Position numbers and translations under genes: made by a program. This document shows positions 1-64,000 of a stretch of DNA of 64,000 bases, in pieces. This stretch comes from Erythroxylum novogranatense (lineage: Eukaryota; Streptophyta; Magnoliopsida; Malpighiales; Erythroxylaceae), in the NCBI GenBank assembly GCA_029891385.1, contig CM057233.1:32842540-32906539 (forward strand), given 5' to 3'. Below the pieces are notes generated by a model, which made no database searches, was not told the DNA's origin, and was given only the letters and a program-made list of their open reading frames with translations. How positions within the stretch are numbered: position 1 is the stretch's first letter; each line of letters starts with the position of its first letter.

Positions 1-574
1 CGATGGTTTACTCTCCTCCCACGGCAACACTTCATTCCCTACTTCATTCTTTATTTAATTCCACCATAAAAGACAAATAAGCCCTTCCTTATAAGCTTTA
101 AGCTTTATAAGCTTTAGTAAACTTCCTAATTTACCCTCATTCATTCTCTTTTAATGGCAACCTAATGGACCCTAGCCCAATGCTTCCATTCTTCTTCATT
201 TAATTACAATATATGTCAAAGGGCTAAAAGCCCACCTAATATACCTTAGGCCTTAAAACCATATACAACATCCCAATTTACTCTTTCAATTCAACTTTTT
301 TTTTTGAATTCTAACAACGTAATAAAACTCTAATCCCTCCATTTAATCTTTATTAGCCTAAACAAATATAACCCTCAATTCATATAATTATTTGAATACT
401 AACAATGCATCACCAAATAATAATTTCTTAACAAATCAAATTTCACTAAATCCCTTCATTTAATAATCATAACCTACACAATAAAATCCTCAATGTATTC
501 CAATCAAATTAAAAATTATCAAACTAAAACCTCAAAATAATTTAAACATGCTTAATGCGAATCGGGGCCCAACA
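1..574 (-). repeat. 3' LTR of element A (partial)
   Basis: On the plus strand this is the right-hand end of an LTR, finishing GGGGCCCAACA at 574. On the minus strand it therefore starts TGTTGGGCCCC. The remaining ~3.2 kb lies before the window. It matches 7082-7654 almost base for base, with a handful of substitutions and one-base indels, so insertion was fairly recent compared with H. Confidence 0.88.
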
Positions 575-612
575 TTTCTCCCCCTCTTAAAAGAATTTCG
601 TCCTCGAAATTC
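575..612 (-). other. Polypurine tract and PPT-adjacent hairpin of element A
   Basis: Read on the minus strand, an inverted repeat GAATTTCG-AGGA-CGAAATTC (593-612) is followed by a purine run (about 575-588) ending directly at the LTR start TGTTGG. The purine tract is where plus-strand cDNA synthesis would be primed. The same hairpin plus purine tract occurs in X, T and E. Confidence 0.82.
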
Positions 613-3600
613 CTACTGAATAATCATCAAGTCATTTATTCTCTCATGTAACTTCTTCACTCGAAGAATTTCTGATACATGATCATAGTCAATAGACTTA
701 CCAAGTCTTGCCATCCCTTATTTGGTCGTTCACTTTCTTAACTAGTTCTTCATTCTATCTCAGATCACTCACCACTTTCACTTCTTGTGTCGATAACACC
801 AATATCATACCATATCAATATTTCCGTACACTCCCACGTAGTTCACATTTCGAATCCAATACATCATTTGTTATTAACACTCACCGAAATCATACCTTGA
901 CAAAGCGATATCCTCATAGAAAAATTCATCGTTCACTTACTAATTCATATTACTTTAGTACTAAGTGTCTTTGTGCTAGCGCACTTAACTCTTATGCTTA
1001 TTCTTACTGTACTTTACTCTTGCAAACTCATGACACTGAACGTATTATCATATAGGGTTCTTTCCATGAACTCTTATTGAGCATCATTCTACAAGGTGGG
1101 TGCCCATAACAATCAAACATCACAACTAACTCAACTCAAACATTTCACAAGGATTTCAAAATCAACTTGCATACATACTGAACTATCTCAATCTCGCATT
1201 TCAGTTTTTAACACAACAGAGTTTGAAAAACTTTATTTCCACATCAAAAGTCACATCATTGATTTATTTACAAAGATACATAATAGCAATTGAAGAACTT
1301 CCTTTAGGCTCTTATTCAACATAATACGAAAGCACTGACTCCTTTAATCGTCTCACTCCTTATATAACATTCAAATGACATCACAATCGAACAGAACTAT
1401 ACTTGGATCTCATGATCCTATGAACTTCAAACTATATGCCTTAAGCTTATACCTGACAGTTGTCTTCACTGACTTGATTTCACACTCTTTACTCACTCAT
1501 CTTTATTGATCTCCCATACTTCTTATTTCAATCACCCTGCATCATCCTTTCCATTCGAACTCAAAATTCAGATCTATTTTCAATCTCTCAGATCAGATTC
1601 ATAACCTCAGAATTCCTTGATTTGGGTCGTACCACGCCCCACATGTTATGCTTCTTTTTGCTCTAGTTCTGATAACCTCAATATCGAATTTCTGCTCAAT
1701 GTACCTAATATCACGCTTAGCCTTACTTGGAATTTCTCTCTTGTACAATCATAGTCTGTCCGTATTCTCAATTCAAAGATTGTCTCAAACTTTTACGATT
1801 TGTCCGTGCATAGATACATCCAAGATGTTCCTTCACACATACTGGATCCAAACTTCAAAACAATTATTAGTGTAGCAATTCTTAATTATGTATCAAATCG
1901 TCAACTCATAGGACTTTAGTTTCCTCCATACATACGAAATCACTTTATTATGCTTCATCGGATTTAATCCAAAGCTCTTACACAACACCAGTACATTCCA
2001 AAAATTTCCAGATTCATGTGGTGTATTGTACATTCGTATAATTCCTTAAACTTCTCTTTCCTTCCATTAATCATATACTGGACACGTTTTCCTTTACGTG
2101 TTCAAACTAGTCTTCCCAATTCTTCAAATACATTACTATTTCATCAATTCTTGGATCACCTAGGTCTCCAACTCATTCCTTGAATTTCTTCATAGCTCAT
2201 TTAGCTTATTCTCATGTTTGTTCATTCATACAAGTTCTACATACATTGAAATTTGTTGGCAGACTTGTATCTCCGAAACATGCTTACACAGCATGCAACA
2301 TGAACCGATATATTCTTCATAGTGGCGATCCATGTCTCCTCAAATTCAGAAATCCACTAGCATAGTTGACATCAAACAAAAATACATACATTCTCAGAAG
2401 TCATCCTTGATGTAACCTTTCTAATATGCTTAATACAACTTAGACTGTTCATGTAAATCTTTATAAATCACCAGCTATCATCGTGTCGATTTTGACTACT
2501 CATGGTATTTCAATACTTCCAATCTCCATCACGTTTTACATGATCCGATTATCCTTTATGATAAGACTCCATGAGATTCAATCCATATTCTTTTTCTCTT
2601 ACATTTTCACATGCCACCAATTCATATCTTATGCTGCTGTTATCAATCATAATAATTCCGAACAACCTTACATATCACACTACTATTCAAAATCTACGCT
2701 CCATCAGTAGTTATCTTTTCAAAGATAATCACTATACCATACTTGATCTCAGTTCTCTGATTGATTTCAAAATTTACCTCTAGGGATCATAGATTACTTC
2801 TTATGCCACATCCAAAATAAATCTCATATGTACCCAATCACATGTGATCACATTATCAAATGTGTACTCATAAGAACTGGTCGAGATTTTCCTGAGAATT
2901 CATCCCCGAATCAACTATTTTCAAGAAGCAAATCCCAAAGGAGTACGAGATTCACTCGTAACTCCCTGAGACCTATCATCTTATTTCAAACTTCCTCCTG
3001 CGGTACCGTCGATTCCTTCGAAGCAAACTGATTGACTCAAACGAGGGACCTTGTCTTTCGGACTATGGAAGAATTACAGATTCCATTGTTGAATCGAGAG
3101 AAGAGCTTATGATTTCAGCTACTGGTCAAGGTAGACCTGCCTCCATTGGTCATATACTAACTTATTTGGCTTTCTAGCCAATTCCACTTTGCTTGCATAC
3201 TATAAATATTGTCATTTCCACCCTTGTCTCTATTTCTCTTTCATCCGATTCATGAAAATACTTTCATATCCATATCGATTCATATACTTATTTCCAACAA
3301 AAATTCCGTTACCAAAATCATTGACACATCTATGAGTACTGAATTTATGTCTAACATGTCGGACCACGAAAATTTCTTATTTCCAATTAACCACAATTTC
3401 CTTGCCTTACACCCTGACAATATACCGTTCTTCTTATTGTTTCTCATAATCTAATCCCTTAATAGCAGTGCATACATTTGACTCCTGCGTTTGCAAAGCT
3501 CTAGATTTCTACACTCATCCGAGCCCTTCATTAAGGGTGAGGGATCAGGTGCAGCAAATCCTTGAAAAACTTTTCGTATTCTTTTACGAGGTGTCATCCT

Positions 3601-3891
3601 ATTCCTTACATGCAAACATTAAAATTTAACTTACATTCCTCAATCAATTCGAAATTGTTAATGCATAATCCTTATCAAACTCTGTCCTCAATTCATTCCA
3701 AACATCGAAAGGAATGTCGATAAGTACTCTGTTCGAGATCGAAATCATCCGACCGTTAAGGATGTCAACTTAACGATCCGAGACTCCAATTCTCAATCAA
3801 AGACTTTCGACACCTCCAATGTAATGGCATTGAATCCCTATCTACCATATTTACCCAAACACATGCGCCCATGTAAGATCATAATACCGGC

Positions 3892-3903
3892 GCTCTGATA
3901 CCA
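3892..3903 (-). other. Primer binding site of element A (tRNA-iMet type)
   Basis: The minus strand reads TGGTATCAGAGC, complementary to the 3' end of initiator tRNA-Met. It lies four bases inside the 5' LTR end at 3908. This fixes the element's orientation and the inner LTR boundary. Confidence 0.87.
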
Positions 3904-3907
3904 TAAT

Positions 3908-6900
3908 TGTTGGATCCCGAATTCGGAACCCAGCTACTTAATCCGAAACCCTCATACTTATATACAAGTATAAGGTCAATTAAAGTCCTCCGTATAAAAC
4001 TTGTAAGATTCATCTTAATTATCCTCCAATTAAAAAAAATAATCTTCTTAGGGCCCAAAATTAAAATCCAATTCCTAAGCTGATATGAAATTTCATTCCG
4101 CTATAAAATCAACAATGAAAATCACTTCAATCGGAGCTTCCTTGATTTCACTAGAATTTTCCAAAATGCGGACTCATGTTCTATAATTTTCAACCAATTG
4201 CTTCACTTTGATTGAATCCATAATTTCAATTTAATTCCTAAAACTCTCAAATTTGCATAAAAAGGGGGACAATGATTTTAAAAAACTAATGCTTCGAAAA
4301 TCGAGAGAATCGGAAGTCAATTGCAAAAGTTATAAGAGGAAAATCGAAAATGACCAAATGAATAGTAACAGTGACCAAATGAATAGTAATCAGCCAAATT
4401 CCGACCCTCATAACTTCTTACTCCTAACTCCGAATAAGACATATCATACCTCCATGGAAAGATGAAAAGACCCTCTACATCTTTCATGAAGGATGGAAAA
4501 ATCGATTCCCGCTTTAAAGGGGTGAAAAACCCTTCCGAAGTTTCAGCCCAAATTACCATATGAAAAGTAATCCGAGAACCAAAAGCATAATGGGCAGAAA
4601 TTTTCAAATGTTCATAACCTTTTTATCTTAAGTCTAAAAATGACCCATTTCAAAGATCTTAACAGGCTCTACAATCTTCCAGAAGACCTCCTAGTCTAAT
4701 TCAACCATTTAGGAGGTTAAAAACCCAAACGAAGTTGCTGCCAAATTTATGAAAAATTTGACAGCACCTCCCCTAAAATTGCTCTAGCCAAAATCTCCAA
4801 TTTTACTAATCCAAACTTCAAACCAGCATAAAACCACTTAAATCTTCCAAATCTTCAATCATTCAACTACTAATCCAATCCAAATCATCTCATCAATTTA
4901 CGCAAATGGCAGCAATTTCACTGTTAAACATCTATCTATTTCAAAGCTTAAGGAAATACTATCTTATACTTGCTTTTAGCATTTCCAGCCATACAACCAT
5001 ACATGCTTAATACACTTTACATTTGACACTTCAAATATTAAAGGAAACATATACAATACACTTTAACTTCAAAATTCTTACATTTTCACGGAAATACGTA
5101 AATACAAAACTTCAAAGGCATTTTAGCCCAAATACATCAAAGTTAACACAAATGCTAGTATCAAGAACAAGCTAATGCTTTGATTTCTCAAAGCACGACA
5201 AAATGCATCGGAGTTGCCTCAATCCCGATGCGGCTACTCAATTTCTCGCTTACGACCTGCGGAGGGGAAAATGGGGGGGGGGGTGAGCTCGACGGCTCCG
5301 TAGGTAATAACTTAATAAAAGAGAAATAAGCAAAAACCATTTTTCATTCATTCATTCATACAAAGTCACATTAAGAAAACCATTTTCAATTTTTCAAAAC
5401 TCATCACAGAATACAACAATTCAAACAATTTACAAAGTTAACGAATATCAAACAATAGCACAAAATCACATAACGGATGGTTTGATGTTGGACCCCACAC
5501 CCCACCCGTAGGTGTTTGCAAGTTATACTGCGGCGTGTGTTTGCGGGTTATACCGCGGCATCCAACACAAATCACACAACAAATAGTTTGGGTGATCCTA
5601 ACATGACGTACTACACATGTCCGACAAGCGACCATGTATAGCCGTGAACAGAGGGGAGTCCGATTTCGGAGCTCCTATGCCACTAATGAGGCGGTATGAA
5701 GCCTATATAGACAAGTGCGCACTTGCTAACGGAGGGGATCACTACAAACCCAAGTAATCATGTATTTTCATATCATTCACACATTTCATAAAGCTTAGCC
5801 ACAAAAGGCCTTACTACAATTCACATAATCGTCGAAATCACATATTCTAACCTTTTTCACATAACAAACCATTTTACAAACATTTTCACAATGTCTTTGC
5901 ATACACAAGACATCTCATACTAATTTAAATCATCACATAAAGCAAGTAATACAAACTTTGTAAATCATTGGAAAGCAATAGTTAGAATTGATAATAAACT
6001 ATAACATGCTTATTAACTCAATTATTAAGAAATCACCCACCTTAATCCCTTTTGTTCTAGGATTGACCAAATTGCCTCTCCTCTACTTCCAATTGCCTTA
6101 TTGGACCTTAATCAAAGCATAACAATTCTAATTAACAAAAGATCAAATGCTGGAAAATTTTAAAGCATGGAAAAACTTGACTTTAACCTTACATAATCTC
6201 ACTTATACCTTTCCTATACCTCCAATTACTCTATTTGTCCTTAATCAAAGCATAAAAGCCTTAATTAACACTAAACATCAAAGATGGAAAATTTTAAAAC
6301 ATGCAAAACATGAATTAAAACCTACCTAACTTTGCCTATGCCATTCCTAAACTATAACCATCATAACCTCTCTCAATTTAATCAATATTTTCGAAAATCT
6401 CATGCTTTAAAGAGACCAATACCAATCTGATTTTTTTTTAACAACCCTTCTTCTTTCCTTTACTCTTAACAAAACCTCTTAAACTTTCCTTTTTAAGCAA
6501 GAAAGGCAAAATTCTAACAAAAACCTATGAATTAACAAAAGATAAACATGCTGAAATTTTTAAGAAAAGGGGAAAACATGAAATTGATTCAACATCACCT
6601 TACCCATACTTTATCTAACCCATTAGCATCAAAACCTATCCAAATAATTAACAAAATTCGAAAATCTTCAACCCACAAAATCAGATTTTTGCTTCAATGG
6701 AAATTCAAACCCCTTTCTTTTCTTATTCTCTCTCTAGAAACTCTTCCAACCATCCTTGTTGAACATGAAAGACAACAATCTAACATTCAAGCCATGAATT
6801 TCGAATTTCCCATACCTTAAGCATGACCCACGAATCTGATTTTTGTTTTCCTTCTAATGGAAGCTTACACTCTTTCTCTTCCTTGCAAAACCAAAGCCTA

Positions 6901-7654
6901 ACCTTCTTCTCTTCTTCTTCTTCTCCTAGCTTGGCCGAATGACTCTCCCTCTCTTTTGTTCTTGTATTTTCGTAACCTTCTCTTCCTAAGGCTTAAAAAT
7001 AAGTTGTTTTAAACTTAAAAACCCTAACCCATACGACAACACTTCAACACTTCCACTTTTCTTATTTTCCTTACACATTTTCGATGGTTTACTCTCCTCC
7101 CACGGCAACACTTCATTCCCTACTTCATTCTTTATTTAATTCCACCATAAAAGACAAATAAGCCCTTCCTTATAAGCTTTAAGCTTTATAAGCTTTAGTA
7201 AACTTCCTAATTTACCCTCATTCATTCTCCTTTAATGGCAACCTAATGGACCCTAGCCCAATGCTTCCATTCTTCTTCATTTAATTACAATATATGTCAA
7301 AGGGCTAAAAGCCTACCTAATATACCTTAGGCCTTAAAACCATATACAACATCCCAATTTACTCTTTCAATTCAACTTTTTTTTTTAATTCTAACAACGT
7401 AATAAAACTCTAATCCCTCCATTTAATCTTTATTAGCCTAAACAAATATAACCCTCAATTCATATAATTCTTTGAATACTAACAATGCATCACCAAATAA
7501 TAATTTCTTAACAAATCGAATTTCACTAAATCCCTTCATTTAATAATCATAACCTACACAATAAAATCCTCAATTTATTCCAACCAAATTAAAAATTATC
7601 AAACTAAAACCTCAAAATAATTTAAACATGCTTAATGCGAATCGGGGCCCAACA
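3908..7654 (-). repeat. 5' LTR of element A (3747 bp)
   Basis: The ends form the inverted pair TGTTGG...CCAACA. On the minus strand it starts TGTTGGGCCCC at 7654 and ends next to the PBS at 3908. It contains the ~170-bp module seen in the other giant LTRs; about 4490-4410 on the minus strand has CTTCATGAAAGATGTAGAG followed by an AAGTTATGA tail. There is an 11-G homopolymer at 5273-5283. The ends and inner boxes relate it to T. Confidence 0.86.
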
Positions 7655-7991
7655 TCTAATAAGTCTATAAATCATGTCTAATCACCTCTAAGGCATTAGA
7701 ACACATTTAACTTAGCCACAATATTCACATCCATCCAATGGACTCGATTTTACACACATAGAAGCTTATATGTCAGAAATCTCCAAGATTTCGCATACTG
7801 ATGAACTCTAAATTCATGTATGGGCATATAACATTATAAATCACTAACGTATATCTCCAAAATGATTTAAATACATCTTTGAACTCAAATACAACCATGT
7901 ATATATCAATATACAATAGCATCTCCAAGTATAGAACAATACAAAAGGGCTCAGAGAGTCCAGCATTATAAATCCTCCCCTCTCAAAACTC
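7655..7991 (-). mobile_element. Element H: non-coding tail downstream of pol
   Basis: This is AT-rich sequence between the pol stop and the insertion site of A. No frame or LTR end is recognisable. By position it should be the 3' untranslated part of H; the H 3' LTR itself is not visible here and must lie beyond A, outside the window. Confidence 0.5.
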
Positions 7992-8671
7992 CTAAATCGT
8001 GGACACAAATAATTGGGTGTACTGATATCTCATAGTATCCTTAAGTTCCCGTGTCATCCCTCAACCCTGTCACTCTTCCAAAGAACTTTAACTTTGGGTA
8101 CCTCCTTGTTGTGTAATCTCTTTATCTGTTGATCCAAAATCTGAACCGGTTTCACCTCAAAACTCAGGTCTTTTCTTAGCTCTATTAGAGGTGTTTCCAA
8201 AACATGAGATGGATCTAGTAAGTACTTTTTTAGCATCGAGACATGGAACACATTATGGATCCAATCCAAGTCCGGTGGCACTTCCAACCAATATGCCATC
8301 GTTCCGACACGCTTTAGGATATGGAAAGGTCCGATATATTGATGGTTCAGCTTCCCTTGACTCTGAAATTGGATAATACCTTTCCATGGTGATATCTGAA
8401 GGAAACCCATGTCACCAACTAAAAATTCTAATGGTCGTCGCCTCTTATCCACGTAACTCTTTTGACTATCCTGGGCGACTTTCATCTTCTCTTTAATGAC
8501 TTTTATCTTTTGAGTGGTAGCTTCTATTAATTCAACTCCTTCAATTTTCGTTGTACCAACCTCATCCCAACACAGAGCTATCCTGCACTTCCTCCCATAA
8601 AGTGCTTCATATAGTGGCATATAGATACTTGTCTGATAACTATTGTTATAAGCAAACTCTATCAAAGGCAA
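7992..8671 (-). pseudogene. Element H pol: integrase C-terminal part and chromodomain (decayed)
   Basis: The frame from 8671 begins in the integrase core (PLIEFAYNNSYQTS) and continues through a GPF/Y-type segment (HQYIGPFHILKRVG) and the H-V-F-H-V-S-M-L-K-K motif. It ends in a chromodomain (about residues 168-205: DQQIKRLHNKEVPKVKVLW). A single-base shift near 8054 puts the last part in another frame (DTMRYQYTQLF), stopping at 7992-7994. The C-terminal chromodomain defines chromoviruses of the Ty3/gypsy group, where it directs insertion into particular chromatin. Frame breaks make it non-functional. Confidence 0.9.
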
Positions 8672-9172
8672 ACGTCGATCCCAACTCCCTTAGAATTTCA
8701 TCACACATGCTCTTAGCATGTCCTCCAGTGTCTGAATGGTCCTCTCTGACTGACCATCGGTCTAGGAGTGGAAGGTAGTACTAAACTTTAGTTTAGTCCT
8801 TAAAGATTCATGGAATTTCGGCCAAAATCGTGAGGTGAATCCCATATCCCTATCTGATATTATAAAGATTGTCACCCTGTGTAGCTTCACAATCTCATTG
8901 ATATACAGCTTTGCCAATCTCTCCAATGAGTAGTTTGTGTGGATAGGCAGAAAATGAGCAGACTTTGTCAATCCATCCATTATAACCCAAATAGCATTGT
9001 GACCCTTCGATGTACGAGGTAGTTCAACTATAAAATCCATTGTCACATGCTCCCACTTCCATTCCAGAATAGGCAAAGACTGCAATATACCTGTTGGTTT
9101 TTGATGCTCTACCTTAATTTGTTGATAGCGAAGGCATCTGGCCATAAAAGACTGTAACATAGCTGCTGGTTT
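8672..9172 (-). pseudogene. Element H pol: integrase catalytic core (decayed)
   Basis: The minus-strand frame holds the first catalytic aspartate in VTMDFIVELP, the second in IISDRDMGFTS and the glutamate in DGQSERTIQTLEDML, which together form the D,D,E triad of an rve integrase core. Stops break it just before TDGQSER (a TAG where CAG is expected) and after ACVMKF (TAA where CAA is expected). Both are C-to-T changes, as expected from long cytosine methylation of a silenced element. Integrase inserts the cDNA into the genome; this copy cannot. Confidence 0.9.
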
Positions 9173-9255
9173 CTAATGCTCTGCCTTAATCTGTTGACAA
9201 GGTAGGCATCTAGCCACAAATTTATCTTTTTCTCTCTTCATCCCAGGCCACCAAT
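9112..9255 (-). repeat. 72-bp tandem duplication in the H integrase zinc domain
   Basis: Two adjacent diverged copies of a 72-bp unit encode ARCLPCQQIKAEH then a stop and KPAAMLQSFM, followed by ARCLRYQQIKVEHQKPTG and ILQSLP. The unit length is a multiple of three, so the frame was kept when the duplication arose. The two copies now differ at many positions, so it is not recent. Confidence 0.72.
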
Positions 9256-9595
9256 AACTCTCTTTAAGAGTTCGATACATCTTAGTGCTACCAGGATGCA
9301 TAGCATAAGCTAAACTGTGAGCTTCCTTCAAGATAGCTCGCCTGAGACCCTGGTCATTTGGCACATAGACTCCGCCTCTAAAAACTAACAACCCATCTTC
9401 TCTCAGTCTGAATCCCTCACTCTCTTCGGATGGCAATTTCTCCCTAATGACTCTTAACTCTAGATCGTCGGCCTGCGATCTCTTGATCTCATCAAATAAA
9501 GTCGGCCCAATTTCAAACTGTGCTAGCAATTTTCCGTCATCCTCTTCCACTAAGATTCTAACCCCAAGGCTCTGTACACTCATCAAATACATCAT
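9173..9595 (-). pseudogene. Element H pol: RNase H/integrase linker and HHCC zinc-binding domain
   Basis: The 140-residue frame ends in the integrase N-terminal zinc domain, with two histidines in HSLAYAMHPGSTKMYRTL and two cysteines in ARCLPCQQIK. A stop follows directly after AEH. The segment with the cysteines is then repeated in the next 72 bases (ARCLRYQQIKVEH, second cysteine changed to tyrosine). The upstream part (PTLFDEIKRSQADD, about residues 35-50) is the usual linker of Tekay/Del-like pol. Confidence 0.88.
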
Positions 9596-10198
9596 AAAAG
9601 GATCTTACCTAACAGTTATTGTCAAACAGGACTTACGACTCAATGCATCAACTACCACATTTGCTTTTCCCAGGTGATAGTTGATTATTAAGTCATAATC
9701 TTTAATCAATTTTAGCCATCCTCTTTATCTAAGGTTTAGTTCCTTATGTGTCCTTAAGTACTTCAGACTCTTGTGGTTGGTGTCTATACGATAAGTCTGC
9801 CCATAAAGATAGTGTCTTTAAATCTTGAATGCAAACACTACCGCTGCGAGCTCCAAATCATGTGTAGAATAATTTAGCTATTGCTTCTTCAGCTGTCTAG
9901 AAGTATATGCGATCACTCGTATGGCTTGCATAAGTACACAGCCAAGTCCCTGGTGATTGGCATCATTGCATACCTCATACCTAACCCCCTAGGTAGGTAG
10001 GGTAAGCACTGTTTTAGAGGTCAATCGCTTCTTCAGCTCTTGGAAACTTGCCTCGTATTTATCATCCCACTGAAATTTTATCCCCTTCTGGGTAAGCCTC
10101 AATAAAGGGGCTTTATGTACTGAGAAACCCTCAATAAATCTCCGATAATAACCCCCAAAAAGTTGTAGGCTTTTGTTACATTCTTGGGTTGTTCCCAC
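9596..10198 (-). pseudogene. Element H pol: RT connection and RNase H (decayed)
   Basis: The minus strand first gives the RT tail (YYRRFIEGFSVHKAPLLRLT, KFQWDDKYEASFQELKKRLT). It then gives RNase H remnants in broken frames: NDANHQGLGCVLMQ, STHDLELAAVVFAFKI, RHYLYGQTYRIDTNHKSLKY and NYHLGKANVVVDALSRK. These match the usual order of gypsy RNase H. At least three internal stops interrupt it (after FAFKI, after KELNLR and before the THDLELAAVV block). RNase H would degrade the RNA template during cDNA synthesis. Confidence 0.88.
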
Positions 10199-11003
10199 TC
10201 AAGTATAGCTTCACTTTCTTTGAGTTTACAAAAATACCTTCCCCTGATATAACATGCCCAAGGAATCCTATCTCCTTTACCCAAAATTCACACTTTGAGA
10301 ACTTCGCATACAACTGTTTTTCACGAAGTATTTGCAACACAATTTGAAGATGTCTAGCATGCTCCTCTTCATCCTTAGAATAAGTCAAAAGATCATCAAT
10401 GAAGACTATGATAAACTGATTTAAATAAGGATGGAACACCTTGTTCGTGAAATCTATAAATACCGCAGGAGCATTTGTTAATCCGAATGGCATCACCAAA
10501 AATTCATAATGTCTATGCCTCGTCCAGAAAGCAGTCTTGTGCACATCATTCTTATCAATCTTCAAATGATGGTACCCAAAACTCATATCTATCTTTGAGA
10601 ATACAATAGCTCCTCTTAACTGATCAAACACGTCATCAACCCTGGGGAGTGGATATTTATACTTGATGGTAACCCTATTTAACTGCCGATAATCAACACA
10701 TAAACAGAGGTTCCCATACTTCTTTTTGACAAACAATATTAGTGCTCCCAACAATGAAAAACTTGGTCTGATGAAGCCCTTGTCCAATAACTCTTGTAGT
10801 TGAATCTTCAACTCTTTCAATTCTGTTGGTGCCATGCGATATAGTGGTATAGATATTGGTGTTGTCCCTAGGACCAAGTCAATAGTGAAATCAAACTCCT
10901 GATCAGGTGGCAATCCCGGTAACTCCTCTGGAAAGACATTGGGGAACTCACACATAATAGGGACATCTCCTAGTTTGACCCTTTGTGCTGAAGTGTCAAT
11001 CAC
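10176..11003 (-). pseudogene. Element H pol: reverse transcriptase (longest intact frame)
   Basis: This 275-residue frame carries most RT motifs in order: [10 protein letters not shown] at the start, [78 protein letters not shown], the catalytic box [10 protein letters not shown], and [16 protein letters not shown]. The FIDD form of the YxDD box is typical of plant Ty3/gypsy elements. The frame ends by a shift near 10200 into the RT connection. It lies between the protease part (11004-11355) and RNase H. RT makes cDNA from the element's RNA. Confidence 0.93.
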
Positions 11004-11355
11004 ATATGCAAGGTATGCCTAACATCCTGACGAATCAACCTCTTAGCCTTGATAACTGATATCAAACAACTCGGGAATATCCATCTATCACTAGTAAATT
11101 TAATTGAGACTCTACCATAAGGTCAAACTCCACCTCTTTCTTAAAACAATCAACCCTAGCGTGATACCTCTCTAACCAGTCGATTCCCACTATCACCTCG
11201 AAATCTCGGAGATCAAGGGGAATAACATCTACCTCTAACATAGCATCACTGATCTTTATCTCACAGGTTGTATATACTTTATAACAAGCTACTTACTCTC
11301 TAGGAGGAGTGACTACAATGAGAGGGGGATCTAACGGCTCTAGGGGATGATTAAT
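11004..11355 (-). pseudogene. Element H pol: C-terminal part of protease
   Basis: The minus strand reads, with stops, VDVIPLDLRDFEVIVGIDWL then ERYHARVDCFKKEVEF, the usual second half of a retropepsin-like protease leading into RT. Reading continues exactly across the X insertion: the last codons before the break (15901-15897) and the first after it (11355) share only the TTAAT target duplication. The frame is lost near 11050. Confidence 0.86.
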
Positions 11356-11746
11356 TGTAGCACTCCACTCCCAATAATTTTTTTAAACACGAAAACCACA
11401 TTTATCACAACAAAACACATTTAGGCCATTTACCGGCGATTTTGCCGGTCCGGGAATTTTCTCCGGAAAATTCCAGAAAAATTTCCAAAAATCCCATAAA
11501 ATGTAAAACACTCAATGGCGCACTCCAAATAATTTTTCAAATACTATTTTCCCATAAATTTCACAAAAGATCTCAATTGAAACCTAAGCCGGAAAATGTC
11601 ATGAATGCATGTTTACCATGTGCAAATGCCACAAACCATCAATCATAGAGGCGATAAGTTGTATGATCATGCCGAGTTATAATTTAATACTCCTAACCCG
11701 TCCCAATTTACTAAAATACCCTTCCCATCGGTGATGGGATGTTACA
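11356..11746 (-). repeat. Short 3' LTR of element X (391 bp)
   Basis: On the minus strand it starts TGTAACATCCCATCACCGAT, like S1 and E, and follows those LTRs for roughly 300 bp (CGGCATGATCAT, GCATTCATGACATTTTCCGG). It then passes to an LTR 3' end, GGGAGTGGAGTGCTACA. Compared with the ~4.5-kb S1 it lacks nearly the whole LTR body, so it is either a large internal deletion or a short LTR subtype. Confidence 0.75.
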
Positions 11747-12855
11747 ATTCTCCCCTCCTAATAAAAATTTCGTCCTCGAAATTTCATATACGATTTATCA
11801 GAAAGGCAGGGGAGTTTTTTTTCGATTAATACCCTCTGTTTCCCACTGATTTTACTACACGACTAAATGCTGTCAATGAACGGAGATCCAAAACAAGCAA
11901 TTACTCTTTTCCTTTCTCGAACTTTACATAATTTACTGCTTTCTCATGATTATGCGCAATTCGTCACTTTCAATATCAATAACATATATATCGGATCCTA
12001 ACAATATTTCCAATTCTATCTATGAAGCACTTTGTGAATCCGAATCATCTTTTAGGTTTTAGCCTAACTTACTAATCCATAATTCTATTCACACCACAAT
12101 CACATAGAGGCCCCTCATCACGAATTCAATTTCCCTTAACTACACCTTTATTTCCATCTAAGTACATTTTGGCCGAGGCCATACCCTTCAAAATATTTCA
12201 TTTATCTCTTATCAGATTTCGTTATTATCAAACCACAAATCTCATGAGATTTATAACCTCAATGTGAATCAATTCGACTCATTGTCACCACCTTAAATTA
12301 CTTAGCCTATCACTTTATTATCTTGATCACATAATATAGGGATCACGACTCCTTTTGGACAGTAAGACCCCTTATACACTTTTCGAATGGTGACACCAAT
12401 ATAATGATTGTCATGCCATAATCCCTTTGCACTATACATCAATCTCATATCCCAATGAAGTCCAAAATTATCAATGTCACATTTGGCTTCAGGAGTCAAG
12501 CCTGTTGATTAATCACACACATCATCGTTCAATTTAACAGATTATACCAGCAATTGCTTCTCCACAATACTTTTACTAGAACATAACGCTTCGATTTTTT
12601 CTTATGCTTTCTCGAACCATTCACTTATAATCATTTGATTTCCCAGTCTAACCTTTCAATTACTCTGTCAATACACTCTTGCTAGAACATAAAGCTTCGA
12701 TCATTCCTTACATTTTCACTAACAGTTCCCGTAATAAGTATCACCCATATCTCTTAATCTGAACTATACCTATCACTTTCCTCACAATTGGAGTTAATTC
12801 CCGTTCCTCAATACAGTTTATAATTTCTACATCCTCACTTCGGGTTTTGCCAATC
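11747..12855 (-). mobile_element. PPT and internal remnant of element X (minus part)
   Basis: Directly inside the short LTR the minus strand has a purine tract, ATTAGGAGGGGAGAAT (11747-11762), and the hairpin AAATTTCG-AGGA-CGAAATTT (11765-11784). Beyond it the sequence is AT-rich without frames. A stretch around 11990-11940 (minus strand: ATCCGATATATATGTTATTG) resembles 57600-57640 of E at the same distance from the PPT, so X belongs with the A/E non-coding family. Similarity to LTR sequence in plus orientation begins near 12856. Confidence 0.68.
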
Positions 12856-14095
12856 TATGTGTGTTTAATATGACGCATTGATGCCAAGTGGAGATAATGG
12901 AGGGTTTATATGTGTTTGATTTTGATTGATTTCGGACCATAGGTGTCTGAAATATTTGGAATAAGATAACGAAGTGCTACTTGTGTGTAACTGTTTGTGA
13001 ATGTTACATTGGAGATCTCGAACCAGAGGTCCGAGGAAATGGAAAATTGATATTGAAGTGTTAATTGTCTGTTTTGACACATTGGATGGGATTGTCAATG
13101 TGATATAGTAGGATGAAATAAATTGGAAATGTAGATAATTAAAATACCGGACCGAACGTCCGAAGAACTGGCAAAATGCGTTGACATGTAAATGGAAATT
13201 GGAATAGGTACATTGCATGCATAAACATAAAAGTATGATCAGATAAAAGGCGATTTATGTAACCGAGCAGCCACCATATCGGGGCATATCACGCCTAACG
13301 ATATGAGAGCTTTCACCAACGCACAGACCTCAGTCCACGTATTTGAGCCTCGGGCTCAATGTATCGTGGCTTCAAGCCCATGTTTTCAGAGCCACCGGCT
13401 CAACGCAATGTGCCCGCTATCGGGAAGCCAAAGCATGCAGCCACAACAACGAAATGAAAATGGAACAGTGTCACATGTGCATTGCATATATATATATATG
13501 ACTGTAAATGACTGAAATATGTGAATGTTGAAATTGCATGTGTATATGAAATTGGAATTGAAATGTGATAATATGTGGTATTACTGTAAATGCTACTGTG
13601 TGCTAATATGATTGGTAAATGCATGAGTTGGGTGAACCATCGATGATGGTTTCTCACTGAGTTCGCAAACTCACCCAACATTGCAATTATTTTTCAGGAA
13701 TTGAAGAGTACCCCGTTAGTGAACCGGGAGTATGATTACTACAAGAGAGTCGGTGTTCGATGTCGGGATCAGTTCACGTCTGCATTTGTGTCATTTTGAC
13801 TTATGTGTAAATTTATATTCCGCAAAAATAGTAATGAATTATTTGAGGGCCCTAATTGATAAATATTGTTTGAAAAGTGATATTTGATAAAGAGTAAGAC
13901 TGAAATGGGGTTTCGTATCACGGGCCCGAATCGTTTATTTTAATTCCGTGCACTTGACTGTTTCAAAAACAAAAAAAAATATCATAATGAGTTTTTGCAC
14001 TGCATTGACTGCTCTAGCGTACCACCCTCGCGGTTTGCAGGCTCGGATATCGCCGTCGATGTCGGGTTCGGGTCTCGTGGGAGTGGGATGCTACA
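12856..14095 (+). repeat. LTR 3' part, copy 1, in element X
   Basis: Closely similar to 14669-15896. It contains the U5-side boxes shared by the gypsy LTRs here: a GAGCC/GGCTC hairpin array (13270-13430), the palindrome ACCATCGATGATGGT (13635-13650), a splice-acceptor-like TTATTTTTCAG (AG at 13696-13697), and the end GGGAGTGGGATGCTACA at 14095. It begins abruptly at about 12856 without the upstream LTR portion. Confidence 0.8.
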
Positions 14096-14123
14096 TTTGG
14101 CCGAGGCGACACACTTCCAAATA
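14096..14123 (+). other. Short filler between LTR copies in element X
   Basis: The ~27 bases after copy 1 (TTTGGCCGAGGC...) are neither LTR end nor LTR start. They resemble 12165-12200 in the same orientation (ACATTTTGGCCGAGGCCATA). They look like templated filler at a joining point; a decayed primer binding site after the LTR end is a weaker alternative. Confidence 0.5.
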
Positions 14124-15896
14124 TTGCATGTATAATTTTGACATCTTATGCATCAATTGCATGAAGTTTTGCTTTGACTAGATGGGTATGTAAATTGGTT
14201 ATTTAATTGATGGTTGAATGATATATTAGTTGATTGAGTGATTAAATTTAATGCTTATGAAGGTAGGAAAGGTGTTAAAATGAAAGGAAGTAAATAGAGC
14301 TGGAAAAAAATGGATTTGTACCTATTGCACTGTTTTGATCATAACTAATGGTGTGGTTATGCAAATGAGACAAGGTTTGTGCCTAATGAAACTTTGGGAT
14401 GTTCGCTTCAAATTTGTGTGAAATAGGTGATGTTAAATTGTATTGTTAGAAGGGTGAATCTTTGCATGGAAAGTTACTGTTTGTAGGGTCTGTGAACAGT
14501 ACCCGCATATATGACCTGATTACTTTGTTGATTTTTCTAAATTAATTGAGATGGAATTTGGGAAAATGGTTTTCATGGAAGTTGTAGAATACTGAGTTAG
14601 CTTTCCATTTCCACTGATGATGTTAGCTCGGAAGTACAGGTGAGTAACCTAGTTGGTTCCTCAACCTTTATGTGTTTAAGATTTTGCAATTTTGCCATGT
14701 GGAGATAATGGAGGGTTTATATGTGTTTGATTTTGATTGATTTCGGACCATAGGTGTCTGAAATATTTGGAATGAGATAACGAAGTGCTACTTGTGTGTA
14801 ACTGTTTGTGAATGTTACATTGGAGATCTCGGACCAGAGGTCCGAGGAAATGGAAAATTGATATTGAAGTGTTAATTGTCTATTTCGACACATTGGATGG
14901 GATTGTCAATGTGATATAGTAGGATGAAATAAATTGGAAATGTAGATAATTAAAATACCGGACCGAACGTCCGAAGAACTGGCAAAATAGCGTTGACATG
15001 TAAATGGAAATTGGAATAGGTACATTGCATGCATAAACATAAAAGTATGATCAGATAAAAGGCAGTTGTGACCGGAGCAGCCACCATATCAGGGCATATC
15101 ACGCCCAACGTATATGAGAGCTTTCACCAACGCACAGACCTCGGGTCCATGTATTCGAGCCTCGGGCTCAATGTATCGTGGCTTCAAGCCCAATGTTTTC
15201 GAGTCACCGCTCAACGCAATGTGCCCGTTCTATGGGGACAGCCAAAGCACAGTCACAACAACGAAATGAAAATGGAACAGTGTCACATGCGCATTGCATA
15301 TATATATATGACTGTAAATGACTGAAATATGTGAATGTTGAAATTGCATGTGTATATGAAATTGGAACTGAAATGTGATAATATGTGGTATTACTGTAAA
15401 TGCTACTGTGTGCTAATATGATTGGTAAATGCATGAGTTGGGTGAACCATCGATGATGGTTTCTCACTGAGTTCGCAAACTCACCCAACATTGCAATTAT
15501 TTTTCAGGAATTGAAGAGTACCCCGTTAGTGAACCGGGAGTATGATTACTACAAGAGAGTCGGTGTTCGATGTCGGGATCAGTTCACGTCAGATTTGTGT
15601 CATTTTGACTTATGTAAATTTATATTCGCAAAAATAGTCTTGAATTGTTTGAGGGCTCTAATTGATAAATATTGTTTGAAAATTGATATTTGATAAAGAG
15701 TAAGACTGAAATGGGGTTTCGTATCACGGGCCCGAATCGTTTATTTTAATTCCGCACTCGATCGCTTCAAAACAAAAAAATATCATAATGAGTTTTTGCA
15801 CTGCATTGACTGCTCTAGCATACCACCCTCGCGGTTCGCAGGCTCGGATATCGCCGTCGATGTCGGGTTCGGGTCTCGTGGGAGTGGGATGCTACA
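14124..15896 (+). repeat. LTR middle and 3' part, copy 2, in element X
   Basis: It starts in the middle of an LTR body (TTTTGACATCTTATGC, compare S1 at about 16885). It then carries the end of the micro-exon-like block (CGGAAGTACAGGTGAGTAAC, 14629-14648) and the duplicated 3' portion (14669-15896) with hairpins, an acceptor-like TTTTTCAG (AG 15506-15507) and the end GGGATGCTACA. The ~2-kb LTR body between these parts in S1 is missing. Confidence 0.76.
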
Positions 15897-15998
15897 TTAA
15901 TATCCTTGGAAAAGGTCACGCTAACAAAAGACCTTTGCACGCCAATGTCAATCAAAACTTTAGCATCTCTACCGAGACCACACATAACACTTTATAAC
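15897..15998 (-). pseudogene. Element H pol: N-terminal part of protease
   Basis: The minus strand reads VMCGLGRDAKVLIDIGVQRS then FVSVTFSKDIN, a retropepsin active-site region. The catalytic aspartate is present, but the usual D-S/T-G-A is changed to D-I-G-V. Reading continues at 11355 beyond element X. Only 102 bases remain between X and S1, and the ATAAC duplication of S1 forms the right edge. The changed active site indicates an inactive protease. Confidence 0.85.
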
Positions 15999-16496
15999 TG
16001 TAACATCCCATCACCGATGGGAAGGGTAAAATGGTAATTTGAAACGGGTTAGGAATGTTTAAACTTATCTCGGCATGATCATGCATAATATGGCCTCTAT
16101 ATATATATGAATGGCAATTTTTGCCTATGCACATGATTGTAGATGCATTCATGACATTTCCCGGCATATGTATCTATCAAAGTGTTTATGGTGAAAAATA
16201 TGTTATTTGTGCTTGAAAATTTGAATTGGAGTGATTTATGTGTGTTTTCCATTTTTGGGGACTTTTAGGGATTTTTCTGGAATTTTTGGGGAAACTTTCC
16301 AGACCAGAAAAAATTGTCAAGTGACGGACTGATTTGGGTTTCCGGTACTGGAAATGACTGTCCAATGGCACTGAAAAATTAGATACATGATTTTAGAATT
16401 TATTACTTTGAGCCATTGGAATTTGGAGACAAAATTGGACTAGAAATTGAATTGTTATTGGAAATGAATTAATGAGGGCTTAAAAATAAGACAAGT

Positions 16497-16553
16497 GGCA
16501 AGTGACACATGTCACTTGCCTACTTAGTCTTATGCTCAAGTGTTGTATAAATA
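16497..16553 (+). promoter_or_regulatory. S1 promoter region: inverted repeat and TATA box
   Basis: A perfect inverted repeat (arms GGCAAGTGACA and TGTCACTTGCC, 2-base loop, 16497-16520) lies 25 bp before TATAAATA (16546-16553). The identical inverted repeat stands before the TATA-like box of the E 3' LTR. This is the expected site of LTR transcription start. Confidence 0.6.
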
Positions 16554-17453
16554 TCCTGCCTTTTTCAAGCTTCCACGACACTTGTCTTTCAAAGGCTTTT
16601 GGAGTTTGGTTTTAGGGATTCTTTCTTCTCTTCTTCGTGGCTTCTTCCCCTTGCTTCTTTGTTGGTTCTTCTTCCACCCTACAAAGAATTTTTTTGTTTA
16701 TTAGCTTGCTCTTCTTCTCTTCCCACATAAATCCACACTTAATCCTTGGGATGATGATGATTATTGTGTGGGTGAGTGATGGTCGTTTATGTGGAGTGAA
16801 GTAGAGGGTTTGGTGTTAGTTGAAGAATTGAAGAAGGTTGAAGTTTAAATAGGTAAGAGTATGTTTTATGTTAGTTAAATGCATAATTGTGACATCTTGT
16901 GCATTAATTGCATGAAGTTGTGCTTTGACTATATGGGTATGTTGCTTCTTTGATTGATTCATGATTGGTAAATGATGAATTAGAAGTTAATGGATGAGAT
17001 ATGATGTAGTATTAAGTTGTTTTGGGTGGTTAGGAAGGTTGTTACATGAGTGTTTATTAATGGGAGAGGGTTGAGAGTAGTTGCTTCAAATTTGTGGACT
17101 TGTGTTCAAGGATAGGTTGTGACTAGTTTATGGTGCATATATGGAGTAAATTGAATGTTATTTGGGTTAGACATGGTATGGAAGATGTAGGATGTGAGTT
17201 AGGTTATAAATCTGGAAAATTGAACTTGTGTATGTTTCAGGTGTTTGATCATAACTTTTGTTATGGTTATGCTATTGAGATGAGCTTTGGCTTAAATTAA
17301 ACTTGAGAAGTTTGGCTAGAATTCTTATGAAGGAAGTTCTATCCAATTGTGGCTTGAAAGGTTTGGAATTTTTCTTTGAAAGTGAGACATATGTGCAGGG
17401 TGAATGTTGGTGAGGCTAACATTGACGATTTTGTGACTAGAAACTTGGGAAAT

Positions 17454-18540
17454 TTTTCTAGGCTAAAGTAGATAGATTTTGTGAAATTGATCTTCATGAA
17501 AGTTGAAGATTTTCTTGTTATCTTTCTATCACCACCAAGTATGACATTTTTTTATTTCTAGGTTGAAAGTTATGGCTTGTTAACTTTCAGATGGTAATTT
17601 ATGTCTAAATGTGTTTTGGTGTGTGTACTATCTCTAAGTATGGATTTTGGTGATTTCTGTGTTCTGACGTTAATTTTGGACTGTTATGGTTGAAATTATC
17701 TCAAGTGATCTTATGGAAAGTTGTAGAGGAATTTTTAGCTTTGTAATGAGGTATTATATGTGAATTTTGGATGAAGGGATTGTAAGTTATGAATTTGTAA
17801 AGTTTGGATACGGCTTAGGTTCTATGCTGATTTAATACTCTATAACAGGGCAGCCACAATAATGGGAAATTTGAACTAGTTAGAGTTCGAATTTTCTTTT
17901 AAGTCCTTCATGAGAATTGTAGCATGTGTTCTACTATTTTCAGTGATATCAAGCATGGAATTTTTCGATAATGGGATAGGAAGTTATGAATATTGGTAGA
18001 TTGTGTTACTGTTGAGAATGACTTATTTAGGCAGAAACTTTAAGTGAGAATTTGATTGGTTTAGAGGTTGAATTTGCTTCCAAGATGTTTATGAAAGTTG
18101 TAGAATATGCTTTTCTCTTTTGATTGATATAAAACTTGGAATTTTTAGCAATGGGGATGGGAAGATATGAGTTTTGAAAAACTGTTGTACTATTTTGAAT
18201 GGTATTGTGAAGACAGTAGTTTTGATTGCATTTTTGACACCCTTAGAGGTGAAATTGGTTTGTGAGCTCTTCATGAAACTTGTAGGATTTTCTGTTCTCT
18301 TTCCAATGAGTCCTCATTTGTGATTTTTGGACAATGGAGTAGAGAATTATGATGTTTAGAGTTTCTATCATTGTGTAGGATGATGTTTATCTGACAGATA
18401 CTTTTATGGGGGTTTTTGACTCCTTTAGAGGTATATCTGGCTCTTAATCTCTTCATTGAATTTGTAGATTTTTCTTTTAGCTTTCCATTGATACCAAGTT
18501 TATTCAATTTGGAGTTCTGAGTAAGAAGTTATGAATTGGA
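17454..18540 (+). repeat. Degenerate 150-185-bp modules in S1
   Basis: A loosely conserved unit is repeated about six times (near 17480, 17705, 17905, 18085, 18265 and 18450). Each has CTTCATGAAA.TTGTAG, a TTTC/TTTCCA box, a GATATNAAG-like box, an AATTTTTGG-like box and a GAAGTTATGA tail. Copies differ strongly, so it is an old internal repeat and not a satellite. Confidence 0.65.
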
Positions 18541-18594
18541 GAAGTTGGGTTGTCGGAAGAAAAGAGACCAGAGTTTTCCAGGTCAACCACTGTA

Positions 18595-18665
18595 GACGAC
18601 TTAGTCGACTAATAGGTTTTCGACTAGTCGACTAATGCATGTAATTTTTACATGCATTAGTAGTC
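18595..18665 (+). repeat. S1 palindrome cassette (TAGTCGACTA type)
   Basis: Two copies of the perfect palindrome TAGTCGACTA (18602-18611, 18625-18634) are followed by a hairpin with arms AATGCATGTA and TACATGCATT (18634-18643, 18649-18658). It sits just before the conserved box TTTTCCATCCGACCTCCGAT (about 18709-18728). Confidence 0.75.
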
Positions 18666-19239
18666 ATGTTTTCTTGACCCGACCTCTCTCTACTCTTTTT
18701 CTTATAACTTTTCCATCCGACCTCCGATTGATCTGATTTTTGAAGCGTTGGATTCATAAGACATTCCTCTACCCCTCCATGAAAATTTATGGATTTTGAG
18801 ATTAAATTGAAAAAGATTGATTATATCAAAGTGAGAGGATTGGTTGAAAAAGTCTGAACATACTTCAGTATTTTGGTGATATCTCGATCTGTAGAGATCC
18901 AAATGAGGTGATTCTTATTCCTAATTAAACTAGAGACATGGGGATACAAGTTATCTGAAGGAATCAAATTTTCAATTTAGTCCCTAAGATGTTCAATTTT
19001 TGGAGTGAAGTTAGGTATAGTGTACAGTCTCGGTTTTAGCAATAATTGGACCTATAGAGGTCCGAATTGAGTGATTTTGGTGTCAATGAGTTTCTAAAAT
19101 TTAGAGGAAAATATTGTGACGGGAATTTTTGGTATAATGCTGGGAATGTCACGAACATGCATACATGTGCATTATTAAATCTCTGATTGCACATTTGGTA
19201 ATGTTTGAATATTTTGGCTGTTTTAGTGGTGCATTTGGA

Positions 19240-19300
19240 ACGTCAACCCACAGATGTTGCCGAGACTTCCAGGCATTAGCTTCGGAAGCAGATGGTGAGT
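19240..19300 (+). other. Conserved micro-exon-like block in S1
   Basis: CCCACAG (AG 19252-19253) is followed by a short conserved core with GAGACTTCCAGGCATTAGC and by a splice-donor-like GTGAGT (19295-19300). Versions of the block occur at the same relative place in S2, S3, E (twice), S4 and, in part, X. Splicing is inferred, not shown. Confidence 0.5.
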
Positions 19301-20084
19301 GACCTAGACGGTTCCTCAATTATTATTTTCTTCTGCTTCTACTTCTATGGTGAATAATGCTGGGATTGTGTTTTGATTATGAATTCCGGACAGAAGGTCC
19401 GAGGTATTGGGAGATTATGTAACACCCCCTTACTGTAGAACACACACCGAGACGCCCGGAGGTCATTTCGGTACATATCCTACGATAAAGGCGAGCTACG
19501 TTCTATCATTTTATTCACGTCACATGGCATCATATTAAAAGTTTGCTTCTAACGCATCAATAGAAAATTCACAATATTTTGAAACCAACTGTTTTCCTCA
19601 TTTCATTTCTCTAGACAAAAGGTTACAGCGTCTTTCAATCTTTAATACAATGTTCATCCACAAAATCTATTACCAAAAGCACTACAATGATGAGGAAATT
19701 ATGAAAAATCTAATTATGTCATCCAAAAAGCCCAATTGACCGACCTTTGCGCCATGACTTCACTTTAAACACACTCTACACGGTAGTGGAGCCACTCAGA
19801 TGCTAAAGTCGTCTATCGGTCCTGAAAAGACAACATTGCAATTTTGATGAGTTTTGCGAACTCAGCGAGAAACCATCATTGATGGTTTACCCAATTCATG
19901 CAGCACTCAAGCAAATTGCATAATATTGTACACTAGCGCATTCAGAAGTACCACATGAGGATATTTAAGCAAATCACAAATGAATAAGGCATTTTGGCCT
20001 GTCACCCATTCACAATATTCAATCAATTATGTATGCATTGCATATGACATGTTCCCATTTTAGTTCGGTGTTGTGACCGAGCGC

Positions 20085-20195
20085 CTGTACTGTCCCAATT
20101 AGGGCACATTAAGCGGTGAGCCTGTGGCTCTGAATCAGTGTGGGCTCGATGCCCAATACGGTGAGCTTTTAGCTCTCGGTAGCTGCTTCGGTCAC
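20085..20195 (-). repeat. Mini-hairpin array in S2
   Basis: On the minus strand this has the GACCG.AGCAGC.ACCGAGAG start followed by short inverted repeats of the GAGCC/GGCTC kind (for example GAGCCACAGGCTC). It corresponds to the arrays in X, S1, E and S3. Confidence 0.6.
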
Positions 20196-21384
20196 AACTA
20201 TCTTTATATGTGCATGCATTCATGTATGAAATGAATATGTCCCAATTAAACAGTACACGTATCGCAATCAGTAAACATGTCACATTAAAACAAGTAAATG
20301 CACAAAGTGCACAGATTCACAACCAGATCACACTTCTATGTCATATCTCCAATACATCGGACCTTCTGTCCGGAATTCACAACATACACAAACACAAAAC
20401 CCGTCATTATCCACCACAGTAGACATATAATAATTGAGAAACCTATCTAGGTTACTCACCAACTGCTCCCAAAGTTAGTGCCTGGAAGGTCCGGCAACGT
20501 CTGTGAGTTGACATTCCAATTACTCCTCTATAACGAATAACATACATATAATCACAATTTGTACAAGTATCGATGTTTAATAATGCACACGAATGAAAAT
20601 AAAATGTACAATACATGCATGACAATCCCGGGTAGCATTCTATCACTTTCATTGCAAGGTCATTCTCAAAACAAAACTCATCTTTTGCTAAATCACACTT
20701 TCGGGTTTATAGTGAATCACACTAAATTAGAGAGTGAAGAAGATATCTTTTTATCATACTCCCTTCTATAAATGTGTTCCTCTAAGTCTTAAGATTCCAT
20801 TTGTACCAAAATCACTCAATTTGGGTTAGTAGATTGGGAGATAGACCTCAAACATTGATAGACTGTTTAAAGCATACTAAAACCGATTCCATCCAGCATT
20901 TGAACATCTTAGAGATTGAATCACAATTGAACTTCTTCATATGATTTGTAGTCCTATAACTTAAATTTACTACAAATAAAGAATCATCTCATTAGGAATC
21001 CTATAGCTCTACATATAAGCAAAACATTGAACTCTGTTCAGTAAAACTACTCCCGTTGACAATGTTCCAATAGACTCTCACACTTTCATTTGATCAATCT
21101 ATTTCAATTTAACTCAAATTAATACAATTTTTTGTGGATATATAGGAAAATGTGTTAGGAATCCATTTCCACAAGAATCAAGTCATTTTGAGCTCTATAT
21201 AAGGAGTTATAGTCAAAAGAAGCAACCATGCTCATAACTGTCCTCCAATCGAACATACTTTGGCGCAGATGACATAACTTTCGTTCTATATGTCTGAATG
21301 ACTTCGTTCTTAGATGGTTGGAAAGAAGACATCTAGTGATACAACTTTCATTAAAACCAAAAATTATAATTCTGTCGTTAAGGG

Positions 21385-21505
21385 GGTCACACGGGCCGTG
21401 TAAAGCCACACGGTCAGACCGTGTAACTTTTTGGTGAAATGTGTCCCTTGAGCCTGGATTTACACGGGCCGTGTAATGGTACACGGGCAGACCGTGTAAG
21501 CTACG
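21385..21505 (-). repeat. S2 palindrome cassette (ACACGGGCCGTGT type)
   Basis: ACACGGGCCGTGT (21389-21401) and TTACACGGGCCGTGTAA (21460-21476) are accompanied by two half-matching copies ending CAGACCGTGTAA. The cassette occupies the LTR position that TAGTCGACTA palindromes occupy in S1. Confidence 0.72.
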
Positions 21506-23274
21506 GATTAACTAAATTTTTCACTTCTAAAACTCCTCAAAAAGTTCCTAAACCCATTCTAACCTTTCATACACTCTTAAACATCCCCAAAACACCTATT
21601 CTTAAGCAAATAACACTCCAAAATCATTAAACACTAGTTACACTTCCTTCACTCCTTTCATCCATCAATCACAACTTCACCTTATCCTTCCTAATTTTCC
21701 AGTCTTTTTCCATAACCTACCTTAGTTCAACATAGTATTACTCCAAGCTTAAGATCATTCATTCCAAGTGATGAAAACCATTCATACACAAGCCATATCC
21801 CCTAGTTAATCAAACACTCTACATGAAACACAATCCTATACCTTTATTCATAACAATTTCAACACTCACATTTGAGATTCTTCAAGACAAAATTCACAAT
21901 TAACATCTTCATAAGAATTGTAGTCAATTTCCTCTATTTTCATTTAAACCAAGCCTCAACTCATTTGGACAACTATAGAAGAAATTATGACTATGCAATT
22001 GAAGCACACTCAAAGATCAAGCTATTAAAATTTTCCAGATTTTTCTTCTTCAATCATTTAAGCAACATTCAACTCATCTATTCCATCTCATGCCTAGATC
22101 ATCTTTTCCATGACAATTCCTCATCAATTCCTACCTAATTCAATTCAAGAAATCACTCACAAACAAAGCAAAAGCTACAATTTATCATAATCCCAAAACA
22201 GGGCATACACATATATATCCATTCATAAACAATTTCTACACTCATCCAATCATTCCTTTGAAAATCATTCAATCACTTAACCTCTATATACCCTTACATG
22301 CATTATCACTCATCCCATATATCCACAAACAAGATATGAACATGAATTTGTATCATCCAAGACACATACATAAATCTTGCCATATCAAAACATCACAACT
22401 CAAGTTAATCATCATGTTAGTCTAAAATGAACCATACCAAGACATTGAAAGCAAACACTTACTTGATTTAACAACAAACTCTTCAAATTCTCACAAAACC
22501 TTAGTTCCCAAGCATCCCATGTTCTTCATCTTGAAAAAGGTAAAACTAGGTTTTCTTATGGCAACTTAAAGAATCAACAAGATGGTAGTAGAAAGTGAAA
22601 GATGGAGCAAGGTTTCAAGTAGGTGAATCACCAACTCATGAAGGAGATGAAGAGAGGGAGATGGAGCCACGAAGAAAAGGGAAGAAATGACTTAAAATAC
22701 AACTCCAAAGGCTTTAAAGAGTAAATTTTGTGGGAGAGCCAAAAGAGGCTTCAATTTAGATGGTCATTTAACCTAATACATGGCTCTAAACATGCCATGT
22801 GTCAAACCAAGATTTAACCTTTAATTTCTTCTTAAACTAATCAATTTCAAGCCCAATTTCCCATAAATAACACTTGTCAATTATTCCTATAACCATATGG
22901 CCAAAATTCAATTCCATAGGCACTAAATTCTACTACCGATTATCAGTTGGTCTGCCCCTCGGCATTTTTCCTAGTCCGGGATTTACCCCCGAAAAATTTC
23001 AGAAAAATTGCTAAAATTCTCCAAAATTATAAAATCAATAATGTCACTCTCCAAATAAATTTTCAAAATCAATAACCCACAATTCTCAACCCATTCACAA
23101 GTAGAACCAAATATACCGGGAATGTCAATGAATGCATGTACAAAAATTTCATGTGCAATCAATACAATGTTCACAATACAAATATGTCACAAAATGCATG
23201 AACAAGCAATTGCATTACTAAGCTCTCACTAAACACCCATATTTCCTATTTTACCCTTCCCGCTGGTACTGGGA

Positions 23275-26200
23275 TGTTAGACCCCGAACTTTTGATGATA
23301 ATTAGAAATATAACAATGAATATTAATGATAAAGAAATTGGTGAGACAATTTATGAATTTAAGAAAATTTGCTGAAATTAAGAAAAATTTATGAGAAAAG
23401 AATTGTTTAGTTTAGAGGACTTTGATATTTGAATGAATTTATATGGATTATGAGAGGAAAGTGGATGAGTTGACTGAAATGAAGCTAAATAGCAAGAATT
23501 AGAAAGAAAAAGTGTGAAAATTTGAAGGATTTAGAAAGTTTGACTTTTTGGAGAGAGAATGTTTGACTTTGATAGTTGACTTTTGTTTGAGGCAAAATTT
23601 GATAAAATGATCTACATGAAACTTGTAGATTATATTAAGAGCTTTTTGTATACATAAAGTTTGCAATTTTTTGATATTGGGAGTAAAAGTTATGATCAGT
23701 CAAAGTTTATGTGTGATAGGGTTGACTTTTGACTTTAAGTATGATTGAAACTTTGACTGAGAAATTTACCTAGTTAGAGATAAATTGCGCCTTGATGTTC
23801 TTCATGAAAATTGAGGGATTTGTTTTGATCTTTTTTTCGATATAAAGTATGAAATTTTTCGATCTCGGAATATTAAGTATGATTTTTACAAGTTTGTATA
23901 GAGGATAGTATCTTTGACCGGAAAATGGACTCCCGTAGGAGTTGAATTGAGTTTTATGTTCTTCTTGGAAGATTTAGAGCTTCTCTCAAGCTTTCTATAG
24001 AGACTAAGTTTGTCAAAATTGGAGTTCGGGATTAAGAGTTATGAATTTCGGAAGTTTTTGATAATAAGTGGAAAAATATATATATATATATATAAAAAAA
24101 TTAAGCATCCCCGTCACTACGGCGACGCATCGCCGTAGCGATGCGAGCTTTCAGCGTCACCCTGGTGATGCAAGCGTTTTCCTTGCCCGAAACGACGTCG
24201 TTTTGCTCCTTGCTTCCTCCTCCAATCCGACCTTTGTTCACTATTTTGCTTATATCTTTTCCTTCCGACATCCGATTGAGTTGATTCTTTTTGCGTTGGA
24301 TTCCTAAGACAATGAATTTCATTTTATAAGAAATTTGTGAACTTTTGAGATTAAATTAATGGTGATTAATTTAATCAAAGTGAGTCGGGAAATTTTCCGA
24401 GCATGATTCAGTGTTTTGTGAAATTCGGGATCTATAGAGATCCGATTGAAGCGATTCTTGAGGCGAAATAAAGATAAGACAAGGGGCTACAAATCATATG
24501 AAGACATGAAATGTCAATTTTGCCCTTAGGACTTTTAATTTTTGAATTTAAGTTCGGATTTGGGTGTAATTTTTGGATTGGGAACACCTGTGAGTAATTT
24601 GAGTATAACTTTTGATCTGGGAATCGAAATGAGACGATTCTTGTTTTGAATTAAACTAGAGACATAAGGATACAATTGTTATGAAGACAGCGAGTTTCAA
24701 ATCTGGGATTAAGAATGTGAATTTTGGGACTGAAATAATCGTACATAAGAAATGTGTTAGAATATGGATTTTCCCGCACTGTTTCGCACATAACTTTTGA
24801 TGTAGTGCTCGGAATTGAGCGCGGTCAGTGGCGTTGGATTCGTATGAGTGAGAGGAACATTTATCGAGAAGGAAGTTTTGACAAATTCCTTCAAATCGAT
24901 AGTGCGAATCAAACCGCAAGTAAGCGTAACTTTAAGTTTTAAATGAAGGACAATTTGGTCATTTGACCATCAATTAATGAAACACATGGTAGAGATGTCG
25001 TTTTGGCTTATTAAAAGCCACGGAAGTGGCTGGAGAAGTCTGGAAAATTTTAGAAGAAAGAAGAAGAAATAAGAAGAGAGTAAGATGAAAGAATAAGAGA
25101 AGGAGGGAGAAGTGAAGAGCCGACCATGGAGAAGAAAGAAAAGCTTAAGGTTTGTGATATTTTTTTGACTTTAACCTTGCTTTTGCATAGATTTTAAGGA
25201 AGAAGGATGAAAAAGCTTGAAAGTTTCCTTGGGTTTGTAAAAAATTCAAAATAGGAAGAGAAAGAGAGAGAGAAAATATTTAAGTTTGGAATTTTCTTGA
25301 GTTTTGGTTTGAAAATATGGAAAATGATATGTGTTTATGATTTATGAAGAAAATTTTGATGTATGAGCCTTAGGTTATGTTTAAATATTGGATGAAAATT
25401 AATGAAGGTTTAGGCTTAATTTTATGATTAAGGATTTTGTGGAATTTTGGTGTAGAATTATAGGAAATATGATGAATTGATGATATATGAAATCAATTTC
25501 AAGAATTTGTATTTTATGGTATTGAATTGGGATAAATTGGTTTAGGCCAATTTTAAGATTTGGGGATTTTGAAATTGAGGATTTAAATAGTTTGGAATTA
25601 ATGTGAATTGATGAATTGTGAGATTAATTTGAAGAAATTATGTTTTATGAGATTTAATTTGGGTGTATTGGTTTAGGCCAATTTTGAAAATTGGGGATTT
25701 TCAAAATTGGAGATTGAAATAGCTTGGAGTTATGATAGTTATGTTTTTCCTATGGTTGAGTTTGAGAATTATGCAAATTATGATGATGAATTTGGATGTT
25801 ATTGGCTTAGGAATTTTTAAATTGAAGAAAGAAGAAGGAATTTGGAGAATTGACTATTCGACAAGCTTCTAGCGTCATTTCGAAGTGGGTAGCATATTTA
25901 TATTTTGATTTATAAGTTAAATATTACTTTTCAAAATTTGAGAAAATGAAAGAAAAGATTTTCGTACTTTGTTTATTTCGAATGATTTTTGGAAAATTAT
26001 TACAAGCGTAAATTCATTGCTTTAAATGTTTTGATAAACTGATAGAAATTCTGAAAAATGCATTTGTTGTGTATGCATTGAATGATTTGATTTCTGAAAT
26101 TAGAATTGAATGATGAATTGATCAAATTGTATGCTTTATGTGAATGTGTGGAAAATTAAGAAATTGAAAAGTGCCTTGAGCAATCCGACTCTTCGTTTTC

Positions 26201-27582
26201 GATTATGTGTTATGTGGGTTTGGTAGGTCCCTTGGTGAGTCAGTATTGTCTCTATGTGTATAGCCTTCTCCAGCTGCCGCTAGGGCACGGACTCGATTCG
26301 GACTCCTTCACGGCTACACTTGGACATGCAATGCGGAAAGTGTAGTACGTTTCGTTTCATGATCGCACAGACCGCTTACCGGATGGAGGCTAGACGTCGC
26401 TCGCTTGGACCCAGCTGCACCATTCGATATGTTATGTGTTTTGATTTGTTTCTATGTTCGCATTCTTGTTTATAAAGTGAGAAATGAAAATTGAAATTAT
26501 GTTGCATTCATATTTATGAAGAATTGAGAATTTTGAAAATGAGAAAATGAGATTTTTATGAGAAGTTTGGGAAAATTGGAAAGAGTTTGAGAGAAATATT
26601 CCAAAGTTGAAAAGTTTGAAAATTAGCCCTTTGGCAAAAAGATTATGAAAAATGTTTTCACTTATTTGTCATTTTATAAATGTGTTATCCATTTAGCTGA
26701 GCTCACCCCTTTCATCCCCATCTCCGTGTTTGACGTGAGATCGGATGAAAGAATGTGAAGACATCGGTTTCGACATATGTGTCGCTTAGATTTTGTGTAT
26801 TTTGGATTTTGAGTATGGATCATTTGTGGTTTAAGAAAGGTTTGAAAGAAAATGTATTTGTGTATAAAGTTAAGTATTGTGAATGATTGTGAAATTTGTA
26901 TAGGAAATTATGGAGAATTTGAGAACATATTGTATGGTTGATTTGGGAATTATGAGATTGGTATATTGATTTGAGAAATATGGAAGTATTAGTTTTAGGT
27001 TTGTGTTTCATTGGTGTTAGGATTCGGACGGGAGAGTCCGATGGTTACGATATTCGATTAGGGATTATAGAAGTGTATTTTGCCTTTGCAGGAAATTTTG
27101 TTAGGATAAAGGCAGCCGTTATCTTTGAAATTTTGGTAAAAAATTTGGATAAAAGTGAGATTTTGGATATGTATAAGTGTATATAAGAGTTTGAGAAATT
27201 TGAGATTGGTATGGATTTATATCGATTATGTACGATTGTATGGATTTAAGATGATTGGTATATGATTGAGTAACGAGAAAAGAAATGAGAATAAGAAAAG
27301 AAAAAAATTCATAACGGATTTTGGAACGCCTTAGGATTCCCAACGCGATTATGTTCATTCGATAAGTTTTCTTTGATTATTGTTTAGGATGTCGGATGTG
27401 TTCGCTTTGATTTCGTTTTCGCTTTGTAATCTGTTCGTTTGATTCGATTAGTATTTGTTTCCGCTTGCATTTGCTTCCGCTTCGCTACTTTCGGATTTGT
27501 TCGCTTCCGCATTTTGTTTTCGATTCGACATTTCCGTTTTCCGTTCTGCTTATGTAGTTGGTTCCCAGATCGGGTCCCAACA
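23275..27582 (+). repeat. T LTR1 (4308 bp)
   Basis: It starts TGTTAGACCCCGAAC (the other two LTRs read TGTTGGACCCC) and ends ATCGGGTCCCAACA. It contains a (TA)n run (24077-24092), the GC palindrome cassette, the box TCCGACATCCGATTG, a TATTAAAA box (25009-25016) and a short ATG frame in a good start context (MEKKEKLK, about 25126) ending at a donor-like AAG-GTTTGTG. Its GC cassette is shorter than in LTR2 and LTR3. Confidence 0.88.
24105..24178 (+). repeat. T LTR1 palindrome cassette (TACGGCGA/TCGCCGTA type)
   Basis: A perfect inverted repeat TACGGCGA-CGCA-TCGCCGTA (24118-24137) is followed by GCGATGCGAGC and GGTGATGCAAGCG. It is strongly GC-rich inside an AT-rich LTR. The LTR2 (29045-29182) and LTR3 (34018-34155) counterparts have extra copies. 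Confidence 0.72.
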
Positions 27583-28217
27583 TTTATGGTATCAGAGCCC
27601 AGTAATATGATCTTACTTGGGCGTATGAGTATGAATAAGGAATTGATACGAGTTTGTAAAGATAAAAGTGAATTTGTGAGAGTGTGCTAGGTGGTCATTT
27701 GATTTTGATGAAAGAAATATGATGGTCTTTAGGAATTTGAAATTGATGTGCATGACTATTTGATTTAATTCAAATGATTGGTTTGATTTGAGTGTTAAGA
27801 ATATGTTTGATTTTGAATGTGTTGAGGAAATTAAGATTAGAACTTCTTGAGAAATTGTGATGAATTGATATAGATGAAAGAATGATGACATAATGATGAT
27901 TAAACCATATTAGGGTTCCTTAAGAAATGGACCATTAATTTGTGCCCATATATGAAGAAATAATGAGTTATAGATATAGTGTTTTGATATGATATGAGTG
28001 ATATATGATTTAAGGAAGTGAAAATTTTGAAGAGATTGAGAATATGTATGAAGAGTAAAAAGTGATGAAAAAGAAATTGATTATGAGTTGTGGAAAGAAA
28101 TTAGTAAGAAAGTGCTTGATGATCATCGTTTAGAAAGAAATTTATGCAAGAATGAGTTACTTGGAGTTTAAGCAAGAGTGAATTTCGAGAACGAAATTCT
28201 TTTAAGAGGGGGAGAAA
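27583..28217 (+). mobile_element. T internal region 1 (635 bp)
   Basis: It begins with the primer binding site TGGTATCAGAGCCCA (27587-27601), complementary to tRNA-iMet. It ends with hairpin GAATTTCG-AGAA-CGAAATTC (28180-28199) and purine tract AAGAGGGGGAGAAA. Between them is AT-rich sequence without a gag or pol frame. At about 0.63 kb against LTRs of about 4.35 kb, the internal part is roughly one seventh of an LTR. Confidence 0.87.
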
Positions 28218-31200
28218 TGTTGGACCCCGAACTTTTGATGATAATTAGAAATATAACAATGAATATTAATGATAAAGAAATTGGTGAGACAATTTATGAA
28301 TTTAAGAAAATTCTTTGAAATTAAGAAAATTTATGAGAAAAGAATTGTTTAGTTTAGAGGACTTTGATATTTGAATGAATTTATATGGATTATGAGAGGA
28401 AAGTGGATGAGTTGACTGAAATGAAGCTAAATAGCAAGAATTAGAAAGAAAAAGTGTGAAAATTTGAAGGATTTAGAAAGTTTGACTTTTTGGAGAGAGA
28501 ATGTTTGACTTTGATAGTTGACTTTTGTTTGAGGCAAAATTTGATAAAATGATCTACATGAAACTTGTAGATTATGTTAAGAGCTTTTTGTATACATAAA
28601 GTTTACAATTTTTCGATATTGGGAGTAAAAGTTATGATCAGTCAAAGTTTATGTGTGATAGGGTTGACTTTTGACTTTAAGTATGATTGAAACTTTGACT
28701 GAGAAATTTACCTAGTTAGAGATAAATTGCGCCTTGATGTTCTTCATGAAAATTGAGGGATTTGTTTTGATCTTTTTTTCGATATAAAGTATGAAATTTT
28801 TCGATCTCGGAATATTAAGTATGATTTTTACAAGTTTGTATAGAGGATAGTATCTTTGACCGAAAAATGGACTCCCGTAGGAGTTGAATTGAGTTTTATG
28901 TTCTTCTTGGAAGATTTAGAGCTTCTCTCAAGCTTTCTATAGAGACTAAGTTTGTCAAAATTTGAGTTCGGAATTAAGAGTTATGAATTTCGGAAGTTTT
29001 TGATAATAAGTGGAAAAAATATATATATATAAAAAAAAATTAAGATCCCTGTCGCTCTGGCTGACGATCGCCAGTAGCGACGGCGGCGTTCTCAGCCGTC
29101 ACTACGGCGACGCGATCGCCAGTAGCGATGCGAGCTTTCAGCTCGCATCACCAGGCGACGCGCCACGGTGATGCAAGCGTTTTCCTTGCCCGAAACGACG
29201 TCGTTTTGCTCCTTGCTTCCTCCTCCAATCCGACCTTTGTTCACTATTTTTCTTATATCTTTTCCGTCCGACATCCGATTGAGTTGATTCTTTTTGCGTT
29301 GGATTCCTAAGACAATGAATTTCATTTTATAAGAAATTTGTGAACTTTTGAAATTAAATTAATGGTGATTAATTTAATCAAAGTGAGTCGGGAAATTTTC
29401 CGAGTATGATTCAATGTTTTGTGAAATTCGGGATCTGTAGAGATCCGATTGAAGTGATTCTTGAGGCAAAATAAAGATAAGACAAGGGGCTACAAATCAT
29501 ATGAAGACATGAAATGTCAATTTTGCCCTTAGGACTTTTAATTTTTGAATTTAAGTTCGGATTGGGGTGTAATTTTTGGATTGGGAACACCTGTGAGTAA
29601 TTTGAGTATAACTTTTGATCTGGGAATCGAAATGAGACGATTCTTATTTTGAATTAAACTAGATACATAAGGATACAATTGTTATGAAGACAGCGAGTTT
29701 CAAATCTGGGATTAAGAATGTGAATTTTGGGACTGAAATAATCGTACATAAGAAATGTGTTAGAATATGGATTTTCCCGCACTGTTTCGCACATAACTTT
29801 TGATGTAGTGCTCGGAATTGAGCGCGGTCAGTGGCGTTGGATTCGTATGAGTGAGAGGAACATTTCTCGAGAAGGAAGTTTTGACAAATTCCTTCAAATC
29901 GATAGTGCAAATCAAACCGCAAGTAAGCATAACTTTAAGTTTTAAATGAAGGACAATTTGGTCATTTGACCATCAATTAATGAAACACATGGTAGAGATG
30001 TCGTTTTGGCTTATTAAAAGCCACGGAAGTGGCTGGAGAAGTCTGGAAAATTTTAGAAGAAAGAAGAAGAAATAAGAAGAGAGTAAGATGAAAGAATAAG
30101 AGAAGGAGGGAGAAGTGAAGAGCCGACCATGGAGAAGAAAGAAAAGCTTAAGGTTTGTGATATTTTTATGACTTTAACCTTGCTTTTGCATAGATTTTAA
30201 GGAAGAAGGATGAAAAAGCTTGAAAGTTTCCCTTGGGCTTGTAAAAAAATTCGAAAATAGGAAGAGAAAAGAGGAGAGAGAAAATATTTAAGTTTGGAAT
30301 TTTCTTGAGTTTTTGGTTTGAAAATATGGAAAATGATATGTGTTTATGATTTATGAAGAAAATTTTGATGTATGAGCCTTAGGTTATGTTTAAATATTGG
30401 ATGAAAAATTAATGAAGGTTTAGGCTTAATTTTATGATTAAGGATTTTGTGGAATTTTGGTGTAGAATTATAGGAAATATGATGAATTGATGATATATGA
30501 AATCAATTTCGAAGAATTTGTATTTTATGGTATTGAATTGGGATAAATTGGTTTAGGCCAATTTTAAGATTTGGGGATTTTTGAAATTGAGGATTTAAAT
30601 AGTTTGGAATTAATGTGAATTGATGAATTGTGAGATTAATTTTGAAGAAATTTTGTTTTATGAGATTTAATTTGGGTGTATTGGTTTAGGCCAATTTTGA
30701 AAATTGGGGATTTTCAAAATTGGAGATTGAAATAGCTTGGAGTTATGATAGTTATGTTTTTCCTATGGTTGAGTTTGAGAATTATGCAAATTATGATGAT
30801 GAATTTGGATGTTATTGGCTTAGGAATTTTAAATTGAAGAAAGAAGAAGGAATTTGGAGAATTGACTATTTGGACAAGCTTAGCGTCATTTCGAGGTGGG
30901 TAGCATATTTATATTTTGATTTATAAGTTAAATATTACTTTTCAAAATTTGAGAAAATGAAAGAAAAGATTTTCGTACTTTGTTTATTTCAATGATTTTG
31001 GAAAATTATTACAAGCGTAAATTCATTGCTTTAAATGTTTTGATAAACCGATAGAAATTCGAAAAATGCATTTGTTGTGTATGCATTGAATGATTTGATT
31101 TGAAATTAGAATTGAATGATGAATTGATCAAATTGTATGCTTTATGTGAATGTGTGGAAAATTAAGAAATTGAAAAGTGCCTTGAGCAATCCGACTCTTC

Positions 31201-32571
31201 GTTTTCGATTATGTGTTATGTGGGTTTGGTAGGTCCCTTGGTGAGTCATTGTCTCTATGTGTATAGCCTTCTCCAGCTGCTCGCTAGGGCACGGACTCGA
31301 TTCGGACTCCTTCACGGCTACACTGGACCGCAATGCGGAAAGTGTAATACGTTTGTTCACGATCGCAGGACCATTATGCGGGATATGCAAGACGCTCTGC
31401 TTGGACCTAGCTGCACCATTCGATATGTTATGTGTTTTGATTTGTTTCTATGTTCGCATTCTTGTTTATAAAGTGAGAAATGAAAATTGAAATTATGTTG
31501 CATTCATATTTATGAAGAATTGAGAATTTTGAAAATGAGAAAATGAGATTTTTGAGAAGTTTGGGAAAATTGGAAAGAGTTTGAGAGAAATATTCCAAAG
31601 TTGAAAAGTTTGAAAATTAGCCCTTTGGCAAAAAGATTATGAAAATGTTTTCACTTATTTGTCATTTTATAAATGTGTTATCCACGAGCTGAAGCTCACC
31701 CCCTTTCATCCCCATCTCCGTGTTTCGAGGTGAGATCGGATGAAAGAATGTGAAGACATCGGCCGACATATGTGTCGCTTAGATTTTGTGTATTTTGGAT
31801 TTTGAGTATGGATCATTTGTGGTTTAAGAAAGGTTTGAAAGAAAATGTATTTGTGTATAAAGTTAAGTATTGTGAATGATTGTGAAATTTGTATAGGAAA
31901 TTATGGAGAATTTGAGAACATATTGTATGGTTGATTTGGGAATTATGAGATTGGTATATTGATTTGAGAAATATGGAAGTATTAGTTTTAGGTTTGTGTT
32001 TCATTGGTGTTAGGATTAGGACGGGAGAGTCCGATGGTTCGATATTCGATTAGGGATTATAGAAGTGTATTTTGCCTTTGCAGGAAATTTTGTTAGGATA
32101 AAGGCAGTAGTTATCTTGCGAAATTTTGGTAAAAAATTTGGATAAAAGTGAGATTTTGGATATGTATAAGTGTATATAAGAGTTTGAGAAATTTGAGATT
32201 GGTATGGATTTATATCGATTTATATACATTGTATGGATTTAAGATGATTGGTATATGATTGAGTAACGAGAAAAGAAATGAGAATAAGAAAAGAAAAAAA
32301 ATTCATAACGGATTTTGGAACGTCTTAGGATTCCCAACGCGATTATGTTCATTCGATAAGTTTTCTTTGATTATTGTTTAGGATGTCGGATGTATTCCTT
32401 TGATTTCGTTTCGCTTTGCAATCTGCTCGTTTGATTCGATTAGTATTTGTTTCGCTTGCATTTGCTTCCGCTTCGCTACTTTCGGATTTGTTCGCTCGCA
32501 TTTTGTTTTCGATTCGACATTTCCGTTTTCCGTTTCGCTTATGTAGTTGGTTCCCGGATCGGGTCCCAACA
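28218..32571 (+). repeat. T LTR2 (4354 bp)
   Basis: It runs from TGTTGGACCCCGAAC to ATCGGGTCCCAACA and is aligned throughout with LTR1 and LTR3. The GC cassette at 29045-29182 has three related units (GATCGCCAGTAGCGA, repeated once with differences, and GCTCGCATCACC). Differences from the other LTRs cluster at CG dinucleotides and in the cassette. Confidence 0.88.
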
Positions 32572-33200
32572 TTTATAGTATCGAGCCCAAGAATATGATC
32601 TTACTTGGCGTATGAGTATGAATAAGGAATTGATACGAGTTTGTAAAGATAAAAGTGAATTTGTGAGAGTGTGCTAGGTGGTCATTTGATTTTGATGAAA
32701 GAAATATGATGGTCTTTAGAATTTGAAATTGATGTGCATGACTATTCGATTTAATTCAAATGATTGGTTTGATTTGAGTGTTAAGAATATGTTTGATTTT
32801 GAATGTGTTGAGGAAATTAAGATTAGAACTTCTTGAGAAATTGTGATGAATTGATATAGATGAAAGAATGATGACATAATGATGATTAAACCATATTAGG
32901 TTCCTTAAGAAATGGACCATTAATTTGTGCCCATATATGAAGAAATAATGAGTTATAGATATAGTGTTTTGATATGATATGAGTGATATATGATTTAAGG
33001 AAGTGAAAATTTTGAAGAGATTGAGAATATGTATGAAGAGTAAAAGTGATGAAAAGAAATTGATTATGAGTTGTGGAAAGAAATTAGTAAGAAAGTGCTT
33101 GATGATCATCGTTTAGAAAGAAATTTATGCAAGAATGAGTTACTTGGAGTTTAAGCAAGAGTGAATTTCGAGAACGAAATTCTTTTAAGAGGGGGAGAAA
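32572..33200 (+). mobile_element. T internal region 2 (629 bp)
   Basis: Near-identical to internal region 1. Its primer binding site is damaged (TAGTATCGAGCCCA at 32577-32590, against TGGTATCAGAGCCCA), while the purine tract and hairpin (33163-33182) are intact. No coding sequence. Confidence 0.86.
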
Positions 33201-36200
33201 TGTTGGACCCCGAACTTTTGATGATAATTAGAAATATAACAATGAATATTAATGATAAAGAAATTGGTGAGACAATTTATGAATTTAAGAAAATTTGCTG
33301 AAATTAAGAAAAATTTATGAGAAAAGAATTGTTTAGTTTAGAGGACTTTGATATTTGAATGAATTTATATGGATTATGAGAGGAAAGTGGATGAGTTGAC
33401 TGAAATGAAGCTAAATAGCAAGAATTAGAAAGAAAAAGTGTGAAAATTTGAAGGATTTAGAAAGTTTGACTTTTTGGAGAGAGAATGTTTGACTTTGATA
33501 GTTGACTTTTGTTTGAGGCAAAATTTGATAAAATGATCTACATGAAACTTGTAGATTATGTTAAGAGCTTTTTGTATACATAAAGTTTGCAATTTTTCGA
33601 TATTGGGAGTAAAAGTTATGATCAGTCAAAGTTTATGTGTGATAGGGTTGACTTTTGACTTTAAGTATGATTGAAACTTTGGTGAGAAATTTACCTAGTT
33701 AGAGATAAATTGCGCCTTGATGTTCTTCATGAAAATTGAGGATTTGTTTTGATCTTTTTCGATATAAAGTATGAAATTTTTCGATCTCGGAATATTAAGT
33801 ATGATTTTACAAGTTCAGATAGAGGATAGTATCTTCGATCGAAAAATGGACTCCGTAGGAGTTGAATTGAGTTTTATGTTCTTCTTGGAAGATTTAGAGC
33901 TTCTCTCAAGCTTTCTATAGAGACTAAGTTTGTCAAAATTTGAGTTCGGAATTAAGAGTTATGAATTTGGAAGTTTTGATAATAAGTGGAAAAAATATAT
34001 ATATAAAAAAATTAAGATCCTCGTCGCATTTGGCGACGATCGCCAGAAGCGACGGCGAAGCGCTCAGCCGCCGTCACTACGGGCGACGCATCGCCGTAGC
34101 GATGCGAGCTTTCAGCTCGCATCACCAGGCGCGACGTCGCCCGGTGATGCAAGCGTTTTCCTTGCCCAAACGACGTCGTTTTGCTCTTGCTTCCTCCTCC
34201 AATCCGACCTTTGTTCACTATTTTTCTTATATCTTTCCGTCCGACATCCGATTGAGTTGATTCTTTTTGCGTTGGATTCCTAAGACAATGAATTTCATTT
34301 TATAAGAAATTTGTGAACTTTTGAAATTAAATTAATGGTGATTAATTTAATCAAAGTGAGTCGGGAAATTTTCCGAGTATGATTCAATGTTTTGTGAAAT
34401 TCGGGATCTGTAGAGATCCGATTGAAGTGATTCTTGAGGCAAAATAAAGATAAGACAAGGGGCTACAAATCATATGAAGACATGAAATGTCAATTTTGCC
34501 CTTAGGACTTTTAATTTTTGAATTTAAGTTCGGATTGGGGTGTAATTTTTGGATTGGGAACACCTGTGAGTAATTTGAGTATAACTTTTGATCTGGGAAT
34601 CGAAATGAGACGATTCTTATTTTGAATTAAACTAGATACATAAGGATACAATTGTTATGAAGACAGCGAGTTTCAAATCTGGGATTAAGAATGTGAATTT
34701 TGGGACTGAAATAATCGTACATAAGAAATGTGTTAGAATATGGATTTTCCCGCCTTTATTTAGCACATAACTTTTGATGTAGTGCTCGGAATTGAGCGCG
34801 GTCAGTGGCGTTGGATTCGTATGAGTGAGAGGAACATTTCGAGAAGGAAGTTTTGACAAATTCCTTCAAATCGATAGTGCAAATCAAACCGCAAGTAAGC
34901 ATAACTTTAAGTTTTAAATGAAGGACAATTTGGTCATTTGACCATCAATTAATGAAACACATGGTAGAGATGTCGTTTTGGCTTATTAAAAGCCACGGAA
35001 GTGGCTGGAGAAGTCTGGAAAATTTTAGAAGAAAGAAGAAGAAATAAGAAGAGAGTAAGATGAAAGAATAAGAGAAGGAGGGAGAAGTGAAGAGCCGACC
35101 ATGGAGAAGAAAGAAAAGCTTAAGGTTTGTGATATTTTTATGACTTTAACCTTGCTTTTGCATAGATTTTAAGGAAGAAGGATGAAAAAGCTTGAAAGTT
35201 TCCCTTGGGCTTGTAAAAAAATTCGAAAATAGGAAGAGAAAAGAGGAGAGAGAAAATATTTAAGTTTGGAATTTTCTTGAGTTTTTGGTTTGAAAATATG
35301 GAAAATGATATGTGTTTATGATTTATGAAGAAAATTTTGATGTATGAGCCTTAGGTTATGTTTAAATATTGGATGAAAAATTAATGAAGGTTTAGGCTTA
35401 ATTTTATGATTAAGGATTTTGTGGAATTTTGGTGTAGAATTATAGGACATATGATGAATTGATGATATATGAAATCAATTTCGAAGAATTTGTATTTTAT
35501 GGTATTGAATTGGGATAAATTGGTTTAGGCCAATTTTAAGATTTGGGGATTTTTGAAATTGAGGATTTAAATAGTTTGGAATTAATGTGAATTGATGAAT
35601 TGTGAGATTAATTTTGAAGAAATTTTGTTTTATGAGATTTAATTTGGGTGTATTGGTTTAGGCCAATTTTGAAAATTGGGGATTTTCAAAATTGGAGATT
35701 GAAATAGCTTGGAGTTATGATAGTTATGTTTTCCTATGGTTGAGTTTGAGAATTATGCAAATTATGATGATGAATTTGGATGTTATTGGCTTAGGGAATT
35801 TTTAAATTGAAGAAAGAAGAAGGAATTTGGAGAATTGACTATTTGGACAAGCTTAGCGTCATTTCGAAAGTGGGTAGCATATTTATATTTTGATTTATAA
35901 GTTAAATATTACTTTTCAAAATTTGAGAAAATGAAAGAAAAGATTTTCGTACTTTGTTTATTTCGAATGATTTTGGAAAATTATTACAAGCGTAAATTCA
36001 TTGCTTTAAATGTTTTGATAAACCGATAGAAATTCGAAAAATGCATTTGTTGTGTATGCATTGAATGATTTGATTTCTGAAATTAGAATTGAATGATGAA
36101 TTGATCAAATTGTATGCTTTATGTGAATGTGTGGAAAATTAAGAAATTGAAAAGTGCCTTGAGCAATCCGACTCTTCGCTTTCGATTATGTGTTATGTGG

Positions 36201-37564
36201 GTTTGGTAGGTCCCTTGGTGAGTCATTATTTGTCTCTATGTGTATAGCCTTCTCCAGCTGCTTGCTAGGGCACGGACTCGATTTCGGACTCCTTCACGGC
36301 TATAATGGACCGCAATGCGGAAAGTGTAGTACGTTTCGTTTCACGATCGCACAGGACCATTATGCGGATATGCAAAGACGCTCTGCTTGGACCTAGCTGA
36401 CCATTTCGATATGTTATGTGTTTTGATTTGTTTCTATGTTCGCATTCTTGTTTATAAAGTGAGAAATGAAAATTGAAATTATGTTGCATTCATATTTATG
36501 AAGAATTCGAGAATTTTGAAAATGAGAAAATGAGATTTTTTGAGAAGTTTGGGAAAATTGGAAAGAGTTTGAGAGAAATATTCCAAAGTTGAAAAGTTTG
36601 AAAATTAGCCCTTTTGGCAAAAAGATTATGAAAATGTTTTCACTTATTTGTCATTTTATAAATGTGTTATCCACGAGCTGAAGCTCACCCCTTTCATCCC
36701 CATCTCCGTGTTTCGAGGGGAGATCGGATGAAAGAATGTGAAGACATCGGGCCGACATATGTGTCAGTTAGATTTTGTGTATTTTGGATTTTGAGTATGG
36801 ATCTGTTTGTGGTTTAAGAAAGGTTTGAAAGAAAATGTATTTGTGTATAAAGTTAAGTATTGTGAATGATTGTGAAATTTGTATAGGAAATTATGGAGAA
36901 TTTGAGAACATATTGTATGGTTGATTTGGGAATTATGAGATTGGTATATTGATTTGAGAAATATGGAAGTATTAGTTTTAGGTTTGTGTTTCTGCTGGTG
37001 TTAGGATTCCGGACGGGAGAGTCCGATGGTTCTGATATTCGATTAGGGATTATAGAAGTGTATTTTGCCTTTGCAGGAAATTTTGTTAGGATAAAGGCAC
37101 CGTTATCTGCGAAATTTTGGTAAAAAATTTGGATAAAAGTGAGATTTTGGATATGTATAAGTGTATATAAGAGTTTGAGAAATTTGAGATTGGTATGGAT
37201 TTATATCGATTATATACGATCGTATGGATTTAAGATGATTGGTATATGATTGAGTAACGAGAAAAGAAATGAGAATAAGAAAAGAAAAAAATTCATAACG
37301 GATTTTGGAACGCCTTAGGATTCCCAACGCGATTATGTTCATTCGATAAGTTTTCTTTGATTATTGTTTCGGATGTCGGATGTGTATGCTTTGATTTCGT
37401 TTCGCTTTGTAACTGCTCGCTTGATTCGATTAGTATTTGTTTCCGCTTGCATTTGCTTCCGCTTCGCTACTTTCGGATTTGTTCGCTTCCGCATTTTGTT
37501 TTCGATTCGACATTTTCGTTTTCCGTTCTGCTTATGTAGTTGGTTCCCAGATCGGGTCCCAACA
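33201..37564 (+). repeat. T LTR3 (4364 bp)
   Basis: It runs from TGTTGGACCCCGAAC to ATCGGGTCCCAACA. At its start it shares small variants with LTR1 (AATTTGCTGAAATTAAG), in the middle with LTR2 (CCCTTGGGCTTGTAAAA), and near its end again with LTR1 (TTCGCTTCCGCATTTTG). It therefore looks like a mosaic of the two, as expected after recombination or gene conversion. Confidence 0.87.
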
Positions 37565-37581
37565 CGGGATGTTACAGATTA

Positions 37582-38703
37582 TGACATAGAAGTGCTGTTT
37601 GTCTGAGAATTTGGGACCTCCGTGTTTAAATGTGATTAAATGTGATTGTGATTTTAATGTGAATAATTGTGAATTATTTTTTTTAATGTGATAATTTGGG
37701 ATTGATGGTAATGTTGATATTGCTTCATTACGACATATGCATTCCATGCATGAATGCATGATCAGTTAATGACAGTTGTGACCGGAGCAGCCACCGAGAG
37801 CTAAAATCTCAATGCATTTGGGCTTCGAGCCTATAGTAATTTAGAGCCTCAGGCTCAACGATTAATGCGTCCATATTGGGACAGTAGTGATTCAGATCCT
37901 CAGGCTCAACGATTAATGAGCCCTGATTGGGACAGTCCAGGCACTCAGTCATAACACCGAAATAAATTGGAAAAGTGTCACATGCGCATGTCATATGCAT
38001 TTGCTTGAATCACTTTGATTGAGTGAAAGGCAAAATGCCTTATACTCCTGTGGTACCAATCATGTGGTACTTCTGAAGGTGAATTATGAAACAACTGTGT
38101 TATGCTTGAGTTTTACATGAATTCATTTGGTTATGTATGTCTAATCGAATGAAATGTATAAATTGTCTGTGCTTAAGTGAAATTGTGAAATGTGATCAAA
38201 TATGCAACAATGTGAATATATTTTATGTGAAATGATGTGTTGCATAAATTGAGTGAACCATCGATGATGGTTACCTCATTGAGTTCACAAAACTCACCCA
38301 AAATTTGCAATTATTTTTCAGGACACACAAGAATACCCCGTTAGGCAACGGGCATATAGCATCTGCTTGTGAGTGAGAGAAGTGGTCGGGGATCAGTTCG
38401 CATCTGCATTAGTGTCTGATAGAATTGTTTTTTTTTCTGAATTTTTGTATTAATGATTAGATCAAATTGTAAAGTCAACTAACTAAAATAAATTGTATTT
38501 ATGAAAAGGGCCCTCGTGGTCATTGTATTTACCGGTGATTTATGTATGGTAATGATTTCCTGCATAGTGTATGCTTGTGTTTTTCAAAAAAAAAATTTAT
38601 GCTGAGTTTTGATTGAGTGATGTAGCACGCTACCCTCGCAGGGCACGGATTCAGATATCACCATCGATGTCGAGTTCGGGTCATGCGGGAGTGGGGTGTT
38701 ACA
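37582..38703 (+). repeat. S1 LTR 3' part (continuation after S2/T)
   Basis: It continues S1 exactly after the GATTA duplication. It contains a GAGCC/GGCTC hairpin array (about 37790-37950), the palindrome CATCGATGATGG (near 38262-38273), the acceptor-like TTATTTTTCAG (AG 38320-38321) and the LTR end GTGGGGTGTTACA. It matches 49665-50767 of E. Confidence 0.86.
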
Positions 38704-38766
38704 ATAACACTATATAGGTTAGTACTCATACTATTTAAGAGTTTACCAGTAGTACACAGAAAATGC
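38704..38766 (-). pseudogene. Element H: fragment between gag and protease
   Basis: Only 63 bases of H survive here between S1 and the copia element C, carrying one duplication of each (ATAAC on the left, AATGC on the right). The minus strand reads LCTTGKLLNSMSTNLYSVIK and joins the protease fragment at 15998. No motif of its own; the assignment rests on the two TSDs. Confidence 0.7.
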
Positions 38767-40603
38767 TGTAGGAAAATCCCGGGGTGTTCATCACATGAAC
38801 ACAGTGCGGAATTTAAAATTTTAAGTCCCGGGACATTCCCGAAAGCCAGGATCCAAGTGTATGTACAAACAATCAAACCATAACGACCAAAGGAGACCGT
38901 CTCTAACGGTATCCACGTAGAGGTCGGAAAACCTAACCGGGACAAACTCTTTTGACCCGGGAATAGCTAGACTAAAGAAAAGAGTGTTAGCTCTTACCTT
39001 AGCCTTGGAGAGCAAGTGATTCAATGATGGAGGAAGAGATGAAAGATGAAGCTTGAAGATGATGAAGAGCTTGATGGAGAAAGAAGCTTTGAAAACAATT
39101 TTCCTTTCTTCTTTCTTCAACCCACGAAGAACACTTCCATAAGCCTTAGGTTTTTAATTCAAAACCTACTCTTATTCTTCATACACGAGCATCATCATCT
39201 CACCTTTTTTTATTTTGTCATTTTGCCATTTAATGACTTTAATGACTAAGCTTAATGGAAGCTTCTCCATTCATCCTCTCCTCCATCCACGTGACACACA
39301 TATATATATATATTATTTATTTATTTAATTAATTAATTATATATATATATGTATATATATTACTGAAGCGGTCCAGTCACACTGGGGTCGGTCCTACCGG
39401 CCTACCCGGGCCCCGCCGGCAAAAAATCGCTGGAGACCCTTTTCAGCAATGTCAATGTCGCGATCACATCGGGACATATCTCGATCTCATCGGGATCCAT
39501 TTAATCCAATTGCTCTCCAGATATCGGATCTCATGCGAAACTATTTTCTGATTCTCCGAGTCACTCTTATGCGTGTGACCCATTAGGTTCCGGTTATGTT
39601 GGCCACTTAGATTAACACTTAATCGAGCAAGTCATGAGCGGTATCTAGCAACACATCATGACCCCAATCGACCGGAAAGTAATTGGTTTGACTAATGAAA
39701 CCATATCACGAACCCTTCCATAGACAATTCTTGTGCAATTCGTCCTTTCACCATGCTATACCCTACTTGGTTTGAGTATGGGCAATGTGTCAACTCTTAC
39801 TAGACCGATCGATCAAATCTAGTCCAAGTGTAATCAGTTCTCGCCCTAGGACTCATTACTTTATATGTCCATGAAGACCATCTTCATGACATATGTATGT
39901 TCGGCGCCGAGACTTCAAAGTAATGATCCCGATAAGAGGCTATGGGTATCTCTTCTGCTATCACAGAAGTGGTGAATCCTCTATTGGCTACTCAATTACC
40001 TTCGAATACCTCAAGCTGTACCCAATCACCACCCTATGAGCGACCTCTGAAAGGCAACAAGGAATGGAGTCAAAGTACAGAATCAGTACCCAAGATATCC
40101 TTGAGTACCTCAAGTCTAAGGATACTTGCACCATTGCTATGATGAGATTATCACTGACATTTGTATAGCACATCCATGTGATGATCTCATGGCAGGTCAT
40201 CCAATGTACTTACTACCACTAGTAAGCATCCACATGTCAAATCTAAATATCTCAATATTTATAGTTTTCTGAGATCCACTGCTTGATCCAATCAAGGAGT
40301 TTGACATGTGCTAGTCTATTCGGATTAACGATATCCAGTATCGTTAATCCTATGATTAGGGATAATTTAGATACTGACATAATTGCACATGATAGGAATC
40401 TCGTGAGTATGATCGCATCATAATTTCCTTCATGCTATGTCATATATCGTGGACTTCATTAATTTGATTAAAGATCATTATCAATTCATAATAAAATGAA
40501 CATCAAATAAATGAAATATGCCTTGCTTTGTTTATTCATAAAGTGCATACATGACTATGAACAAAATGCGCTAAAGGGATTGCCTTTAGGCACTACTCTA
40601 ACA
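38767..40603 (-). repeat. 3' LTR of copia element C (1837 bp)
   Basis: On the minus strand it runs from TGTTAGAGTAG to TTTTCCTACA. It matches 46489-48330 with few differences, many of them one-base indels next to CG. It contains an AT microsatellite (about 39298-39360) of (TA)n and (TTAA)n blocks that differs slightly in length from the other LTR. Confidence 0.92.
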
Positions 40604-40617
40604 ATCTCCCACTTGAC
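40604..40617 (-). other. Polypurine tract of copia element C
   Basis: The minus strand reads GTCAAGTGGGAGAT directly before the 3' LTR start TGTTAGAG. The pol stop codon (40624-40626) lies only a few bases upstream. Confidence 0.85.
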
Positions 40618-40623
40618 CTAAAG

Positions 40624-41172
40624 TCAATCGCCTTGGTATCTAATACCATAAGCGAGTACATGAGAATCAAAATTTTCTATGGCAATGGCTTTGTCAACGG
40701 ATCGCAATATTCGCTCTGTGGAATTCTCTATCGTGACATCACCCCGAGCAATGATCTCCGAATCAAATGGTATCGGGCGAGTACGTGTTTGGACCGTTGA
40801 TGAGACCTTGGCTCCTTTGCTCGCAAGAATAGCCCCAGTGTTGTCACAATATAATCAGATGGGTCCATCACCTAGGAACCACACCAAGTTCGAAATGAAC
40901 TTCTTGATCCAAACCGCTTCCTTTCTTTGCGTCGATGCGGCAATGTACTCGCCTCGATCGTTGAATCGTGATCGTCTCTGTTTGTAACTCTTCCAACCGA
41001 TCGCTCCGCCGCTTAGTGTGAAAACATAACCTGATTGGGACACGAGTCATCCTTATCGATTGAAAATCGCATCAGATGCCCGCCACTGAGACTTCCATCT
41101 CCAAATATCAAGAAAACATCCTTAGTTCTTCGCAAGTACTTTAGGATATTCTTGATACCACCCAAAGGACCC
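40624..41172 (-). pseudogene. Element C pol: RNase H and C-terminus
   Basis: The minus strand shows copia RNase H motifs in broken frames: SQSGYVFTLSGGAIGWKSYK, GEYIAASTQRKEAVWIKKFI, then AKEPRSHQRSKH, ARGDV and YGIRYQGD before a stop at 40624-40626. The first frame is 62 residues (41043-40855) and the C-terminal part lies in other frames. This enzyme would remove RNA from the RNA-DNA hybrid. Confidence 0.88.
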
Positions 41173-42120
41173 TCACCAGATCCGATTGGTATCTACTGTA
41201 ACACTTAGAGCATATGATACATCGGGTCTCAGACATAGCATTGCGACATGATAGATCCTACCGCAGAGGCATACGGGATCATATTCATGCGATCCTCTCA
41301 TCTGTGTCTTAGGACACATGAACTTCGAGAGTGTTATCCCATGTACAATGGGAAGAAACCCTCTCTTGGATTGTTCCATGCTAAACCTCTTTAGCACCTT
41401 GTCTATGTACGTTGACTGTGAAAGACCAAGCAACCTCTTCGATCTATCTCTATAAATCTTTATCCCAAGGATATAAGTTGCTTCTCCAAGGTCTTTCATG
41501 GCAAATTGTTTGGACAACTAAATTTTTATTGATTGCAGCATTGAGACATCGTTTCCTAGTAACAATATGTCATCTACATATAACACAAGGAATACGATTG
41601 CAGTTCCATTAACCTTCTTGTACACACAGTGTTCATCCGGATTTTGTGAGAAACCAAACTCTTTGATTGTCTCATCAAAACGGATATTCCAACTCCTGGA
41701 TGCTTGCTTCAATCCATAAATGGATTTCAAGCTTGCATACCTTTTCGCCATCGAAATGAAGCCCTCAGTTGTGTCATGTACACATCCATTGATTTCCATT
41801 CAGGAAAGCTGTCTTCACATCCATTTGCCATATTTCATAATCATAATGAGCGGCAATGGCTAGGAGTATCCTAATGGATTTAAGCATTGCTACTGGACTG
41901 AAGGTCTCGTCATAGTCAATTCCTTGTCTTTGACGAAAACCTTTAGCCACAAGCCTTGCTTTATAGGTAATCACATTACCATCCATGTCGGTTTTCTTCT
42001 TGAAAACCCATTTGCACCCTATAGGTTTTATCCCTTCAGGTGCATCAACCAAAGTCCATACTTGGTTTTCATACATGGAATCCATTTCAGATTTTATGGC
42101 ACGAAGCCATTTTTCAGACT
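41173..42120 (-). pseudogene. Element C pol: reverse transcriptase
   Basis: Three consecutive frames (42085-41774, 41799-41518, 41517-41173) give a copia RT in order: NQVWTLVDAPEGIKPIGCKW, VFKKKTDMDGNVITYKARLV, AKGFRQRQGIDYDETFSPVA, IWQMDVKTAFLNG, SIYGLKQASRSWN, the catalytic LYVDDILLLGND, then FAMKDLGEATYILGIKIYRD. The YVDD box is intact. A frame change near 41785 (after TAFLNG) and a loss of frame near 41175 break the protein. Confidence 0.92.
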
Positions 42121-43293
42121 CTGAACTCTTCAGAACCTCTTCATAGGTGGTAGGCTCATCATCCTCATGAGCAATACGTCATTCTGTTCACTTACGAAAT
42201 CCATATCTCTAGGGAACAGAGCGTATCCTACTTGACCTCACAATTTCGTGTGTAGTAGAAGGTTGAGCTGTTACCTCATCCGTATGAGTTACGTTTCAGT
42301 GTTCAGCGATTGATCTGCGCTCGTCTCGAGCATCTTGAACTTCTTCAAGTTCAATTTTGCTCCCACCGTCCTCTTTTAAAAGAAACTCTTTCTCTAAAAA
42401 GACAGCATGCCTGAAACAAACACCTTTTGTTCCTCAAAGAAGGTAGAATTGATATCCCTTGTTTCGTTAGGATATCCTACTAACAAACACTTGTCGATTT
42501 TGCTTCAAGCTTATTTGATGCGTCCGCTTTACATAAGTGACAACCCCATACTTTCAAATGAGAAAGATAAGGTTTCTTGTTAGTCCACATCTCATATGGA
42601 GTAACATCAATCGACTTTGATGGAACTCGTTTAACAAGTAAACAATTGTCTCAAGGGCATACCCTAAAAGGATTTTGGCAATTGTGTAAAGCCCATCATA
42701 GATCGAACCATGTCCAGAAGGTTCGATTTCTCCTTCTCGCCACACCATTATCTTTGTGGTGTGTAAGGAGGAGTCCATCGAGATAAAATCCCATTATCTC
42801 TAAGATAATCCAAAACTCTTGGTCTAAGTATTCACCACCACGATCGGATCGTAATGTTTTAATACTTTTCCCAAGTTGGTTTTCTACTTCATTTCGAATT
42901 GTTTGAACTTTTCAAACGCTTGATTTGTATCTCATCGAGATCTGAGATACCCATATCGAGAATAATCATCGATAAAGGTAATGAAGTAACAACAACCATT
43001 TCTGGCATGGATGGACATCGGACCACATACATCTGAATGTATTAGATCTAATAATCCAGTCGTTCGTTCACCCTTTCCCTTAAAAGGTAACTTAGTCATC
43101 TTACCTAATAAACAAGATTAACATGTGTCATAAGATTCATAATCGAATGACCCTAAACTTCCACTCTTGTGGAGCTTAGCGATGCGTCTCTCAGTTATAT
43201 GGCCAAGGCGACAATGCCATAAGTAAGTTGATTTTAAATTATCTCTTTTATGTCTTTTAGCGTCATTGACATTCATAACCGGATGTGACATAT
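42121..43293 (-). pseudogene. Element C pol: integrase (heavily broken)
   Basis: The minus strand retains an HHCC region (HCRLGHITERRIAKLHKSG, then a CXXC-like stretch with one cysteine codon followed by a stop), core pieces LIHSDVCGPMSIHARN, FITFIDDYSRYGYL and TLRSDRGGEYLDQEF, and the later segment SIDVTPYEMWTNKKPYLSHL. The first two catalytic aspartates are visible; the region of the glutamate is frame-shifted. Several stops occur. Between integrase and RT the sequence is low in motifs. Confidence 0.85.
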
Positions 43294-43600
43294 CTAATAT
43301 GTAAATACCATTGCATAATGTACGGTACCATAAAGCATTCCATTTGAGCTAATAGAACAACCATTGTTACCAAAAGACAAATGGAAACCAGCTCTATTTA
43401 AACAAGAAATGCATAATATGTTCTTTGTTAACACGGGTACAAAATAACAATCATCCAAGTTAAGTACAAGCCCACTAGGAGTGTCAAAACATAAGTCCCT
43501 ACGGCTAATGCAAAGCAACCCTTGCTCCATTGCCAACACGCAGTCCATTTCTCCCTTTATGAGCGCCCATCGTCCTCGAGGCCCGTGATATCATTGCATA
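43294..43600 (-). pseudogene. Element C pol: protease
   Basis: One frame ends WVLDTVVAHIYAMIS, where a copia protease normally has D-T-G: the aspartate and threonine are kept and the glycine is replaced. A second frame (43548-43294) continues with GLVLNLDDCYFVPVLTKNIL and CISCLNRAGFHLSF, the usual protease C-terminal part. The frame change between them and the changed active site suggest loss of function. Confidence 0.83.
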
Positions 43601-43904
43601 TATGTGAGCCACAACCGTATCTAATACCCATATGTTATGATCGAAACAAGATAACCTCAATGACAAACATACCGAAGAAGTCGAGGCATCCGATGCCTTC
43701 TTCTGCTTCAGTTCTTCCAGATAGACTTTACAATTACGCCTCCAATGACCAGTCTTACCACAATGGAAGCAGGTACCTTTTGGTGCAGTCTCTTTGGTCT
43801 TCTTCTTGCCTTTTGCTGCACTTCCTTTTGGCTTCTGAGCCTTTTTCTTCTTCTGTTTCCTTTTTTTGGAAGCAGAGCAAGAAGAACCCACCAATAGAAC
43901 GCTG
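43601..43904 (-). pseudogene. Element C gag: nucleocapsid with CCHC zinc knuckle
   Basis: A lysine-rich stretch (SASKKRKQKKKKAQKPKGSA) precedes an intact CCHC knuckle, CFHCGKTGHWRRNC (about 43775-43735), and KVYLEELKQKKASDAS. It follows the gag frame after a frameshift at about 43905. The knuckle would bind the element's RNA during packaging. Confidence 0.9.
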
Positions 43905-44507
43905 CTATCTTGCTTGACAAACTTGTTTCATTGTCTTGAGCAGATTGATCAGCTCGGGAATTGTGGTGGATATTTTGTTCATCCGATAGTTCAACACAAA
44001 CTGTGAATAACTATCTGACAAGCCAACAAGAATTAAGTTTATACTTAACTCACAATCCATCACAAAACCTAAGACGGCCAACCTCTCAATATAGCCATTC
44101 ATCTTCAATGCATATTGCACTGCAGATGAACCAGGAGTCATCTTCGTTGTAAAGAGCAACCTTGAGGTCTCGAACCGTTCGGACCGAGCTTGCTCATCAA
44201 ACAACTCTCTAAGATGAAACACAATTGTGTGAGCATCCATTGACTCACGCCGCTTCGCAACTCGGTGACATCGATGCAAGCATAATGCGGTGGCTATGTC
44301 ATCGTTTTTAGATGTTATATATGCCTTCTGATCATCATCAGAAGCTCCTTCAGCAAGTGGATCCGGAAGCGAAAAATCAAGGATATATCCTAGATCCTCA
44401 GATCTGAGAACAATTCTCAAATTTCGCAGCCAATCAAGAAAATTTGGTCCAGTTAATTTGTTTGAGTCCATTAGAGCGCGAAGATTCACACTAGTCGACA
44501 TCTTCAA
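43905..44507 (-). CDS. Element C gag: capsid part (200 residues, then frameshift)
   Basis: The frame begins MKMSTSVNLRALMDSNKLTG and has the features of plant copia Gag: PNFLDWLRNLRIVL near residue 22, the MDAHTIVFHLRELFDEQARS segment in the middle, a YIERLAVLGFVMDCELSINL stretch and the C-terminal LNYRMNKISTTIPELINLLK. It stops at 43905, and the expected continuation (DSSVLLVGSSC and the zinc knuckle) is in another frame, so a small indel separates the two. MSTS at the third residue may be the true start. Gag forms the particle in which the RNA is copied. Confidence 0.86.
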   Translation of the reverse strand: MKMSTSVNLRALMDSNKLTGPNFLDWLRNLRIVLRSEDLGYILDFSLPDPLAEGASDDDQKAYITSKNDDIATALCLHRCHRVAKRRESMDAHTIVFHLRELFDEQARSERFETSRLLFTTKMTPGSSAVQYALKMNGYIERLAVLGFVMDCELSINLILVGLSDSYSQFVLNYRMNKISTTIPELINLLKTMKQVCQAR

Positions 44508-46473
44508 CCAACCTAAACGTAGAGAGAGAAAGAAAGTTAGAATAGAATTAAATGTATGACCATAAGGACTTAAATGACATACATATGGCTCCCACTAGTT
44601 TCAACAGAATCCATAACCCTCATCATGAATCCAAGAAACAAAATGGCACATTGACCTAGTGGGTCGATATCCGACATTACTAAGAATGACCTTGGGTTTG
44701 CCCAACAAGCCACCTTAGGTCAATCGGTAGGTATCGGACATACCAATTGCATCTCAAATGCAACTATCGCCCAGTGCTATCAACAGTTGATGTATGCACA
44801 TACATTGGGTTATCAACACTTGATGCGTGTACATCTGATGTACACTACCCAATTTCGCCTCTGTCCACGTTGACCTTGAGTTTGCCCAACAAATCAACGC
44901 TTCTAGGAAAACCGACCCATTAATCCGAAAATCTCATTTTCATGGTTCGAACATATCCAGATAGGGCGAGCTTGAGTTTGCCCAACAACTCAACCCTATA
45001 AGAACTCTGGTTCTTACCATATTAATGGAAGGCGTTAGTTTTCATATTTAAATTGAGGGCTTTAGGTCTCATCTTTTAGTCTCATCCAAGGATCATAGTC
45101 ACTATGACTATATGGTCCGATTTAGGGCATCGCATCAATCACATTGAATTTATACCAAAATCACCCATCATCCCACTCTGGCAAGTTTCCAGTCGATTAG
45201 CACTTGTGCCAGTCGACTAGTGTCTGCTTCCGCTCTTGTTCGAAGAGATCAAGTCTGACCCAACGATTGAATACACCAATCGACGGCTCGTGTTCCAAAT
45301 GATTGGTGACAAGACAAGATATAAGTCCCAGTCGACTAGCCTCAGTGCCAGTCGACTGGTGACATGGAATTGCTCTTAAATCGGCTAATTCTCAATCCGC
45401 GTAGTTCCAATTCACAATACCAATATACCAAGTATATTATCCTTTATATTGATGTGCTAATGAATCATATTCATTAAAACGTGCTTGCCAATTAGTCATA
45501 CTAGATGAGAAAAGCTTGAAACTGATTAATCACCATTAACTACTAGATTTCCACATAATTTTAAGCATATCAAATTATCATGCTAAGTATCTCTAGGTAG
45601 GTTACACGTTATCAAGATTGCTCCGGCACTTGTCACACAAATTGCGACGGCCAAAATAACCAAGATAACGGAATAAGCTAACGAGAAGCTAAAGTGACCT
45701 ATTCGACATCCAAAAATTATTGGAAACCCAAATTCAAGAATCTCATCTTGGGATGCATGCCACATCAATATAACACATTTTTAATCACTATAAAAATGAT
45801 TCAAGGCATTGGAAATGAGAAATACACAACCAATCATTCCAAACAAAATAGACCCAACAACTTTCTCAAAACTGCTGCGCTCAACATTTTGCTCAAAATG
45901 ATCATTGAAACACTTTCAATAAATACTGAGAAAATTAAAGAGGTTAAAACATGTTCCCAAAATGCTCCATGAATTTTTCCAAGATTTATTTCCCACAAAA
46001 ACTCATTGAACCTCAGCAATCTAGCCGAAACAGAATCTGTGTTCTCCAACACAGACATTCCCATCAGCACACAAGAAATTCGGAAATAAATAGTAAATCA
46101 CCTTGAAAACATTTTTCCATCCACAGAGACATAAATAAACATCTTAGGGACATGTCGGTGAAAACCAATCCGAAAAATTTTTTTTCTAAAATTTATTCTC
46201 GAATTTACAAGTATACCTGTTTCAGAAACATTCAACAAGACAGCATCCGAAACTTAGGGAATTAAATTAGCAAAACCATATCAATCGACATCGATAAATT
46301 TTTTCCTTTCATAGACACATTCAGAAACATCTTATGAGCAAGTCTATGACAGAAAATTTCGAAAACCCTAAGTCTATACTGATTTCGAAATTCACAGAAG
46401 CAGCATGCTACACAGCTCAATTCACAATGGAATTCCGACCTAGTTATCATTTCGACTGTTTATACAACACAAG
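44508..46473 (-). mobile_element. Element C 5' leader (about 2 kb), with TCGACT palindromes
   Basis: There is no convincing frame between the PBS and gag. Plus-strand positions 45188-45365 hold four copies of CAGTCGAYTRG-type palindromes. The motif GTTTGCCCAACAA occurs three times (about 44697, 44882 and 44975). A leader of this size is long for a copia element and may hold packaging or translation signals. Confidence 0.65.
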
Positions 46474-46474
46474 C

Positions 46475-46487
46475 GGCTCTGATACCA
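46475..46487 (-). other. Primer binding site of copia element C (tRNA-iMet type)
   Basis: The minus strand reads TGGTATCAGAGCC, one base inside the 5' LTR end TTTTCCTACA. It fixes the element's orientation. Confidence 0.9.
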
Positions 46488-46488
46488 C

Positions 46489-48330
46489 TGTAGGAAAATC
46501 CCGGTGTTCATCACATGAACACAGTCGGAATTTAAAATTTTAAGTCCCGGACATTCCCGAAAGCCAGGATCCAAGTGTATGTACAAACAATCAAACCATA
46601 ACGACCAAAGGAGACCGTCTCTAACGGTATCCACGCAGAGGTCGGAAAACCTAACCGGGACAAACTCTTTTGACCCAGGAATAGCTAGATTAAAGAAAAG
46701 AGTGCTAGCTCTTACCTTAGCCTTGGAGAGCAAGTGATTCAATGATGGAGGAAGAGATGAAAGATGAAGCTTGAAGATGATGAAGAGCTTGATGGAGAAA
46801 GAAGCTTTGAAAACAATTTTCCTTTCTTCTTTCTTCAACCCACGAAGAACACTTCCATAAGCCTTAGGTTTTTAATTCAAAACCTACTCTTATTCTTCAT
46901 ACACGAGCATCATCATCTTACCTTTTTTTATTTTGTCATTTTGCCATTTAATGACTTTAATGACTAAGCTTAATGGAAGCTTCTCCATTCATCCTCTCCT
47001 CCATCCACGTGACACACATATATATATATATTAATTATTTATTTATTTAATTAATTAATTAATTATATATATGTATATATATTACTGAAGCGGTCCAGTC
47101 ACACTGGGGTCGGTCCTATCGGCCTACCCGGGCCCCGCCGGCGAAAAATCGCCGGAGACCCTTTTCAGCAATGTCAATGTCGCGATCACATCGGGACATA
47201 TCTCGATCTCATCGGGATCCATTTAATCCAATTGCTCTCCAGATATCGGATCTCTGTCCGAAACTATTTTACAGATTCTCCGAGTCACTCTTATGCGTGT
47301 GACCCATTAGGTTCCCGGTTATGTTGGCCACTTAGATTAACACTTAATCTGAGCAAGTCATGAGCGGTATCTAGCAACACATCATGACCCCCAATTGACC
47401 GAAAAGTAATTGGTTTGACTAATGAAACCATATCACGAACCCTTCCATAGACAATTACTGTGCAATTCGTCCTTTCACCATGCTATACCCCACTTGGTTT
47501 GAGTATGGGCAATGTGTCAACTCTTACTAGACCGATCAGATCAAATCTAGTCCAAGTGTAATCAGTTCTCGTCCTAGGACTCATTATTTTATATGTCCAT
47601 GAAGACCATCTTCATGACATATGTATGCTCCAGCGCCAGAGACTTCAAAGTAATGATCCTGATAAGAGGCCATGGGTATCTCTTCTGCTATCACAGAAGT
47701 GGTGAATCCTCTATTGGCTATTCAATTACCTTCGAATACCTCAAGTCGCACTCCAATCACCACCCTATGAGCGACCTCGAAAGGCAACAAGGAATGGAGT
47801 CAAAATGTAATCAAGACTCAAGATATCCTTGAGTACCTCAAGTCTAAGGATACTTGCACCATTGCTATGATGAGATTATCAACGACATTTGTATAGCACA
47901 TCCATGTGATGATCTCATGGCAGGTCATCCAATGTACTTACTACCACTAGTAAGCATCCACATGTCAAATCTAAATATCTCAATATTTACGTTTTCGAGA
48001 TCCACCGCTTGATCCAATCAAGGAGTTTGACATGTGTTAGTCTATTCGGATTAACGATGTCCGGTCTCGTTAATCCTATGACTAGGATAATTTAGATCTT
48101 GACATAATTGCACATGATAGGAATCTCAGTAGTATGATCGCATCATAATTTCCTTCATGCTATGTCATATATCAGGGACTTCATTAATTTGATTAAAGAT
48201 CATTATCAATTCATAATAAAATGAACATCAAATAAATGAAATATGCCTTGCTTTATTTATTCATAAAGTCTGTACATGACTATGAACAAAATGCGCTAAA
48301 GGGGATTGCCTTTAGGGAACTACTCTAACA
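46489..48330 (-). repeat. 5' LTR of copia element C (1842 bp)
   Basis: On the minus strand it starts TGTTAGAGTAGTTCCC at 48330 and ends TTTTCCTACA at 46489, next to the PBS. It matches the 3' LTR at 38767-40603. The AT microsatellite lies at about 47015-47085. Confidence 0.92.
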
Positions 48331-49177
48331 AATGCATCACAATATAGCAATACAACAATAACAAAGAAATGTTCATCTAGAAAATACATGTAATCATGTC
48401 CGGATTGGCTCGAACGTCCTCCTCTGTCATTGCATAAACTCGTGCTTAAGCTCATGAGCAGAACGCTACTGACCTGCTGGAGGTGTATTATTGCCCACAC
48501 TAGTCCTCTGTATGTATCTAAAAGATTAAGCACCTGCCCTGGCAATCTCCCCTCTATGTCTCACTAGTTGTATTGAGCTATCTCCTCCTTGAGTAGAAGT
48601 CCAAGCCAACTATGGACAATTTATCCCCATATGCCCTATCTCTCCATACTGAAAACACTTTCTCGACTTTGTACACTTGTATAAATCTACCTTTCTATAG
48701 TTTCTACACTATTCGGACCAATATGATCGAGCTCAAGAAGTAGAACTAGTAGTAGGGGCAGTGCTCTGACCTCCTAGTCATGGTGACTGTAAACTGATAG
48801 CTGATGATGCAGTACCTCTCATACTACCTGATGTTGAATTACTACGACTCCTCTTAGGTTGCTGGTTGAAGGAACCTCCTCCATTCCTTTTTCAATTCTT
48901 TACCACCCACTATCTCCCACGCTCTTTCACCAACTTCTCGGCTCTCTTGGCCGATTGTACCATCTCTTTGAATATGGTAGTGAGGGTAACCGTCATCCTC
49001 TTTCGATCGCCAATTGCAGTCCAGTCCCTAATTAAACACATAGATTCTCTTCATCTGCTATGTATTTAGGGATATAGATGGAAAGCTCTCTCAACTCTGT
49101 CTCAAACTCATGCACTGACCAATTTCCCTATGTCAGTGTAAAGAAGGCATCCTTCTTCTAATCTTGATCAAATCTGG
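48331..49177 (-). pseudogene. Element H gag remnant with damaged zinc knuckle
   Basis: The minus strand has fragments of a gypsy Gag in broken frames: MTVTLTTIFKEMVQSAKRAE followed by KLVKERGR, KRNGGGSFNQQPKRSRSNST, then KCTKSRKCFQYGEIGHMGIN and CP. The last is a CCHC zinc knuckle with its second cysteine changed to tyrosine. A proline/serine/threonine-rich spacer is typical of Tekay/Del-like Gag. The piece is bounded by the AATGC duplication of C on the left and on the right by an abrupt join to an LTR of E at 49177/49178. Confidence 0.8.
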
Positions 49178-50767
49178 TTAACGTGGATTGGTTAGGTCAA
49201 AGAGAGGGGACCGGATAATTATTTTTTTAGTTCGTCTTTTATTTATTATTGGACCTATAAAGGTCCAAATTAAGTATTTTTAGTGTCTATGGCTTTCTAA
49301 TTTTTTTAAAAAAAAATTATGACGGAAAATTGTGAAATAGTGCCGGGAATGTCACGAACATGTATTGTACACCTTTTAATTGCTACATGTGCATTATTAA
49401 ATATTTCTGAGTGTACCTTTGGTGATGGTGAATATTTTAGACTATTTAGAGGCGCTTTTGGAACGTCACCCCACAGACGTTGCCGAGACTTCCAAGCTTT
49501 TGCTTCGAGATCTATTGGTGAGTGACCTAGATGGTTTCTCAATTATTATTTGTTTATTATTTTGCGCTTATAATTCTGTGGAGAAGAATGGTGGGATTTT
49601 GCGTTGTTTATGACTGGATTCTGGGTCGAAGGTGTCCGATGTATTGGGAGATTATGACATAGAAGTGTTATTGTCTGAGAATGTGAGACCTTCGTGTTTT
49701 CAATGTGATAAATTGTGAATGTGATTTTAATGTGAATAATTGTGAACTAATTGTTTGAATGCGATAATTTGGGTTTGATTGTAATGTGATATTGCTCAAT
49801 TGCGACATATGCATTCCATGCATGAATGCATGATCAGTTAATGACAGTTGTGACCGGAGCAGCCATCGAGGGCTACAAGCTCAACGTTTATATTTGAGCC
49901 TCGAACCCCACAGTGATTCAGAGCCTCAGGCTCAACGATTAATGCGCCCATAATGGGATAGCTCAGAGCCTCAGGCTCAACGATTAATGCGCCCATATTG
50001 GGACAATTCAGGCGCTCAGTCACAACACTGAAATAAATTGGAAAATTGTCACATGCGCATGTCATATGCATTTGATTTTTAATCTCTTTGATTGAGTGAA
50101 AGGCTAACAGCCTTATGTTTCTGTGGTACCAATCATTCCGAATGTGAATTATGAAACAATTGGCTTATGCTTGAGTGTTTTATGAATTCAATTGGTTATG
50201 GATGTCAAATTGAATGAAATGTATCAAATTGTTTATGTTCAAGTGAAATTGTGAAATGTGATCAAATCTGCAACAATGTGAATATATGTTATGTGAAACA
50301 ATTTGTTGCATGAATTGAGTGAACCATCAATGATGGTTCCTCACTGAGTTCGCAAAACTCACCCAAAATTTGTAATTATTTTTCAGGACCCAAAAGAATA
50401 CCCCGTTAGGCAACAGGCGTATATAGCAACATCTGCAAGTGAGAAAAGAGGTCGGGATCGGCCAAGGCGTCGCATTAGAGTTTAATAAAAATTGTACTTT
50501 CTGAATTTTTGTACAAATGAATATGTCATGTTGTAAAGTCAACAAACTGAATGAAATTGTATTTACAAAAGGGCCCCCGTGGTCATTGAACTCACCGATG
50601 ATTATTTATGTAAATTGTTTTCCGCATAATATATAAAGTATGTGTATGTTTCAAAAAAAAATTATACTGAGTTTTGACTAAGTGATGTAGCACGCCACTC
50701 TCACAGGGCACGGACTCGGATGTCACCATCGATGTCAGGTGGGGTCATGCGGGAGTGGGGTGTTACA
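49178..50767 (+). repeat. 5' LTR of element E, lacking about the first 2.6 kb
   Basis: From TTAACGTGG at 49178 it is nearly the same as 60431-60910 of the 3' LTR and, further on, as 37582-38703 of S1. It has the micro-exon-like block (49460-49525), hairpin array (49860-50025), acceptor-like TTATTTTTCAG (AG 50385-50386) and the end GGGAGTGGGGTGTTACA. Upstream of 49178 the sequence changes to H gag. Confidence 0.85.
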
Positions 50768-51275
50768 TTTCGGTAGTATTAGAGCCCAGAAGTACGAACT
50801 TCTATGGGCATTTATTGAAACATGGGTAAAGTCACCTGCATTAAAGTCATGTCATAGCAGACCGTAGCAACTGATCCCTAGTCTGAGTCGTATGGGTATG
50901 GGTCATACGCATGAACATGTGTTAAGTGATGTAGTCAGAGAAAAGTGGTGATGTGTCAGAATATGAGCCAATGAAGGATTATGGGCAATTGGAAATGGGA
51001 AAGGAATAAGGAAAAATGGCATTCATATTGTACTGTGATTAAAATCCCTCGAATGTGATCTGTATGTGAATACATTGGCAAGGGTGATTTACAAAGAAGT
51101 GATATCAAAATAAATAATGAGATTTAAAGTGTATAAATCGAGTTGAACAAAAAACAAAACTTGCGATAGTCTAGAGAGGTCAAATATGGACATGAGAAAA
51201 AAAAACATTGGTTAAAAGTGATGGGAGTTATGATTTAGCTTAAGAATATGTGAATATGTCTATGAGAGATCAAAA
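50768..51275 (+). mobile_element. Element E internal region, first part
   Basis: 508 bases from the LTR end to the insertion site of S3 (target CAAAA at 51271-51275). AT-rich, with only short frames. Nothing like gag, which would begin here in an autonomous element. Confidence 0.72.
50770..50788 (+). other. Degenerate primer binding site of element E
   Basis: TCGGTAGTATTAGAGCCCA lies directly inside the LTR end, where TTTGGTATCAGAGCCCA is expected. Small changes suggest mutation after insertion. Confidence 0.7.
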
Positions 51276-52186
51276 TGTAAGATCCCGTCACCAATGGGGA
51301 GGATAAAATAGTAAATTTGGATTGGGTTGTGATTTTGTACACAAGATGGTGTATGCACTCGTGACAATTCCCCGTTTTTGGTGTTTTTGTGAAAAATGTG
51401 AAATTGTGTAGTGGATAGATAGAATTGGAGTGATTTATGTGAATTCTATGGAATATTGTAAAATGGGTACCGATGAGATTTCTGGTACTGAAAATGACTG
51501 TTCATTTGACACTCTAATTAGAGACATGATTTAGGAATTTTGTTTTAGCTTGAGCTATCGAAATTTGGAAAGTTTTATGAGAGTCAAAAAATAGATTGAT
51601 TGTATTGGAAATTGATAGGCATGAAAACGAGTGACCCGAAAAGATGTTGAATTTCAATTCTGTCCCTAAGAGTCGGAATTTTTGAATTAGAATAGTAAAT
51701 TTATAAGAATTGGTATGAGGGCAATTTGGGCAAGATACTTAAGAGAAAAAAGGTTAAGGTTAAATGAAGAGGGTAACATGGACAGTTCATAATTAGAAAT
51801 GGTATAAAAAGAAAATTAGGTTTTGAAAATAGGGAAAGAAATGAAGATGCCGTGAAGAAGAAAAGGAGGAGAAGAGGAAAGGAATTTTCGATGGAGTTAT
51901 AAAGAGTTTAAAGAATTTGTGAGCTAAATCAAGTAAGTTTAACCCTTCTTCTTCTTAAAGACTTGATTGATTCCCGTTTTAAGTGTTAAAAGGTATAGAT
52001 TTGGGTGTTTTTATGTCGGGTTTTAGGGTTATCGAATATGGATGGTTTTGGTTGATTTGGTAAACAATATTAGGTTAAAGTGGGTTGTAAATGGATTGTT
52101 GATGAGATTTAAGTGTTTAGAATGATTTATGTGTTGAATAGATTGGAAGAGTTGGTTTGAAAATGGTGAAAAACTAGATTCGGGGA

Positions 52187-52330
52187 AGGAGACGGCTCGC
52201 ACGTCGCGACGTGCTCATGCGCACATCGCGGTGCGCGAATTTGTGCACGTCGCGACGAGCGCAGGGCTGCACGTCTCGACGTGAATGAGGGAGCACGCCG
52301 CGGCGAGCTTCTCTTCGCGGCGGCGAGGAC
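52187..52330 (+). repeat. S3 palindrome cassette (GTCGCGAC type)
   Basis: The 16-bp perfect palindrome GCACGTCGCGACGTGC (52199-52214) is followed by variants (ACATCGCGGTGCGC, CACGTCGCGACGAGC, CACGTCTCGACGTG, CACGCCGCGGCGAG). Strongly GC-rich against an AT-rich LTR. An open frame across it on the minus strand, with RRDV repeats, is a by-product of the repeat. Confidence 0.76.
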
Positions 52331-52741
52331 CCCTGTTCCTGATTGAATATGTTTTGGTTTTTAAGACATAACTTTTTATATCGATATTCAAATGAGATAA
52401 TTTCTGATTTGTTATGAGATAGAGACAAAGGTCTTCATGCCTTATGAAGAGGAGAAATGTTAAATCAACCTGTAAAGGCTTGAAATCTGGAATAGTGGTT
52501 TAGTGAAAGTTATGGTTATATGTTGGAGAATGGCGAGGACCCCTGTTCCTGATTGAATATGTTTTGGTTTTTAAGACATAACTTTTTATATCGATATTCA
52601 AATGAGATAATTTCTGATTTGTTATGAGATAGAGACAAAGGTCTTCATGCCTTATGAAGAGGAGAAATGTTAAATCAACCTGTAAAGGCTTGAAATCTGG
52701 AATAGTGGTTTAGTGAAAGTTATGGTTATATGTTGGAGAAT
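52322..52741 (+). repeat. Perfect 210-bp tandem duplication in S3
   Basis: 52322-52531 and 52532-52741 agree at every base that I compared. The unit starts GGCGAGGACCCCTGTTCC, at the edge of the GC cassette. Identity means a very recent duplication or an assembly error. Confidence 0.9.
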
Positions 52742-53289
52742 AACTTTGAGATTTCTGCAACGAATTGACTGATTTGGATATCAACTGAATTATGATTTTT
52801 TGAAGGAAGATTTTTTAGGGCAAAATATTGGGTTAATGTCGGGAATGTCACTAAAGTGTGTGATACGTTTATTTTTGTAAACTACTACATGAGTTTTATT
52901 CTGAAAGGGCAATGTGTAAACTTAGGGTGTTTGAATTGTGATAGGGGCATTTGGAAGGTCAACCTCAAATAGTTCTGAGACTTCCAGGCATTAACGCAGA
53001 AGCCAGGTGAGTGACCTAGATGGTTCCCAAAGTATTAAATGTTATAATTCAGTGATTTAAATTCTCTGAAGTAAAATGACGAGACAGTATTGAATATGAA
53101 CTCCGGATCGAAGGTCCGGAGTATTGAAGTGATAGTAAACAAAAATGTTATGAGAATGTGATAGTGTAATTGTGTTTGTGATGTGAAAATCTGGAATAGA
53201 TTAGAAATGATTGTGATATATGAATACGATAATAAAGTGATTGAATTGTGACACATGTCGTTCATTTATGAATGCAAAATTAGTTAATG

Positions 53290-53880
53290 AAAGTTGCGAC
53301 CAAAGCAGCCACTGATCAGAGCTTTCAGCTCAACGTTATAACTAGGCTTCGAGCCATATAGTGATGCAGAGCTACAAGCTTGACTACTGGACAAGAGCCT
53401 TGTGCTCGAAAAGGGAATAGTGCATACCCAGAGGGCTTTCCTATTCCTAAGATGCGTGGAAAGTAGTGCATACCCAGAGGGCTCTTCTACCCCTAAGACG
53501 CGTTTAATGCTTAATGAGCCCTAAATGGGACAGTTTAGAGCTACAAGCTCAACGATTGATGAGTTAGTGCAAACCCAGAGGGCTCTCCTACCTCTAAGAT
53601 GCGTGGAAAATAGTGCATACCCAGTGGGCTCTCCTACCCCTCAGACGCGCTCAATGATTAATGAGCCCTTAACGGGACAGTTTCAGAGCGAAAAGCTCAA
53701 TGATTGATGAGTTAGTGCATACCCAGAGGGCTCTCCTACCTCTAAGACACATGGGAAGTAGTGCATACCCAGTGGGCTCTCCTACCCCTCAGACGCGCTC
53801 AATGATTAATGAGCCCTTGATGGGACAGTTCCAGAGCCTATGGCTCAACGATTAATGTGCCCTTATAAGGACAGTATAGA
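53290..53880 (+). repeat. Two-level minisatellite with mini-hairpins in S3
   Basis: A unit of about 46 bp (TAGTGCATACCCAGAGGGCT...AAGACGCG) occurs six times (near 53418, 53464, 53566, 53611, 53714 and 53759). It is combined with a segment containing AATGAGCCC and AGAGCTACAAGCTCAACG to form a higher unit of 148 bp (compare 53561 with 53709). In the other LTRs this region is only a short hairpin array, so S3 has expanded it. Confidence 0.8.
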
Positions 53881-54807
53881 TGCTTGGTCACAAAACTGAT
53901 ATGAATTGATAATGGAATTACAGACTGCATTTATTCTGATATGTTTGATTGAATGATAGGTGAAATGCCCTTCACTGGTGTGAAAATAGTTATGGGGTAC
54001 TCCTAATTATAGAATGTATGACTGATTGTGATATGCTTAGTGTTGTATGGAATATTAGAGCTGTTAACCAGAGTTGCCATCGATTAGAGCTTATAGCTCA
54101 ACGTGTGAAAATGAACTTTGAGTTCATAACTGATTCAGAGACTTAGGCTCAATGTTTAATGAACCCGGTATCCAGTATTAGATAAGGGTCAGCTATTATT
54201 GAGCCCATCGATGGGACAGTTTAGGCACTAGGTCACAGCCATATGATAATTAAATAGTAAGCGAGTGAAATACTTTGTATCGAAAAATGGGATGTATGAA
54301 TATAGATTTCTGTAAATATGTAAATGGGGAATTCTTGAGAAAATGTATTACGAGATAGAGATAGATCTATGGGAATTGAAAAAAATGAGATGAAATAGAA
54401 AGAATGAAAACATAAGTTATTATTTGATTCTGTACTTGAGTGAGCGGACCATCGATGATGGTCACTCATTGAGTTTGCAAAAACTGACCCTCAATATGTA
54501 ATTGTTTTGCAGGACTCAGAAGAATACCCCGTTAGGCAACGGGTGTATTGTGATCGCGGAGCGATAGAAGGGGACGGGATCAATTGCGTCTGCATTAGTG
54601 TCTGAACAGTTTTGTATGAGATTGTATGCCTAAATTTTTGTATAAATGTTTCAGATTTATCTTAAATAACTGTGTATGATTCAAAGAAACAAATTTTTTT
54701 TATACTTTGATTTGACTGAGTGATGTATCACACCACCCTCGTAGGGCACGGACTCGGATGTCACCATCGATGTCGGGCCCGGGTCTTACGGGAGTTAGGG
54801 TGTTACA

Positions 54808-57794
54808 CAAAAGCTCAGGATGACTAGGTCGTTATGATTTGGACTTGTATGTTCGATAAAATGGGGATAATTGGAAATGAGAAATAGTACTTAGTTCGAT
54901 ACGGTAGATAAAGATTTACTACAGTTGTGGTGATTTGTGTAGTATGGAATATAGTGTATCGTAAGTGAAGATATTGTTGGAAAAAAAAAAGCAAAAATCA
55001 TGAGATTAAAGTGTGCAAGCCCTGTCAAAAGAAATAACTTTCTATGACTGTGAAAGGATAGATTTGGATTTGAAGTGGGATAAAAGTTATGATTTGGCGT
55101 AATAATATGTCTGAGATACTGAGATGACATTTCTTGATGCTTCTGCGTCTATAATTTGAAATAGATTGAGAATATACTTATGGATGATGAAAAATAGAAA
55201 CATGGCCTTATCAGTACTTAAAATGCGCCTGAGTTTGGGTTGCGTGTGTGTACGCAATTATGGAAAATATGATAAAGCAAAGGAGTAGAGTGAATGCACT
55301 CAAAATGTAAATTCTATAATTATGATAAGATGTTGCATAAGAAGAAGAGGTAAATCTTTGGAAAGCTGGCGCAGAATCATTTGTCAATATGTGGGGTAAT
55401 GTGAGGTAAAAGTGCAGCCATGATATGGGCCTACAAAATAGGTTTTGCTATTATCAAATAGCAACCTCGATTATGGACAGAACAAGGATAGAAATGTTAT
55501 CTAGAGTTAATTGAATTTGTAAGTAGCGATGGCGAATTTGAGTACGTGGCTATATGATATAAAGACATCTTTCAATAAGATGTCAGAATTTTGAATGGTA
55601 TCAGCCAGGGTGTAAGTGTAAATGAAATTGCTTAATGCCTCATTGAGCCTTAGCATCGAGGATACATTGACCATAGAAGTCATGAGACAAATTGATCTTT
55701 TAAAGATCTTGTGAAATGTTGTAATTGATTTTTCTTGAGCTATTAGGAACGACATGGATAATAGGTGAGTGACAATATCGAGGTTTGTACCAAGAATCAC
55801 TGATATAGGGTCAGAAAGCTGGGAAATTTAATTTATGACCAATGAAGACAGGCTTTCCATGACCAGTAGCTGGGATCATAAGCTCTTCTCTCAATTCAAC
55901 AATGGAATCGAGTAATTCTTCCATAGTGGGCCAAGGCCCCTCGCTTGAGTCAATCGGATTTGCTTCAGAAAGGAATTGACAGACGCAAAGGAAGGAATTT
56001 TAAAATAAGATGATAGGTCTCCCGGAAAAGTTGCGATGTACTGTCTCCTTTATAAAAAATGAAAATGAGAATATTGGAGTTATTTCCATAGCAAAGATTC
56101 AAGCATAAGGGTTAGAAAAGGCTATCGGGAGTGTATATATTTTTGTTGATGTAAAATATCCAACAATTCTAGAAGACATTCTTGTTCATGTGAGGTGAAA
56201 TTTGGTCCACATCATAGGCTGTGTTTTTAAATCTATTTGGGAACCATAAATTATCTCTGATGAAGGGGTTTTCAACACAGGAAATTATGATTGTAGATAG
56301 AGTGATATGTGTGGAGCAACAGGTATAAATGAACAGACATTAGCATAAGTCAATGTATAATCATTGGGAAAGTGATAGAACTGTTGAAATCTGTCGAGAA
56401 AAAGGAAGTTCAATGAAAAAGTGAGGATAGCATGTAATCATACTACTGCATTGAGGAATTAGTTACTCAAGGAATTACAAGAACTAACTATAAGCACAAT
56501 AAGTTTAAGGTTATATCTATTGGAGTTAACCATACCCCGATAGGATTATGATATTAAAGGTTAATGTGAGCCAAGCAATATGATAACAATGAGCGACTAT
56601 GATCATATTGACAAATGAAGATGAAAGTTTAATGGTTTGAGGGAAAAAGATGTAAGCCACGTCAGTGATAAATGAAAACAAAATAATTATGGTGTTAAGT
56701 ATGCCATTCGGATTTGGAGCTTTTGTCGTATCTACAATGGAGGTTTTCAATCGAGATCAAGAGGGCATTGGTTGTAATGTATAAGGTGATTTTGAATAGT
56801 AGTTGGTTAACGTAGAATCATGATGTGGACAAAAACATATGAGATATACGTATGCTTAGACAGATTAGTAGAGATTAAGGTAAGACTGGAATTAGACAAG
56901 ATTGAAAGGATTGTGCAGAGGGACTTGTTAGTACCACATATGTGGATATTAGGTTACTAAATCTAGTGCAATAAAGAGTGTATGAACGAGTTAAAATGGA
57001 GCAAAAAGGAAATCTTATTAGTTATGGGGAAAAGAAACATCAGTTTTGCAAACAGGAATTAGGAAAGCCAAATTGAGGATTTGAGGAATAAGTATGTTTC
57101 CTAGTAATCTGTACCTCAACAGAGCACTTGTCGGCTAAGAATATCGAATTGAGTGAATATATGTGTGAGTTCCTTGCAGTCTTGACTATTGGAGACAGAT
57201 ATAAAGCTTATATGTCTGGAATGTTTCAGCATATAAGATGAATGTATAGTGCAAAGTGACTACAAGTAAAAATCATCATTTTCCTTGTGAGGCGACAAAA
57301 AGAGTCGATCACCCTGGGTAAAAGTCAGAACAAATTTGGGATACTATTAGTGAGTGAGTAAAATGATTTGAAAATCAGAATAAAGTAGTTTTGATAGATG
57401 AATGGATTTTGGGGGATTACATCGAAGTTGTGACTATATAGAGAAAGATTTTGAGTGAATCACCTATGCCAAGATGCAGTGAGATGAGATACAAAGGTAA
57501 TAAGGGAAGTTAAGGGTGACATAAAGTGGTCTATATAAAATGATGGTAAAAATGGGACTAAGGCATGATAAGTGATTTTATGGTTAATATTGTTATAATC
57601 CGATATATGCGGTACTGAAACTGGAAGTAAAGAGTTGAATATTCTGAAACTCATCAAGGACATAATGGAGGAAGTATGATATCTAAATAGAGAATTGATA
57701 GGAAACGGAAGAGTGTATGAGATAACAGTACCCCTACCTCCTTCAGTATCAAAAATGAATTTCGAGGACGAAATTTTTGTTAGGAGGGGAGAGT
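54808..57794 (+). mobile_element. Element E internal region, second part, with PPT and hairpin
   Basis: About 2.98 kb of AT-rich sequence with no protein motif in any frame. The block 55800-56025 is similar to about 3180-2960 of A on the minus strand; both have CATAAGCTCTTCTCTC, ATTCAACAATGGAATC and AAATAAGATGATAGGTCTC. It ends with hairpin GAATTTCG-AGGA-CGAAATTT (57757-57776) and purine tract TTAGGAGGGGAGAGT (57780-57794), directly before the 3' LTR. Confidence 0.76.
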
Positions 57795-60700
57795 TGTAAC
57801 ATCCCATCACCGATGGGAAGGGTAAAATAGTAATTTGGGACGGGTTATGAGTGTGTAAACGTATCTCGGCGTGGTCATGCCTAATATGGCCTCCATATAT
57901 GCATAAATTGTAATTTTTGTATATGCACATGATTGTACATGCATTTATGACATTTCCCGGCATATGTATTATTGTGAGAAACATATGATTTAGTGCTTGA
58001 AAATCAAATTGGAGTGGATTTTTGTGTGTTTTTCATTTTTGTGGAATTTTAGAAATTTTTTTAAAATTTTTTCAGGATACCTTTCCGGACCGAAAAAAAA
58101 ATTGACAAGTGATAGACTGATGTGGTTTCCGGTACCGAAAATGACTGTCCAATGGCACTGGACAATTAGATACATGATTTTAGGATTTATTGCTTTGAGA
58201 TATTAGAATTTGGAGAGAAATTGGACTAGAAATTGTATTGTTATTGAAAATGAATTAAATGAGGGCTTAAAACATGACAAGTGGCAAGTGACACATGTCA
58301 CTTGCCTACTTAGTCTTATTTCTCACTTGTTAAATAAATATCTTACCTTTTGGTAAGCTTCCACGACTTTCTAAGTTAAGAGAGTGAAGGATGCTTTTAA
58401 AGTGATTTTTCCTTCTCATCATTCGATAGTCTACTTCTTCCTCCTCCTTTGATTTTTTTTCTTCCTTCTTTTAAGTTGCTACTCTTCTCTTCTACCTTAA
58501 GTGCTTCCTTACCATGTGATCAAGCTTAAGCCCTCTACCCCCCCTTAAAAGGATGATTGCCATGGGTGTAGGGGTGTGGGTGGAGGATAGAGATTTGGTG
58601 AAAAGTGGAAGGAATGAAGAATTAAAGGCTTGTTAGGTGAGAATTTTGATTTATGTTCTTTAATTGGTAGTTAAAATCATTTACTGTGCTTATTGGTGCA
58701 TTAATTTCATGAAGTTTATGTATATATTGTATGGGCATAAGTCATGGTTATGTGAGGATGAATGATGTTGGATATATATAGTATGTGAATTAAATGTTTT
58801 GGAGTGGTTCATATGATGTTAGATGATTGGTAATTAAAGTAAGAACCTTTTGTATGTGTGCTGCCATTTTATGATTAAGTGTTCAAGTGAAGATCTAGAT
58901 GAAATTGTGGCTGAATTAGTGACTAAATGGAATGATTATTGATGTAGGAATGATGTTGGAATGAAAGGAGTAGAGTTAGATATGAGAATCTGGAAAATTC
59001 ACTTTGTGTAGGTTTTCGATTTTTACTCATAACTTTTGATATGGTTGTGCTATTGAGATGATCTTTAGCTTGAATTAAACTTAAGAAGTATGGATAGAAT
59101 TCTTATGAATAAAGTTCTGCCCAAATGTGTCTGTAAGGGTTTTGAATTTGGCTTTGAAAGTTAGAAATATGTGCAGGGTGAACAACGGTGAATATAACAT
59201 TGACTGATTTGTGACCAGAACTTTGGGAACTTTTCTAGGCTAAAGTAGACTGATTTTGTGAAATGGGTCCTCATGAAAGTTGAATATTTACTTTTTATAT
59301 TTCTAACGCCACTAAGTATGAATTTTTTTGATTTGTAGGCTGAAAGTTATCAACTGTTAATGTTCAGGTGGTAATTCATATCAAAATGTGTTTTGTGTGC
59401 AAATGGCTCTAAGTGTATAGGTCTTGTGATTTCTGTGTTCTGGAGCTAATTATGAATAGTTATGATTGGAATTAGCTTAAGTGATCTTCTAGAAAGTTGT
59501 AGAGGATTGTTGTAGCTTTCTAATGAGGTTTAATATGTTAGTTTTGGATGTAAGGATTGTAAGTTGTGAATTTGTAAAGTTTGGTTATGGGTTAGGTTTT
59601 ATGCTATTTTAACAAGCTTAACAGGGCAGCCACATTAATGGGTGAATTTGAACTGGTTAGTGATGAAATTTGTTTCTTAGTCCTTCATGAGAAGTGTATC
59701 TTGTTTTCTTATCTTTTCAGTGATATAGAGCATGTAATTTTTTGACAATGGGTTAGAAAGTTATGAATTTTGGAAGAGTGTGTTACTGTTGAGGATGACT
59801 TATATAGGCAGAAGCTTTGCTGGGGAATTTGATTTGGTTAGAGACAGAATTGGCTTCCAAGTTATTCATGAAAGTTGTAGCATTTGCTTTTATATTTTGA
59901 TTAATATAAAATTTGGAATTTTTGGCTAAGGGGATGAAAAGTTATGATTTTTAGAAAGATGTTGTACTGTTGTGGTAAATGTGTGACTAGGCATTGTCTT
60001 TGAGTGCATTTTTGACACCCTTAGAGGTGAAATTGGATTTTTAGCTCTTTATGAAACTTGTAGGATTTTTCAAGATCTTTCCAACAAGACCTTATTTGTG
60101 ATTTTTGGACATGTGGGTAAAGAGTTGTGTAGTGTGGAAGAAGGGAGAGTTAATATGTGGTTTTGAAAAAGATGGAAAATGAACATTTTGGAAAGAAAAA
60201 AAAGAAATGAAATTGATTTCTGGAACCTCGCATCTCGAGCCCGCGACAAATTGCGAGGGCAAAACCCATCCGATTTTTTTTTAATTATTTATTATTCTTT
60301 TGTTAATTATCAATGCCTTTTAAATTCTTTTGTCAATTACTTTTTCATCCGACGTCCGATTGACCTAATTCTCGAGGCCTCGGATTCGTAGATTATTTAA
60401 TTTTATTTATTTGTAAAATTGGGGATTTTTATAGATGAAATTAACGTGAATTGGTTAGGTCAAAAAGAGGGGATCAGATAATTATTTTTCTGGTCCGTCT
60501 TTTATTTATTATTGGACCTATAAAGGTCCAAATTGAGTCTATGGCTTTCTAATTTTTAGAGGAAATTTTTGTGACGGGAAATTGTGAAATAGTGCCGGGA
60601 ATGTCACGAACATGCATTGTACACATTTTAATTGCTACATGTGCATTATTAAATATTTCTGAGTGTACCTTTGGTGATGGTGAATATTTTGGACTGTTTA

Positions 60701-60910
60701 GAGGTGCTTTTGGAACGTCACCCCACAGACGTTGCCGAGACTTCCAAGCTTTTGCTCCGGGAGCTATTGGTGAGTAACCTAGATGCTTTCTCAATTATTA
60801 TTTATTTATTATTTTGCGCTTATAATTCTGTGGAGAAGAACGTTGGGATTGTGCGTTGTTTATGACTGGATTCCGGGCCGAAGGTGTCCGATGTATTGGG
60901 AGATTATGAC
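57795..60910 (+). repeat. 3' LTR of element E, interrupted by S4
   Basis: It starts TGTAACATCCCATCACCGAT and follows S1 for most of its length: inverted repeat with arms GGCAAGTGACA/TGTCACTTGCC (58283-58306), TATA-like TAAATAAATA (58331-58340), several of the ~170-bp modules (59260-60120) and the micro-exon-like block (60713-60780). Where S1 has TCGACT palindromes it has CCTCGCA...TGCGAGG (60226-60258), then the box TCATCCGACGTCCGATTG. It is broken after GATTATGAC at 60910. Confidence 0.85.
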
Positions 60911-63900
60911 TGTAACATCCCACCTCTAACAGGAAGGGTAAAATAGTAATTTGGTCAGGGGTGAGAGTGAATAGGACTGATTTGGCATTTTTATGCATAC
61001 TGGTATTTGTGAACAGTGAATTTTTACACATGAAAAATAACTGTACATGCATTCATGATATTTCCCGGTATTGGGTCTAAATGGAATTTTATAGTGAATA
61101 ATGTGGAAATTATATTTGAAAATTTTATTGGAGTGATCCATTGTGTGTTTTACATTTTAAGATATTTTTAGAAAAATTTTTGGATTTTTTTGGGAAAAAT
61201 TTTCGGACCTGAAAAACCGCCAAGTGGCGAACCAGTTGGTTTTCGGTATCAAAAACTTCGGTTCAATGGCACTGAAATATTGGGTACATTATTTCGAGAT
61301 TGAAATTGGAACCATTGGAATTGAATGGGTTAAAGATTTCCTTTATTAGGATTTCTTTTATTAAATGATATTAATGAAAAATGGATTTTGTCTTTTTCCC
61401 ATTTTTATGACAAGTGTCTTGATGACACCTCATCAACACATTAAAGCCTTGTGTGGTTCTCGATGCTTCTAGTGGAATGAATGAAAAGATGACTTAAATT
61501 ACTTTATTTCACCCATTCATCCGAAACCTTCTTTTCCTCTTTTCCTTCTTTGGTTTCTTCTTTCGTTAGTTGCTCCTCCTTCTAAAATTGCTACTCTTCT
61601 TCACCTAAAACTAAGGCTCTTTCTTGGTTATTTGCTTGCTTCCTCTTGTGTGTTGATAAGGAAAAATATCCACCTTAAGCCTTGTGTAAGTGAGGGTCGT
61701 ATGAGGTAGAGAATTGGAATAGTTTGAAGTAATTGAAGAAGTGAAGAGTTAAAGCTTGGTTAGGTAAGAATTAAATTATATGTCCTTTAATTGGTAGGTG
61801 ATGCATTTGATGCATTAATTATGATTTATGATGCTTTAATGTTATGAAATTTATAGCTTGAATTGTTGGGTAAGGTTATGTTGAGTATGATTTGATAAGG
61901 TGTGCATGAATGATGTGGTTTAGAAGTGTTTTAGCTTGATTTTGGATTGATTCTTGATGATTATTCTTGCATAGAAAGGAAGAGTTTAGTGCTTCCAAAT
62001 TGTGACTAATGGTCTAAGTGAATGTATGAATGATCTAGTGACTGATTTCTTGTCCATGTGGATGCTTAGTGATGTGTTATTGGTATTGAAAGTGATAGCA
62101 TCTAAGGTTAGTACCAAAGCTGGAAAATTGGTTCTGTATTGATTACACTATTTTGATCATAACTAATGGTGTGGTTGTGTAAATGAGGTGCGGTTTGTTC
62201 CAAATGAAACTTTAGTTGATTGGCTACAATTTTGTGTGAAATAGGTGTTGTCTAATTGTAGCTCTAAGAGGTTGAATTTTGGCTTGGAAAATCAGAGACA
62301 TGGGCTGTGTGAACAGTAGCCAGATTGATGACCTAATTGTTTTGATGATTTCTCTAGATTAATTTAGAAGGAATTGGTGAAAATGGTCTGAATGAAAGTT
62401 GAAGCCTATCTGGTTATCTTTCCATTTCCACGGATTTTTCAATTTTTTGATATGTATATTGTGAGTTATGCCCTGTGAATATTGGTTGTTTATGTGCATT
62501 ATGTTGGAACCTAGCCATAAGTGTAGGTTTTGTGAGTATTCTGATTGGAAGCAAATTTAGAGATTTCTGTGAATTGAATTGTCTTATGTGATCTTCTGAA
62601 AGGTTGTAGAGGAAGTAATTATCTTGAAAATGGTATATAGCATGCTATTTTTTGGATATCAGATTTGGGAGTAATGAATTTGCAAAAACTGAATCTGAAT
62701 TAGGTCATTGACTGCTGATTAGGGCAGTCACTTACATGACAGTTTTGAGCTTATTAGTGATGGAATTAGATTCTGAGTCCTTTATGAAAATTGAAGTATG
62801 AGATCGTATCTTTCCATTGATATAAGGTAGTGATTTTTTTTACATTTTTGCAAGGAGCTATACTGTTTTAAAATTTGATGTCCAGATTGGAGAATTTCAG
62901 TTGGCAGATTATTTGTTGAATTGTTTGACCCAGTTAGCAAGTGAATTTGATTTCAGGTTGTTCATGAAAGTTTTAGAAAACATTGTGATTTTTCTGTGCA
63001 CATTTATTGTGTAATTTTTGACTAAGGAAATGGGAAGTTATTGAATTTACAAAATCATGCACTGTTTTGAGAGGCATTGACTGGGCAATAACTTTGATTG
63101 CATTTTTGACACCCTTAGAGGTGAAATTGGCTTTTGTGTCCTGCATAAAACTTGTAGAGTTCTCTTTTCTCTATGAAATAGATACCAATTTTGTCCAAAT
63201 TGGAGTTCAGAGTAGGGAGTTATGACCTAGACAAGTTGGCATGTCGGAGGCAATTGTTTCAGATCTGTCATTTTAATAGGGCTAGTCGACTAGGATTCTT
63301 AGACCAGTCGACTACAACCTGCACTAGTCAACTAGGACATGTATTTTTCCTGCACTAGCCGACTACGACCTCTGACTAGTCGACTAGGATGTGTATTTTT
63401 CCTTCTTTTGCTCATATCTTTTCCGTCCGACATCGGATTGACCTGATTCTTGAGGCATCGGATTCGTGAAACATTGAATTTCATTTCATGAGAAATTAGG
63501 AATTTTTGAACGGGAAATTGATGTGGGTCCGGGTAATGATTCTTTGGTCACTATTTTATTTATTTTTGGACCTATAAAGGCCCGAATTGAGTAATTTCGG
63601 TGCCGTTAGATTTCTAATTTTTAGATGGAATGTTTGTGATGAAAATTTTGGATTAAGGTTGGGAATATCATGAACATGCATTGTGCACCTTCTAATTGCT
63701 ACATGTGCAACATTAAATAGTTCTGATTGAGCAATTGGTAATATTTATATTCTGTAACTGTTATAGAGGCACTTTTGGAGCGTCGATCCACCGATGTCAC
63801 TAAGACTTCCAGGTATTAGCTCGGAAGTACAGGTGAGTAACCTAAATGGTTCGTTCAATTATTATATGTTCAATATGGGGAAATAATGGAGGGATTAGGA

Positions 63901-64000
63901 TTGTATTTGTTTATGACTGGGTTCCGGACAGGTGGTCCGATGAATTGGGAAAATTGTCATAGAAGTGTGTCAGGTTGTGATTCTGTGAGCTAAATTGCTC
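60911..64000 (+). mobile_element. S4: LTR (solo or 5' LTR), cut by the window end
   Basis: It starts TGTAACATCCCACCTCTAAC; the five bases before it are ATGAC. It carries the shared modules, the TCGACT palindrome cassette (63283-63392), the box TCTTTTCCGTCCGACATCG and the micro-exon-like block (63776-63840, donor GTGAGT). The hairpin array and LTR end lie outside the window, so solo LTR and full element cannot be told apart. Confidence 0.84.
63283..63392 (+). repeat. S4 palindrome cassette (AGTCGACT type)
   Basis: Five AGTCGACT-like palindromes, two of them CTAGTCGACTAGGA and others with one change (AGTCAACT, AGCCGACT), are spaced about 20 bases apart. The same cassette type as S1, at the same place relative to the TCCGAC box. 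Confidence 0.75.

Follow-up and report, generated by a model that had tools for sequence, protein, structure and literature searches.

Large retrotransposon derivatives (LARDs) of barley combine long terminal repeats (LTRs) of several kb with internal regions of about 3.5 kb that have no long frames and are conserved between copies; we know of no intron-like module inside their LTRs. In HIV-2 and SIV, an intron of the R region has its donor in the LTR and its acceptor before the primer-binding site (PBS). A splice donor in the LTR is also described for HTLV-1 (PMC11599126). Among plant elements, BARE1 (PMC3735527), Ogre (PMC6317226, PMC12786077) and EVADE (PMC12786077) are spliced facultatively and keep an unspliced genome, and their introns lie in or between coding regions. 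One of these papers, a review, presents plant LTR retrotransposons as generally intron-less, with Ogre and EVADE as exceptions (PMC12786077). Sunflower elements produce spliced isoforms, Tekay elements being absent from the expressed set of that study (PMC7730604). The ta-TRIM of Echinococcus is a non-coding LTR element with cis-spliced transcripts whose solo LTRs drive spliced RNAs (PMC4558846). Within the open-licence literature searched with narrow terms, we recognised no paper describing introns within plant LTRs.

The window analysed here, a stretch of 64,000 nucleotides of Erythroxylum novogranatense (C10:32842540-32906539 of an assembly of 1.30 Gb in 267 contigs), is a nest of LTR retrotransposons, and its giant LTRs share traits with several of these systems. 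As in LARDs, multi-kb LTRs enclose internal regions of about 3.5 kb that lack long frames and are conserved between copies; the intron-like module seen here in the LTR is not known to us from LARDs. If splicing is facultative and the genome stays unspliced, as we propose here from the sequence, the elements would share this with BARE1, Ogre and EVADE, whereas the candidate introns of the window lie inside the LTR and not in or between coding regions. A candidate donor in the LTR resembles the case of HTLV-1, and candidate donor and acceptor both precede the PBS as in HIV-2 and SIV: in S4, the candidate donors D1 and D2 and the candidate acceptor A2 all lie before the LTR end and the PBS. These animal viruses differ from the present element, which is apparently non-coding and has two candidate introns of kb size. 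The apparently non-coding nature of the element is shared with ta-TRIM, to which the cis-spliced transcripts and the solo-LTR-driven RNAs belong; the latter is a miniature element of an animal, and no conserved two-intron LTR module is described in the available part of its report (PMC4558846).

The giant LTRs start with TGTAACATCCC, end with GGTGTTACA or a close form, and are 3.5-4.5 kb long (4546 nt in S1, 3532 in S3, 4104 in S4). They have TG..CA ends and target-site duplications; S1, a solo LTR, is flanked by ATAAC, and the insertion that interrupts it (19418-37576) by its own duplication, GATTA. The internals between five LTR pairs measure 3378, 3474, 3567, 3658 and 4930 nt, the four that were compared being 76-86% alike. 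There is no plus-strand frame above 79 aa in the three internals read (L069, L071, L074), which by their frame lengths only are without gag-pol. We found no coding region in the giant-LTR elements; the open pieces in the window match reverse transcriptase (10176-11018, minus strand) and copia-type gag (43905-44594, minus strand). The PBS, TGGTATCAGAGC with at most one change, lies 6 nt past the terminus at 8 of the 27 LTR ends (a ninth, L004, was flagged but sits in another context), and a similar site also adjoins the S4 LTR. The S4 element extends past the window end; over 3056 bp, its two LTRs share 95.7% identity, and 40 scored copies of the S4 family match at 95-100%. We assign the giant LTRs to a superfamily of LTR retrotransposons that is LARD-like and apparently non-autonomous. 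The marks of the Tekay/Del chromovirus clade are a chromodomain integrase and a clade-typical reverse transcriptase, and it is this clade that the 3' end of our elements presumably resembles.

Other repeats accompany these elements. Inside the S1 insertion (23274-37564), a unit of about 5 kb forms a threefold head-to-tail array with 95-97% identity. A direct repeat of 1.85 kb with 95.7% identity (38766-40604 and 46488-48331) surrounds the copia-type gag piece and probably represents the LTRs of a nested copia element. Elsewhere in the genome, two S3-type matches to the conserved block described below (L041 and L059, C6:70257594-70261382) lie 3.55 kb apart, about one LTR length, and are perhaps tandem LTRs.

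In our reading, the LTR would comprise a promoter, exon 1, D1, intron 1 (1.0-2.4 kb), exon 2 (62-68 nt) and D2, followed by intron 2 (0.6-1.5 kb), A2, exon 3, the LTR end and the PBS (Table 1).

Table 1. Coordinates of the features of the giant LTRs in the window. Exons, introns, donors (D) and acceptors (A) are putative throughout.
Feature	Position	Strand	Details
S1 TATA-like motif	16546..16552	+	TATAAAT; start near 16578 inferred from motif
S1 putative exon 1	16578..16852	+	start inferred from TATA motif
S1 putative intron 1	16853..19226	+	2374 nt; D1 = TAG/GTAAGA; 3' end TTTTAG (19226) or CCCACAG (19253)
S1 putative exon 2	19227..19294	+	68 nt; alternative start 19254 (~42 nt) if CCCACAG used
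S1 putative intron 2, first part	19295..19417	+	D2 = ATG/GTGAGT; interrupted by nested insertion 19418-37576
S1 putative intron 2, last part	37577..38321	+	ends at A2 (AATTATTTTTCAG)
S1 putative exon 3	38322..38703	+	runs to LTR end
Twin hairpin	38246..38297	+	~25 nt before A2; yUNAy-like CTCAC in last arm
E 5' LTR, last part	49450..50767	+	exon 2 49450-49517, D2 49518, A2 50386, exon 3 50387-50767
E 3' LTR	57795..60910	+	D1 58637, A1 candidate 60701, exon 2 60702-60769, D2 60770; interrupted by S4 at 60911
S3 LTR	51276..54807	+	TATA 51803, D1 51933 (CAA/GTAAGT), A1 candidate 52944, exon 2 52945-53006 (62 nt), D2 53007, A2 54512, exon 3 54513-54807
S4 5' LTR to window end	60911..64000	+	D1 61764, A1 candidate 63766, exon 2 63767-63832 (66 nt), D2 63833; A2 past window, L075:673
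S2	19418..23281	-	D1 22462 (CAA/GTAAGT), A1 candidate 20528, exon 2 20527-20460, D2 20459, A2 19822, exon 3 to 19418; 5' limit uncertain
X1	13610..14095	+	A2 at 13697 and LTR end
X2	14623..15896	+	last part of exon 2, D2 14640, A2 15507, LTR end 15896

We assessed the sites in two ways. Splice ranks were obtained with a simple, untrained matrix for plant donors and acceptors, and the column test identified the best-scoring GT or AG among the columns kept in the copies aligned for each site. The duplicates L031, L034 and L036 and weak matches were dropped from the 38-copy profile and from the count of 69 places given below, L036 was dropped from the identity windows and kept-column test of the D1 region, and L001, L031, L032, L034, L036 and matches below 95 bits were dropped from one further copy set.

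The most conspicuous part of the module is the block that contains exon 2 and D2. Its core, which the initial annotation had described as conserved, occurs on the plus strand with at most three mismatches at 19262, 49485, 52977, 60737 and 63802, where 0.01 occurrences are expected; a sixth copy lies on the minus strand in S2, and the 3' half of the core is present in X2 at 14623. The GTGAGT said to follow the core is indeed kept, with most of the next 15 bases, in all six window copies. As a donor, D2 ranks first in S3 (of 226), S4 (of 212) and X2 (of 130) and third in S1 (of 242) and in the 5' LTR of E, E5 (of 109); in S2 and in the other LTR of E, the 3' one (E3), it falls below the top seven. 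Of the 48 GT columns that S1, E3 and S4 all keep, it scores best, as it does among the five kept in six copies. GTRAG is found at this position in 32 of 38 rows, most of them S1-like, and in 29 of the 30 S3-like copies. It is mutated in the S4 3' LTR. The composition of exon 2 is exon-like, with a GC content of 0.48-0.54 against 0.32-0.40 in the introns and less T than these in the copies measured (that of the E 5' LTR was computed from a second AG, two bases further on). A coding micro-exon was rejected because the exon 2 lengths of 68, 66 and 62 nt keep no frame. The window has no Rfam match at the gathering score and no tRNA detectable by ARAGORN.

The start of exon 2 has two candidate acceptors, CCCACAG (ending at 19253) and TTTTAG (ending at 19226). 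The former had been taken as common to the copies, which is not reliably so: its AG is absent from 7 of 38 rows, S4 and the window's S3 among them, and 24 of 30 S3-like copies have a CTCAG-like form. The context of TTTTAG is more T-rich, and its AG is read in 6/6 window copies and in 30/30 S3-like copies and lost in 7 of 38 rows. No A1 column, be it CCCACAG or TTTTAG, is kept in all six aligned copies.

Donor sites after the promoter leader are present as proposed, but one to four bases away from the positions first given: the G of the GT lies at 16853 (S1), 58637 (E) and 61764 (S4). Position and score suggest further candidates in S3 (51933, with a TATA-like motif at 51803) and in S2 (minus strand, 22462). 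D1 ranks first of 242 donors in S1, second of 215 in E3, fourth of 212 in S4, second of 277 in S2 and second of 226 in S3. Of the 11 aligned LTR starts, 10 have GTRAG there, as do 27 of 30 S3-like copies, and D1 is the best of the three GT columns kept in all eleven starts. It is out of register in a plain three-LTR alignment and becomes visible only in the eleven-copy one, in which its 8-base windows have an identity of 0.79 (mean 0.46) and rank 10 and 11 of 481, below nine windows at 16899-16907. In the S3-like copies, the D1 bin has the lowest divergence (0.047) of the 36 bins across 51400-52119. A sister lineage of S4 provides a further comparison: 7 of 40 matches to a D1 query end at GTAAGA and 33 continue, and in the one locus measured of three fetched the identity is 0.91 before GTAAGA and 0.39 after it. 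This step between exon 1 and intron 1, seen in one lineage, may be a recombination border. Two observations concern intron 1 itself. The stretch TGCATTAATTGCATGAAG at 16899-16916, about 50 nt past D1, is the best kept of 16560-17040 in the eleven copies, above D1, and the intron of S3 contains a direct duplication of 210 bp with 100% identity (52322-52741).

Near the LTR end, the ATTTTTCAG-like acceptor A2 is found at all six positions where it had been reported (38321, 50386, 54512, 13697, 15507 and, on the minus strand, 19822). Its distance from D2, given earlier as 0.9-1.5 kb, is slightly more variable: the upper end stands at 1506 nt, but the lower end falls to 638 nt, the nested insert of S1 being excluded. 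A2 is the first-ranked acceptor in S3 (of 254), S2 (of 222), X2 (of 84), E5 (of 72) and the last piece of S1 (of 50), and in S4, where it lies past the window end, it comes first among 88 acceptors in L075. It is the best of six AG columns kept in five copies, a count that leaves out S2, misaligned by one base; with S2m included, three AG columns are kept in six copies and A2 is not one of them. Of 49 copies, 48 retain the AG.

The module is real, and of the four sites proposed in the initial annotation D1, D2 and A2 are strongly kept and are the best-scoring kept columns, whereas the acceptor of the block is not kept in all six copies. Between subfamilies, identity peaks at D2 and A2. A comparison of four copies gives 0.84 for the final 40 nt of intron 2, 0.82 for the opening 30 nt of exon 3 and 0.80 for the terminal 82 nt of the LTR; past its first 30 nt, exon 3 drops to 0.51 and then 0.36 between subfamilies. 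With six copies, exon 2 reaches 0.69, the 24 nt that follow D2 reach 0.84, and the 68 nt preceding exon 2 reach 0.52. The profile of 38 copies, most of them S1-like, is flat, with a divergence of 0.055-0.145 in the bins of the block and a mean of 0.124. The idea that the LTR body has drifted around fixed sites is correct in part: within intron 1, S1 and E3 are 76-88% identical over most of 17215-18300, and the block does not stand out among S1-like copies. Intron lengths do vary between copies that share the sites. Some motifs (16899-16916, 19393-19400 and the LTR end) are as well kept as the splice sites.

The best single explanation of these sequences, in our view, is a two-intron leader within the LTR that is spliced in some transcripts, the genomic RNA staying unspliced; we give it a probability slightly above even. 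Against it speak the flat profile of the mostly S1-like copies, the lack of an A1 column common to the six aligned copies and the outcome of the junction probes described below. The conserved pieces could instead be cis elements with hairpins, acting in packaging, dimerisation, reverse transcription or regulation, in which GT and AG are incidental. Such elements would account for the roughly 24 nt past D2 that are as conserved as D2, for the motif at 16899-16916 that is better kept than D1, and for the predicted structures. A hairpin is predicted over exon 2, and the twin hairpin before A2 forms in 97.4% of 833 pair cells across 49 copies (26-46% for slid versions), with one pair being A-U in 26 and G-C in 16 of the copies. 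None of the pairs of the exon 2 hairpin, however, has changed on both sides, and in the twin hairpin there is one such pair against a shuffle mean of 1.4, changes that may stem from few events. As D1, D2 and A2 all fit the splice consensus and each is the top kept site, we regard purely structural or regulatory elements as possible but unlikely.

The splice sites could also be relics or passengers from an autonomous parent with a spliced leader, without present use. The internals read without a long frame fit such an origin, as does the loss of D2 from the 3' LTR of the young S4 element, but subfamilies S1, E, S2, S3, S4 and X all retain the sites with introns of differing length, which makes disused relics improbable. 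Chance and shared ancestry alone, given that GT and AG are frequent and that close copies look conserved anywhere, would explain the flat shallow profile and the likeness of the S3-like copies over more than 1 kb around the query, the latter in part because the matches were chosen by that query. The subfamily comparison peaks at the sites and these rank first among the kept columns, which speaks against this last explanation, and we give it very little credence.

Under the two-intron leader, splicing would most likely act on a part of the transcripts from the 5' LTR and take out some 2.5-3.2 kb of leader. Splicing would also remove most leader AUG codons, from 137 to 17 in S1 as calculated from densities and the assumed start. 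In the standard model of LTR replication, the RNA leader supplies R and U5 for both new LTRs, and a spliced template would therefore give intron-less LTRs. For this reason, a fraction of the transcripts would have to be left unspliced as the genome. The twin hairpin may contribute to this balance: its last arm has the branch-point-like (yUNAy-like) CTCAC in 44 of 49 copies, and the structure might, as a guess, hold back the second splice. The benefit for an element without long frames could be an intron-aided RNA output or, alternatively, a leader common to an autonomous partner that must translate gag; no such partner was found here.

Spliced leaders that had re-entered the genome would appear as copies crossing an exon junction. 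None of the best 40 of 3087 candidates does so for the S1 exon 2-3 probe, none of the best 40 of 4725 for the S4 exons 1-2-3 probe, and none of the best 40 of 3153 for the S4 exon 1-3 probe. This would be expected if there is no splicing, if spliced RNA stays outside replication, or if such copies are too rare or too old to rank. No relatives were matched in plasmids, nor in viral contigs for one exact pattern of the A2 region. The insertions of S2 in S1 and of S4 in E3 start within 5 bp of the same LTR place (19413-19418 and 60906-60911), near which another LTR-like sequence begins in the S4 3' LTR (L076). An insertion hotspot was rejected, as of 69 places of the block (block A) in the fetched loci only that of S1 bore such an LTR start, and we treat the shared place as a coincidence.

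One may extend the two-intron leader to the size of these LTRs. They could be giant as intron-bearing leaders: a two-intron module, gated by a hairpin at the branch site, would divide the transcripts into spliced RNA for export and unspliced genomes, and the introns would offer free room for growth and rearrangement; we put this forward as a tentative and rather doubtful proposal. Introns inside the LTR, if true, would constitute a layout different from that of Ogre and EVADE and would give a reason for LTRs of several kb. The genomic RNA would then have to escape splicing, and many solo LTRs would be promoter-plus-donor cassettes able to splice into neighbouring genes.
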